DNA of 64,000 bases from Allacma fusca (taxonomy: Eukaryota; Arthropoda; Collembola; Symphypleona; Sminthuridae), in assembly GCA_947179485.1 (NCBI GenBank), contig OX359246.1, forward strand, positions 15,252,001 to 15,316,000, given 5' to 3'. This document shows, one piece after another, positions 1 through 64,000 of the stretch (within the stretch, counting starts at the first letter, position 1; every line of letters starts with the position of its first letter). The position numbers and the translations under genes were made by a program. The notes below the pieces were generated by a model, which saw only the letters and a program-made list of their open reading frames with translations, was not told the DNA's origin and made no database searches.

Positions 1-840
1 GGACTGTCTACTCAAGAATGAATCAAAGAAGAGGGGAAAAAAACAAACCAATTATTCCTTGCGATTGCGATTAGTAATTATATGTCGTTCTTTTTTCAGG
101 GTGTGGTGCCGACGCAAGCATGTAGTACCTTTTCAGCACACACACATCTCCAGAGACAGCCAGACAACAAAGTAAATCACAACTCTCCGCAAAGATAAAA
201 CCTTCAACTCATCCTCCAATTTTTCTCATGTACACAATCCCAAGTTTACACAGTTCTTGTCAAACCCTAAGACATTGCTACCCAACGGATTTCCCAATTC
301 ACCCTTATTTGCCCCCTTTAAAAGGAATTAAACCCTACGGGAACACATGGACTATAGCTGCACATGCTTATATTGCCTCTGGACGTTCAAATCCTCAGAA
401 ATTGTGCAAAACGTTTGACAATCGATTCTAAAAGTAATTGTGAATTTACTTCGACCCGCAATTCCCTTTTGAGCTGGTCCAAAGATTCGGCGCGTTAAAA
501 TTTTTCAGTGAGTGCGGATAAATTTGCAGCAAAATTTGTGGGGGTTGTGAATCAATTGAGGCCATAAACTCGGGAAAATTTTGTGGTTTAGAAATAATGT
601 TAATCGAAAATTTTGTGTAGGAAAGATTTTTGTTAAAATGGGTGGAAAGATTTTTGTCAAAATGGGTGGAAAAATTTTGACAGGCTTGAAATTATTCTAG
701 GATTGTGATAATCCCCCTCCGTTTGGACTTTTTATTAAATATGAAAGGAAAAGGTGGGACGTTTGACAATTTTCGGAAATTCCATATACTTTATATTGGC
801 CCCTTTCTCAGTGAGATCCAATTTGGGACCACATAGGAGC
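1..840. other. non-coding flank upstream of the zinc-finger block
   Basis: I see no gene here. The short frame at 228-431 has no coding character. A possible splice acceptor (tttctcag) ends near 811, so the zinc-finger frame that follows could be the last exon of a larger gene whose earlier exons lie before the window. An imperfect direct repeat built on 'aaaatgggtggaaa' occurs near 636-675. Confidence 0.5.
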
Positions 841-1389
841 ATGGCGTATCAAAAGGCAAGCCATCCCACAGGGAAGTTCCTTTACAGTTGTAACCATTGC
901 AATTACACAACTGCCCGGAAGGACAATATTATCTCACATGGGAGGACCCACACGGGTGAGAAACCCTTCAAATGTAAACAATGCTCCTACGCCGCCGCCC
1001 AGAAGAGCATGGTGAAGTTGCATGAGAGGACTCATACGAAGGAGAAACCGTTCAAATGTGATTTTTGCCCTTACTCCACTGCCCAGGATGGTCATCTCAA
1101 ACGGCACTTGATCTCTCACACAGGACTCGTGATTCATAGTTGTAGATTTTGCTCCTACCTTACCTCAAGGCCGGAGAATCTCAAACGACATGAGGCCAGT
1201 CATACGGGGGAGAAAAAATTCAAGTGCAAGTACTGCCCTTATACCTCTGCTCAGAAGAGGGTGGTCAAGATCCATGAGAGAGTCCATACGGGGGAGAAAC
1301 CCCATGAGTGTCATTTGTGCCCTTATTCTACAGGGCATGGATCAAATCTAAGGCGACATTTGAAAACCCATACGTACGGCCCCATTTAA
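841..1389 (+). CDS. C2H2 zinc-finger protein, six fingers
   Basis: Six consecutive C2H2 fingers fill nearly the whole 182-residue product. Each has the C-x2-C-x12-H-x3-H pattern. The linkers are TGEKPFKC, TKEKPFKC, TGLVIHSC, TGEKKFKC and TGEKPHEC, so most are the canonical TGEKP type of DNA-binding poly-finger proteins. All fingers carry the C-P/S-Y-S/T-x-A/G style of the short polydactyl fingers common in arthropods. The first true ATG in frame is at 841; the open frame extends upstream to about 754 without another ATG. No effector domain (BTB, ZAD, KRAB) is present, so this may be the terminal exon of a longer gene. The likely role is sequence-specific nuclear DNA binding. The target and the orthologue cannot be named. 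Confidence 0.8.
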   Translation: MAYQKASHPTGKFLYSCNHCNYTTARKDNIISHGRTHTGEKPFKCKQCSYAAAQKSMVKLHERTHTKEKPFKCDFCPYSTAQDGHLKRHLISHTGLVIHSCRFCSYLTSRPENLKRHEASHTGEKKFKCKYCPYTSAQKRVVKIHERVHTGEKPHECHLCPYSTGHGSNLRRHLKTHTYGPI

Positions 1390-1599
1390 AATTTGACTGA
1401 ATTTGTTTGTATGGAGCTCCTTAGTCAATCTCAATTTCCTAGGATATTTTTGGTATGATTTCATATCTATGGAAATAATATTAATAATTTCATTTATCAA
1501 TGTTTTATTTCTCTCTCTCAAAGTTTTTCTTGTATTTTTTTGTAGAGCTATGGGGCTTTAAAATCGTACTTAAATGCAGCGTTATCCCTAGTCATTTTG

Positions 1600-1605
1600 A
1601 ATAAA
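1600..1605 (+). terminator. poly(A) signal of the zinc-finger gene
   Basis: An AATAAA hexamer lies 211 bases after the zinc-finger stop codon, in AT-rich 3' sequence. The spacing suits a short 3' UTR. The evidence is position only. Confidence 0.45.
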
Positions 1606-4600
1606 GTTTCCCCCAAAATTTACTACAAATCATTTCTTTCTGCTAGACCCTACTCATCAATACTCATTTATTTGCATAAATATGCTGATTCTCATGTTGG
1701 AGGGGGAAATATTTGCTACTATTAAATATTTACAGAGGTTTTTTCCTTCTTGCAAATTTTTATATTACAATGCATTTATTACTGGAATGCTGAGAACTCA
1801 CTATGCAGTGATAGTAGTACACCCTTTGAGTGCATTGTCTCTATACAGGGTCAAAAATAGTTGGACACGCAGATTTTTACCACAATGCTAATTCCTCTCC
1901 TTTTATAAATGCCTAACATAGACAATTACACTACAAATTGAGGGGTCTAATTTCCCTCCTCGCTACGGGCATGATTATTGTCATGGGCAGAGTTCAGTGT
2001 ACCATGAATAATTTTGCACATTTGGAAATTATACACCTTTGGAAGAACAATTCTTACCATAAGCTGTGACCGCCCCTGTCTGGGCTACTGTATGAAAAAA
2101 CAGACGTGTTTTCCTTCTCCAGGGTTCGTAGTTCGTACTATACGTTCAAGTAAACCCAGATCTCTCCCTCTGTCTCGGCACACTTGACCCATGTAGTATA
2201 TTTACACGTGTAAATTAAAAACATTTTTACAGACAAAAATCCCTACCCTATATAGACACACAGATATACTTACAACTAGTAGGTAGAGGAATTATTGAAG
2301 ACAAGAGGCAAACTAGTTTTTACTCCCCGCGCCATAGCCATGTATTTCCATTAGAATTTACAAATAAATGAAATAATTGCACGTCTCAGACAATTATTTG
2401 TAAAGAGGGCATGATTTGGAATGACAACATGATTTTAGCTCTGGGATAAAAAAATCAGTATGAAATATATATATTTGTTGTATTTACATATTATGTACCT
2501 GGACTCGTACATACGTCAATGTACCCAGTTAATATGTACATGCTTCAGATGTCACGGTACCTGTAATTAAATTCCTAAGAAATAAAAAACAATCCTCCAC
2601 ATAGGTCTGTATAGTTTTAATTAAGTCCTTGACTCCAATGGATATAAAAATATGCTGGATTTCTAATAGTTTTTTCCTTATAGTTCTAATAGCATATATA
2701 TGTGCCTTTCCAAGGATCAAGGGCTAGTACAAAAATAAACATGAGAGTCTCCTTGGGTTCGGAGTCAGGAAGGTTATCTTCTGGAAATTGTAAGTATTTA
2801 AAAAGGATAAGTGAACATTTTCCCTTTTACTTCGAGCAAAGTTTCCAAAGATGACAAATGAGCCGTCAGGGATTTTTCTGCAGGGAAATTTTGCGCAGTA
2901 GATTAACGAGTTCAATTTTTATATGTAATTACATACAATGTGCATTTTAGAACTAGAACCTTTCTGGAATATTTCCATTGAAATTATCCTTAGTAATTAT
3001 AAATCATATTAATAACTTTTAAAAAAAATGTGCTCAATTTCCCAGAGCCAGCATTAACTGTTGGACACCAATGGATTAATTTATAGTTCCATCTCAAAGT
3101 AATCACTTGCAGTAATGGAGTTAATTAAGGGGGAGTACACTTCTATGTCACAATTAGAGCAGGCGTAATTAGAATTGGCTCAGATATAGGGACAGCTCTT
3201 GTAGGGAGAAAAATTAATGCATTAATTAGCAGTTAGCCCTTATGATCTTTACATTATGAGGACATTATTATCTCCCAGTGAGATTATTGCACAGTCTCTG
3301 GAATATCTGTATAAATTTATCTGTATGTTTGTAAGCATGTATGTATATGCACACGGGTTCGAACTGGATAGCCTTATCAATAAGAGTAGCAGAAAATGTT
3401 ACAAGTCAATAATTCATCTCAAATAATTATATGACAAGCATTTAGAGTAATTCAGCAAAACGTATAATAAAGATTAATTGCTTCGTCTCCCCTGTAGTCA
3501 GTCATCCCAATGGGACTTCAAAAGGTCTTATTGTAAGGCGTGAATAATTTGTAAGTGAGCAAAACAAATTAAATTTCGATGCACCTCCAACGGATCTTAA
3601 TAATTGTGCTGAGGTACATATATATAATAATGGATTTTGTCTGCAGAAGTAAAGTTAATGAAAACATTGTCACGGACTAAATTTTTTTACGGTAAGCTTC
3701 ATTTAGGGGTATTCGTTTGTACCAAAACTGTGCATCATTTCCCTGCAGACACAGAAACGTAAAGGACAAATTTATGAGCGATTAAAAATCCTCCCGTGCA
3801 GAGAACTGTGAATGTCATTTGTGCATAATTATTCACATACTTAAATAAATACAGACACTCCTTAAAATTGAAACCAGGCTTGCAAATACTGGGCTTTAAA
3901 ATTAGAAAAGGCATGGGAACAAATGTCCCATTTGCATGGGAAATTGTAATGCTGACTCGGAAAAATTTTAACGGGTCATTAATCGCCCATAAAACACGAT
4001 AACTCCTTGCACATTTTTTGTGAGGGAGGAATTTGAGGAGTGGTCTCAACAAGGGCTCCTTGCAAATTTAGCTTATCATTTTAAAGAGCTCTTTTCCAGG
4101 CTATTGAGTTGCAATTGCAGGCAGCTGCACATTTTGAAGATTCTATCCTTCCTCAAAGCTGTAACTTTGCTACTATGATTTACGGGCTGAATATTTTTCC
4201 TTTACGACAATATCTGCACGTCTCGAATGTACTGTATATAGTTACTCATGGAGGAAGATTTCCTCGGGTGGAATAATTATTGTGCATGTTTTGAAGCCCC
4301 ATTTGTACATTTTGTCTCTTCTGCACGTACACATAATTACATATGTATATGCACATTTGTAAATATGTAACATGAGTAATCACTTTATGAACCATAAATT
4401 AGTTCAAGAAGATTAAACTTGCTTGCGTAAAAACAAACTGAATAATATGTATTGGGTTTAGCTTATTCTTAGAATTTTTTTTATAACTTTGACAGCAATT
4501 TTTTATAGATTTTATTGTAAATGGAACAAAATTTTTGAACTTGTCAACTTTACCAGGATTTCTGTGTTCAAAATCTGAGCAAGCCAAAATTTGAGGGCAT

Positions 4601-5266
4601 GAATTGAATTAATCCTTACAAGCTTCAAACTTTGCAACACAAATTTGATCGCAAATATATATTAAGGTCTATTTTTTCCCCTATATTTTAAGGGTCAATT
4701 ATTTATTGGGCTAGATGCAAATGTTATACTACTCTGTTCAGTATTTTTTACTGCAAATTTAAAAAACAAAACACTTACATACATCTTCTTACGACTTGAA
4801 AATAAAATAAGCGAAATACAGCTTTTAAACTTACGGATTGGCCCAAAATAAATGAATAAAATAAGAGTAATAAATGAATGACGCATGTTGTGACTATTCT
4901 CCGTAATAACCCGTGTCATGGCTCTATCTGGAAAAACAATGATAAATTTCTTATTACGATTTCAACCTTCCTGTGAATTTTTTATCTCCCATTCTTCATT
5001 GGCAAACAATCAATCTACTAAAATGAAAACCATTGAATGAACCCATTCAACCGATGCATGTTTTTACTTATACGTCTCCATATAATTACATTAACAGAAG
5101 CCGGTTTGTAGGAAATGAAATACTTAGCCTCAATCACTTTCTTCAACTCAACGGGAAAATCATCTTGTAACTTTACATATTGAAGATTATTTAAAAAAAA
5201 AACAAAAACAAAACTAGGAAGTATTTTTGAATTGACATTGGAGCTATTTTGGAGAAAAACCTGGAG
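1606..5266. other. 3.6 kb without a recognisable gene
   Basis: This is AT-rich single-copy-looking sequence. The open frames in it (for example 2529-2720, 2724-2915, 3735-4052 and 4695-4919, all minus) have no recognisable domain, biased composition and no partner exons. Short runs such as 'tgtacatatgt' recur around 2250-2530 and 4310-4375. I see no inverted repeats with target duplications here. Confidence 0.4.
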
Positions 5267-6423
5267 ATGGATACCAAGCAGCGAATTGTTTACTTTGTGT
5301 TAGTAGCATTTCTCATTCTTCACAGTGCTTCTCCCGCCAATGGAAACTCCGCAAAAAGATGTACAAATTGTACATGCCCACGGAATATCTGGCGAGTTTG
5401 TTCCACTGATGGCAGAATGTACAGCAACAGTTGCCTTTTGGACTGTGATCGGATATGTGATCCAAGTAAGTGGCAGGAATGCTATTTGAACCTGGAATTT
5501 TTTGGGCTGCTTGCAGTCAACTAGATCTAAAAGAATTCGGTTATTAAGATATTTCCCGTGATACTGCAATTTAATTCACACAGCAAATGAAATAACAGGT
5601 ACAAAACTCTTGGCTCTCCTGTGAAGCTAAATAAACATTTAGACGCAATTCTCGAGTTAAGAATCAATTATACATACATTATAGAGTGCACTGTCGCTAT
5701 AGGAGACTCCCATGTAAGAGATTTTTTTATATGGACAAAATTGAACATCCATTCCTGTTGATTGTTCTCCTTTTCAGTAGGTGCAGATCCAATTTTTATT
5801 GCAGCAAAATTCATGAATTCCGAACAGGGGTGCCCGTGTAGAGGTAGCGAATTATGTGTTTATAGAAAATGTGCCTCAGGGTTTATTACACTATTGGAGT
5901 CTATTCTCGGTTTAGGAGATGCTCTTGCAAATTTATTTTCTCTACAGGGATAAAAATATGCTTTTGTACATGGCATTACCAAAAAGAAGATTCCTCAAAA
6001 TTTTGACGGTCAAAAATAAATTATTGCTTGAATTTTTACAAAGATGCCATTTACTCTTTCTGACAACTAGCTCAAGGGTGGTTTTAAAGTTTAAGATTTA
6101 ATCAAAATTTGAAGGATATCATCTTTAGAATATGAAATTACACAATAAATTACATTTCGTTCCTCGATAGGTGCTAATGTTCCATATCACTAGTCTAATT
6201 AACAGTAATTTAGATAAATATGTATTTTGAGCTTTTAAATTTAATAGTAGCGTTAATTCCTATGTATTCACATATATACAGGTAGTTTAACGCTAGTAAT
6301 GTTTTTTAATAAAATCTAATTATTATTATTATAGATTCCATAAAAACTATTTGAGATTACTATTATATTTATTTTACAGGCGTCAAGTTAGCCGAAGGCA
6401 AGAAGCCACCTTGCAAAAGCTGA
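5267..6423 (+). CDS. secreted Kazal-type protease inhibitor-like protein, two exons
   Basis: Exon 1 is 5267-5465 (donor gtaagt) and exon 2 is 6380-6423 (acceptor attttacag). The phases match and give 80 residues. A signal peptide occupies about residues 1-26 (basic start MDTKQR, then a hydrophobic run, then SPANG). The rest is one Kazal-like domain with eight cysteines: C-x2-C-x-C-x7-C-x10-C-x3-C-x3-C-x13-C. It contains the family core VCSTDGRMYSNSC and the typical C-terminal end PSVKLAEGKKPPC, supplied only by exon 2. An ATG at 5249 would add six residues ahead of the signal peptide and is less likely. Kazal proteins block serine proteases through the loop after the second or third Cys; which residue is P1 here is not certain. 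A second possible terminal exon (about 5778-5953) is treated under findings. Confidence 0.75.
5778..5953 (+). CDS. possible alternative last exon of the Kazal gene
   Basis: An acceptor (ccttttcag) at 5777 opens a frame that joins exon 1 of the Kazal gene in phase and runs to a TAA at 5951-5953. It would replace the normal Kazal ending by about 58 residues with the cysteine pattern GCPCRGSELCVYRKC and a hydrophobic tail. It could be an alternative 3' exon, or an internal exon that is skipped. The 6380 exon fits the Kazal family better. Confidence 0.3.
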
Positions 6424-6651
6424 TGATATCCATGCAAATCAAGATTTACATGAACGCATCTTGGATAAAATAACATGCAATATTTATAGGCGTTTATCAA
6501 ACAATATATAAAAGCATTCTTATTAGTTCACAACATTTATAAATTATACGCATATACTTTTATAGGGACAAGTAATCATTCTAAAAGTACAGCCTTACAG
6601 TCCATGTAATGATTTTTCATGAAGTAATCATGATATGAATATTTTGAAGGA

Positions 6652-6657
6652 AATAAA
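6652..6657 (+). terminator. candidate poly(A) signal of the Kazal gene
   Basis: An AATAAA lies about 230 bases after the exon-2 stop codon. Other A/T-rich hexamers are nearby, so this is a suggestion only. Confidence 0.3.
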
Positions 6658-6774
6658 TACCAAGTTGATATGCGGTTTACATTTATTTTGTAAGAATTTT
6701 TCGTTTTTTGAATTATGAAGCAGATATACCATGGAGGCGATGGAGATATTGCAGGTAAACTTTACACGTAGATA

Positions 6775-7941
6775 CATCAAAGGTGTACAACTGATACAGC
6801 CTAGCTTACATCCTTCCTACATTTAAAATGTGGACCAAGCCTACAAATATATAATCAATTTTATACAACATCCTCTCTATATGAGGATGCCCTAGCCTAT
6901 GTATAAGCCTACATTTTTCGGTAAAATAGCTTCATTTATTCTAGACCCTTTCCCAGAGGTGTGGAAAATACATGAAATTTATTGTTAGAAAACAAATTTA
7001 TTTACGGAATTTATATTCGCGTCACTAATATGTATTGCTAACTTTATATCCATCACATGCATTAAATTTGATGTATTTATGCAATTTGGTTTTAAGTAAA
7101 TACTTCAAACCAGCAAAAAAATCAATAATTGTTTCAAACGGTTTCAAATTACTACTTTTACCTTCAAAATATTTATTTCGACATGTGTTACAGGAGACTT
7201 TGACAGTTGCCCAAGATATGCATTTTAAAATTATATTCATAGAATACGAATTTATAGAAATACGTTATAAAAACTTTACAAGATAGATAATTACAAAATA
7301 CCACCATGTTGATCTTCAAAATACAAAATACAATAGCAATTCTGGCACTGACAAACTACGAAATACAAAATACCTTAAACATTTACAGCGAGAAAAAAAA
7401 TACAAAACACGAAATGGATTTCAAACACAATATTTCAAAATAATCCACCCCTCTGTTCTTTCCGTATATCTCAACTTACCCTTTTTAAATTTGAATTGTG
7501 CTCAAACTCGAATTACCACTCAAATGGTTGAGTTTCCACTGTTGTGATGGTTTAGAACTCTAAACGGTGAGGTTTCCAGCACAAATCAATGCGAAACCGC
7601 AAGAACCTTTGACCCCTGATATGCACCAATACCCATAAAATGCGGAAGTACCAGGCGAGGATTGTATTTTTATTTGAACTGTCCTAAATTTCTTTAAATG
7701 AACATGCCATTCTTTAGTAGGCTACAAATATACCTATAATTCTCCGGCGGCTGAGCGTACCTATTTTGTAGGCTCTAGGTTTTAGCGTATTTTCCTGCCC
7801 TTATTTTTCTTACAAGCCTCAACAAATTCCTTGCACCCTAGCCTGCCAATAGCCAGCAAATATCCTACCAATAGCCAAAAAACAGCCCACAAATAGCCGA
7901 CAAATAGACCTTACATGTAGAACAGGCGTACACCTTTGATG
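6775..7941. mobile_element. hAT-like inverted-repeat element, GCCTA/TAGCC motif family
   Basis: The two ends form a 14-bp perfect inverted repeat (CATCAAAGGTGTAC). Many copies of TAGCC on the right and its complement GCCTA (AGCCTAC) on the left crowd the ends. An exact 8-bp target duplication is not visible: the flanks match 6 of 8 if the ends are shifted by one base. It has no coding capacity, and a second element is nested inside it. I infer a non-autonomous DNA transposon; superfamily assignment is tentative. Confidence 0.55.
6954..7455. mobile_element. nested hAT-like MITE, AAATACAAAATAC motif family
   Basis: The element is 502 bp with ends CAGAGGTGTGGA and CAGAGGGGTGGA (11 of 12 match in inverted orientation). 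The flanks CCCTTTCC and TTCTTTCC match at 6 of 8 bases, suggesting a decayed 8-bp duplication. The right half is packed with 'aaatacaaaatac'. The same kind of end (CAGAGGTGTGGAAAATACAT) occurs on the other strand near 62150, so the family is repeated. It sits inside the 6775-7941 element. Confidence 0.55.
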
Positions 7942-8183
7942 CAAATACCATACCATGTTTTCCGGAGCCTAAAGTATTTAACGCAGTAGGCTTACATTAT
8001 CTGCTTTAAAAATTCTTCTATGTTTTGCTACAAAATAATAATATAATAAATGACATTTTTTTAAATACTTAAAATTGTGCAAAAATTCTAACGCCAGACT
8101 TGGGACCCAATCCTGTCCTCTGACAATTACAGGTGGTAGTTACTGTTCGTACAGGAATAATATAATAATAAACAAAATATTTC

Positions 8184-8240
<57 letters not shown>

Positions 8241-8984
8241 CTCTTTGGGATTTTAAATTATATATTTTTGGAGCAACCATTTTTCCATTCCGCCCCTTCA
8301 AAAAAGGTCATTTTGGAAAAGTTAGCAGAGATTGTGGAACGAAGTCACCCCTGCTATGTGCTCTGCGGTCAGGGAATATCTTTAACATAAAGATTCGACT
8401 TGGAAAACTTACTACAGTAGAATTTTGAATTATTGACAAACTTTTCAAATAATTGTGACACCCTTAAAAATCACAGGTTCAAAGAATCTACAATTTTTTC
8501 CACCCCTGTAATATTTCATCCTCACAATGAGACCGGGTTACTACGACAATGCGGCAGCACCGGGATACGAGGCATGAAACATTATACGGACCCTGGCACT
8601 TCCCATTTTCGGAGTTACTCCAATCCAGCCAATGACAACACTTTAACTCAAGAAACGTTGAAAGTCAAGTTTAGCGCGTGGATAAAAAAATGTTTTAAGG
8701 AGCGCGGGATCAGACTCCGAGACGTATCGGAACATCAATCATGTATCATTTGCTTTGTTGTTCTTCGTCATTTTTCTTGGAAAAATCGTTGAATAAATAT
8801 TTCGTAACAGCTTCACAGAACCTGCGATTCTAATATTCAGAATTCGGATAATTACTGTTAATTCTGATGGTGAGCCAATACATAAATTCATTTGAAGGAA
8901 CAACGGGAAGCATTACGAACACTCTTATTAATCTGCTCAAGAATAATTAAGGAACAAAACCTTTTTTCCCAGCGCATATATGTA
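7942..8984. other. intergenic region upstream of polymerase alpha copy 1
   Basis: It holds the CT microsatellite and an open frame at 8433-8792 with no recognisable domain. The promoter of the first polymerase alpha copy should lie here, but I cannot point to a core promoter element. Confidence 0.35.
8187..8238 (+). repeat. (CT)26 microsatellite
   Basis: A perfect CT dinucleotide run of 52 bases, about 750 bp upstream of the first coding exon of polymerase alpha copy 1. Confidence 0.95.
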
Positions 8985-11900
8985 ATGGAAGGTAAAGAAC
9001 TAATAATTTTATTTTTTTATTATTTAGCCTGATCTTATCGTAATTTTTTTTATTACAGAATGTATTGTGTTGTGTTTGTGCATTTAATTGTGATTGAATG
9101 CATTTCTCATTAGTTGGGGACATTGTTATACTTTTGTATAAAAAATATGAATATACAAGTTTAAGCCAAAGTATAGGAAATCATTAATTTAATATTTGAG
9201 AAAAGTGATGAGGATGTTTTTAAAAGTTAAGGAAATTCCAGGAAATGATATAATGAGGATTAATTAATTACGAGAACAGATGATCCAAACTCCTCCCGGA
9301 GTCGTCCCTCCAGGGCTGATATTTCTGGACGGAATGCCGCTGTAGAAAGATTAAAGAATTTGCGGGGTCAGAAGAACAAGTATGAGGTCACGGAGATGCA
9401 GAACGTGTATGACATTGTGGATGAGAGGGAGTACTCGAAAAAGATCAATGACCGGCAGAGGGATGATTGGATCATTGATGATAATGGTAAAATTTGATTG
9501 GGGGGTTTCAATTTAATTAGATTATTTTGTATGGGGTGTTTTAATGCGTGTTACGTAAGTATAGGTGAATAAGAAGGTTTTGTGAAACTGTTCATAGTTC
9601 TGTTTGGGGCAGAGATGCGCAGCCTTCGAAGGCTAGCCTTCCAAGAAGGCTTCCTTGAAGGCGGAAAGGTAACTTTCTTAACGTTGCAGAAGGAATGGAA
9701 GGATGGGGATACTTTTTTCTGAAGGCTGAAGGAAGCCTTCACAAAAACTAGCAATGAAGGATTGTGAAGGAAGGCTTCCTAAATATTAGCCCTCTAAGGC
9801 CGTGAAGGCTTCCAGGTACACGACATATCTATAACGTGTAAGCATAGCATATGAAACGACGTTTTGCTGCTCGCGCAACAATGCAGCCAATTCGTGAACT
9901 CACAACTGACAATGTGTGCCCGCTCTCTTCACTGCACTGAATCCTGCTGGTGCAAAAAGTTTTTAAGCGGGTTGTAGTTTAAAATTGAAGGAAGGCTATT
10001 TTTAAAAAGAAGGCTGAAGGCAAAAACGAGTGTAAATATTTCGGAAGGAAGGGTGAAGGAAGGCAGATTTTTTAGAGGGCTTCATTCTAGGATATGTTGA
10101 AGGGGAAATTTTTACTGAATTTTCGCCTTCGAAGGCTTGAAGGAAGGCTATTTGTTTTGCGCATCTCTGGTTTGGGGTATTCCAAGCGAACGGCAAAAGT
10201 AACGCCCATCTGTGGGTGACGGGGTCCCAAAGGTAGAAAGTCTGTTTCGAGAAGTTTAAGCAGTACATCTCCGACATTTATGAGCTGATTTTGATGAATG
10301 AATCATGTCCGTCCGGAACAGATGAAGGGTACTTAGCATAAACTAGACAAGTGGCTGTGAGCCCCCTACCAAGGACTAGGAACAGTTTTACAAATACTTG
10401 TTGTTTGTTTTTTATCTTATTTGTCTGCACTTTACTCGCTCTTTTATTTAGTTTGGGGAAATTTCGACTGTTATATTTTATGTTTGTTTATTTTCAACAG
10501 GATCTGGGTATGTAGAGGATGGTCGGGAAATATTTGACGAGGATATGGAAGACGCGGAAGAAGCTGCCCGACGCAAACGGAAGGTCAGACATTCTAAACG
10601 GGATAAAGACGATGCCCAGATGAGTAAGGAAAGTAATCCGGCTAACTTCCAATCCGTTCGGGATATACTATCGAATATGCCTCAAAAGAGGAAACGAGCG
10701 AAGATGACCTCATCTGCTGGTCCATCCGTTGATCAGGAAACCCTCCTCTCTGATCTGATGCTTGAGCTGAAAAATGATACAAAAACTGGTCCTTCTACTA
10801 GCACTGAAAAACTCATCAAAAAAATTGCGACTCCGCAATTAGAACCTTTGAAGATGGAGCCTAAAAAGGCTCCATCAGTTGTCATCAAGCCGGGGTTGAA
10901 TTTTTTCACGCCACCTGTGAGCTATGCTAACAAAAAAACTGTAAGTAATCGTCGTCGTATTTTTACCAACCATTTCCTTCTATTCGGGGGGAGGGATTTT
11001 AATTCAGCATTTTTTGAGTAATTACATCTAAATGATCGAAGGAAGCGAAGTCTACATTTTATAAACTGGTATTTCAATCTAAAATTAAAGCTAAAGAATT
11101 AAATTTTATTTACCCAATTTCAGGAGTACTCAAGACCCTCTACCTCGACATACCAGTTTTCAAAACAGACAGAAAATTCATCAGCTAATTTATTCGTTAA
11201 CTTGGATGATGATGTAAGTTGGTTGATTTGTATTTGAAATGAGTGTACTGTTTAATTAAATACTTCTAAATCCCGAGGACCAACCTATATGCGGACAATT
11301 AAATTTGGTTATTGTAATAAGTAATTTATTAAACTGATATAATGTATGTAATAGATTGTTCATTTTTTCTTCTTTTCATTGTTTTAGTTCAATGACAGTT
11401 TGGATTTTGAGGAGCCTTTAGAACTACCCAGGGAGCCGCAGTCAGGCAGAAGGACGAACTCAACTTCTAAAGTTATGAGTGACTTTCAGCGGAACGTTTT
11501 ATCTACTCCAGTAACTGATGCTGATGTGGTCATTAAGGTGCATAATTTACACATATATAATATATATATACTGTTTGGATGTGGCCAAACACGTGCACAT
11601 TGTCTGGGCAGGATATTAGTTGTTCTTTTTTGTATTATCTGGAGTTCCTAGTTTTACATATAATTTTCATCACAAAATTGCTGCAGTGCAAAAAAAACAA
11701 TTGACAAAAATTTTACCGTAATTAAATGCAGTTATTTTAAAAATGAGCTTCTGTCCAACGACAACACATTTGAATTATTTTTATAGACTGAACTCGGCGT
11801 TCCAATTAAGGCTGAACATGTGGAGGAAGATATGAGTATGTACATGGATGAATCAGCTTTTGAAGGAGATATGGTATGGTACTTTCGTGTCAACTGTGAT

Positions 11901-14900
11901 AGTGTGATAGTGCGATAGAAATTAGCAACCACCATATAATGAACCCCACACGAATAGTAGTAATTAGGCATGTTCGTAACGATATACCGGTACGATATTA
12001 TCGTACATTTTTTAGAAACGATATAGCACGATATTTATCGGGGTTTCCCGACGATATATCGTCACATGATTATATCGTACATTCGCGAGTAATAACAAGA
12101 ATTGTGCACTTTTTTGACAAAAATGCGAGCAAAACTAGCGGACAAAATCATTTTACGACTTTGGAAAATCATACCACACCAAATTCGGTCTAAAGATATT
12201 CAAGATGTTTTTTTTTATGCCTGATCCATTAAACAGTCAACATTAATGAGCTGGCCGTCATTCTAATACACAGGGTTTAGCATTTTTGCGAATAAAGATG
12301 CGCAACCAGCGCAACTATAATTTTGGTTTTTTGCTATTTTGTTGACTTTAGTTTGAAAACTTTGAAAACGTTAGAAACTTTAATGACTTAAGTTCCCTAA
12401 TAAGGTTATCCGAATTCGGGGGTCAGTTATCAGTGTAATGATGAACAGAAATTCTATGGTGTAATTATTATGTGTAGTTTTAATGTTTTCTTACTGACGC
12501 TGATGTCTTGCATTATTATCTTTGAAATGCTTCAAGTTGTACATATTTTCAACTCAATGCCTTTTAGACTCATGTATTTGGAATAAAATGTAATCTGTGC
12601 TAATTTGGGCTGAAAATTTGGTTCCTAAGGAGCCTTAGTAATAATAATTAGCTTGTACACGAAATTAAAGTTCTGTTAATTTCCGTTAAATAATGCCAGA
12701 AGCCACAACCTGATATATCGTTATATCGTACCTCGATATCGTTATCGGTAATTTTTCACAGAACGATAACGATATGAACGATATTTTAAAATCGAACGAT
12801 ATGAACATGCCTAGTAGTAATAGTGTAGTATTTGCTAAAATTTAATTCATCTTAAGGTCATGCTTTTGAATTCGTGTAGTCAATATTCAATGTACGTTTG
12901 ACCATTGTTTAACAATCTAATCATGCAGTTCGTGTTTCTAATTGATTCCAGTGGTTAAATTTTTACTGGCTGGATATGTATGAAGAGCCGAAAAATCCTG
13001 GTGTTCTGTATTTGTTTGGCAAAGTGAAAGCTACACCACCTGCAACAGGCTACAGCAGTTGCTGCGTCATTGTAAAGAATCTGAATCGTCAAGTTTTTCT
13101 TCTTCCGAAAGACACAGTGAGCTTGTACATTGTTATTTGATAGTTTTTAATCATAGGAATCACAAACAAAAAGTGAAACCCAACTGGTGTTTTTAGTGTA
13201 CAGTATTAGCGTATTTTAAATTACATTAGACGTATCCTCAAATGATACAAAACGTAATCATTAATGTTAAAACCTGGACCTTTAATTATAAGTTCATTTT
13301 GACGTATATAGAAAGGTGACGGAAGTCCGATGGTATACGAGGACGTATATAAGGAATTCAATACTGTCATTGCGCCTAAGTATAAAATTACGGCACACAA
13401 AACCAGAAAAGTAAAGAAGAAGTACTGCTTCGAGATTCAGGATGTTCCACCTGTTGCAGAGTATATGGAAGTTCGTTACTCCGTAAGTTTCTAAAATATT
13501 GTAGTGTACGCATCAGATTTTAATAGATCCGTATAAGAAATTTACATTTTAATTATTTATTGCAAGGCTGTCCTCCCTGTACTCCCGCCAGACCTCACAG
13601 GCGAAACGTTCTCTAAAGTTTTCGGAACAAATACACCTCTAATGGAAACCTTCCTGTTGGAAAAAAAACTGAAAGGCCCAAACTGGCTTCGAATTTCTAA
13701 TTGTGAACAGATCCTAAGTGGGAACCAACAATCTTGGAGTAAATTCGAATTTTCTTGCCATGTCTCGGATGTTTGTATAAACCCTGAGGCATCATCCCTC
13801 CCACCCCCAACTTTAGTCCTGGTCTCGTTAAATCTGCAGTCTGTCACAGACGTTGGGGCTAAAAAGGAGTCTATAATTTTTGCCGGCGTCTCTGTCAACA
13901 AAAACTTTCACCTCCAAGCACCTCTCCCGCCGAACGGACTCTATCATGATTTCTTCTGTTGTGAGTATTTTTTTATTGTATCAAGGTACTAAATTACTGT
14001 CTTACAACTTTTTGAGCTACCTTGTCTTTATGGTCAGTAATTAACAAGCCTCCTGGAGAAGTGTGGCCATTGGATGTGGACCGAATCGTGAATAAACGAA
14101 CACTGAAGATGGACTCGGAAAGAAGCATGTTAGGCTGTCTTCTAGCCAAACTCCACCAGATTGACCCAGACGTATACCTAGGTCATGACCTAAACTTTGA
14201 GCTACTTTTGCTCCAGCTCTTGCACTTAAAAGTGCCACACTGGTCGAGAATTGGAAGACTCAAAAGATCTAATCCGGTCACAAAGGTAGATGTCAGCCCT
14301 ATCATCAATGACTTCTAATTTTTGTATTATATCTTTGAATTTTAAGAAATCATAATGCTACAATTTGTAAAATTATCTTTTTCTTCAGCAAAATAAAATG
14401 CTTGATATCCGGGCAGCTTTAGCAGGACGACTGCTTTGTGATGTAAAAATTTCTGCAATGGAACTCATCCGGGCCAGGTCCTATGACCTTCCCAGTTTAG
14501 GATCTCAAATTTTGGGCATGAAGGAGGATCAGATTGCCACTCTGACCGGACCAGAGATGAAGCAGTTGTTTGCCAGTTCCGAAGGCTTGCGAAATTTTGT
14601 TAATTGGGGAATGCAGCATTGCGTCCTTAACACAAGACTCATAATCCAGCTGCAAGTAATGCCTCTGGCCGTCCAGATCACTGCTATTGTAGGTAAATGA
14701 AAAGTATCATAATTATTACAAAGAACGTATATGCAATATGCATATTAAGTCATTTCATGACCATGTAGTCCAGGTATTTATTTTAAATACTAATCCATTT
14801 TAAAAAATTTAAATTAAATAATTAAATTTAGAATTTTGTAAATTCAGGAAACACTCTAGCTCGGACACTCCTTGGTGGGCGTTCGGAACGTAACGAATAC

Positions 14901-17900
14901 TTGCTTCTTCATGCCTTCACTTCGCAGGACTACATTGTTCCAGATAAGTTCAAGCCATTTACAAATAAATCTATAAAAAAGGAACCAGTTGAAGGTGAAG
15001 AAGAAGAAAAGAAGGGAAACAAGAGCGGTCCCAGTTACAGTGGTGGACTGGTCTTAGCCCCAAAGAAAGGATTCTATGACGATTATATTGTACTGATGGA
15101 CTTTAACTCCTTGTATCCGTCAATTATCCAAGAATACAATGTTTGCTTCACTACCCACGTCACCGATGGAGAAAGCTCCAAAAATATTCTGGTTAAGGAT
15201 GATCGCCGTGGGATCTTGCCAGAAGAAATACGAAAGTTAGTGGAAATGCGTAAACAAGTCAAGGGTATCATGAAGGGCTCAAATGTATCACCAGACCAGA
15301 TGCGTCAATATGACATTCGGCAGAAGGCTCTCCAACTCACTGCTAACTCTATGTACGGTTGCTTGGGTTTCCGACTGTCTCGATTCTATGCCAAAAATCT
15401 TGCTGCATACATTACAGGTATGGTTCTCATTTTTGCAGTTGTTTACCTGGAAATACTAAGTTTGTAACATTCATTAATTTTTTCGATTTAATATTACTAC
15501 TTTAAATGTTGTAAGAAATGAAGAAATGCATGTCAAGTTTTCTGCATCTTATTTTAATATGATCAGAAGAGTGAAATTGCTTGTATGGTTGCCAATTCGA
15601 GCTTTAGCATGGGAGTCTTGTAATTTCGAAAAAATATTCAGGTCAGGTCAATGACCACGGGTAAAATGATTTGTCTGCGTAAGTAGCACACTACCTACAC
15701 TGCTACAGTATAGAAGTGTGGAGGAGATATTTGGATCTGTTTGAAATTGAATTTTTTCGTTATAAATTTTCAAAGAGATTTGAAAATATTTTTATCAGAT
15801 CCCTCGTTAAATTCTGAGGTAGGAGTCAGACAAAAGACTGACACATTAAAAATATTGTCAAAGTAATGATCGACAAAATGAAACATTTTAATGGAAGTTT
15901 TCCAAACTCGCTCCAAAACAGCGCAAACAAACATGCACGTTGCTACCAATAATTAACTAAAACTCTAAAGAAGGATCACTATTTCCTAATATCATTATCT
16001 ATATCCTGTATGAAGGAATGTATTTGTATGTTGTTGTGTGAACAGGGTCGTATGCTCACTTCAAAATAATACCAAATACTTAGATTTTTCGCTACCATTG
16101 TCTGCCACCAATTGCGAACAAATGAGAGCTGAAACCTTCAATAGCCCGGGTATTGGGGTTATTGGGAAACTTCGAAGCAAATATTCTATACCAGAGTCAT
16201 GAAGAGAACTCGAGTAAGAAATATGGTGAATACACGGGTTATACCTTGATCTTTTAGGTCATCAAAATGAATGAAAATTTGCACATTGCTGCAAAGGTCA
16301 CCACAGGTCGTTTATTTATAATGAAGTATGATATATGTTTCCGGTGCCCTAGCTTGCGAGAGGTTGGTCCCAAAATCTTGCCCTGCCCTGTAGCATATGG
16401 GCTATCTGGCTTAATGGAGATCTAGTTATGTGTTATTTTTAAGATGAAGAAAGCATTTTCATTAAAACCCCGTAATTCCTAAATCTGTAACGTTTCTTTT
16501 ATATCATTATCTCCACGGCTACCAAATTGGCTGTTGTACAAATCAAGTTTGTGTTGGGTGCCTACACAATAAGCTTATCTTCGATGAAGAGGCAAAATGG
16601 TCTAGATGCCTCTCGATTAAAAACAAATTAGTCTACATGCGTTTCACTAAATGAAGAGTGGACTATTTACTAAAAAAAATAAAAGCAAAATGGTCTACAG
16701 TTTGTACGTGTCGTTTTCACAAAAATCTAAACAAAATCGAAATCGGGACCATTTTGACTCTTCACTGACTTTATATTTAAGTACGATACAATTTGGAAGT
16801 GTCCTTTGACCTGTCCTGTCTTCCAGACTAAATATTTCCAGTGTAAGATTCTTCTTGATTTCAAGTCTGTACACTTACAACCATGTCACAAAATTTCATC
16901 AAAACCAAAAAAAGCAACCTTGACTTGTTCCTATATTTGTTCATTTTTGAATTTATTCAAGCTATGACATAAATATTGTAGGAAAAGGTCGGGATATCTT
17001 GCACAAGACCAAAGACCAAGTAGAGAAAATGGGCTTCGAAGTTATTAATGGAGATACTGACTCTTTGATGATCAATTCTCGTACACAAGACATCCAACAA
17101 GTATTCCAAATAGGAAATAAAATTAAGAGTGAAATCAACCGGACGTATAGATTGCTGGAACTGGAGATTGATGGAGTGTTCCGGAATGGAGATACTGTTT
17201 CGTATCTCCGTACAGACGGAAAAGCCCATCACTTAACTGAACTGGGGAAACCTGTAAAAATAAAGAAAAATCAGGATGACGGGACAGACGAGGAGGAAGT
17301 GAAACAGCTAACACCTGATCCAATATATTACCTTGCAAATCAAGTGGACCCCGTGGTTTCTCGTATATGTGATCCTATTCCTGGACTCAATCCTGCAAGG
17401 ATTGCAGATTCCTTAGGATTGGACTCAAGCTCATATATTAGGAGGATAGTTGTGGAGGAGAATGAGGGCAAATTCTTAGGCCATCAGTCTGAAGCAGAAA
17501 AATATATAGATTGTGAGAAGTTAACTTTCCGTTGTTCCAAGTGCAACGCATATGTTTCGTTGACCTCGCCTTTGTTTCGAAAGGTATTATTTAAACGGCA
17601 ATTATTAAATATATTTTAGCACAATTTCTATAAGGTTATTGTATATCGTGTGTCTTCAATTGGTAGAAATATTTGGATTATATTTGAAAATGTTTTGTAT
17701 CCTTAAAAATTAGTAATTGCGTGTCATCAATTTGTAGAACGGGAATTTGGAATTTTCCCTTGAGACTTGCCCCAGTAAGGACTGCTATGAGAACCCTTGG
17801 GGAAGCACTATCAAGTTCAAGAATAAGCTCACTATTTTTATCCGGAAATTTATCACCAGTTATTACAAGGTTCAGAAATTTAGCTTATTACCGAGTTTTG

Positions 17901-18460
17901 CCAGGATTCGCAGTATTTAAATTTGTAAAATTTGAGGAATTTTCTGAATTGTGGGAAAAAAGTTCTAAACCAATGGGTTTTACGTTTACAGAACACATTC
18001 ATTTGCGAGGATCCCAGTTGCTCCGGTGTGACCAGCACAATGCCTTTGTATTTGGAACGTGGGTATCCCGTCTGTGCCTGTAAGCAAGCTTTGATGTACA
18101 AGGAATTTTCGGATGCGCAACTCTACCGTCAGCTCAACTACTTACGTTTTGTCTTTGATCTGCCCAAGAGCTTCGAGGAACTTACCAAGGTTGAAAAAGG
18201 TGAAAAGTTTTCACTTACAATTTTGGCTCTAGTTTCAGTAAAGATTTTAAGTAACTACAATGACAACTTTTCTTTCTAATGAAACAGCGGAGTTGAAATG
18301 GCGACTGCGCAATAAGCATCATCCCGGGAAAAAACTTGGAGTGGAGTTGATTTATGAGGACCTTCAGTCGTTCGTTAAGAATACCTTGGACCACTCCGCT
18401 TACTCTCATATTGACCTGAAAAACATTTTTAGTCTTATATCCTTACGGATGGCTGATTGA
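8985..18460 (+). CDS. POLA1-like: DNA polymerase alpha catalytic subunit-like, copy 1, catalytically altered
   Basis: Sixteen exons join in phase to 1315 codons plus stop: 8985-8991, 9280-9486, 10501-10940, 11124-11213, 11388-11537, 11787-11873, 12952-13116, 13312-13482, 13567-13960, 14038-14285, 14389-14692, 14848-15417, 16982-17583, 17738-17869, 17992-18199, 18288-18460. The N-terminus ([35 protein letters not shown]) and the whole order of blocks are those of the family-B replicative primase-polymerase subunit. Motif A ([10 protein letters not shown], about residues 839-848) is intact. Motif B reads QLTANSMYG, with Gln917 in place of the dNTP-binding Lys. Motif C reads NGDTDS, with Asn967 replacing Tyr. 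After GVFR the sequence jumps to NGDTVSYL, so region VII (KKKKY) and the start of the thumb are missing. Both C-terminal cysteine modules remain. There is no stop or frameshift. It is either a preserved pseudo-enzyme or a young pseudogene. Confidence 0.85.
9610..10169. mobile_element. hAT-like MITE in intron 2 of polymerase alpha copy 1, GAAGGC motif family
   Basis: The element is 560 bp and is flanked by an exact 8-bp duplication (GTTTGGGG at 9602-9609 and 10170-10177). Its ends are a 12-bp inverted repeat (CAGAGATGCGCA). The interior is dominated by GAAGGC/GCCTTC and GGAAGG repeats in both orientations. It is absent from the same intron of copy 2, so it arrived after the duplication. Confidence 0.85.
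11965..12813. mobile_element. hAT-like MITE in intron 6 of polymerase alpha copy 1, TATCGT motif family
   Basis: The element is 849 bp with an exact 8-bp duplication (GTAGTAAT at 11957-11964 and 12814-12821). The inverted ends start TAGGCATGTTC. Both ends are saturated with ACGATAT/ATATCGT, and the middle is plain AT-rich DNA without a coding frame. It is absent from copy 2. A related ATATCG-rich stretch lies at about 18715-19050. Confidence 0.85.
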
Positions 18461-19840
18461 GTTATGAACGTTAAAAGAAAGATATTTGCGGGTTTGGTTT
18501 TTAAGTGGCCAGATTTCATTCTATTTGTAAATCTGGATTCCTATACATAATAGTTGTTTTTAGCAATCGACTTCGGATCTAGTACTTTGTTCAAAATTAC
18601 TACACCTTGTACGATAAAGAATAAGTACGTAATAATAACAAATTTGTTTCATTAAAATGATATTAAAAAAAATTGCAGTAATCATATAAATAATAATCAT
18701 TCGTGTATTTTCGAGCGAAAATATCCTACGATATTTCTCGTAATTTTTAAACGATATATCGTATGGTTAAGAAGATCATTTTTGTAGTTTTTAATCCAGA
18801 AATGTCATACTGCAGACCTCTAACGTTTTTTGTTGAAAATAATTGTCTGCAAATGACGTAAATTTTGTCCCCAAACGGAAAGTAGACAAAACTAAGCGTC
18901 ATGTGTGTGTTTAATTTTAACTTCCAAGCAAGCCAACATTTAAAATAGTGGTGTTTCCAAATTGCATGCAGTATCGTTATATCGTTTTCGTGTACATCGT
19001 TATCTTGTGTTTTGAAGTCAAATATCGGTAATATCGGTATCGCTCAATAATTTCAAAATAAGTTTTTACTTTCGAGTTTCGTTAGAGACCGGTAGATTGT
19101 TCAAACTCGACCCGATACCCGAAACCGGCTCGAAAGTAAGCAGTACCAAAAAAAATTGGCTCGAACTCGACTCGTTTTCGAAAACATTCAGGTTCTCGAA
19201 CTCGAATAGAAACACTAATTCAAATCGGTGGGACCTGGGACCTGCAATTTAGCTTCCCGATAAGCCCATGAAATTTGCTACAAAGCAAAGTAGAGCAAAA
19301 GACATGTGAAAGGAATAAATTTGAAATAAACAAATGCTGATTTCAAAATCCCTACAAGTAAAACTCAAACTTCGGTGTACGTACGGGATCTCTTTGACCG
19401 AAAAAATGACCCAGGTCAATGAATGATATAAAATCTGGAAAAGATCACAAAATAGGGTGAGCAAGCATTGTAATAGTTGCTCCCTTGTCTGCTATGGGGA
19501 ACAAAATTTGAAACACCCAGTACATTCCCAGTTACAACCGGTGTCTATTAATGACGATAAAATGTCAATCTGATGTCAGGTACAATAAATAGTCAATGAC
19601 CTCAGATTGACCCTACCCCATGACCGAAACTTAAATTTGCTCAGATCACAAGTCCGTCACATGACCCTGACCTTCCAGGACGTATGAACTTAAAATGAAA
19701 AATAAATTAGGTCACTAAACATCATCAAGTGACCTCACATTAACCCTAGTCTATATGTACGTGACCTCGAAAATGTCTTACGGTGGTATTCAAGTTACAT
19801 TTAAATACTCGCACTAACACTAGAACTAGCTTCCCAGCAA
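18461..19840. repeat. gene-free stretch with fragments of two motif-rich repeats
   Basis: About 18715-19050 carries several ATATCG/CGATAT motifs like those of the 11965-12813 element, but I could not define its ends or a duplication. About 19075-19215 carries ACTCGA/TCGAG motifs flanked by 'gtttcg' and 'cgaatagaaac'. From 19500 to 19800 the sequence has 'tgacct' runs (gtcaatgacctcag, aagtgacctcac, acgtgacctcg). No gene is seen. Confidence 0.45.
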
Positions 19841-20120
19841 AGAATTTACTGGTGGCCCATCAGTAGTTTTAGTGCTGGAAAGCTGTGCTGGCTAAACATG
19901 GGATTTGTCCGCTTTCCCCCGACTCATCCAGCACACTGGAAAACACATTCAGCCAACACTTAACCAGCTTGTAGTTTCTATGCTGGCATTTCGTGGTGCC
20001 AGCACTGTTCCTACTGCCACCCATTACTAATGTTTTGCTTGTTTTGTGGCGTTTCAGTGTGAATGAACATACGTAAAATGAGACAATTGGTTTCGAATTT
20101 TTTAGTAAGATATATTTTTA

Positions 20121-23051
20121 TTATTCTTTATTACAATGAACAATCAGACATAGGAATAAAGGCGTGGCCCGCGGGTAAAAATTCGGGTCGGGCCTCGGCC
20201 CGACCCGCCTGTGCGGGTTATGGGCGGGTTCGGGTTGAATGCCTTGTCGTGTTGCAAGTTGCGGATCGGGTTGGGTTTTTATTGTATTTCAACGGGGCAG
20301 GTCGGGTTGAAATTTATGCACATAGTGCGGGCTGCGGGCGGGTTCGGGCAGAATTTAAATATATGTTGGGCCCGCAAGCAGCCCGCAAAACGTTTAAATT
20401 TCAATCACCGGCGCTTAGGATTTTTCCAGGAGAATTATATGGCTTGCGACTATTTGTGATTGATCATGTTTGTGCCTTTAGTGTTGGTAGTTACTATTCC
20501 TGTTTGATCGTGTTTCTCGCTTATCGTGTGACTGTGACTTGTAACGTTTTGAAGTTGCTGCTCTGAAATCAAAAGCATGTAAAATTTGTTAGAGCAGTAT
20601 TCTTACCATTAGTTAACGTTTCCTGCGAAGGGATTTTCAAACACAAATTAAAAATCGAACCAGCTACAGATATTTAAAAACAATTTAAACTTAAATAATA
20701 TTTATTCTTCGGTTTCTACGGTTTATACTTTTGTTGTAGACATTGTGATGGGAAGCGAATCTGACAGCGTTTTACTAAGTTCTTAAACAATTGCGGGCCC
20801 CGCGGGGGCCCGCAAGCTGGGTCGGGCTGTGTCACCTGAAACCCAGCGGGCTGCGGTCTGGCGCGGGCCTTAAAAAATACTGTCGGGTCGGGGCGGGTCG
20901 ACGTTTCAGAGGTTGACTTTCGGGTCGGGCGGGTTCGGGTTACGTATTTGTGGGTAAGACTTGTCGGGTTGGGTTGGGAAATCTCCTGCGGGCCACGCCT
21001 TTACATAGGAAATATAACGAAGTTTTCTTGAAGGTGATTATAAGGTAGAAGAATTTTTTACTTAACATTCGAACAGGTATTTCATCCATAATAAAATGTA
21101 AAGGATTAACATTTCCAATGCCTAATTTTAAACTGTCAAATGGATAATTGCTTAACTTAGTCACTTCATTAAATATTTTAACATTCAATTTTAAATTGGC
21201 TAAACTAGTAGAATCACGTGTAAAAGAATTAGTAGAGTCTATACCGACAATTTTGACAACTTTGTTGTCTTTAGTCAGGAAACAGTTATTACCCGTCAAA
21301 GTAGAAACATGTATACCCTTAATTGTAAGTATTTTTACTGTTTTCCATGTGTGTAACTTATCTTGAACTGTATAATAACTTAATGACAAATCTTCCGCTC
21401 TCTCTGCTAGTCTACTTGCTATCTGCTGCATATCATGCTTTTTACCTCGGAGCAGCCTTTTTAAATGTTGCATATAATTTTCAAAAGGCCAGGCTGAAAA
21501 ATTATCTAGAGTGCCAAAATTCGAGGAGTCTGTTGCTAAGTGGCACAAGTTATGAACATTGTACACAGAATTCTCTACCATAAATACTAATCCCTTCCTG
21601 GACAAATTTGATTAAAAGTTGATGTGCTAAATTAATGAATTCAACATTGTTTTGGGTGTTGTGTGTTAAAATAAAAATCGCACTGTGTAACAACAAAACT
21701 GCAAATAATGACTGGGGTTTAGTACAGGTTTTAAAACAACAACTCCAGCATAAAGCAAAAACGTTCTGTACTCAGTCGCTTTAAATTGTTCCAATTCTCT
21801 GGTAGATCTTATTTTGCGACTAAATTCTCTAGGAAAATGGGTGGCTTTAGCTGAAATGATTTCATTCATTTTTGAAACCAAATTTGAAGGTAATTTGTTT
21901 GGCTCTTTGCCTCTAGTCCATATAAATAAAAGTTTACGACATACCCCTAAATACACTAAATGCATGGGGTCAAGCACTGTTTGAAGTACCACATAAAATT
22001 CTAGTTCAATTAAGGGAGATACACCAGCATGGTGATCAGCATCTAATTGTGATGAAAAACTATCGAATGTTCTGAGTTTACTGGTTGTTGACAAATAAAT
22101 AACTCTTCCTAACCATTCACCCTCTTGCTCACACCGTTCACATCCATTGTAGGCGTTGTGGTTTTTTATACATTTGATGAAGCTTCTAGCAGGAGCATCG
22201 GCAATTACACAATTAATATATACATAATACAATTTACCGTCTATACATAATCCTTCATTCTGTCAAATCTTTAGCTCCGCGATAAAATCACATAGGAAGT
22301 CATGGACATTTCTCGGTTTCGAAATACCACAAAAAATGGAAATTACAAATGGAGACTTATCTGTAGCCTGTACTAATGTTCCAAGAATAGGCCAGATGTT
22401 TTTATTGGAGGATTTGCTAATCGGTAAACCATCTATATTTATATTTAGTAATAGCCTATTAGGTTTTTCACGATGATGTGAGTAGATTGAACTTTTCGTA
22501 TTCGCATATAAATCGAATCCTAGCTGAAGTTTTTTGAAGATATTCTCTTTAAGACCTACATAGCAATACTCGTTACCATCTATATTTACTATTACTATTT
22601 TGTAGTATTTCGATGTTTTTAACAATGTTGTAGCATTAATAGGGATGTTGACACCAGGTATGTCATTTTTTAATAATTTCAGCAAATCTGTAATTGCTGC
22701 GTGTGTTACATTGTGAGTCAAACTCCATTGCCTTAGATTTTCTTGAAAAGACACTTTTACCTTCAACTCATTGTTATCTAAATCACTATCAGAACACTCA
22801 TCTGCAATTTCTGCAGAATTATCTTGTAAATTGCTTAACACACTTTCACTGTCAGCACACAAAAAATTTGTGTACAATGTAGCTATAGTAGGACGGATGA
22901 TTTCTCCATCTTTGGAGTTTGTTCTTTCTGTTTCAAATTTCTGGTTCACTTGAACCTGAATTGCAGCTTGAAATATCTTCTTGTCTTGTGCAATTCTTCG
23001 CCTTTTTGCTCTGCTCACTGATGCCAGTTTGAGGGCGCTTTCGTCCTTCAT
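20121..23051 (-). pseudogene. Tnp2-like transposase, broken
   Basis: Read on the minus strand from the ATG at 23051, the product has the blocks typical of a large transposase family in insect genomes, which I associate with Tnp2. These include LNINIDGLPISKSSNKNIWP, VISIFCGISKPRNVHDFL, ADAPARSFIKCIKNHNAYNG..CERC, LDPMHLVYLGVCRKLLFIW, EFSRKIRSTRELEQFKATEY and NVHNLCHLATDSSNFGTLDN. It has an in-frame TGA at 22262-22260, a frameshift near 21690 and another near 21590. It is then split by the MITE at 20157-21003; removing the MITE restores a reading to a TAA at 20123-20121. The start codon lies 8 bases after the stop of the upstream DUF4806-like gene. The superfamily name rests on memory of family blocks, not on a search. 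Confidence 0.7.
20157..21003 (+). mobile_element. hAT-like MITE, GGGTCGGG family, first copy
   Basis: The element is 847 bp with an exact 8-bp duplication (CATAGGAA at 20149-20156 and 21004-21011). The inverted ends are TAAAGGCGTGGCCCGC. Both ends are GC-rich and packed with GGGTCGGG, GCGGGTT and CGGGTCG, in sharp contrast to the AT-rich surroundings. The central part is AT-rich and non-coding. It interrupts the Tnp2-like transposase relic. An apparently identical copy lies in inverted orientation at 27664-28510. Confidence 0.92.
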
Positions 23052-23059
23052 GCCTGTCC

Positions 23060-24617
23060 TTAGATCCGCGAAACCAATTTGATTTCCGTGTTGATTAATT
23101 TGTCAGTAACAATTTCAGACTGGGTAAAATTGCGTCGAACGGTTTCTACATATAATATGTTTAGATAAAATGGAAACCGGTTGTTTCAAAGTTTATCGTA
23201 AGTAAGTTATCATTATGTTATGTTTAATAATTAATAGTTATTATGCTTACCAATAACAATATTGTGAAGGGGACAATATTTGAACTGATTTTTTTTATGC
23301 GCCCCTCCTCCTTTGTAGCCCACCCGGATAGCAAAGTTTCGTGTAAAGAGCTTCTCCAAAATTGATCGGGTTACTTTACCGACATTGGTATCCCCAATTT
23401 TGTGGAAGTAACGCCTCTATATTAACAATCAGTAAACAACACTTATAATTGATAAACATTTTATACAGTTATTTCAGTTCAAACAAGTTAAAAACAAAAC
23501 CATTTACCAGTAGACTAGCATTTGCTGAGGCTTTTAACCACTCAAACGCACTTTCCAAAGATTCCTCAGATGATATTGGAATTATGTTCATCAGTGGTTC
23601 AAAATCAAATCTGGAAACGCTTCTACTACCACTTGGGAAATTTTGCGCTTGAGAAAATTCTCGCATTCCATCTTTTAGACTAGCTAGCTGCTCAGCAACA
23701 AACGCTCGCAAACCTGATATTAAAATCACGATAACTATGTAATGCTTGCATAGTTATAATTAAATCACAAACACATTTACACTTACAACAATCATAATGT
23801 TAGGAATCAAGGATTGAAAAATGTAACATTTACCATTTACTTCAGCCTTGAGGGTCTCTATTTCGGAGTTAGATGTGATGGAACTACTTACTGCAGTATT
23901 TGTAGGAAACAGAACCTCCGTGATATAATTTTCACTTTCATCAGTAGCCACTGATTGATCTGCAGTTAAATTGATGGGATCTTCCAGATGTGAATGTTGT
24001 ATTGCGTCTAAATGTTCTGCTCCCACAATGAAGCATTAATTAGACCGTGCGTATGCATTGACTATAAATGATACTTACGCAAAAAGAGGTTACTCTGTGG
24101 TTCAATGATTTGATCCACACTGTTGGACTGCGGCTGACTGCTCACACTTGCACAGGAATTTTCCGCACCCTCCGGAATCACTTCGGAATAAACGAAATCA
24201 TTGTTTCGTGTAGTCTTGACTTACCTCATCCTAAATTCCCTGTCCGCAAACTCTGAACACAAGTCGGACGTGTCGTCTGCCTTTTTAGCCAATATGAGCC
24301 CGTAATCGTAATCATCTAATAAATAATTCTGTAGTTAATTATTACTCTTCAATGTACCTTCTATTTTGAATTCGATATAGTGTAAACATTTAATACTAAT
24401 GAGATAAAATCTAATTACCTAATGATCGATAAATCTTTACTTCATATTCTTTCCAAAGGGTTTTGTCCGGCTGTCTTCTTCTTAATGGCTGTTTGCAATT
24501 TTTTCCCTTAAAGTTCACAGGCCAAAAGCAAGTCTGTTTATTTTTGAGCCAGCATGTTGGAATTAAAGCCACAGATTTATAAAGTAGGAATTCTACAACA
24601 CAGAATTCTCGTTCCAT
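23060..24617 (-). CDS. DUF4806-type protein gene carried by the Tnp2-like element
   Basis: Seven exons join in phase to 324 residues: 24617-24419, 24315-24225, 24119-24079, 24019-23834, 23713-23508, 23416-23251, 23145-23060. The N-terminus (FCVVEFLLYKSVALIPTCWL, then CFWP, then a KTLWKEYEVKIYRSLG turn) matches the start of arthropod proteins of this kind. The C-terminal half has the DUF4806 pattern: FEPL..PISSEESLESAFEWL, YFHKIGDTNVGKVTRSILEK, then FAIRVGYKGGG and a VRRNFTQSEI ending. The middle is Ser/Asn-rich and probably disordered. No catalytic motif is visible. The stop codon at 23062-23060 lies 8 bases before the transposase ATG on the same strand, so both may come from one transcription unit. 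Every splice phase fits, so this gene looks intact while its neighbour is broken. The function is unknown; a DNA-binding accessory role is only a guess. Confidence 0.65.
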
Positions 24618-25090
24618 TTTGTAACTAAAACTCACCTTAGATTATATGACTCCACCACCACGCCAAAACAGATTTAATGTACTGAAATAATAAACTGCAG
24701 ATACACGCGAGAATGTGAAAATCATTTACTGCATGAGTACACAAAGACCGTTATCCTTATAATAAATTACCGCGCCTAAAATAGTTCTGATCAAGTGTGT
24801 GCTGACTGGCTGCAGTTTTCGTTTCGGAAAATTTGCGAGTGTATTATATTTGATGGCTACGCGCTGGATTGTATCCTTTATGAAGCCCCAAGAAAAACGC
24901 AATGGTATTTCCCGCAGTTTACCGATTCCAGCAGAGAGCCAGCTTTCCGTTACTGAAACAGCACAGAGCCAGAGAAAAATCTTTCCTGGGTTGAGTGTGA
25001 GTCAGAGAATGAGTGTGAGTACTAGTGGCAATGGAATACAAGTTTCCACCACTCAAAAATAAAACCAGCACTCACCTGAGTGAGCCCTTA

Positions 25091-25604
25091 CAGTTGGGAA
25101 ACATGCGAAGTAATTATGTATAAGTAGCTACCGACATTAAAGAAAAATTCATTTAAACAATTTCATTCTAAGAAGAAGAGAATTTATTATTTTAATTTTC
25201 ACGCACAATTGACAAACTACCTACAATTATTCTCCCGAAAAACATCAAATTCTGGAAAAGTTCCTCCTTTAGGTACATCCGAACGAAGATTTTTAATATC
25301 CTTTTTGAAATCCCATGAAAACATTATTGAAAACAAAAAACCAATAGTTCTCAACGATGCCAAAGCAAAGGTATGGAAACAATGGCAATAGAATTCAACT
25401 CCCAACCTTCAACCCACAATTGTAAATATTTTCAATATGATTCGGGGAACGGATGATTGAGAAATGAAAACTTTGTCCGCAATTACTGATTGAAATAAAC
25501 CAGTGACCAAAAATCTTAATGCAACAAGTATCTGAAAAATAATTGGAACATGTCCACCTTTAGATGATAGTAACTGAGTTGTGACAATCGGTAACAGGAA
25601 CGTA
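25091..25604. repeat. copy of an old interspersed repeat, left part
   Basis: The stretch ending 'ccacctttagatgatagt' then 'ctgagttgtgacaatcgg' recurs near 36060-36083 and 38470-38600, where a different transposon interrupts it. The same repeat continues after the Tc1-like element (27243-27420, 'ctcccgaaatgaattgtca'). No coding sequence is seen. Confidence 0.55.
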
Positions 25605-27242
25605 CACTGGGGTGCAATGATGTTGGAACAAGGTAAACTCTGAGACTCAGGGTCTAAATAATCTTAGAGTTGTGAACTTATCTATAGTTTTTTCTTCTTT
25701 TTCTTCAGTTTTATATGCCGATAATAGATATGCCAGAAATTTCGGGGGAAAAATTGCAAGAAAAACGAGGCAAAAAAGCCAAATTATTGCTGTGCATTGG
25801 TGTTGGAAAAAAGTGAAAACCGGTTTTAAACTGGGTAAACTTCACAGCCCGATTGACTAACAAGCAGTAGGCCACCCTTTGCCATCAGGACAGCATTTAT
25901 GCACCGTGGGACGGAGCTGACGAGGTTCCGGGTCAATTCGGGGGTATGTTGTCCCATCTCTCCTTAATTCGGATTTTCGGGTCTTTTTTCCCGGTAACGT
26001 GAAATTTCGTCAGCTCCCGACCTATGTGATAACACGTATGTTCGATAGAGGTGATATCCGTACTTTGAGGGGTCCAGTCCAGATCTGGTATCTTGTTTTT
26101 TTTTAAATCGGTCCATGTGGACTTCGCCATGTGCTTGGGGTCGTTGTCGTGTTGATACACAAATCGGCGTCAAATTCCCAGGTTTTTGGCTGATTGCTTA
26201 ACGTTTCGGTTGACTATGGCTTGGTAGTAGTGTTGGTTTATATTTCCGTCCATAAAATCAATGGTTCCCACCCAATATGCACTGATGCAGCTCCAAACCA
26301 TAACACTACCACCACCATGCTTTACAGTGGAAAGTAAGAACAGTCTTTAGACCCTCCCCTGGCTTTCCCCAGACCCCGGTTCCTCCATTGCTGCAAAAGA
26401 CACTACATTTGTGCTCACCGGGCCTCAAAACTCGACTCCACAACGTATCATACTTGTTTGCGTGCTTCCGGCACCACAGGGTCCTCTTTCTCCTGTTTTT
26501 AGCATTGATATAAGGCCCTTACTTGGCTCGAAGCAAGTTCCTTCCGCTCAGATACTGGATTCGTTTGATCGTGGTCCGATGTGCAATCTTTCCTATCTCA
26601 AAATGCACTTGTGAGAGGATCTTAGATGAGGTCAGTCTTGAGTCTTTCTTGACATTTGCAGATTATTGTAGGCTCCTCGCGGGGGGTGACAATGCGGTCT
26701 TTACCCCTCCCGGGCAGATTTTCGACGATACCAGCCATCTTGTATTTTTTTATAATATTAAAGACCGTCGAGGGTCTTAGGCGGACCTCTTTGACAATCT
26801 GCCTAAACGTTGGAGGCTTTTTCTCGTCGTTCCTCCACTTCTCAATCACTAGCTCTCTCGCCGGTATTGGAATCTCCTTTCTTCGTGGTTCCATCTTGAT
26901 CTAAATGTGTCAAAATGCATTAAGGAATTCTAAAAGACACTAGAATGTGTTTGTGATCTATTTTGTTTAAAATAAAATTACGAACCTTGTGTTGTTCTGC
27001 TCAGATTGTACCATAGTCAGTCGTGTTCCAACACTAATGAACACGAATAATTGGAAGCTTTATTGTTTTTGTTCATTTTTTTATATAAATTTTTTTTTTC
27101 AAATTTTCTTTTCAGATTTATTATCAGCATAAAAAACTGAAGAAAAGGAAGAAAAAAATTTATAGATAATCTCACAACTCTAAGATTATTTAGACCCTGA
27201 GTCTCAGAGTTTACCTTGTTTCAACATCATTGCACCCCAGTG
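25605..27242 (-). mobile_element. Tc1-like transposon with long inverted repeats
   Basis: The element is 1638 bp, bounded by TA on both sides (25603-25604 and 27243-27244), as expected for Tc1/mariner insertion. Its inverted repeats run about 120 bases and start CACTGGGGTGCAATGATGTT, with only scattered differences between arms. It carries a decayed transposase on the minus strand. Confidence 0.92.
25933..26894 (-). pseudogene. Tc1-like transposase, broken
   Basis: The N-terminal part (26894-26622) is a paired-type helix-turn-helix: ARELVIEKWRNDEKKPPTFR, VKEVRLRPSTVFNIIKKYK, then GRGKDR. The catalytic C-terminal part includes a VKHGGGSVMVWSC block (about 26330-26290) and DNDPKHMAK..LDWTPQSTDITSIEH (from 26160). 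The second Asp and the Glu are 34 residues apart, the D34E spacing of Tc1. The pieces lie in different frames and the middle is degraded, so no functional enzyme is encoded. Confidence 0.85.
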
Positions 27243-27663
27243 TAGAAACAAAAGTATTCTTAAATAGAAATTTCTCCCGAAATGAATTGTCAGCACTGAA
27301 AAGTTCCAAAAGATTTGATAAACTTTTTAAATATGGCTGAGAAATGCAATAAATTACTGATTGGAATGACCAAGTGGTCAAAAAACTTATTGCGATAAGT
27401 CGTTCTGAAAAATAGCCGGAATATATGTGGCCACCTCAAAGGTGGGCCGCTATCCCAGATCTGGGAAAGAATCTAGTCCCAGATCTGGGGTGCAATATGA
27501 AATGCAGCAATATTGGCACGGATATAGGCTAGGCAAACAATCCATTATCGGCAACGATAAAAATATAGGTAGGGCCTCCGAACCGTTGTTCGGCATTAGA
27601 TATTATAGGCTAGGCGTGAGTAAAACGTCTAACCCTAGAAGGTATATATGCAGGCATTGGAAC

Positions 27664-28510
27664 TAAAGGCGTGGCCCGCAGGAGATTTCCCAACCCAACC
27701 CGACAAGTCTTACCCACAAATACGTAACCCGAACCCGCCCGACCCGAAAGTCAACCTCTGAAACGTCGACCCGCCCCGACCCGACAGTATTTTTTAAGGC
27801 CCGCGCCAGACCGCAGCCCGCTGGGTTTCAGGTGACACAGCCCGACCCAGCTTGCGGGCCCCCGCGGGGCCCGCAATTGTTTAAGAACTTAGTAAAACGC
27901 TGTCAGATTCGCTTCCCATCACAATGTCTACAACAAAAGTATAAACCGTAGAAACCGAAGAATAAATATTATTTAAGTTTAAATTGTTTTTAAATATCTG
28001 TAGCTGGTTCGATTTTTAATTTGTGTTTGAAAATCCCTTCGCAGGAAACGTTAACTAATGGTAAGAATACTGCTCTAACAAATTTTACATGCTTTTGATT
28101 TCAGAGCAGCAACTTCAAAACGTTACAAGTCACAGTCACACGATAAGCGAGAAACACGATCAAACAGGAATAGTAACTACCAACACTAAAGGCACAAACA
28201 TGATCAATCACAAATAGTCGCAAGCCATATAATTCTCCTGGAAAAATCCTAAGCGCCGGTGATTGAAATTTAAACGTTTTGCGGGCTGCTTGCGGGCCCA
28301 ACATATATTTAAATTCTGCCCGAACCCGCCCGCAGCCCGCACTATGTGCATAAATTTCAACCCGACCTGCCCCGTTGAAATACAATAAAAACCCAACCCG
28401 ATCCGCAACTTGCAACACGACAAGGCATTCAACCCGAACCCGCCCATAACCCGCACAGGCGGGTCGGGCCGAGGCCCGACCCGAATTTTTACCCGCGGGC
28501 CACGCCTTTA
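27664..28510 (-). mobile_element. hAT-like MITE, GGGTCGGG family, second copy, inverted
   Basis: The element is 847 bp with an exact 8-bp duplication (ATTGGAAC at 27656-27663 and 28511-28518). It has the same ends as the 20157-21003 element and the same length. By eye it is the same sequence in the opposite orientation; the incidental reading frame inside is identical over about 147 codons. The different target duplications prove two independent insertions. Confidence 0.92.
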
Positions 28511-28856
28511 ATTGGAACATTGATTTTGAATTTTCTAAATCGTAAAAAACCGCGAAACAGCGCAATGTACCTATTCGTGTTATGCCGTTGAATTTCTTGT
28601 TCTCATCATTCATGCATCGCAGTCATCTTAACTTCCCGCATTTCCGAAATATCATTCAGAAGAATCAATAAAACCGTTGGTGTCTACTGATGTAAGTACT
28701 TTTCGTTTGCTATTAAAATAATTAGTGTAACATTGAGATCAAAATAAAGTCTTTTGCCATAACTATTTTGCTTAGCTTTCTGAAGGAAAAAAAGTTTGTC
28801 GAACTACTAAAATGAATCGAATGATTATTAACAAGAAATTGAAGATTTGAGAAGAT

Positions 28857-31800
28857 TTGAAGAGATACTTCGAAATAGTTGAATCTTCGGACGATGGAAC
28901 AAGTGGTAAAATCAAATGCATTCATGAAGACTGTGAAACTAAGAATGCAAAACCTCGAATTTTTAATACCAAGAGTGGCTGGAATTCTCATATTGATCAT
29001 CTGGTAAAATATATATTATTCTTACTCGCTCGTCCTGGCTTACCACATTAAATTGCATACTTGTGTATTTATTAAAGTAAAGTGTAACACTAAATTGCTT
29101 TTCAACAGGAAAGAATTCATGGGATTCCCAAGAGTAATTTTAATATCAATCGAAAGGAGGTTCCATATCTGGAAAAGGTAGTTTCATTTCTCGTGAAAAA
29201 GAAGATAGGAAGCTTTACGAACAAGAATGTCTACAGGAACTGTCATAATAAGCCGATTCAATATGTGACTGACCTAATGGACTTAGTTTGTATCGCGGGA
29301 ATGCCTGTGAACTTGGTAGAAAATCCAATGTTTATGAAGCTAGCACGAAACCTGGATTCATCGGTCCGATTATTGTCAAGGCGGCAACTAACCCGCCGAA
29401 TCCGAAAGGAAGCGGACAGATACTATTTTCTTTTACATTTTATTTTTCGACATGCTAGCTTGTCTGTAGAAGAAAGCCGACCATATATGACATATTTCTT
29501 ATTCCACAGACTATCTAAAATAAATTTCGACCGACTTCGTAAAGTTAAGGGCTCGACGTTGCATTTTTCCTTCGATCTATGGAAAAGTCGCAGCAACAAG
29601 CATGTTATGGGCATAAAAGTACATTTTATCGATGACAATTGGCACCTCAATTCCTTCGCTGTGGGCTTCTTTGAATTTTCTGAGAGAAAACAAGCTAAAA
29701 ATATTCGGAAGGCCTTTTTGAATGAAATCTCATCAAAATACAACATCAAACCAGAACAGGTTTTTTATTATCTATTGACAAGCTTACCTGTCTTAGTCAC
29801 CAGTCCTCTGATTTTTTCCGTTTTATATTGTCTATGTTGGCTTTATAATGACAGATAATGCAAAGGAAAATGTGGGCGCATTTGCGAGTTTCGAAGCGTT
29901 CCATGTCGAACCAATTGAAGACCAAGAAGACAAAGACCCGCATTAACATGACGATAAGGACCATGATGACATAAATTGGGAAGACGCTACTGAGAATTTT
30001 GAGGACGAAATTTCTGAAATAGAATCTTGCGAAATGGAAGTGGAATATGAAGCAATTTATGAAAACCTATGCGATTGGTCAAATCAAAAGTTGGTTCGCC
30101 TCGGTTGTGTTACACATGCCCTACAGCTAGTCATTAAAGAATGCCTCAAGAAAAATCCACGATGCCAAGAACTTCTGACGTACATTAACAAGCTCACAAG
30201 CTTTTTTAGCATGTCGCCATACTGGAAATCAAAATTGACTGAAGTCACAAAAAAGGGCTCATAAAAATTAAAGAAACTAGATGGAATGGAATTCTGCTGT
30301 CCTTGAAGCGTGTACTCGAGGTCGTCATAATTGGTTCATAAAAATAAGACAAGGGAGCTTGTCAATAATAATTGTTAAATACAAAGTCACCAATACTGAC
30401 AAACAATTGTTAAATATGTAGGATAATTTTTGGCTAATATCAATATGATTTTGGAGCAAGCACATGGGGAAAATCCATCGAATTCAACGCCGGATCTTAT
30501 TTCTCCTGAAATGGAGAAAGACCTATTCAATCTAAGCAAATTGTTGACACCATTCCTGGATTTGACAAACGAACTCCAATCAGGAGGTGTTACCTCATCA
30601 ATGGTTATTTTAGGAGTAATTACACTCTACAAACGTAAGTGCTTAATTTTGACGGATTTTGGCATTTTTTCTTACTAATTCGTAAATCGTATGCAGGGTT
30701 GCTGATTATTTTGAAAAAATCCAAAAATCGGATTAATTTAATTTAAATCGAATTTTTGTGATTTAAATCCATATTTTCTTATTTAAATTCAAAATTTTAC
30801 CGTACAATAGAATTAACATAACAAATGTTCGAATTTTAATTTTCCTAATAATAGTCACACTGTAGCCAGCAATGAAAGGATCAAGTAGTAAAACATTATG
30901 AATTAGGAGAAAATTACAGACAAGTCAACTAATATGAAATAGAAAGCTGGTTAAAGGCCAATCCCAAATATCAACAGAGTTTAATCTTTGAAGCCAAACG
31001 CTGTATGCGAAAAATACCAGCTGTCGTATTTGGATTTTTATTGAAATATTTGAGTACTTTTATGAAAACAAAATCAAAAAATCACTGCTCTACTACATAA
31101 TGTGTTGTGTTAAGCACAACACTCTATAGTTTCATAAACCCTTTTTCGATCGTCATTCCCAATTTTTGGTTTGCTTTCTGATTTTTATTTGATTTTATTT
31201 CACATTGCCCCACGGGTCGTAGGCTGCATTCTGGTATATATGTATCTTTATGCTCTTGTTTTACGGGAATTTTAACATATTTACTTTACAAGTTAGTCTA
31301 CACTTTTAATAAAATTTGATGTAAAAGAATATGGAGTACATCACGAATCGAGTGACTTTGTTTAGTAAGAAGTAGTATCGGAAAAACAAACCTTCAAAAA
31401 TCACCAGTGTAATGTATTGCAAGTATTGTCTTATAAAAACTGGATACGAATTTCCTTCAAAATTACGAAATCAAATTAAATAACATGATTTAAATCAAGA
31501 CACCATGGTCATGTGTAATTTAAACATCCAATTTGTGTCACTAGAAATGGCTTCCGTGAATTGCGATGAGGGATACATGAAAGCTCTGAAGACAAGTCTA
31601 TGTTTGACTATTACCGAACGGTTCGGAGCACAGCAACAATTCAACTACGGTGGAAAAGGAGCAAAAAAGTTTGTTAAATATATTCCACAATGAAGCATGC
31701 ATACTAGCAACAGTACTTGATCCACGTTGGAAAATGATGGCATTTGAGAGTAAGATTCTACTTACATCATTAGTTTTATGACAAGTTGCTGTCCTGAAAC

Positions 31801-32302
31801 CAGTAAGTATTACGGTTTACTTTATGATTAAGTGGTGTTTCCATTTTGCAGTACATTTACCCGAGCCCTACAAATTGGGCCAGTTTGTTCCTCCTGTGGA
31901 GAAAGTCAAAGATTTATTGATCAAAGCTTTCAAGCAAAAAAAGAGCGAAACTGTAGACGAAACTAATATTTCCGAACTATCCGTCGGCGTAAATGAACCG
32001 AGTGTCTCCAAACGAACCAAAACAATTTTTTATCTAGTTTCATTCCAGGGGACACCGATGAAGATCATGTACAACTTAGAGACGAGATAGAGGAATACTT
32101 AGCTGAAAAAAGGTGCCCCCGTGATTCTAATCCGCTAGAGTACTACAGAAAACTTGCCGAGAGAAACAAATACCCCATTCTTCGTGAAGTGTTTTCAATA
32201 GCCGGTTCCCTTAATAGAGCAAGAAGAGCTCGCCTTGGAACAAAAACTATTGACGGTTTCTTGGTTTACCGAGAATTTAGAAAGCAGGAGCTTGGTTTTT
32301 AA
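28857..32302 (+). pseudogene. hAT transposase relic with BED-type start
   Basis: The N-terminus has a BED-like zinc-finger relic (IKCIHEDC..., then SGWNSHIDHL). The catalytic part at 29193-29858 carries FDLWKSRSNKHVMGIKVHFI and a following TDNAKENVGAF, the family's TDNA.N block, in another frame. CVTHALQLVIKECLKK (from about 30107) and a C-terminal dimerisation remnant (EEYLAEKR..NPLEYYRK..YPILREVFSIAGSLNRAR, about 32080-32302) follow. Frameshifts, an in-frame TAA near 29944 and an AT-rich insertion near 30690-31506 break it. Compared with typical hAT ends, the piece between YPILR and VFS is shortened. I could not define terminal repeats. Confidence 0.8.
30690..31506. repeat. AT-rich insertion inside the hAT relic, ATTTAAATC motif
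   Basis: This stretch interrupts the hAT coding homology. Its left end starts near CAGGGTTGCTGATT and its right end, read in reverse, CATGGTGTCTTGATTTAAAT. Both are followed by ATTTAAATC-type motifs, with repeats such as 'gatttaaatc' near both sides. No exact 8-bp duplication is visible, so the limits are approximate. Confidence 0.4.
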
Positions 32303-33392
32303 TTCATTGTTGATGACAAACTGGTTTGTTAAAATATAAATAATAATATTTTCATTATTTTATTAATATATCTGAAATCAAATACTCGAACTTATCATTT
32401 GTAACAGTTGAACCAACTTTTTTATATCCTTTAATCTATAATATTAAAACAGTATTATAAACACCTACTATTAGGGCATCAGTGGAGCACCCTATTAGAT
32501 CTTTATTTCAAAGATTTTTTTCTTGACATTTTATATCTACAGTTATGGATAGATATATATTTATTTGTCGATTCTGCCTTTGCCCTTACAACCTGCATAA
32601 TACAAATACGAGTTTAAAATAGAAAATTATTGAAGTAAAATAGCAAATATATATGTTGTTTATATTGTTTTGATAATTTGTAAAAATAATATTATGAAGT
32701 GTGGCAGTAAAGATCTACGGTTATATGATTGCTATGGTGCGACAAAATTATGAATATCAGAATGTGTCAGTGCTCGACATGGGTATGTGTAATACGCGGG
32801 TAAACGGGTACGGGTACGAATATGGGTACTACCCGGGTACCCGTCAAGAGTAGCCGAACAATTTCGAGTATTGCCCGGGTACACTTTGGTCGACTCAAAA
32901 TTTTGGGTACGGGTACAGGTCCCAGCATTTACCTGTAGCACCCGGAACGTAAGAACTTTAAACGCATGTTGAGGTCGTGGCAATGTACTTTTCTCAAATG
33001 CTTTTTAATTTAATCGAGCGGTTTTAAAATACTGCTGTTGTTTAAAAAATTTTTACTTGGAGCTTTAGCTGACTTCATAGTTTCAGTACGAGATTTCAAC
33101 AAACTCAAGGAATGCAGGTCATCCCTTCGTAGTTCCTATCATTTGAGTGATAAGTAAACACTGATCGTTTTTTGCACGCTGTTGTTTACTGATTTTTAGG
33201 AAGTAGCATGACGATTTCTAGCGAAACATTCTGCCATACATATGTGTGTAGTGCGCATATGGGCATAAGTATATACGTTTGATAGAGAATTACAAGTTCT
33301 AGGCTCACGAGCCAATATCTAGGCTAGGTCGTCCCTTATGCTAGTAGCCTTTATATGATTCTAGAATGCAACTTATCACTACCAGCTTTAAT
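32303..33392. repeat. gene-free interval with a GGGTAC-rich repeat
   Basis: About 32767-32940 is packed with GGGTAC/GTACCC (for example 'acgggtacgggtacg', 'tacccgggtacccg'), unlike its AT-rich flanks. It resembles the motif-rich ends of the other elements here, but I could not find matching target duplications. The rest shows no gene. Confidence 0.45.
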
Positions 33393-35940
33393 CCAGACGT
33401 CCCGGAATGCCCGGGACAGTCCCGGAATGACACTCCTTGTCCCGTGTCCCGGAAGAGTGTATTCCGGGACACGTAATGTCCCGGAAATGGCAAGCTCAAA
33501 AAGTTATGAAAATTATTAGTTTTTAAGATAAAAATAAAATATTTCCTTCTACAGAATACAAACGAGAGCATCATGTGCCATCTACGTAAAACTATTAAAA
33601 CCATAAAAATGCGCTTACAAACGTAATAAAATCGTTTTAGCAGCAGGAAACTGTTTGTCTTTGTGAGATGTTGCTTTAAAGGTTACGCGCCCAGGTCTGC
33701 GTGCATGTTCAGGTCTGTCCAGAATCCCTAAAAAGCAACCTCTATGCTTTCACCCCTACTTCAAAAAGTGACTTTCCTGGATATCTCCTGAACAGCTTGA
33801 TGTAATTCTACTATCAAAAGTTTAAAGTTAATGGGAGATCATTGCGAATCTCCATGAATTTTTGTTCCTGTAACACGTCGTTGAGCCCTTCGGAAAAAAA
33901 ACAAAAATTGGAGGCAAAAGCCGAATTTAAGTTGCATGGTGACCGTTCATTTAACATTGGAAAATATTTGAGGGTGTTCCACTGATCAGAAATGCATGAA
34001 ATTGTATTATGAGACGCTTTTAAAAACTAGGATGTTACTATAAAATTTTGGTAATCATGGACATATTTGGACATGTTGAGCGTATCAGCTCATTTTTTTC
34101 TTTCATTTGTGCAAAAAAATGCTTTGATTTCTATTTTTAAGAATTTTTTGCACGAATACAGAAAAACAATGAATCGCTATTCTTTTTTAACGTTTCTTTT
34201 TTGTTTACTTAGGCTTAAATAATTGTAGTAACCAAGTGTTAATAAAACTTAGTCATGTCCAAGTCAACACAAAATAATGCCATTTTCGAGTACAAAAAGA
34301 GAAGAAAGAGAGAATGGAAATTCCGCAATGCTAAATAAGTTACCATATCTTGAATCTTGGAATTTTAATGATTAATTTGAATACAGTAAATTAACACTTT
34401 TTGCGTACGCCTTTGAATATTTAGTACAGTGTGACTAATATGATCGGTCATTAACTTTTAACCAAAATGATTCAATTCTAACTTTGGGAAGAGAGTAAGT
34501 ACAGTATAAGATTAACTTCGGGGTCCATTAACACATGTCCGACATTAGTTAAAATGATGTAGCTATCATGCATTGATAGCGCTCTGGATGGTTCAAAACG
34601 TTTTAGCCCTTTCGTGGTTGAAAATCAAGTCAATAATCAATTTTTGTAAGTTTGAATGTTTCACGTCCACGTAAACAAAATCTCCAAAAATTAGCCAACA
34701 ATAAGGTGCATGTACTTCACTGGCAAACATCATTATTGTCTGAAATCTTCCTACTAATCTAAGCAATAGTTTTACAATTCCAAAAGGTCGAAATAAATTA
34801 ATAGCTAAATAAGCTCAAAAGTGGAGTTGCTTTTGCGCTCCCAAAAGTTGAAAACAGGTTTTCTGGTAGATGCTGTCAGAATAAATCCCAATAGTTTATG
34901 AAAATGATGAAAACTCTTGAAATGACGAAAACCAATGCCACGATATTATTGTCGATGATGCATGAATAGCTGTGAAAAGTTGGTTTGCAATGAATACTGA
35001 GCAATTTCGAAATGTAAGTTGGAAATTATTAATACTATTGAAAGAGTACTTTTTGTAATTTCAAGAGTTTTCATCGTTTTCAATGAAATATTGGGATAAA
35101 TTTACCCCTGGATAAAAAAAAGCGCTTTTAACAGGAACCTTTGAATTTTTTGAAATCAAAGACCCATTTAAGAAGACATTTTGATTTCAGTGATAATAAT
35201 ATTGTTTTTTTGAAAATGGAACTACTAAATTTGAAATTCCTAAAACTATCCTTAATAATTAATAACTAATTCCTAAATTACACTTAAAACTCTATCTTAA
35301 AACTATGGTGGGTTATTCCCAATAAATAGAGCACGTCCTCTTAGTTTGACGGTTGGCAGGGTTCTATTATTTATCACTAAAGTTACTCTTCCCACTCTCA
35401 CATCACACTCACACTTGCGCACTATCCAGTGCCGCATCCTCACACAAACCCATACCCTAAGCCTAAAATAATCATAAACATAAATATTCATTTATACTCC
35501 TCTCACTAGGACCAGCTGTGCAATATATTTTTGCTTACTTCGTCAAAGTTACGAGCTTTTGATTGTGATTAGATTGGTCGGTGCAAAGTGGGTTGAGTTT
35601 TAAGAAAGAACAATGTCCTGAACTATTCAAGCTTGTATCGTTCGTGCTGTCAATTCCTCTTGGCAATGCTTTTGCAAAAATGTATTTCAGCCTAATGAAG
35701 AAAGTTTGGACAGCCGAGAGAAACTTCATGTCAACGGAACTTGTGAAGGCAGAGCTTCAAGTCAGGCTTAATATGCCCTTTTCATGTTGTGAATTTTTTC
35801 CATTCTTGAACAAACCAGAAAGCAAGACAATGTTCTTAGATGCCAAAAAGGCTGAAAAATACAATTAAAAATCATGTATACATTAAATTTTTAAGCATTA
35901 TTTTGTCCCGGAATGACGTTTCGAAAAAGTGGGAACCCTA
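33393..35940. mobile_element. hAT-like element, TCCCGG motif family, with transposase tail
   Basis: An exact 8-bp duplication (GCTTTAAT at 33385-33392 and 35941-35948; 9 bp if the preceding A is counted) brackets 2548 bp. The left end has six or more CCCGG motifs in both orientations within 100 bases; the right end has one (gtcccggaatgac) and ends in ...GGGAACCCTA. Terminal inverted repeats match poorly beyond the shared CCCGGAATGAC core. A hAT dimerisation-domain relic near the right end supports the superfamily. The middle is AT-rich and non-coding. Confidence 0.7.
35581..35868 (+). pseudogene. hAT transposase C-terminal dimerisation domain fragment
   Basis: The translated piece contains LFKLVSFVLSIPLGNAFAKM, YFSLMKKVWTAERNFMS and ELVKAELQVRLN, the characteristic end of a hAT transposase subgroup (SIP.GNA...FS.M...W..ERN.M). 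The upstream catalytic part is absent within 2 kb. It is the 3' remnant of the enzyme that once belonged to the surrounding element. Confidence 0.75.
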
Positions 35941-37000
35941 GCTTTAATGAATAGGGTCACCAATTTTGAATTTGAATTCGGGCCAATAAGGGGGGCCGCG
36001 AGTTGTTATTTTTATAGGCCAGAGACCAGATATAGGCTTGGGTTACGAAAAGGCCCACCTTTGGGCCACCTTTAGATGATAGTCAGGCACTCCGGAATAA
36101 TTGGGGACAGGAGGGACATTGTCCCTGCCAAAAAAAGTCAGGGAGTGGACAGGCTATACTGCTGTCCCCCCCACTTTTAAGAATCAAATTAACCCTTTCT
36201 TAACTTTTTGATGTCAAAACTCCTATGAAGCTTCATTTTTTTAAAAAATCCTCCACACACTCCAGTTGTATTCAAAAAACTCGCATCAAACTATCTCTTC
36301 TAAACAAAAATGTTTACTTAAATGATAAACATCTTTTCCATCCTGGTATGTACATGTATGCATGTGAAGATCGGCTTATCTAGGTAACTACCAAAATTTA
36401 GTAGTGAAAGTAGTGTGTCATACTGCAGACCGAATTAGATTTTTTAAAGCTACCGTTTTCATTCTTAAAACGATTTTGAACTTATTCAAACGATTTTATG
36501 CCAGTATTGCAATATATACTTTCAGGGTTGAAATTGTGTGATAGCAGGATGTTTTTCTATTCAACATTCTTTACTACTGCTAAATTTGGAATATTATTTC
36601 CCGCTACGTATACCGAACATATTGCCATATTGATCCAGGCCAAAATATTGACCTGGATCAAAAATTTAAACATTTTGAAACTTTTGCTTTGAATTTCGTT
36701 CCAAATTCATGCCAGACCAATAAATCTGTTGCAAAATGTCGGACCAGACAGATAATGCCATTTCTGTATTACGAGCTGAACGGAAAATTTGCTAGGAGCA
36801 ATTTATAAACTCAATAGGTTTTAGCGCGCCAATATTAAAAATTGACATAAAATATTGTTGTTTGGTTTGGGTAAAACATTTACATCAAAAAATTCACCGA
36901 CACAAAATTTGGTCTGTTCCAACGGATGGAAAAGGCCATGCACTTCTAAACCAGTAAATCTACTGGAGAATGTTCCTTGGACGAAAATTGTGCGGGGCAA

Positions 37001-38053
37001 CTACGATAACCGTCCCCAAAATCGAATGTTCCGAATTACGATAACCGTCCCCGGATTACGATAACCGTCCCCAACTTCCGAATTACGATAACCGTCCCCG
37101 GATTACGATAACCGTCCCCGAATTACGATAACTGTCCCAAGTAGAGGAACAAACCTAAGGGCCGGGGGAAAGGATGGCCCTTTGGGGGAAGGGTTAGGAT
37201 TCAGGGGAAAGAAAGGCAAAGTTCTGAATTACGATAACCGTCCCCGAATTACGATAACCGTCCCCAACTTCCGAATTACGATAACCGTCCCCGGATTACG
37301 ATAACCGTCCCCAACTTCCGAATTACGATAACCGTCCCCGAATTACGATAACCGTCCCCGGATTACGATAACCGTCCCCGATTTACAATTTCCAAGAGCA
37401 TACCAGCTTTCCGGATTGAAAACCTAACCCCGTCGTTTCGGACGTTCAGGTTAGGTTAGTTTAGAGCTGTAAAGGTGTGCCAATGTGACTACGAAGGCCC
37501 CTGCGGGGCCATCGTAGTCTCGGCACCCCTTTACAGCCTAAACTAACCTAACCCTCACTGTCCTCAACGACTACCACACAGAATCAACACTTGGGAGGAC
37601 GAGATGGTTAAGAAGGATTGAAATTAGCGAAATGAGTGTAAGCGTTGTGCCCTGGACAAGCCTTCCTGGAATATAATTAACAAGCTGTAGATTGACATGT
37701 AGAATTATATATGTACTTGGCACTACGTGCCAAGTACGCCGGCAAAGTACGATATATGGCATGTAATATGTATGTAATTCCAACTAAATTAATTAACACC
37801 GAAAGTGGAAATAATACCTCTGTTGTATTTACGCTTGCCAATTTTGGTTTCGTCGATCGTACCCCGAATGTAGAGACAGCTTGTAGTTGGAAATGACGTT
37901 GGTACAAGAATGCGAGAAATGTAGAAAGTGCTTCGGGGACAGCTACTGGAAGTTGGGGACGGTTATCGTAATCCGGGGACGGTTATCGTAATTCGGAAGT
38001 TGGGGACGGTTATCGTAATTCGGAACATTCGATTTTGGGGACGGATATCGTAG
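37001..38053. repeat. foldback structure built from ~20-bp TACGATAACCGTCCCC repeats
   Basis: The left arm (37001-37382) has 13 copies of ATTACGATAACCGTCCC, one with a T variant, spaced by CG, GG or 'aacttccg'. The right arm (about 37955-38053) has 4 inverted copies. The outermost units of both arms share the flank CCCCAAAATCGAATGTTCCG in mirror order, so the arms are true inverted repeats and not separate arrays. Units sit head to tail within each arm. No target duplication could be fixed. This is not CRISPR-like: there are no unique spacers. Confidence 0.85.
37448..37555. repeat. ~50-bp-arm hairpin between the foldback arms
   Basis: An inverted repeat with arms of about 50 bases and a 4-base loop: the left arm starts AGGTTAGGTTAGTTTAG and the right arm ends CTAAACTAACCTAACCCT. 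Arms share CTGTAAAGG.GTGCC, ACTACGA.GGCCC and a few mismatches. It is GC-richer than its surroundings. It could be an internal small inverted-repeat element or an RNA hairpin. Confidence 0.8.
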
Positions 38054-38470
38054 TACAACCAATTGTGCAACAGATCTAGAGGAATGGTTCTACACTTGGA
38101 CCATGTCAGACCAAAAATGAAAGGACAGATTGAACCATTCCCGGAAATAGATCGCCAATCAGTTCAATGATTCTTTGATACCTCTATTTGAAATCAGTAC
38201 AATTTTGATAATATTTAGTGTTTGTAAGAAAATGTTTCTAATATATGAGATTTAGTTAGTGTTTTCTATGAAAACTTGTTCTTTAAAAAAAATTGGAACA
38301 AAAATTAAAAGTTCTATATTTTACATGCTTATATGAGCTAACTAACGAAAAATAATGTGTAACCCTATACATATGTACATGCATACATTTGTACGTGGCT
38401 AATAGCAAAGTAACGAAAACAAATTTTAAAATGTTGTCCCCCCACTTTTTTGGACGTTCCGGAGTGCCTG

Positions 38471-39499
38471 AATTGATAGTAAGTGAGTTTTGGCAATTGG
38501 TAACATGAATGCAGCACTTACACGGTTTTATTAAATCGAAATCTCTCCCGAAATAAATTGTCACTGAAAATTTGGAAGGTATTTGATGAATCTTTTAAAA
38601 ATGCCTGAGGTTCAGTTTAAACAGATTTTTAAACTTTAGGAGCCGTTCAAATCCTTTAAAGGTTATGCTCCGTTGCTGCATATTTAGTTTAAATAAGTCT
38701 CAATTGACGCATGTACATATGTAACTTCAGGCGAGTGGTGAATCTAGTGACCAAACTTGTGACTTAATGTGTCACTCACTAATGGGAGTGCACTCACTGA
38801 GTGCATGTTGAGAAAACTCAACCTGAATATCAAAACGTCACTCGCACTCAAAAATTTGTGAGTTGAGTGCGGATTTGAGTGTGAGTGTAGCAACCTGAAT
38901 ACCACCCTTAGTATGTGGTCTCACTGGCAGTTTTAAAATAACATCTGAAACGGCATTTAAATTACGGTTCAAACTCAAATTTCAGGTGAATTTTAAATTT
39001 TTGAGTTTAAATTTAATAAATGTTTCTTTGGTTTGTATTGTACGAAAACAAAACTAAAACAATATTACAGCACTAGTAGACTGACAATGATTTGCTGCCA
39101 ACAGCACGTGCTCCGCAACTCACTGAGTGTAGGCTCTGTAGACTTAACGCACGTCATGTGCATATGTACTTGGAGGGCGGGATTTTGCCTTGTCTCTGAC
39201 AGCCGCACTTTTTGACTGTGCTTAGATTTAAGCGGGATTTGGGGTCTGAAACCCCCGACCCTTTCTATCCTCATCTCTTGTTGTTCCATTGTCCCTGTCC
39301 TACTCTCATAAAGTGTAAAGTTTTATAAGTGAACAAACTTTGAATAATTATTACAAAGATAACTTTTGAAATTTTAGTGAACTGACCAAGCGAATGTGTA
39401 GCTAATTATTCCTGAGAGCTTCAATTTTGTGACAACAAGAGAACCGACGTCAACAATAATAATTTCAAGGATACAAGAAATAAAAAAATACTTGAAAAT
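38471..39499. repeat. gene-free interval with a GAGTG/CACTC-rich repeat
   Basis: 38471-38600 is the right part of the old interspersed repeat. About 38740-38915 has many GAGTG/CACTC motifs and ends in CCTGAATACCACCCTTA. The complementary end (GGTGGTATTCAAGTT) starts near 19785, so this is one end of a dispersed family. No coding sequence is seen. Confidence 0.45.
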
Positions 39500-41446
39500 A
39501 TGGGAGGTAAGGACGTTAATATGTATAACTATTTATTTTATTAATATGTATATATTGTGTATTTTTAATTCAATTTTTATTTTGTATCGTAAATTGATTT
39601 CTGGAATTTTGTGTATAGTTTGTGGATTTTTAGTTTGTAGTCACAAAATGCAGAGATGATTGTACAGTAGTAGCAAGGAATTTAAAAGAGAATTTGGTGT
39701 TCGTTTAAAATTGTTATTTAATTTGAGATTTTTTTTGAGACCAGGGATTTGAATGTAACGACATTTTGGAGATGAAATAATCGGGGGATCTTTATTGACA
39801 ATTACAGATGATCAAAATTCCTCCCCGGCTCCGGAGACACTGGCCACGACAAGGAGTCGTCGATCAAAGGCAGATACTTCTGGACGGAATGCGGCTTTAG
39901 AAAGATTAAAGAATTTGCGGGGTCAGAAGAACAAGTATGAGGTCGCGGAGATGCAGAACGTGTATGACATTGTGGATGAGAGGGAGTACTCGAAAAGGGT
40001 CAATGACCGGCAGAGAGATGATTGGATCATTGATGATGGTAAAAATTAATTGGGGTGAATTAGATTATTTTGTATGGGGTTTTTCTACCTTTCTCTTCTA
40101 GTTCCATCTAGGGCCTATTTCAGGATTTTACAAAATTCTAAAGTTTTCGACGAAAGTGTATTTTTGATTTTTGTACTATTAATAACCTGAGGCCAAGTAT
40201 TGTGCACTTTAAAATTTAACCAAGCAAGAGCCAAATGCAGCATATGATACTCTATTTGGACTCTATTATGCATTCAGCATAAAGTTGCTCAGTTTAAAGT
40301 CCTCTACCAGAAAACTATGACCAGTTCATAAATTCTTGTTGTTTGCTGTTTTAGTTTGGTGGTTATTGTAAATTTATTTTATATTTTGCCTATTTATTTC
40401 CCCCAGGATCTGGCTATGTAGAGGATGGTCGAGAAATATTTGACGAGGATATGGAAGACGCGGAAGAAGCTGCCCGACGCAAACGGAAGGCCAGACTTTC
40501 TAAACGGGATAAAGACGATGCCCGGATGAGTAAGGAAAGTAATCATGCTAATTTTCAATCCGTTCGGGATATGCTTTCGAATATGCCTCAAAAGAGGAAA
40601 CGAACGGCGATGACCTCATCTGCTGGTCCATCTGTTGATCAGGAAACCCTCCTCTCTGATCTGATGCTTGAGCTGAAAAATGAGAAGAAAACTGGTCCTT
40701 CTACTACTACTGAAAAACTCATCAAGAAAATTGCGACTCCGCAATTAGAACCTATGAAGATTCCTAAAATTGCTCCATCATTTGTCATCAAACCGGAATT
40801 GAAAAAGTTCAAGCCAACTGTGAGCTATGTTAATAACAAAACCGTAAGTAATCCTCGTGTTTTTACCAAACATTTCCTTCCATTCGGGGGGAGGGATTTT
40901 AATTCAGAACTTTTTGAGTAATTACATCTAAATCATCGAAGGGCGCGAAGTCCACCTTTTATTAACTAGTATTTCAGTCTTAAATTAAAGCATTAAATTT
41001 TATTTACCCAATTTCAGGAGTACTCCAGCCCTTCTACCTCGACATACCAGTCTTCAAAACAGACAGATAATTCGTCAGCGGATATATTCGATAACTTGGA
41101 TGATGATGTAAGTTGGTTGATTTACATTGGAAATGAGTGTACTGTTTAATTAAATACTTCTGAATTCCGAGGACCAACCAATATGCGGACAATTTAATTT
41201 GGTTATTGCAATAAATAATTATGTAATATGATATGATGTATTTAATAAATTGTTCACTTTTTCTTCTTTTCATTGTTTTAGTTCATTGACAGTTTGGATT
41301 TTGACGAGCCTTTAGAATTACCCATGGAGCCGCAGTCAAGCAGAACGACGAACTCAACTTCAAAAGTTATGAGTGACCCTGAGCCAAAAGTTTTATCTGC
41401 TCCAGCAACTGCTGCTGATGTGGTCATTAAGGTGCAAAATTTACAC

Positions 41447-41490
<44 letters not shown>

Positions 41491-44400
41491 TTGCTGTTTG
41501 GATGTGGCCAAACATGTGGACATTGTCTGGGCAGTATATTATTTGTTCTTGTGTGTATTATCGGGAGTTCATAATTTTACACGCAATTTTAAATCACAAT
41601 ATTGCTGCAAAGTTCAAAAATAACATTTAACAAAAACTGTTAACTATATTTGAATGTAATTAATTTTAATATAAGCTTCAGTCAGACGTTATCACGTTTC
41701 GAATTATTTTTTACAGACTGAACTCGACGTTCCAATTAAGACTGAACTTGTGGAGGAAGACATGAGTATGTACATGGATGAATCAGCTTTTGAAGGAGAG
41801 ATGGTATGGTATTTTCGTGCCTTGTTACTATATAATAAATCTTAGGAATGGTAGTTACAGTGTAGTATATGCTAAGTTTTAATTAATCTTTAGGTCGTGA
41901 TTTTGCATTCATGTGCCAATATTCAATTCCGTACAATGAAAATTTCGTTTATGGGTACATTAGTATACGTATACCTAGTTACAAATTTGGATCCCGCATG
42001 TATATTTGATTTTTGTTTCCTTAATGAATTATACCATGTCAGAACTTTGAAACGACTTCTACCTGTGCCCCTACAATGGTCAACGAGGAACCAAGTGGTA
42101 GCAGGGTAATTGCATATTTATTTATTTTTGTATATCTCAGCGACGACTTGAAAGTTTTTACTCATCCATAGAAATGCGATTTGTGCAATAATTTTTCAAG
42201 GTTTGACACTTTAATCATGCAGTTCTTGTTTCTGATTGGTTCCAGTGGTTAAATTTTTACTGGCTGGATATGCATGAAGAGCCGAAAAATCCTGGTGTTC
42301 TCTATTTATTTGGCAAAGTGAAAGCTACACCACCTGCAACAGGCTACAGCAGTTGCTGCGTCATTGTAAAGAATCTGAATCGTAAAGTTTTTCTTCTCCC
42401 GAAAGACAAAGTGAGCTTGCACATTTTTATTTGATAATTTTTATTCATAGGAATCACAAACAAAAAGTGAGACCCAACTGGTGTATTTACGTTAGTGTAT
42501 TAGCGTATTGTAAATTACAATATGCAGAGTCTTACAGAATACAAAACGTAATCATTAATGTTAAAACCTGGACCTTTAATTATGTTCATTTTGACGTATA
42601 TAGAAAGGTGACGGAAGTCCGATGGTATACGAGGACGTATATAAGGAATTCAATACTGTCATTGCGCCTAAGTATAAAATTACGGCACACAAAACCAGAA
42701 AAGTAAAGAAGAAGTACTGCTTCGAGATTCAGGATGTTCCACCTGTTGCAGAGTATATGGAAGTTCGTTACTCCGTAAGTTTCTAAAATATTGTAGTGTA
42801 CGCATCGGGTTTTAATAGATCCGAATAAGAAATTTACATTTTAATTATTTATTGCAAGGCTGTCCTCCCTGTACTCCCGCCAGACCTCACAGGCGAAACG
42901 TTCTCTAAAGTTTTCGGAACAAATACACCTCTAATGGAAACCTTCCTGTTGGAAAAAAAACTGAAAGGCCCAAACTGGCTTCGAATTTCTAATTGTGAAC
43001 AGATCCTAAGTGGGAACCAACAATCTTGGAGTAAATTCGAATTTTCTTGCCATGTCTCGGATGTTTGTATAAACCCTGAGGCATCATCCCTCCCACCCCC
43101 AACTTTAGTCCTGGTCTCGTTAAATCTGCAGTCTGTCACAGACGTTGGGGCTAAAAAGGAGTCTATAATTTTTGCCGGCGTCTCTGTCAACAAAAACTTT
43201 CACCTCCAAGCACCTCTCCCGCCGAACGGACTCTATCATGATTTCTTCTGTTGTGAGTATTTTTTTATTGTATCAAGGTACTAAATTACTGTCTTACAAC
43301 TTTTTGAGCTACCTTGTCTTTATGGTCAGTAATTAACAAGCCTCCTGGAGAAGTGTGGCCATTGGATGTGGACCGAATCGTGAATAAACGAACACTGAAG
43401 ATGGACTCGGAAAGAAGCATGTTAGGCTGTCTTCTAGCCAAACTCCATCAGATTGACCCAGACGTATACCTAGGTCACGACCTAAACTTTGAGCTACTTT
43501 TGCTCCAGCTCTTGCATTTAAAAGTGCCACATTGGTCGAGAATTGGAAGACTCAAAAGATCTAATCCGGTTACAAAGGTAGATGCAGTTCATCAATGGCA
43601 TACTTCTAATTTTTTGTTTTATTTCTTTGAATTTTAAGAAATCATAATCCTACAATTTATAAAATTACCTTTATCTTCAGCAAAATAAAATGCTTGATGT
43701 CCGGGCAGCTTTAGCAGGACGGTTGCTTTGTGATGTAAAAATTTCTGCAATGGAACTCATCCGGGCCAGGTCCTATGACCTTCCCAGTTTAGGCTCTCAA
43801 GTTTTGGGCATGAAGGAAGATCAGATTGCCACTCTGACCGGACCAGAGATGAAGCAGTTGTTTGACAGTTCCGAAGGCTTGCGAAATTTTGTTAATTGGG
43901 GAATGCAGCATTGCGTCCTTAATATAAGACTCATAAACGAGCTGCAAGTAATGCCTCTGGCCGTCCAGATCACCGCTATTGCAGGTAAATGATAAGCACT
44001 ATAATTATTGCAAAGAATCACAGCAAATATATGTAATTAATTATATAAAATAATGCAGTCCAGCTTTATATTGTTTTTCAAAATACTAATCCATTGGAAA
44101 TTAAATAATTAATTTTTTTTTGTTGTAATTTTGTATATTAAGGAAATACTCTAGCTCGGACGCTTCTTGGTGGTCGTTCGGAACGTAACGAATACTTACT
44201 TCTTCATGCCTTCACTTCGCAGGACTACATTGTTCCAGATAAGTTCAAGCCATTTACAAATAAATCTATAAAGAAGGAACCAGTTGAAGGTGAAGAAGAA
44301 GAAAAGAAGGGAAACAAGAGCGGTCCCAGTTACAGTGGTGGACTGGTCTTAGCCCCAAAGAAAGGATTCTATGACGAGTATATTGTACTGATGGACTTTA

Positions 44401-47400
44401 ACTCCTTGTATCCGTCAATTATCCAAGAATACAATGTTTGTTTCACTACCCACGTCGCCGATGGAGAAGGCTCCGAAGATAAACCGGTTGAGGCTGGGCG
44501 CAAGGGGATCTTGCCAGAAGAAATCCGAAAATTAGTGGAAACGCGTAAACAAGTCAAGGGTCTCATGAAGGGCTCAAATGTATCACCAGACCAGATGCGT
44601 CAATATGACATTCGCCAGAAGGCTCTCAAACTTACTGCTAACTCCATGTACGGTTGCTTGGGTTTTCGACTCTCTCGATTCTATGCTCAAAATCTTGCGG
44701 CATACATTACAGGTATAGTTCTCTGTTTTGCGGTTATTTACCCTGAAATACTACGTTTGTAACTCATTAGTTTTTTCGATACTATTTGGTTTTAGTGTTA
44801 CTACTTTAACTACTGTATTCTTGGAAATGAAGAATGGGATAAGTCAAGTTTTCTAGCTGTTGTTTTAATTTGATGATAATCGATGTGAAGGGTGAATTTG
44901 CTGGTATGATTACCAATTTGAATTTTAGTATGGAATGATCACGGGTGAAATGAATTTTATTGTACGAAAACGTAGGCATTCGATGTGTATCTACAAATGT
45001 AGCACACTAACTTACTACCTAGACTACTACAATATAGAAGGATATGGGAGATTTTTGGATCTAATTAGAGTCAAGTTTTTTTGTTTTAAATTTTTAAAGG
45101 GTTTCGAATATTTTTACCGGAATCTTAGCTAAATTCTGAAGTAGGAGTTAGACGAAAGACAGTGACATATTAGAAATATCGTCAAAATAAAGAACGACAA
45201 AATAAAAGATTTGGATTGAAGTTTTCCTAACTCACTTAAAATTTACTACCCAATTCGAAAATTCGATTGCTGAAAAGTTACGGGCAGGAAAATGCTAGCT
45301 AAACTCATATATATTTACGAACTTCCAATATTATGACCAACAACTACCATCTGTCCGAACTTACCCTCGTACTCCCACCAAATACCCAGGTTTCCTACTG
45401 AGAATATTAAAATCAATTTTGTCGTACCTCTCCAACTTGGGGCTACCCTTTGCGGTGTGAGTGGGTGACATAATTGTAACTTGTTAGAACAGCGTTGTAT
45501 GTTTGCTCTCTTCAACATACCATCCTTAGAATTTTCCTCTACAATTGTCTACAACCAATAGCTAACAAAAGAAACCTTCAATAACCTCTGTAGTGGGTTT
45601 ATTGGGAAACTTTGAAGCAAATATTCCATGCACAGTCATAAAGAGAACTCGAGCAAATATTATGGTGAATACAGGTTATAGGTCGACCTTTTAGGTCATA
45701 AGTGAACTTCTGATTCTGATGGATCTTTGCACGCTCCTGAGTAATCTGCACGAATAATTGTAATGATACGCTTGCCAGGAAGTGCTATTATAGTGACCAG
45801 AATTCATAGTGTGGAATCTCCAGAGGACGCACAAAGTTTGGAAACATTATTTTTCGCTCCTCTGAATTCGGAATAGCACAGAGGGTTCAAATATTCATCA
45901 AAATAAATGAAAATTTGCACACTGCTGCAAAGGTCACCACAGGTTATTTGCTTATAATGTTAAGTATAATATATGTTTACGGTGCCCTAGTTTGGGAGAG
46001 TTTAATTCAAAAATATCGCCGCACCCTGTAACATGAGCTGTCTGGTTTAAAGGTGATCAGGTTGTTATTTTTAAGCTGAAGAAGGCGTTTTCATTAAAGC
46101 CTCGTAATTCTTAAATCTGAAACGTTTCTTTCATATTATTACATCCACGACTACCAAATTGCTCTTGTACAACTCAAGTTGGTTTTGATTAAATGTACAA
46201 TTAGCTAAATTTTATCTTTGAAACTAAATGTTTCCAGGATAAAATTCTTCCGAATTGCTATTCTACACACTTACAACCATGTCATTAAATTTCACCGAAA
46301 CCAAAAAAAAGCAACCTTGACTTGTTCCTATATTTCTTAGTTTTGTAATTTCTTCATGTTTTGGCATAAAATCATGTTTTATATTGTAGGGAAAGGTCGG
46401 GATATCTTGCTTAAGACCAAAGATCAAGTAGAGAAAATGGGCTTCGAAGTTATTTATGGAGATACTGACTCTTTGATGATCAATTCTCATACACAAGACA
46501 TCCAACAAGTATTCCAAATAGGAAATAAAATTAAGAGTGAAATCAACCGGACGTACAGACTGCTGGAACTGGAGATTGATGGAGTGTTCCGATTTTTACT
46601 TCTTTTAAAGAAAAAGAAATACGCAGCTATGCTTTGCAATTTAAAACCCGGTGGAGGTGAGTTACTGATCTAATATCAGATAATGATTATTGTTATGAAT
46701 ACTGGAAGCGCACTCAATTTAAGCAATTACCGATTAAATTCAATGTATAATAAATTTTCAGAAAAAGAATATGTACTGGAGCTGAAAGGACTGGACATGG
46801 TTCGTCGAGACTGGGCCCCGATTGCATCCAGTACTGCTCGAGCTTGTTTAGATGAGATTATGAGTGAACAGCCTCTAGACGACAAGATCTTTAAAGTATG
46901 TAAGGTTCTCAACGACGTTGGTGACCAGCTTCGAGAAGGAAAAATTCCTCTGAAAGAATTATTAATTACAAAGCAACTTGCTAAACACCCTGAAGAGTAC
47001 AAAAATTCCGCGGGACTCTATCACGTTAAAGTTGCTTTAAGAATGAACGAAAGTGGGAAGATGCCGAAAAAATTCCGGAATGGAGATACTGTTTCGTATC
47101 TCTTTTGTACAGACGGAGAAGCCCATCACTTAACTGAACTGGGGAAACCTATAGAAATAAAGAAAGATCAGGATGACGGGACAGACGAGAAGGAAGTGAA
47201 ACAGCTAACACCTGATCCAATATATTACCTTGCAAATCAAGTGCACCCCGTGGTTTCTCGTATATGTGATCCTATTCCTGGACTGGATCCGGCAAGGATT
47301 GCAGATTCCTTAGGATTGGACTCAAGCTCATATAAAAGGAGGAGAGTTGTGGAGGAGAATGAGGACAAATTCTTAGGCCATCAGTCTGAAGCAGAAAAAT

Positions 47401-48286
47401 ATACAGATTGTGAGAAGTTAACTTTCCAGTGTGCCAAGTGCAGCACACTTATTACATTGACCTCGCCCTTGTTTCGAAAGGTACTATTCAAAGGCGATTA
47501 TTAAATATATTTTAACACAATTTCTATAAGGTTATTGTATATCGCGTATCTTCAATTTGTAGAAAGGGAAATTGGAATTTTGCCTTGCGACTTGTCCCAA
47601 TGAGAACTGCGTTGAGAACCCTTGGGGAAGCACTATCAATTTCAAGAATAAGCTCACTATTTTTATCAGGAAATTCATCACCAGATATTACAAGGTTCAG
47701 AAACGTTGCTTATTACCTAGTTTTGCCATGTTTCGCAGTATTTAAATTTTAAAAATTTGAGAAATTCTTGGAATTGTGAGAAAAAAGTTCTATACCAATA
47801 TGGTTTTACGTTTACAGAACACATTCATTTGCGAGGATCCCAGTTGCTCCGGTGTGACCAGCACAATGCCTTTGTATTTGGAACGTGGGTATCCCGTCTG
47901 TGCCTGTAAGCAAGCTTTGATGTACAAGGAATTTTCGGATGCGCAACTCTACCGTCAGCTCAACTACTTGCATTTTGTGTTTGACCTGTACAAGAGCTTC
48001 GAGGAGCTTACCAAGGATGAAAAAGGTTAGAAGTTTTCACTTGCAATTTTGGCTGTAGTTTCATTAGAGATTTTAAGTAACTGCAATGACAACTTTTCTT
48101 TCTAATGAAACAGATGAGTTGAAAAGGAAACTGCACAATAAGCATCATCCCGGTAAAAAAGATGGAGTGGAGTTGATTTATGAGGACCTTCAGTCGTTCG
48201 TTAAGAATACCTTGGACCACTCCGCTTACTCGCATATTGACCTGAAAAATATTTTTAGTCTTATATCCACACGGAAGGCTGGTTGA
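39500..48286 (+). CDS. POLA1: DNA polymerase alpha catalytic subunit, copy 2, full length
   Basis: Seventeen exons join in phase to 1450 codons: 39500-39506, 39808-40038, 40407-40843, 41018-41107, 41282-41431, 41717-41803, 42246-42410, 42604-42774, 42859-43252, 43330-43577, 43681-43984, 44143-44712, 46390-46656, 46762-47480, 47563-47694, 47818-48025, 48114-48286. The length is close to the animal enzyme (about 1460). It extends the RNA-DNA primer made by primase at replication start. The N-terminal [20 protein letters not shown] block is followed by a basic linker, the inactive exonuclease-like region, then motif [11 protein letters not shown] (846-855), motif [10 protein letters not shown] (Lys924), motif C YGDTDS (974-979), region VII KKKKY (1025-1029), the thumb ([11 protein letters not shown]) and two C-terminal cysteine modules (CAKC...[10 protein letters not shown] and CEDPSC...CAC) that contact the B subunit and primase. 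All catalytic residues are present, so this is the functional copy. Confidence 0.93.
41451..41488. repeat. (AT)19 microsatellite in intron 5 of polymerase alpha copy 2
   Basis: A perfect AT run of 38 bases just after exon 5. Copy 1 has only a short 'atatataatatatatata' at the matching place, so the run expanded in copy 2 or shrank in copy 1. Confidence 0.95.
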
Positions 48287-49370
48287 GTTAGCAATGTTAA
48301 AAGAAAGATGTTTGCCGGTTTGGTTTTTATGTGGGCAGATTTCATTCTAAATCTGGATTCCTATAGATAAAAATTGTTTTTACCAATTGACTTCTGTTCT
48401 AGTACTTTGTTCAAAATTACTACATCTTTTACGATAAAGAAAAAGTACGTAATAATAACAAATTTACTTCATTAAAATGGCATTTATAAAAAATTTGAAT
48501 TGCAGTAATCGTATAAATAATAATCATAAAGTTCTATTGCATTGTAGGAGTTAGTTTTAACTTGAATCAAAAGAGTATTACATAAAAAGACCATTTTATA
48601 ACTTCTTATCTAAGTGAACGGAAAAAATGGACAAAACATCCATGTAAAATATGTACATCCTAAATGCATTCTAAATGAATTCTTCAATTCCTAAAATGCA
48701 ATCTAAATGCACTTCTGGTCTTACGAGCATAATTTGCAGAATTGTTAAATAAAAACTCTTGCGTGATATCCAATCGTTAAGGAAGTAAGTATTTACCTGA
48801 GAACTTTTAACAAAGATTTTCCCAGCCACCGTGAGTAAATTACTAAGAAAAAAATATATAGACAAAAATACGTATAATGATTTTTCAAATAGTCTCAAAA
48901 CATTTTTCAAGACCTGAAATATTGATAGCACAATAAATGATAAGATTTTTGATGCCTTCCAAGAATTTCCAACAGGAAATGACTGCGAACTTGAAGTTAC
49001 AACTTTTAATGCATTGAGGAAATTCCGTACTTGAAATTGAAACGTAGACCGTACATTTGGTATGAAAATTAGCATTTAAAAATGTAAAAGGTATTTAAAT
49101 ACCTTTTGAAAATTCACAAACTTTGCGTAATGATTCGATCATGTAATAAGGAAATAAAAATGAGTAAGATTCTGGGACACAGTGATTCCTCAAATTAAAT
49201 GTAATTTAAATGCAAAACTTCCTTAATATGGCATATCATTATTCACAGATTCCGGTTCTGTTCCCTCGAACCAGTAAGCAAACATTCAAGCTAGATTAAT
49301 ATACACTGGAATCCATATGTTGATGTAAATGTTTATATAATGATTATAGTTTCATCACTCGGGAATTTCG
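48287..49370. repeat. gene-free interval with one copy of a locally duplicated segment
   Basis: About 48940-49345 is similar to about 51850-52260 ('cgaacttgaagttacaactttta' against 'ggaacttgaatttacgactttta', and 'cgtacattt.gtatgaaaatt.gcat' in both). The similarity is diverged, with many small gaps. No gene is recognised; the frame at 48671-49075 (minus) is unconvincing. Confidence 0.45.
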
Positions 49371-49439
49371 AATGAAAATTTACAAGTTTTCAAGAGCATT
49401 TACACTTTGGGCTCTACAGTTTCAGAAGAGTTTTAAAAT

Positions 49440-49570
49440 AATTCCAAGAAAAATTGACCCTCCAATTAAACAGCATAACCACAAAAGGACGCCAAACCCG
49501 GATGAAATTGAGGAGATTGAGTTAATTCATGAGGACCCTCAATTGTTCGTTAAGAAGACATTTAAGACAA
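49440..49570 (+). pseudogene. relic of a third polymerase alpha last exon
   Basis: A frame here reads KQHNHKRTPNPDEIEEIELI and HEDPQLFVKKTFK. It aligns with the last exon of both full copies ([25 protein letters not shown]), with the DNA 'gagttgatttatgaggacct' matched by 'gagttaattcatgaggaccc'. The rest of the exon ([15 protein letters not shown]) is not recognisable. It lies 1.2 kb after the end of copy 2. It is an old partial duplicate, too diverged to come from the recent event. Confidence 0.6.
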
Positions 49571-50295
49571 TAACTTCAACTTCCCACAGTATGTCATTTC
49601 ACCTCCATGCACAAATCTGAGTTGTTTTTAAGAAAGTATGCCTTTCGCCAAGGAACAGTGATTGAAAGATCGGGTGACCAGCATCCCATATAAAAATATT
49701 TATTCAACCCCATATACATTATAAAAAATTAAAGTCGTAACATATTCCACCCGTTCTGACAATCTCAGTAAGTTACAGAAAAATCACTGGACACTGCCCC
49801 TGTTGGCGACAATATAAGGAAAAAGAGAGGTGTCGTGTTTTGTAAAGTCATATAATTCGTAGAACCAGAATCTCTCAGGACAGTTTCCCCCTAGTGTTGT
49901 GGAGCTTATAATAAAGTTGTGGCTGCAGCGCTGCATTATTTTTCAGGGATTCAAATGACGGATACAATGCTCATTGAGATATGTCACATTGAATTTACAT
50001 TATTGAAGTCATTTGGTTCACGGCGAAGCAACAAATTTAAGGATTAAAGTTTCATTTTGCTTTAATCGCCTGCTTATCGTAAGTAATTTAGCTCCTCATT
50101 TTAATATAAACATTATTTTCTCCACAGGAGCTCAACGAATTGATTCAACCGGATTACAGTCACGGACACCTCCGTATTTACAATTCAACTGATCTTGAGG
50201 AAGTTGTCGGAGGAGACGAGGGATCCAAACTTTGGGTTGAGTTCCATAAATTTCCATCTTTTGGAAAACTTGTCCCAGCCTTGGTTTCATCATTT

Positions 50296-51792
50296 CTATA
50301 AATTGCATGGTGACAGCACTGACTGAAACAGAAGTGCACAAAGTAGATATAAGTAAGAAGATGAGTCCCGGAGACATTTTTCTGAAACCATTCCTTTTAA
50401 ACATAATGTTAGTTTGTCTCCTTTTAATAATTTCAGGCCCGCAGTGAAATCAGAATAAAATACTTAACTATAATTATTATGCAAACATCTAAATCAAACT
50501 TTACCATTTACAATGAACCCAAATGGTATCTTGTCATAGTACTGATTCAGTTTCCCCAGTTTGTCCATATTAAAGACGGTATCTAAATTAAAGTTGAAGA
50601 TTATGATTTAAAAAAAAGTAAAGTCACAACAAGAAATATTATCTCAGTTAATTTATGAATCAGCTCTTTACTTTCAACACTAAATAACTGCTCAGCGGTA
50701 ATTCCATCGTAATCCAAAATTGGTATCACTTCGTCAGAAAACGCATCCGAATTGACATCCGGGCTTTTTGTAAAATATCCGGAGCCCACGCGCTCCACAA
50801 ATTGCGAGACGTAATTTCCAAGGTCCTCCAATCCCTGTCCACCCCTTTTCAAATACGGGATGGAGTTCCATTTCCCCAGCTCAACCACTAAAACTGGGAA
50901 AACACTTTGTGATAAAAATGTGGTCAACTGACATTATCTTGAAGTTTAGCCGAATCCGTGTGTTAAAAATAAATTCCACCCTCATCCACTCATCATTGTT
51001 AGCAAAAGTGTGTGCCCATAATTTGTCAATTCCCCCGAAGAAAATTTTCCTCTGGGTTTTTCAAAATTAGTTTCATCCGTCTTGCTCATAGTAACTCAAA
51101 CATGTAAATCAGAGGTGGATTAAATAAACGAGACAAAGTCACGAACTCTTTATGAAAAGGTCAAAAATGGACGAAACAAGTGAGACAATTTTTTTGGTTG
51201 TAGTAAATTTTAAAGGACATTCAGACAAGCACTTCCAGATCCTTTTTTAAAAAATGTGGAAAAAACGTTTCCATTAAAATGGGAAATTTTTCCAATAAAA
51301 AAAAATACTGGTAAAATTTTTACCCCAATGCTGATGGTGTGCAACCTTGTGTGTGGAGAAATGACAAAGCTCTGGAAATGGGCAATGGAAAAAGGGGAAA
51401 CAAAAACCTTCATGCTATACAATTAGCAGACCTACTTGCTCTGTTGTCGTAATCATAGCCACTGATGTAGTAAGGGAATTTTTCCGGGAATTCAGCAGGG
51501 GGCACCCAATTTTCAATGTCCTGGAAAAAAATATTCACAAAAATAACAGTTAAACATATCTTGAGCTTTTTTAATTTTCATGTAAAATAAAAATTGTACA
51601 AACTTTTAAACTAAATAAACTTCTTCTTGTCTTCAGTGAATAATTTTATTGATTACATAATAAAAGCTCTAGCATCATATTAAGAAAGTCAAAAGTTACC
51701 TCAGTAATGTTACCAATATATTTCCCATCCACAGTATGAAAACCATGAATGAAAAAGTAGAGATGAGCGATAAGACATACAAAACCAAACAT
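50296..51792 (-). CDS. novel secreted protein gene, five exons
   Basis: Five exons on the minus strand join in phase to 185 residues: 51792-51700, 51520-51436, 50887-50672, 50582-50505, 50381-50296. All junctions are GT-AG. Residues 1-18 form a signal peptide (MFGFVCLIAHLYFFIHGF). The mature part is acidic with a DIENWVPPAEFPEKFPYYIS segment and then a Gly/Asp/Ser-rich domain (LKRGGQGLEDLGNYVSQFVE, FTKSPDVNSD). The C-terminus ends in a hydrophobic run (SYLYLLCALLFQSVLS), which could be a GPI-anchor signal or a membrane tail. I recognise no family. A diverged repeat of exon 1 lies upstream at about 52550-52773. The evidence is the consistent phases and composition only; an antisense frame at 50146-50301 competes with the last exon. 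Confidence 0.4.
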
Positions 51793-51849
51793 TTCTGGCT
51801 GAAATATTAATCACACAAAAAATATAACTAGAGTTTTGATTTCTCTCCA

Positions 51850-53515
51850 AAATTCACGACAACAATTGACTGGGAACTTGAATTTACGACTTTTAAGACC
51901 TTGGGAAAAATATGCATTTGAATGTAAAACTAACCGTACATTTTATATGAAAATTCGCATCTGAATGATAAAAATTTGCAAAGTTTCCATAATTTTTCAG
52001 CTATAACGATTACAACCCGGAAATCAAAGCGGGAAAGTCTCTGGGAAATTGTGATTTCATGAATCAGTTCCAATCAGAAGTAAAACTTCAATTTATGGCA
52101 TCATCACTCATAGCTTTATGTGTCATCAGAACCACCGGAAGCGATAGAGGAATGGTTCAAGCTAAATTAATATAGGCTGGAAACCATTTTATTATGTAAA
52201 TTTTGAAGTTTGTGATTAAAGTTCCTTGATAATTTCAAGCGTCAGAAATTTCTCAGGAAAATTTCTCATAGCCTATATCTTGTTGAGAAAAAACAGGATT
52301 TTTCATCTGGAGACTGGTTCGCTTTGATTGTATAAGGAACCAGTTGGAAAAGAGAGATAAATATTTATTGATAATAAAACTGACGTAAACAAAATCATTA
52401 TATAATAATTCAACTGAACACTGAGCATAATACGGGGGTCGTAATTTTCAAGTTCTGGAATTGGCTAAAAAGTTAAAGCTAAAAAGTTGTTATTTTGATG
52501 TCCGCAATTCAAAGGAACGCATAATATTAGAAGGGTAATTGTGTCTATGTATCAAAATCCTTGAAAATGTTGTTGTGAGTTATTTCCCTTTAGAAGTAAA
52601 TGAGGAATCCAGACATTGTACGTCGGACTAAGAATTATGAAACCCATTAATATGTAGATGCTTGTCGTGCGACCCGGAACAAACGAAAACATTTCAAAGT
52701 AGACCCCGAACGAGACAAGGCAAAACACATTTGAGCTAAAAATTAAGGCGTAAGTTCGAGTTGGGTATTTCAATTGTCCGGCATTGGTCTTGCTATGAAT
52801 AAGTTTCCAGTCAAAATCTTCTTATTACAAAAATTCTTTTGCCAGATTCTCGCATATGTGGGACGACGTTCAATGTCAATACTGTATTGGGACACAATCT
52901 TTGATTAATTTCGGTATACAAATTGTCCTGAATTTTAGCCCAACTTGATTGGTGAAAAATCTCCTAAAATTTTTTGTTAACACCTAGACCCTTAATAGAA
53001 GTAAACTTCATATTTCATTGGCCCTGTCCCCAAAAGCTGATCAAAATATAATATTCACATGAGAGGATCTGACAATAATCCCAAATTCATCGAAGCTTGA
53101 AATCTCAAGTTAAAATTTTGAAGGATACAAAGTCGTTCCAAATGTAACTCCTACTTTAAGAAATTTTCCCCACAAATTTGACTCAAACTTTACAGTAGTA
53201 AAAATGTTCAGGAATTTATCGAGAGCTTAAATACGAGTAAAATTTTATTGTGTCAAACACTACTTGGTCATGACACGAGCTATTCGAAAACTTAGTAATA
53301 AAATTGAGCGTCTCGTGTCGGAACTTCATTAAACTTGTAAAACATCACGCAATAATTTTTGATATTATAACGCATGCACCAAATGACCCTTATTTGGCAA
53401 GTTCAATGGCAAGAATAATGCTGATTTATTGCCACTCGAGGCCCACAATTTTAAGAGATGTTATAATTTCAAATTATTTGACGAGTCCCGTTTGAATATT
53501 TGTAAGGAGCGGGGC
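51850..53515. repeat. gene-free interval with duplicated segment and exon-1 relic
   Basis: 51850-52260 is the second copy of the segment at 48940-49345. About 52550-52773 (minus) resembles exon 1 of the secreted-protein gene at the DNA level: an ATG followed by a TTTTG.CTT-rich stretch that would encode a hydrophobic N-terminus. It has no open partner exons. Together these suggest a local duplication of the 48.9-51.8 kb block followed by decay. Confidence 0.35.
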
Positions 53516-55908
53516 ATGAAAATGGTCCCATCAGGCGTTAAGATTTTTACAGTACTTGCATTACTACCATTACATCTTGTAAGTAGTTACCCCATATTGG
53601 CTAATTTATTCCTACAACTATCCCAAAAAATTTCTTCTCATCTCTGTACCAACTTCAATGTATTTTTGGACCCCTCAATCCCTAAAATATTAGCTAGCCC
53701 AATTTACTCCCAAGCTCAATTCGCTCTCACGTTAACCGTTGTGCTAGGTCTGAAGGGTGATTTCCCAAATAACACCAGGTCTTTTACAGTAAAATACTTG
53801 AAAACATGCAGTTTAGTTTTAGTCCCGCTCACTGAGGACGCTAGAATTATGAGCGATTCTGTTCATTGCAATTTACCTGGCGCCCCCCATAGGGTTTTTG
53901 TCTTCTTGTTTGCCAAGGATCCTGTAAAAACTTTAAAAGAGCAAACGCTGTTCATTCAGAATGTACTTCTAGTTGTGGGAGTCCCTGAAGGAAGATTGGG
54001 ATTGTATGAAAGGAACTGGAATTTGGAGAGTTTAGTTCAAGTGGGGGAATTTGATGGGGTCACTTCAGAACTGACGCTGTTCGTAAATGTGTTCAGTGCT
54101 CTTCGGGACTACGAAGGGAACGACATCAACGGAATGGTTTGTGCTCATTGCAGCTCCAAACTGGCGAAATTTAAAGCAACGGGTACTTCCTTACTGCTTT
54201 TACATATGTAGTGACTCAAAATTGTAAAATATTTTAATTTGACGAAAGTGTAGCCTAAAATTTGGTACATATCGAAATTGAAAGGTATTTGGGACGACTT
54301 CATCATAGCAGCAATGTACGACCTCGCTTTGAAACTGAACGCATCGCTGGAACTCGAGTCCGTGTTCCAGCTCCCGTCCGATGGCATCGATGAGGAAGGG
54401 AATTTCGACGATTTTACCCAGCCCCTGATCGATGGGATAGCTGCATTTTCCGCCATTTTGAAGCCGTCAACCCTCAACCGGAAATATATTTTTACTTCTA
54501 AAGTAGTTCTGTACGACGGTGTGGGTTTTATCCACACTTGGCCCAGGAAATATAAAATGAACTCTGTAATTGTACTCAAGTATCCTTTCAGTGACTCCGT
54601 TTGGCTTGCAACCTTAATCACAATCGGGGTTACTTTTGTACTCATTGAGGGTTTTATATTTTGGAGGAACAATTGTGATTTGGAAGGTTTAATAAGAGGA
54701 TATAAATTTGGGAGCAAATCTGACGGAGATTTTTCCCAAACAATTTATACATTATTATCCCCGATGCTGGACCAAAATGGTTTGGCAAATGGAGCCACCC
54801 GTCGGAGGATTTCAGATAGCTTGAGTAGGATTTTGGTTGGGGTTTGGTTCCTAATTTTAATTGTCCTCAGTTGTGCCTACAAGTCCAGATTTATATCGTT
54901 CATTGTCCTGCCCCAGTACATCTCCCCTCCCACGACCTTCCAAGAGTTGGTGGATTCCGATTACAAGATCGGAGCCACGTTTTTTACGAATTACATTGAC
55001 AAAAAGTTTGCCGCACTTAAGAACAGAATTGGGGAGGAGATTTTACGACGAGCACATGATGAACCTTATTTTTCAAATCAGGTACATGTTTTTATATTAA
55101 ATCTTTGCGCAAGTCTCATTAAAAATAAATTTAGCCATTTCATAAGTAATTCAATGATTTAACAACATCAAATCATACTAGAATTTTAGGGAAGTTTGTT
55201 GATTTATTGAACGTAGTGCTACCATTCAATAATTCTTGAGAAGCGGAAAGTCTGCATCGGATTCACAATAATCTTCGAGACTTTGGCGAACGAATTCCTC
55301 ACGAGTGTAAACAACAAGCCGATGTTTATCATTTCGAAGGAGACACTTTTCCCGGGGATATCAACAGTTGCAATTGCCAAAAATACTCCGTATTTGGTTG
55401 GTTAGTGGCTTATTATACAGAATGTGACTATGCGTGCCTGTACTAAAAAATTCAGCATCAAACAGGAAAATGAAGTAGGATTTTCTTTGGCGGTAAAATT
55501 CAAATTAATTTTGGAACTGTACATGTGATTTCAGAACCCTATGATCACATACTAGGATGGATGGAATGCACAGGTCTGTGGAAGCTCATGTTTGAGAACA
55601 ATGTGATTGCAGCGAAGGCCCTGGGCAGGGCTACTGCGAGATCGATGCAGAACTCCGAGAAAGTCTATCGAACTAACATCGAGGAAGATGAAGACAGCGA
55701 GGGGACTCTTTTTGCATTATTTACTCTGAAAATTTTATACACGGGCTTTTATGGAGCTAGTGCCCTTTTCATTGGGGAATACTCCCTAGTATTCCTTCGG
55801 AATCATTGTAATAGGGAAAAAATGTTATTAGTTATTATAGTTTTCAAAACATATGCATCAGTCATCATAAAAGACAGAAAGGCGGGTCCCAGGACTAAAG
55901 TGGGCTAG
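53516..55908 (+). CDS. divergent ionotropic receptor (iGluR-like chemoreceptor)
   Basis: Four exons join in phase to 665 residues: 53516-54182, 54285-55081, 55241-55400, 55535-55908. A signal peptide covers about residues 1-25 (MKMVPSGVKIFTVLALLPLH...). The N-terminal domain is poorly conserved, as in divergent IRs. The ligand-binding S1 lobe includes GIWDDFIIAAMYDLALKLNA. M1 is VWLATLITIGVTFVLIEGFI (about 328-347), the pore loop is near GDFSQTIYTLLSPMLDQNG, and M3 is RILVGVWFLILIVLSCAYKS (404-423). M3 is followed by the hallmark PP.TFQELVDSDYKIG. The SYTANLAAF gate motif is replaced, as in chemosensory IRs. S2 follows and M4 is LKILYTGFYGASALFIGEYS in exon 4. It probably forms a cation channel for taste or smell at the sensory dendrite; the ligand cannot be told. 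The intron-1 acceptor (attgaaag) is the least certain junction. Confidence 0.82.
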
Positions 55909-57907
55909 GTAAAGACGCCTTCCGCAACTGTTCCAGGACAATTTTCTTGAGACTTTGCTCGATGAGCATCTGCTAAAGGTTGTTGACTTCAGTACCACAA
56001 TCCGTTGTTGCTACTTTTTGGTTGGAGCTGCGCTACAGCGCGCGCAAGCATAGTATGCACTATAAAATTTCCACAGGTGGTGGGGATACGTTAAAGCTGA
56101 ATTTTCCAATGTTATTTCCAAAAGAAATTTTGAGTTTTTCATTTTTGATGCATATTTCAAATTCCCATATCATCATTTTTAACAACGGCATTCAACTTTT
56201 ATATGGAAACATATTACGGGAACTTCATTTTGTGTACAAAATAAACTATCAAAGTATATACTATTGTCCATCAAGAAAAACAGCTCTATACACTTATGTA
56301 AGGCGGGTCTGTTTACCAAGAGTAAAAAATTTTAAAGAAGAGATGCAATCCAAACGTCACCATTGAGTTTCCCACATGTTGTAGTAAGAACCCAGTTGAA
56401 AGTGAGCACTTAATTTTCAAACTTAATTAGGTACTCAATAGTTTTGCTTATGGATTGCAAACTTTAATCTCGAGTAAGAACTCTCATTGGAATTCCAAAT
56501 CGATCGGTAAAAAACTTCAATCTCCACTTAAACGTCAAATTTTGTAAGAACTCCTAACTTGAGTGTAAACTTGACACTCGAGAGTAAACCTGATAATATT
56601 TTGAAACTGTTTTGTTAAGTCTCCTGGTGAAAATTTATATAACGATTTATTTAACGACACATTTGTAATAAAAATACTTCCAGAACTAACATAATAAATG
56701 AAATACTAATTCCGATACGAATACCAAAAAATATGAATGAAATATACTAATTCCGATACGAATACCAAAAAATATGAATGAAATACTAATTCCGATACGA
56801 ATACCAAAAAATATGAATGAAATACTAATTCCGATACGAATACCAAAAAATATGAATGAAATACCGATCCTAAAATAATTCCAGTTCCAATCCAATACTC
56901 GCCAGCTTTGATTTTGAGGTCTATCAGACGAGCTAAACAGTTATCTTGCAGTCCTCTATAACTATTACAAATTACAATATAATGTAGTTACTTAAATACG
57001 AACTAAAATTGAAGTACAAAATTACCCACATAAGTTATGCACAATTTTAAAAACGGGAAAAATGAGGAATACAAACATTTTGAATACAAACCCAACAAAA
57101 CAACAAAATAATTATCCCAAAATGTACTAAAATCATTATGCGTCCACAACGAGTTACAAAATTAGAGGTCCTGTAACCCTCCAACCCTACGCACACCCCT
57201 GTCCTTTCCTCACAACAACCAATTAATATCTAATCAATCTTAATCTACCACTCCCCCTCCGACCGCACAGTATTAAACAAATCTTTGCCAAACAACCCTT
57301 TACAGAAAATAACATTCCAACCAAAATTGCCCCTATAACACACGGTTTATCAATATGATTACCACAATGACCTTTTCCCCAAATATGTGCAAGACCCCAC
57401 GATCCAAGCCATACCTGACAAATCAAACGATAATGGAGTCCATACACAAAAATCCAACGTGATTATCAATGATTTTTCACACAGTTTTTAAATTACGGAA
57501 AGCCCCTTTTTAAAAAACGGAAAAGATCGGATGGTCTCAATAACCCCGTTCAGTGACACCTGGATGCCTAGAACAACTCTGGTGACCTTCGTAGTATAAA
57601 GGAATATGTGTATACTCTGCTCGGGATATTTTATTTCAAAACTTCATTTACTGGTCACTACATATCGCTTTAAAAATCACTTTTTAATATTGTCCATTCA
57701 ACGGTAGCTTGAACCGAAATTCGAAATTGAGATTATTATTTATTCGGGGAAGAAATTTGAGGTTGTAGTAGCAGTAAAAAGTACAAGGAGAAAATTCAAC
57801 ATTTATTTCAAAGCTCTAGAAGAAAGTTGTCCTCATTAAAGAAGGAATACTAGGATTAATTTGATATCCACACGATTGAATTATTGTTCTGTCTTCCTTT
57901 CCAGAAA
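55909..57907. other. 2 kb without a recognisable gene
   Basis: The frame at 55980-56366 starts 70 bases after the receptor stop and has no domain. About 56410-56610 has CTCGAG-centred motifs (ctcgagtaagaact, cactcgagagtaaac). The 39-bp tandem repeat follows at 56700. The minus frame at 57223-57447 has no homology I recognise. The 3' UTRs of the receptor and of the SNARE gene should converge here. Confidence 0.4.
56700..56857. repeat. 39-bp tandem repeat, four units
   Basis: Four head-to-tail units start GAAATACTAATTCCGATACG. Unit 2 has two extra bases (ATATAC). A truncated fifth start (gaaataccgatcc) follows. The frame read on the minus strand gives an artefactual FIFFGIRIGISIS repeat. Confidence 0.93.
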
Positions 57908-59558
57908 TTACTTCTTGAGTAAAGCTTCTGTTTGTTTGTTTGCTTCAGACACCCTCAAATTATTCTCCTGGGTCTGAAAAATATAAGATAATTAGAGATT
58001 TATCTAATCATTTTGAACTTTCTACCAAATATTCCCTTTCAAAAGCGCAAACCTGAATGTATTTAAATGATATTATCAAACATTTTTGTCCCATAAGGGA
58101 AACTAACAGAATTTCTTGTTGCAGGGATATGCTCCATATTTAATGCTCTTTCTAACAATAGTATTACCTTGAGATTCAACCGATCAATTTGATCGTTTTG
58201 CCTGTCAATTACGTCACCCATGCCAATAGCAATGGTGCGCAAATTCTCTAAGCTGCGCTGCGTCATGTCAAGATTTTCCTCAATCTCATCCTCTTTGGCG
58301 TCGTTGGTTTTTCTAAAGAACATGAGCATATTTCATATTAAAAACATTTTTACTACAGCAACGTGTCTTTAACAACAATTGTTACGGAGCTAGTTGAGAC
58401 TTTTTATAGGCATTCTGTTTGATATCAGATTGCAGTAAGTGCGATTGTCCATTTTTTTAGTCCGACTAAAAATGTCATTGTAAAAGGGTCTATTATTTTC
58501 TTTATCTTTACCAATTTTTGGAAATTATTATAACTCCTGCCGTTTGCAGTAGAAAGGTCCCAATCAAGATTCGTTCATAAAACTAAACGGAAAACCCCAT
58601 CAAAGGCCTCTATCCTCACCTGGCAATTTGCATTCCTCCTCCTCCTGAGCTGGACTGTGACTGTTCGGTTTCTAAATTAGTCCCTTCTCCCGGTAGCTTT
58701 TGAACAGCGTTTGTGTCGTCGGATTTATCCACACTGTGCCTGCTACAGCCGGATTTCCTGTTGGAAATTGAGTCCCTTTATTTAATGTAATTTCACAGAT
58801 GGTCTAAAACTAATATTTAGAAAGAAATATTTATTGCAAAATTTTGGATCAATAAAATCCCCTTAAAGCAAGCCCCACAATAGTCGTAAAAACTGAACCT
58901 GCAAATTGATGTCTCCATCTCATCCAACTGTATTTCAGCAGTTTTCAAATCTGTCCCCATCTGGTTCAAACCTCGTTCCACATTGTCCAACTGATCTGTT
59001 AAAAATTTAACATGTATAATTACATATTTATTGTAATTTCATGAATCTATTTTAGAATAAAAAAGGTGACTGCGTTTTTCTCTCCTCGCTATGTACATAA
59101 TTGCTATATAATTTTTAAATGTTTTAAATTAGGAGAAAAATCTACGAGAAAAAATTATATGAATAAATACAGTAAAAGTCATAGCTACATAAATGTCCAG
59201 CCTGGCCCTGTCTCTGTACCACCTCCGATCAAAGGGTAGGACAATATTTGGAAAAACATTGCATCATTTTGGCAGGCGCTAATAATTATCATTCTAGGAA
59301 ACGAGTTACAGTTTTTTAAATACAGAAACTATAAGCTTTTATAAAAACCTCCTTTATATATCCACATATTTAGAATCGACAATTGCACATAAAACTATAT
59401 ACTTACTGAATCATACAAGTATCAGAAGCCTCAAAATGCCCTAAATATACGCGCTTTTGTAATAGAATTGTAGGGGTATTAAAGCGAGTTTACTGTATAA
59501 AAAAATTACCTCCTTGAAAATCCATGTTGTCCAGTGTTTTGATCCCGATTTGTTCTAT
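57908..59558 (-). CDS. SNAP-25/23-type SNARE, N-terminal exons missing from the model
   Basis: Five exons join in phase to 164 codons plus stop: 59558-59510, 58995-58899, 58757-58620, 58312-58168, 57973-57908. The first two exons give the end of the Qb SNARE helix: GIKTLDNMDFQGDQLDNVER, then GLNQMGTDLKTAEIQLDEME. A linker with only two cysteines (ETSICRKSGC) and a Ser/Gly-rich stretch follows. The Qc helix is TNDAKEDEIEENLDM..., LENLRTIAIGMGDVIDRQND, QIDRL, with the zero-layer Gln in RQNDQID. It ends VSEANKQTEALLKK. Such proteins pair with syntaxin and synaptobrevin to fuse vesicles with the plasma membrane. The first Qb half and the start codon were not found up to 64000; the first exon listed begins at a clean acceptor, so upstream exons must lie beyond the hAT-like insertions or outside the window. 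Confidence 0.8.
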
Positions 59559-59827
59559 CTGGAAGAAAAATAAGTATTGTGATGAATAGTTAAATAAATG
59601 AATATGGATTGTATTCAGATGTATCTAAATAACTTGAAGATTGGTTTATTAAGAGTGTAAGTAAAATGAACAGAGTAACAAACAGCCTCATGTGTAGGGA
59701 TAATACTACTCTGTAGAAATAAAAAAGTGAGACCTTAAGTACTCAGCAAGAGAGGAAGGGAAAGGTCTCGATAGTTAATTTGGGGTTGTACATGGCTATG
59801 AGTCATGCGTTCACTTTAGGTGTTGAA

Positions 59828-61268
59828 CAAGGATATGCAGTCTTGGACTCATATACGAAAGACTGACTGAGTGGGTAAACCATAGGACTGACTACTGAAG
59901 ACTACGACTGACTGGGACTGATAGAAAACTCTATTTTAAAGACTGAGACTGACTGGGACTGATAGGAATTCCAGCCGAGACTGACTCAGACTGAGTTGAC
60001 CCCTGGTAGTTAAGACATGTATACGCGTATGTACAAAGAATGCTTGATTGGTTGGGAAGGAGTAACAATCCAAGGGCATGTACTTACGCACATTTTGTCT
60101 TTTGTTTCATTGGGCATACAAAACACCACCAATAAATAAATCAAAAAACTTGTAAGGTGGAATAATTGTATAGTGTAGCGCTTTTTTTAGCGTAACCATG
60201 GCAAGAATTGAACCTTCACTGTATATTCGATAACGCAATAGTTAAGGACCAAAGTTGTCTTGTTTTGTTCATATTACTTATTATGAAGGTTAACTCTTCA
60301 TGCAGAAACTGGAATAAACCTCTAGTTAGGGTTTTTTAGATCCTCTATAATGGGTATAGAAATTCCGTCCCGATTATCTTGTTGTTGTCCCCGGAACCGT
60401 CCCGCGGGAAGTCCATGTACCCGTTACAAGTAATTGCTTTTACGCCAGTTACTGACATTTGTCTGACTATATTTCCTGCAGTGGCTCATATTATATTTGG
60501 TTTTCTTAGATCAATCCTTTCAAGATTTTCTAGAATTTACTTCATTGAACTAGGTTAATGTTTGGGGTAATATGAGTCGCAAAAAAGGTACAAATATAAT
60601 TATTGTACCGTAATAATAAAATTGTGATCTTATCATAATCAGTTAATGGAAAAAATTGAGTATCAGGAACAAAGGTGAGCAATATATGTATTTAAATCAT
60701 ACGGTACATTTTAGGCTCCTGTGAGCCCAATGTTGCATATTCGCGATAGAGGATTCAAAATTACGCTTCTTATTGCCCCAAAGCTGTTTTTGAAAATTAA
60801 TTTTGCTGCTTGGTTGTAGAAAATTCACTGATTGTTTGCACAGCTATTAGACGATCATCGTAATGGTATTTTAGGGAGAGACAACATCAAAAATATAATG
60901 CAAGGTTGATGATCTGAAATCTAAAAAATCTCAATCGGGAGACAAATGAAAAGGCATGAGGTAACGGAGATTTTTTTCAAAAATTAAGACTAGGATGTGA
61001 AATGTTTACTAACGTGATAAATTAATGCAATAGTCGAAATTGAGGTTATTAAAAAGCTAATTCTCAATCTAATGGTGCTCTTGTGGCCTTAAATACATCT
61101 GAAATAAATTTAGGACTGTCTGAGACTTTTGCTAAGGACTTTTACTAGGACTGAGACTGATAGGGACTGATACACGGATACTATAAGACTGAGTGGACTG
61201 ACTGATAGAATACTACTTGGGACTGTTAAAGGACTGTGACTGATAAAACCAAAGACTGCATAGCCTTG
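59828..61268. mobile_element. hAT-like element, GACTGACTG motif family
   Basis: The element is 1441 bp with an exact 8-bp duplication (GTGTTGAA at 59820-59827 and 61269-61276). Inverted ends match at 19 of about 20 bases (CAAGG.TATGCAGTC.TTGG). The outer 180 bases on each side are built from GACTGACTG, GGGACTGATAG and AGACTGAGACTGA. The middle is AT-rich and non-coding. It probably sits in a 5' intron of the SNARE gene or just upstream of it. Confidence 0.9.
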
Positions 61269-61362
61269 GTGTTGAACTTAACTTATCATAGTACACACGT
61301 ATGACTTGAAGGGTACAATGTCCTTAATACACAACATGAGTAATACACATTCATGTCATCAT

Positions 61363-62756
61363 CATACCTGGGCGTTTCGTTTGCACTCGCACTCACCTCG
61401 CACTCAATTACAACGGTGGATCTTTAAACTCCCCTCGCGCTCGCACTCATGAGTTGTGCCCCGCTGCACTCAAACTCCTGCCTCAAAGTACACTCCCAAA
61501 ATTTTTGCACTCGCACTCAAAGCTTGAGTGCCCTCATAGCCCTCTCGCACCACAGAGTGAGTGTTATTATTATTAATGACTGGATTGGATACGCGGTGAT
61601 CTCCTTTACCAACAAGACTTGGACATGTTTTTTCGAAAATAACGTCTCACAATTTGTTTTGTGGTTACTTGTGATAAATCTCACCCCTCTTAATGAACTT
61701 GGTGTTTCATCAAGTTCCCCCGTTTTTCCAATACAAGATAGTAACACTAAATATGTATTAGTTCTTCATTTTATGGAAAATTTTTAATATTTATCAAATG
61801 TTTCCTTGACAAATTAGTCAAAGTAGCTGTATTTGATGGGGCATAATTTTTATAAAGTGTAATATTTCTATCTTTATTTTACAAATTAAAATTTACAAGT
61901 CGGAACCCTGATACCTCTGAAAAAATTAACTAAAGTGCAAGTCTAAGTATTTCAAATGCGGTATTTTCATTTAGGTGTTTCAATTTTTGTTGAAAGTATA
62001 GCATTTCATTTAACATTTTACAAAAAGGATTTCAGATATTTGTATTGTATTTTGTATCTCGACGAAGTTACTCTTGCTATTTGTATTTTATATTTATATT
62101 TGAAGGCTTCTGGAATTTTATGTGTAATTTGTATTTTAATAATAAATTTAATGTATTTTCCACACCTCTGTTAAAGTCAGCGTTCTAATAAACCAACATG
62201 GTTGAACTTGCCATTTCCATACATAATTTCCTGTAACTCTGCCACAAGTCTCAGCCACTCTAATTTGTGGCGTGATTTTAGCGACTGTAAACATATGGTT
62301 TCGCTTAGATTATAATTTTAAAAAAATTAATTAAAAAACGTAAATTAACATATTTTACCACACCAGTTTATGTTATAGGTGGAGAAAATAGCAGGAACCT
62401 GTCTTCAAAAATCTTGCAAATTATGATTAAAATGTGAAATTCCTATTCACTCTAATAACAAGAGCAACATTTCCGTAGGGTTTATACTATTATATGCATG
62501 ACCCCGGTTAATGAAATATGCAGGATACAATTTTCAATCAGGGAACAATAGTATAATCTATAACAAATTTCAGTTGTGAGTGCAAAAAACTGCACTCAGC
62601 CTCTGCCTCTTGAGTGCACATAATTTGACTGGTGACTCCATCTCATTGCTGTGAGCGCAGAAATTTTAAATCCGAACTCGCACTCAATTGGAGTGCGTTG
62701 AGTGCGAGGCTGAGTGCGAGGCAAGCACTCAGTGAGTGCGAATGCGCCCAGGTATG
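61363..62756. mobile_element. hAT-like element, CACTCGCACTC motif family
   Basis: The element is 1394 bp with an exact 8-bp duplication (GTCATCAT at 61355-61362 and 62757-62764) and 12-bp inverted ends (CATACCTGGGCG). The left 200 bases carry GCACTCGCACTC repeats and the right 190 bases carry GAGTGCGAG and CACTC. The interior near 62030-62165 has the AAATACA-type motif and an end (ATGTATTTTCCACACCTCTG) of the 6954-7455 family, so another element is nested inside. The incidental frame 61449-61787 crosses the motif array and is not a gene. Confidence 0.9.
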
Positions 62757-62818
62757 GTCATCATAAGTATTTTGTAATATTTCCATTCGAATATGCAATG
62801 AATCACATACTCATTCGT

Positions 62819-63305
62819 GCATTTCAAGGAGACATTTTTTCCAGGGATATCTACTGTTGTTTTGCCAAAAATACTCCTTATTTGGTTGGTTAGTGGCTTA
62901 TTATATAGAATGTGGCTTTGCGTGTCTGCACTAAAAAATTCAGCAAGAAACAGGAATATGGAGTAGGATTTTCTTTCGCCGTATAATTCAAATTAATTTT
63001 GGAACTGTACATGTGATTTCAGAACCCCATGATCACGTACTAGAATGGATGGAATGCACAGGTCTGTGGAAGCTCATGGTTGAGAATAATGTGGTTGCAG
63101 CCAAGGCCCAGGGCTGGGCTACTGCGAGATCGATGCAGCTCTCCGAGAAAATCTGTTGCACTAACATCGGGGAAGATGAAGCCATTTGAATTATTATTTG
63201 AAGACTCTTATTGCATTATTTACTCTGAAAATTGTATACACGGGCTTTTATGGAGCTAGCACCCTTTTCATTGGAGATTACTCCCTGGTATTCTTTCGGA
63301 ATCAT
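62819..63305 (+). pseudogene. pseudogene copy of the ionotropic receptor 3' end
   Basis: This segment repeats exon 3 (second half), the last intron and most of exon 4 of the receptor at 53516-55908, with roughly nine of ten bases alike by eye. The splice sites are kept (ttggttg/gttagtgg and gatttcag/aacccc). It carries a 1-base deletion near 62825 (tttcaagg against tttcgaagg) and an in-frame TGA at about 63187 after IGEDEAI. M4 sequence follows in another frame (TLKIVYTGFYGAS). Upstream exons are absent, so it is a partial, dead duplicate. Confidence 0.85.
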
Positions 63306-64000
63306 TGTTGTAGGGTAAATATATGTGAGCAAAGATGCTAAACTGATTTTGCCTATCCTTCATCCTCAATCCTAGGGATACATTTATTTTAGGATATGCC
63401 TTTCCTTCACACCTATTTGTGCATTTGTTTGGACCTATATCCTTGCTCGCAAATAAGCATTTGCCACTGCCTACATTTATGCCTATATATAGGGTTACAA
63501 AAAGTGCTAGCACCTTCCTACATGATACCCTTCCCCGTGTTGTAGAAATAAATTATATTTTTTATTAAAATTCATAATATTATTACATTCTGCCGGCATT
63601 ATTTTGGCAAATTTATTTTAGACATATAACATTAGTTTAGATACAAATTTTACTAAGCCCTCGTATGCAACAATCACTCGTTGCAAACACTTGTTGTAAA
63701 ATTGTTCGGTACTATCACAAGTCAAATGTGTGAGCTTCAACCTTGCTTTGTAATAAATGTGCATGGCTATGAATTTATGGATTGGCAATTTGCAATCCCA
63801 TGAAGGCCCTCAATTAACCTCTTATTTATCGATCCGACTTTAGCAACGTACTTCACCTTGTCCTGTCTAATTTCCAAATTCCCAATTCTTATTTATGAAC
63901 GACAAAATTAATGTGAATTTAATGCATTTAAAAATACATGGCAATCTTACCCACAAATAAACTGCTTTCAATTTTTATTTTGGTCGATGTAGCATGCGTT
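63306..64000. repeat. gene-free end of window with GCCTAT/CCTTC-rich segment
   Basis: About 63345-63520 has repeated 'gcctatccttc', 'atatgcctttcc' and 'acctatat' motifs, resembling the style of the motif-rich element ends elsewhere, for example the GCCTA family at 6775-7941. I see no target duplication and no coding sequence to the end. Confidence 0.4.

Follow-up and report, generated by a model that had tools for sequence, protein, structure and literature searches.

Why would a genome hold, beside an intact gene for the catalytic subunit (p180) of DNA polymerase alpha, a second such gene that is damaged in its polymerase core and still open from start to stop? The 64,000-nucleotide stretch of DNA analyzed here (the window), from the springtail Allacma fusca, raises this question with two genes in the same orientation, ~21 kb apart:

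8985..18460, + strand: copy 1, a POLA1-like gene with a damaged polymerase core (16 exons, 1315 codons)
39500..48286, + strand: copy 2, an intact POLA1 gene (17 exons, 1450 codons; motifs A, B and C and KKKKY present)

To our knowledge, genes for the core enzymes of replication are rarely found in tandem pairs that have lasted long. Among the titles listed by searches of open-access literature, none concerned a dead POLA1 duplicate, and a Drosophila gene table has one PolA1 (PMC7714529). The Allacma pair catches a catalytic subunit after its duplication and before it is either lost or turned to a non-enzymatic role, and it allows one to ask whether a primosome lacking polymerase activity can be tolerated or put to use.

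The rebuilt model of copy 1 joins its exons into 3948 nt, i.e., 1315 codons and a stop codon, with no internal stops. All 15 introns are GT-AG, and exon 14 ends at position 17869 (AAG/GTTCAG, with the slash marking the splice site). The initial annotation had described 16 exons joined in phase without a stop and the survival of every splice site, and the model agrees on each point. The first exon is very short:

8985..8991, + strand: proposed exon 1 of copy 1 (7 nt, ATGGAAG/GTAAAG)

The region around it (8500-9279) has weak but significant similarity to its copy-2 counterpart, with a score of 425 against 306 for the maximum of 60 shuffles. Copies 1 and 2 share with POLA1/p180 the same four Pfam domains in the same order. 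In copy 1, PF12254, PF03104, PF00136 and PF08996 all pass their cut-offs, and the p180 N-terminal, exonuclease-like, family B polymerase and alpha-type zinc domains follow one another as they should in a POLA1 gene. Where copy 1 departs from POLA1/p180 is in its PF00136 match, which stops at profile position 274 of 453, and in the loss of the motif B Lys, the motif C Tyr and KKKKY. Copy 1 has neither the look of a processed pseudogene nor that of a neutral one: it has introns, no internal stops, no frameshifts and 15/15 GT-AG splice sites. Because the introns are present, we reject an origin by retrocopying.

Copy 2 aligns with a full-length p180 chain (8d96_C, which we take to be human) over query residues 12-1442, and there are 120 differences between the two Allacma proteins over 1313 aligned residues. 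A six-frame search of the genome (392,743,791 bases) with the copy-2 protein gave at least 34 matches, 32 of them inside the window; the remaining two (35% and 29% identity) fall on other family B polymerase loci. As a separate observation, copy 2, the presumed working copy, has an altered conserved Lys at residue 944 (44688-44690), where it reads FYAQN; copy 1 reads FYAKN and both vertebrate chains used for comparison (human and Xenopus) read FYAKP.

The damage to the polymerase core of copy 1 consists of two replaced residues and a deletion:

15333..15335, + strand: Gln917 in place of the motif B Lys (CAA; AAA in copy 2, Lys in both vertebrate chains)
17047..17049, + strand: Asn967 in place of the motif C Tyr (AAT; TAT in copy 2, Tyr in both vertebrate chains)
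17179..17183, + strand: deletion junction TTCCG (486 bp lost relative to copy 2 46587-47072, a position uncertain by the 5-bp repeat)

Both replacements, as well as the absence of KKKKY, had been noted in the initial annotation; the loss around KKKKY proves larger than was then described. The deletion costs copy 1 127 codons (381 coding bases, including KKKKY, which stands at residue 1025 in copy 2) and one intron, and the frame is kept. The sequence TTCCG stands at both ends of the deleted segment in copy 2, suggesting that the deletion was mediated by this repeat. Counted on the alignment of copy 2 with p180, the deleted part corresponds to about residues 1044-1168 of the human protein, presumably the last part of the palm plus a portion of the thumb. 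In yeast pol alpha, the primer-template is held by palm lysines K1046, K1048 and K1069 and by thumb residues including 1074-1077 and 1130-1150 (PMC10284912); these positions are in yeast numbering and map to copy 1 by region rather than residue by residue. With this region deleted, extension by copy 1 should fail. An active family B polymerase has complete motifs A, B and C, KKKKY and a full palm and thumb; in copy 1, motif A (DFNSLYPS) is intact, as is the DTD of motif C, which reads NGDTDS. Judged from these features, the loss of polymerase function, which had been proposed earlier, is well supported.

A gene that had decayed freely since its duplication should have accumulated disabling changes. 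We assigned half of the 78 synonymous differences between the copies to the copy-1 branch and asked how many such changes a neutral sequence would carry. With the mutation spectrum of the introns, 9.4 nonsense and 21.5 frameshift changes are expected; uniform or transition-weighted models give 6.4-8.9 nonsense changes, and other intron alignments give ~10 frameshifts, the two alignment methods differing in the intron differences they find and both entering the frameshift range. In sum, about 16-31 nonsense and frameshift changes are expected and none is seen, on the assumption of equal branches and independent changes, both of which gene conversion can disturb. Nor has any splice dinucleotide been lost, with ~3.3 hits expected, and each of the five indels that separate the two coding sequences has a length divisible by three (27, 3, 3, 381 and 3). 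Since none of the expected nonsense or frameshift changes is present, copy 1 remained coding along most of its branch, and neutral decay since duplication is rejected. The earlier remark that such a frame is unusual for a neutral pseudogene is borne out. From nonsense and frameshift changes together, the 95% upper bound on the unconstrained part of the branch is 0.10-0.15, or 0.18 with the lowest expectations; from nonsense changes alone, the upper bound is 0.32-0.47. The catalytic loss would thereby be confined to at most about the last 10-18% of the exon divergence of copy 1 (the last third to half on nonsense alone).

The protein sequences tell how strongly each part has been constrained. 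Pairwise dN/dS between the copies is 0.48 overall (CI 0.37-0.65) and 0.47 outside 12900-14145. By region, it is 0.54 in exons 1-6 (0.34-0.86), 0.23 in the exonuclease, palm and fingers part (0.14-0.40), 1.36 in the rest of exon 13 (CI 0.67-4.9) and 0.85 after the deletion (CI 0.49-1.49); exons 8-9 do not differ at all. A dN/dS near 1 across all exons, which the initial annotation had listed as part of what would speak against a retained gene, is not what these values describe, above all in exo/palm/fingers and outside the gene-conversion tract described below. Polarized against two vertebrate chains, human and Xenopus, 24 differences fall on copy 1 and 8 on copy 2 (binomial P 0.007), with 88 of the 120 differences left unpolarized (42 matching neither chain and 46 without data). 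The copy 1 protein changes faster than that of copy 2. Among 283 conserved codons outside the tract, 10 have changed in copy 1 and 3 in copy 2, with 32.6 expected under neutrality, implying dN/dS values of 0.31 and 0.09, respectively; a wider set of conserved sites gives 10 and 4 changes, a difference that by itself does not reach significance (P 0.18). The ratio of change at variable and conserved sites (380 and 298 sites) is 2.6, a value compatible with a free copy 1 (P 0.23). The relaxed part of the copy-1 branch estimated from conserved-site changes is ~0.24, above the frame-based 0.10-0.18. The slight disagreement may mean that residues are changing within a frame that is itself preserved, the pattern to be expected were a non-catalytic protein still required.

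The introns bear on the age of the pair. Against dinucleotide shuffles, introns 1, 2 and 6 of the two copies are weakly alike (scores of 278, 215 and 324, with shuffle maxima of 275, 186 and 282, respectively), and the similarity of intron 12 is clear, yet it too has diverged. In gap-rich alignments, JC distances for these four introns range from 0.22 to 0.36; the exons and several other introns are much closer. Beyond the gene, no similarity between the copies was found upstream of exon 1 (score 309, shuffle maximum 336) or beyond 18700 (253, shuffle maximum 351). One stretch lies at the opposite extreme:

13245..14155, + strand: putative gene-conversion tract (3 differences to copy 2 over ~0.9 kb)

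Within the tract, the copies are identical over 623 consecutive bp, in a run that spans an intron; the permutation maximum is 199. With so few differences over 0.9 kb, it is best read as gene conversion between the copies, in either direction. The strong divergence of introns 1, 2, 6 and 12 suggests that the tandem duplication is old, and the mosaic of close and diverged stretches points to an old duplication with later gene conversion. The earlier idea that copy 1 may be young is thus divided: the duplication itself looks old, and it is the loss of the catalytic part that is probably recent. In addition, intron 13 of copy 1 (17584-17737) is 72 bp longer than its counterpart, and its 3' end appears to occur in it twice.

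Taken together, the observations suggest that copy 1 either encoded a working protein until recently or still gives rise to a non-enzymatic one. The reading that we favor, at slightly better than an even chance, is that of an old tandem p180 duplicate that stayed coding for long, lost its polymerase late and is now a redundant, dead gene in early decay. Copy 1 would go back to an old tandem duplication of the gene that encodes the pol alpha catalytic subunit; for most of its history its product would have been under selection, and gene conversion would have passed sequence between it and copy 2. Its polymerase function would have been lost late, through the replacements in motifs B and C and the repeat-mediated in-frame deletion, by which the palm lost its end and the thumb a part. 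Replication would be carried by copy 2, with copy 1 most likely redundant, catalytically dead and at an early stage of decay. If the copy 1 protein is made, it would neither hold nor extend a primer-template; binding of POLA2 and primase through its C-terminal domain might persist. Copy 1 is most simply explained as a redundant gene whose loss came late.

The alternative that survives best, possible although distinctly less probable, is that copy 1 encodes a selected, non-catalytic p180, whose N-terminal part is maintained and whose C-terminal domain would still dock on POLA2 and primase, giving a primosome that primes without extending or a decoy in competition with copy 2. Apart from the intact frame and splice sites, and the direction in which the two relaxation estimates differ, its case lies in the two ends of the protein, above all in this part:

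17181..18460, + strand: post-deletion part with the alpha-type zinc domain (Cys columns and SHIDLKNIF kept)

The C-terminal domain of copy 1 keeps 9/9 Cys columns common to both vertebrate chains, and its zinc domain scores 121.9 bits against 123.8 bits for copy 2; the p180 N-terminal domain scores 61.0 and 57.1 bits, respectively. In human p180, peptide 1447-1455 binds primase, and Zn2 and the helical region bind POLA2 (PMC5333051). By residue count, this peptide corresponds to SHIDLKNIF, which is identical in copies 1 and 2. A retained non-catalytic protein is possible because the C-terminal scaffold part keeps its key residues. To the earlier suggestion of a regulatory or dominant-negative subunit, the preserved zinc domain and primase-binding peptide are permissive evidence. 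The genome search showed one locus each for the small and large primase subunits and one read as POLA2 from its translation, with no sign of co-duplication. We therefore reject a duplication of the whole primosome, POLA2 being identified by that translation alone. What weighs against a selected non-catalytic protein is that dN/dS is 0.85 in the very part that holds the required domain, and that its conserved-site changes extend beyond the polymerase part (5 in palm/fingers, 4 post-deletion and 1 in the N-terminal/exo part). A fuller version, in which a polymerase-dead p180 is kept by selection as a POLA2/primase scaffold that could prime or block without extension and is partly homogenized with copy 2 by gene conversion, seems to us slightly less probable again.

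Dead paralogues with a role are not without parallel. The trypanosome prozyme is reportedly a catalytically dead regulatory paralogue that forms a functional complex with its active partner. Copy 1 is likewise a dead duplicate beside an active enzyme, although prozyme is placed in a complex and copy 1 is known here from sequence alone. The C-terminal half of Pol epsilon is an inactivated polymerase-exonuclease module for which a role in the assembly of the replication complex has been proposed (PMC2669801). It shares with copy 1 a family B polymerase module in which catalytic motifs are disrupted. It differs in being joined to an active module and conserved across eukaryotes, whereas copy 1 is a separate gene known here from one genome.

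It is very improbable that copy 1 has been a neutral pseudogene ever since the duplication. The overall dN/dS of 0.47-0.48 is near the value for one constrained and one free copy, and the variable/conserved ratio would also allow it, but the missing disabling changes, the five in-frame indels and the shortfall of changes at conserved codons (10 rather than 32.6) all contradict it. That copy 1 is still a polymerase, perhaps a specialized one, can hardly be credited despite the intact motif A and DTD, with 127 codons missing after motif C and two key residues replaced. An assembly artefact or unpurged haplotype, whether of copy 1 or of its deletion, is just as implausible: curation did remove 23 haplotypic duplications from this assembly, but it is a HiFi assembly with a QV of 58.7 (PMC10427803), and alleles would not differ in their insertions or have introns diverged to such unequal and, in part, strong degrees. 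We reject the haplotype reading because the divergence between the copies is unequal.

The two intron insertions mentioned in the initial annotation are present as elements with terminal inverted repeats:

9610..10169, + strand: 560-bp element in intron 2 of copy 1 (12-bp inverted ends CAGAGATGCGCA, 8-bp target duplication GTTTGGGG)
11966..12812, + strand: 847-bp element in intron 6 of copy 1 (inverted ends AGGCATGTTC, target duplication about GTAGTAAT)

From their inverted repeats and ~8-bp target duplications, we take both to be hAT-like. Among the matches listed, other near-complete copies of the 560-bp element are 98-99% identical to it, and the nearest other full-length copy of the 847-bp element is 96% identical. 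Relatives of both occur genome-wide (40 of 673 and 40 of 1067 candidates scored, respectively). Between the gene copies lies an inverted pair of 847 bp (20157-21003 and 27664-28510), 100% identical, that resembles a recent mobile-element insertion. Three adjoining open stretches at 20943-23102 (minus strand), without a Pfam match, resemble a decayed mobile element. Elsewhere in the window, 745-1386 is an open frame with a C2H2 zinc finger, and the open frame at 54254-55159 weakly resembles a ligand-gated ion channel, at 28.7 bits against a cut-off of 30.8, and is perhaps ionotropic-receptor-like. Outside the window, two loci on contig C12 (L014 at 6.08 Mb and L016 at 34.44 Mb) both look from their translations like POLD2, the small subunit of pol delta; one of them is strongly diverged, and POLD2 may be duplicated too.
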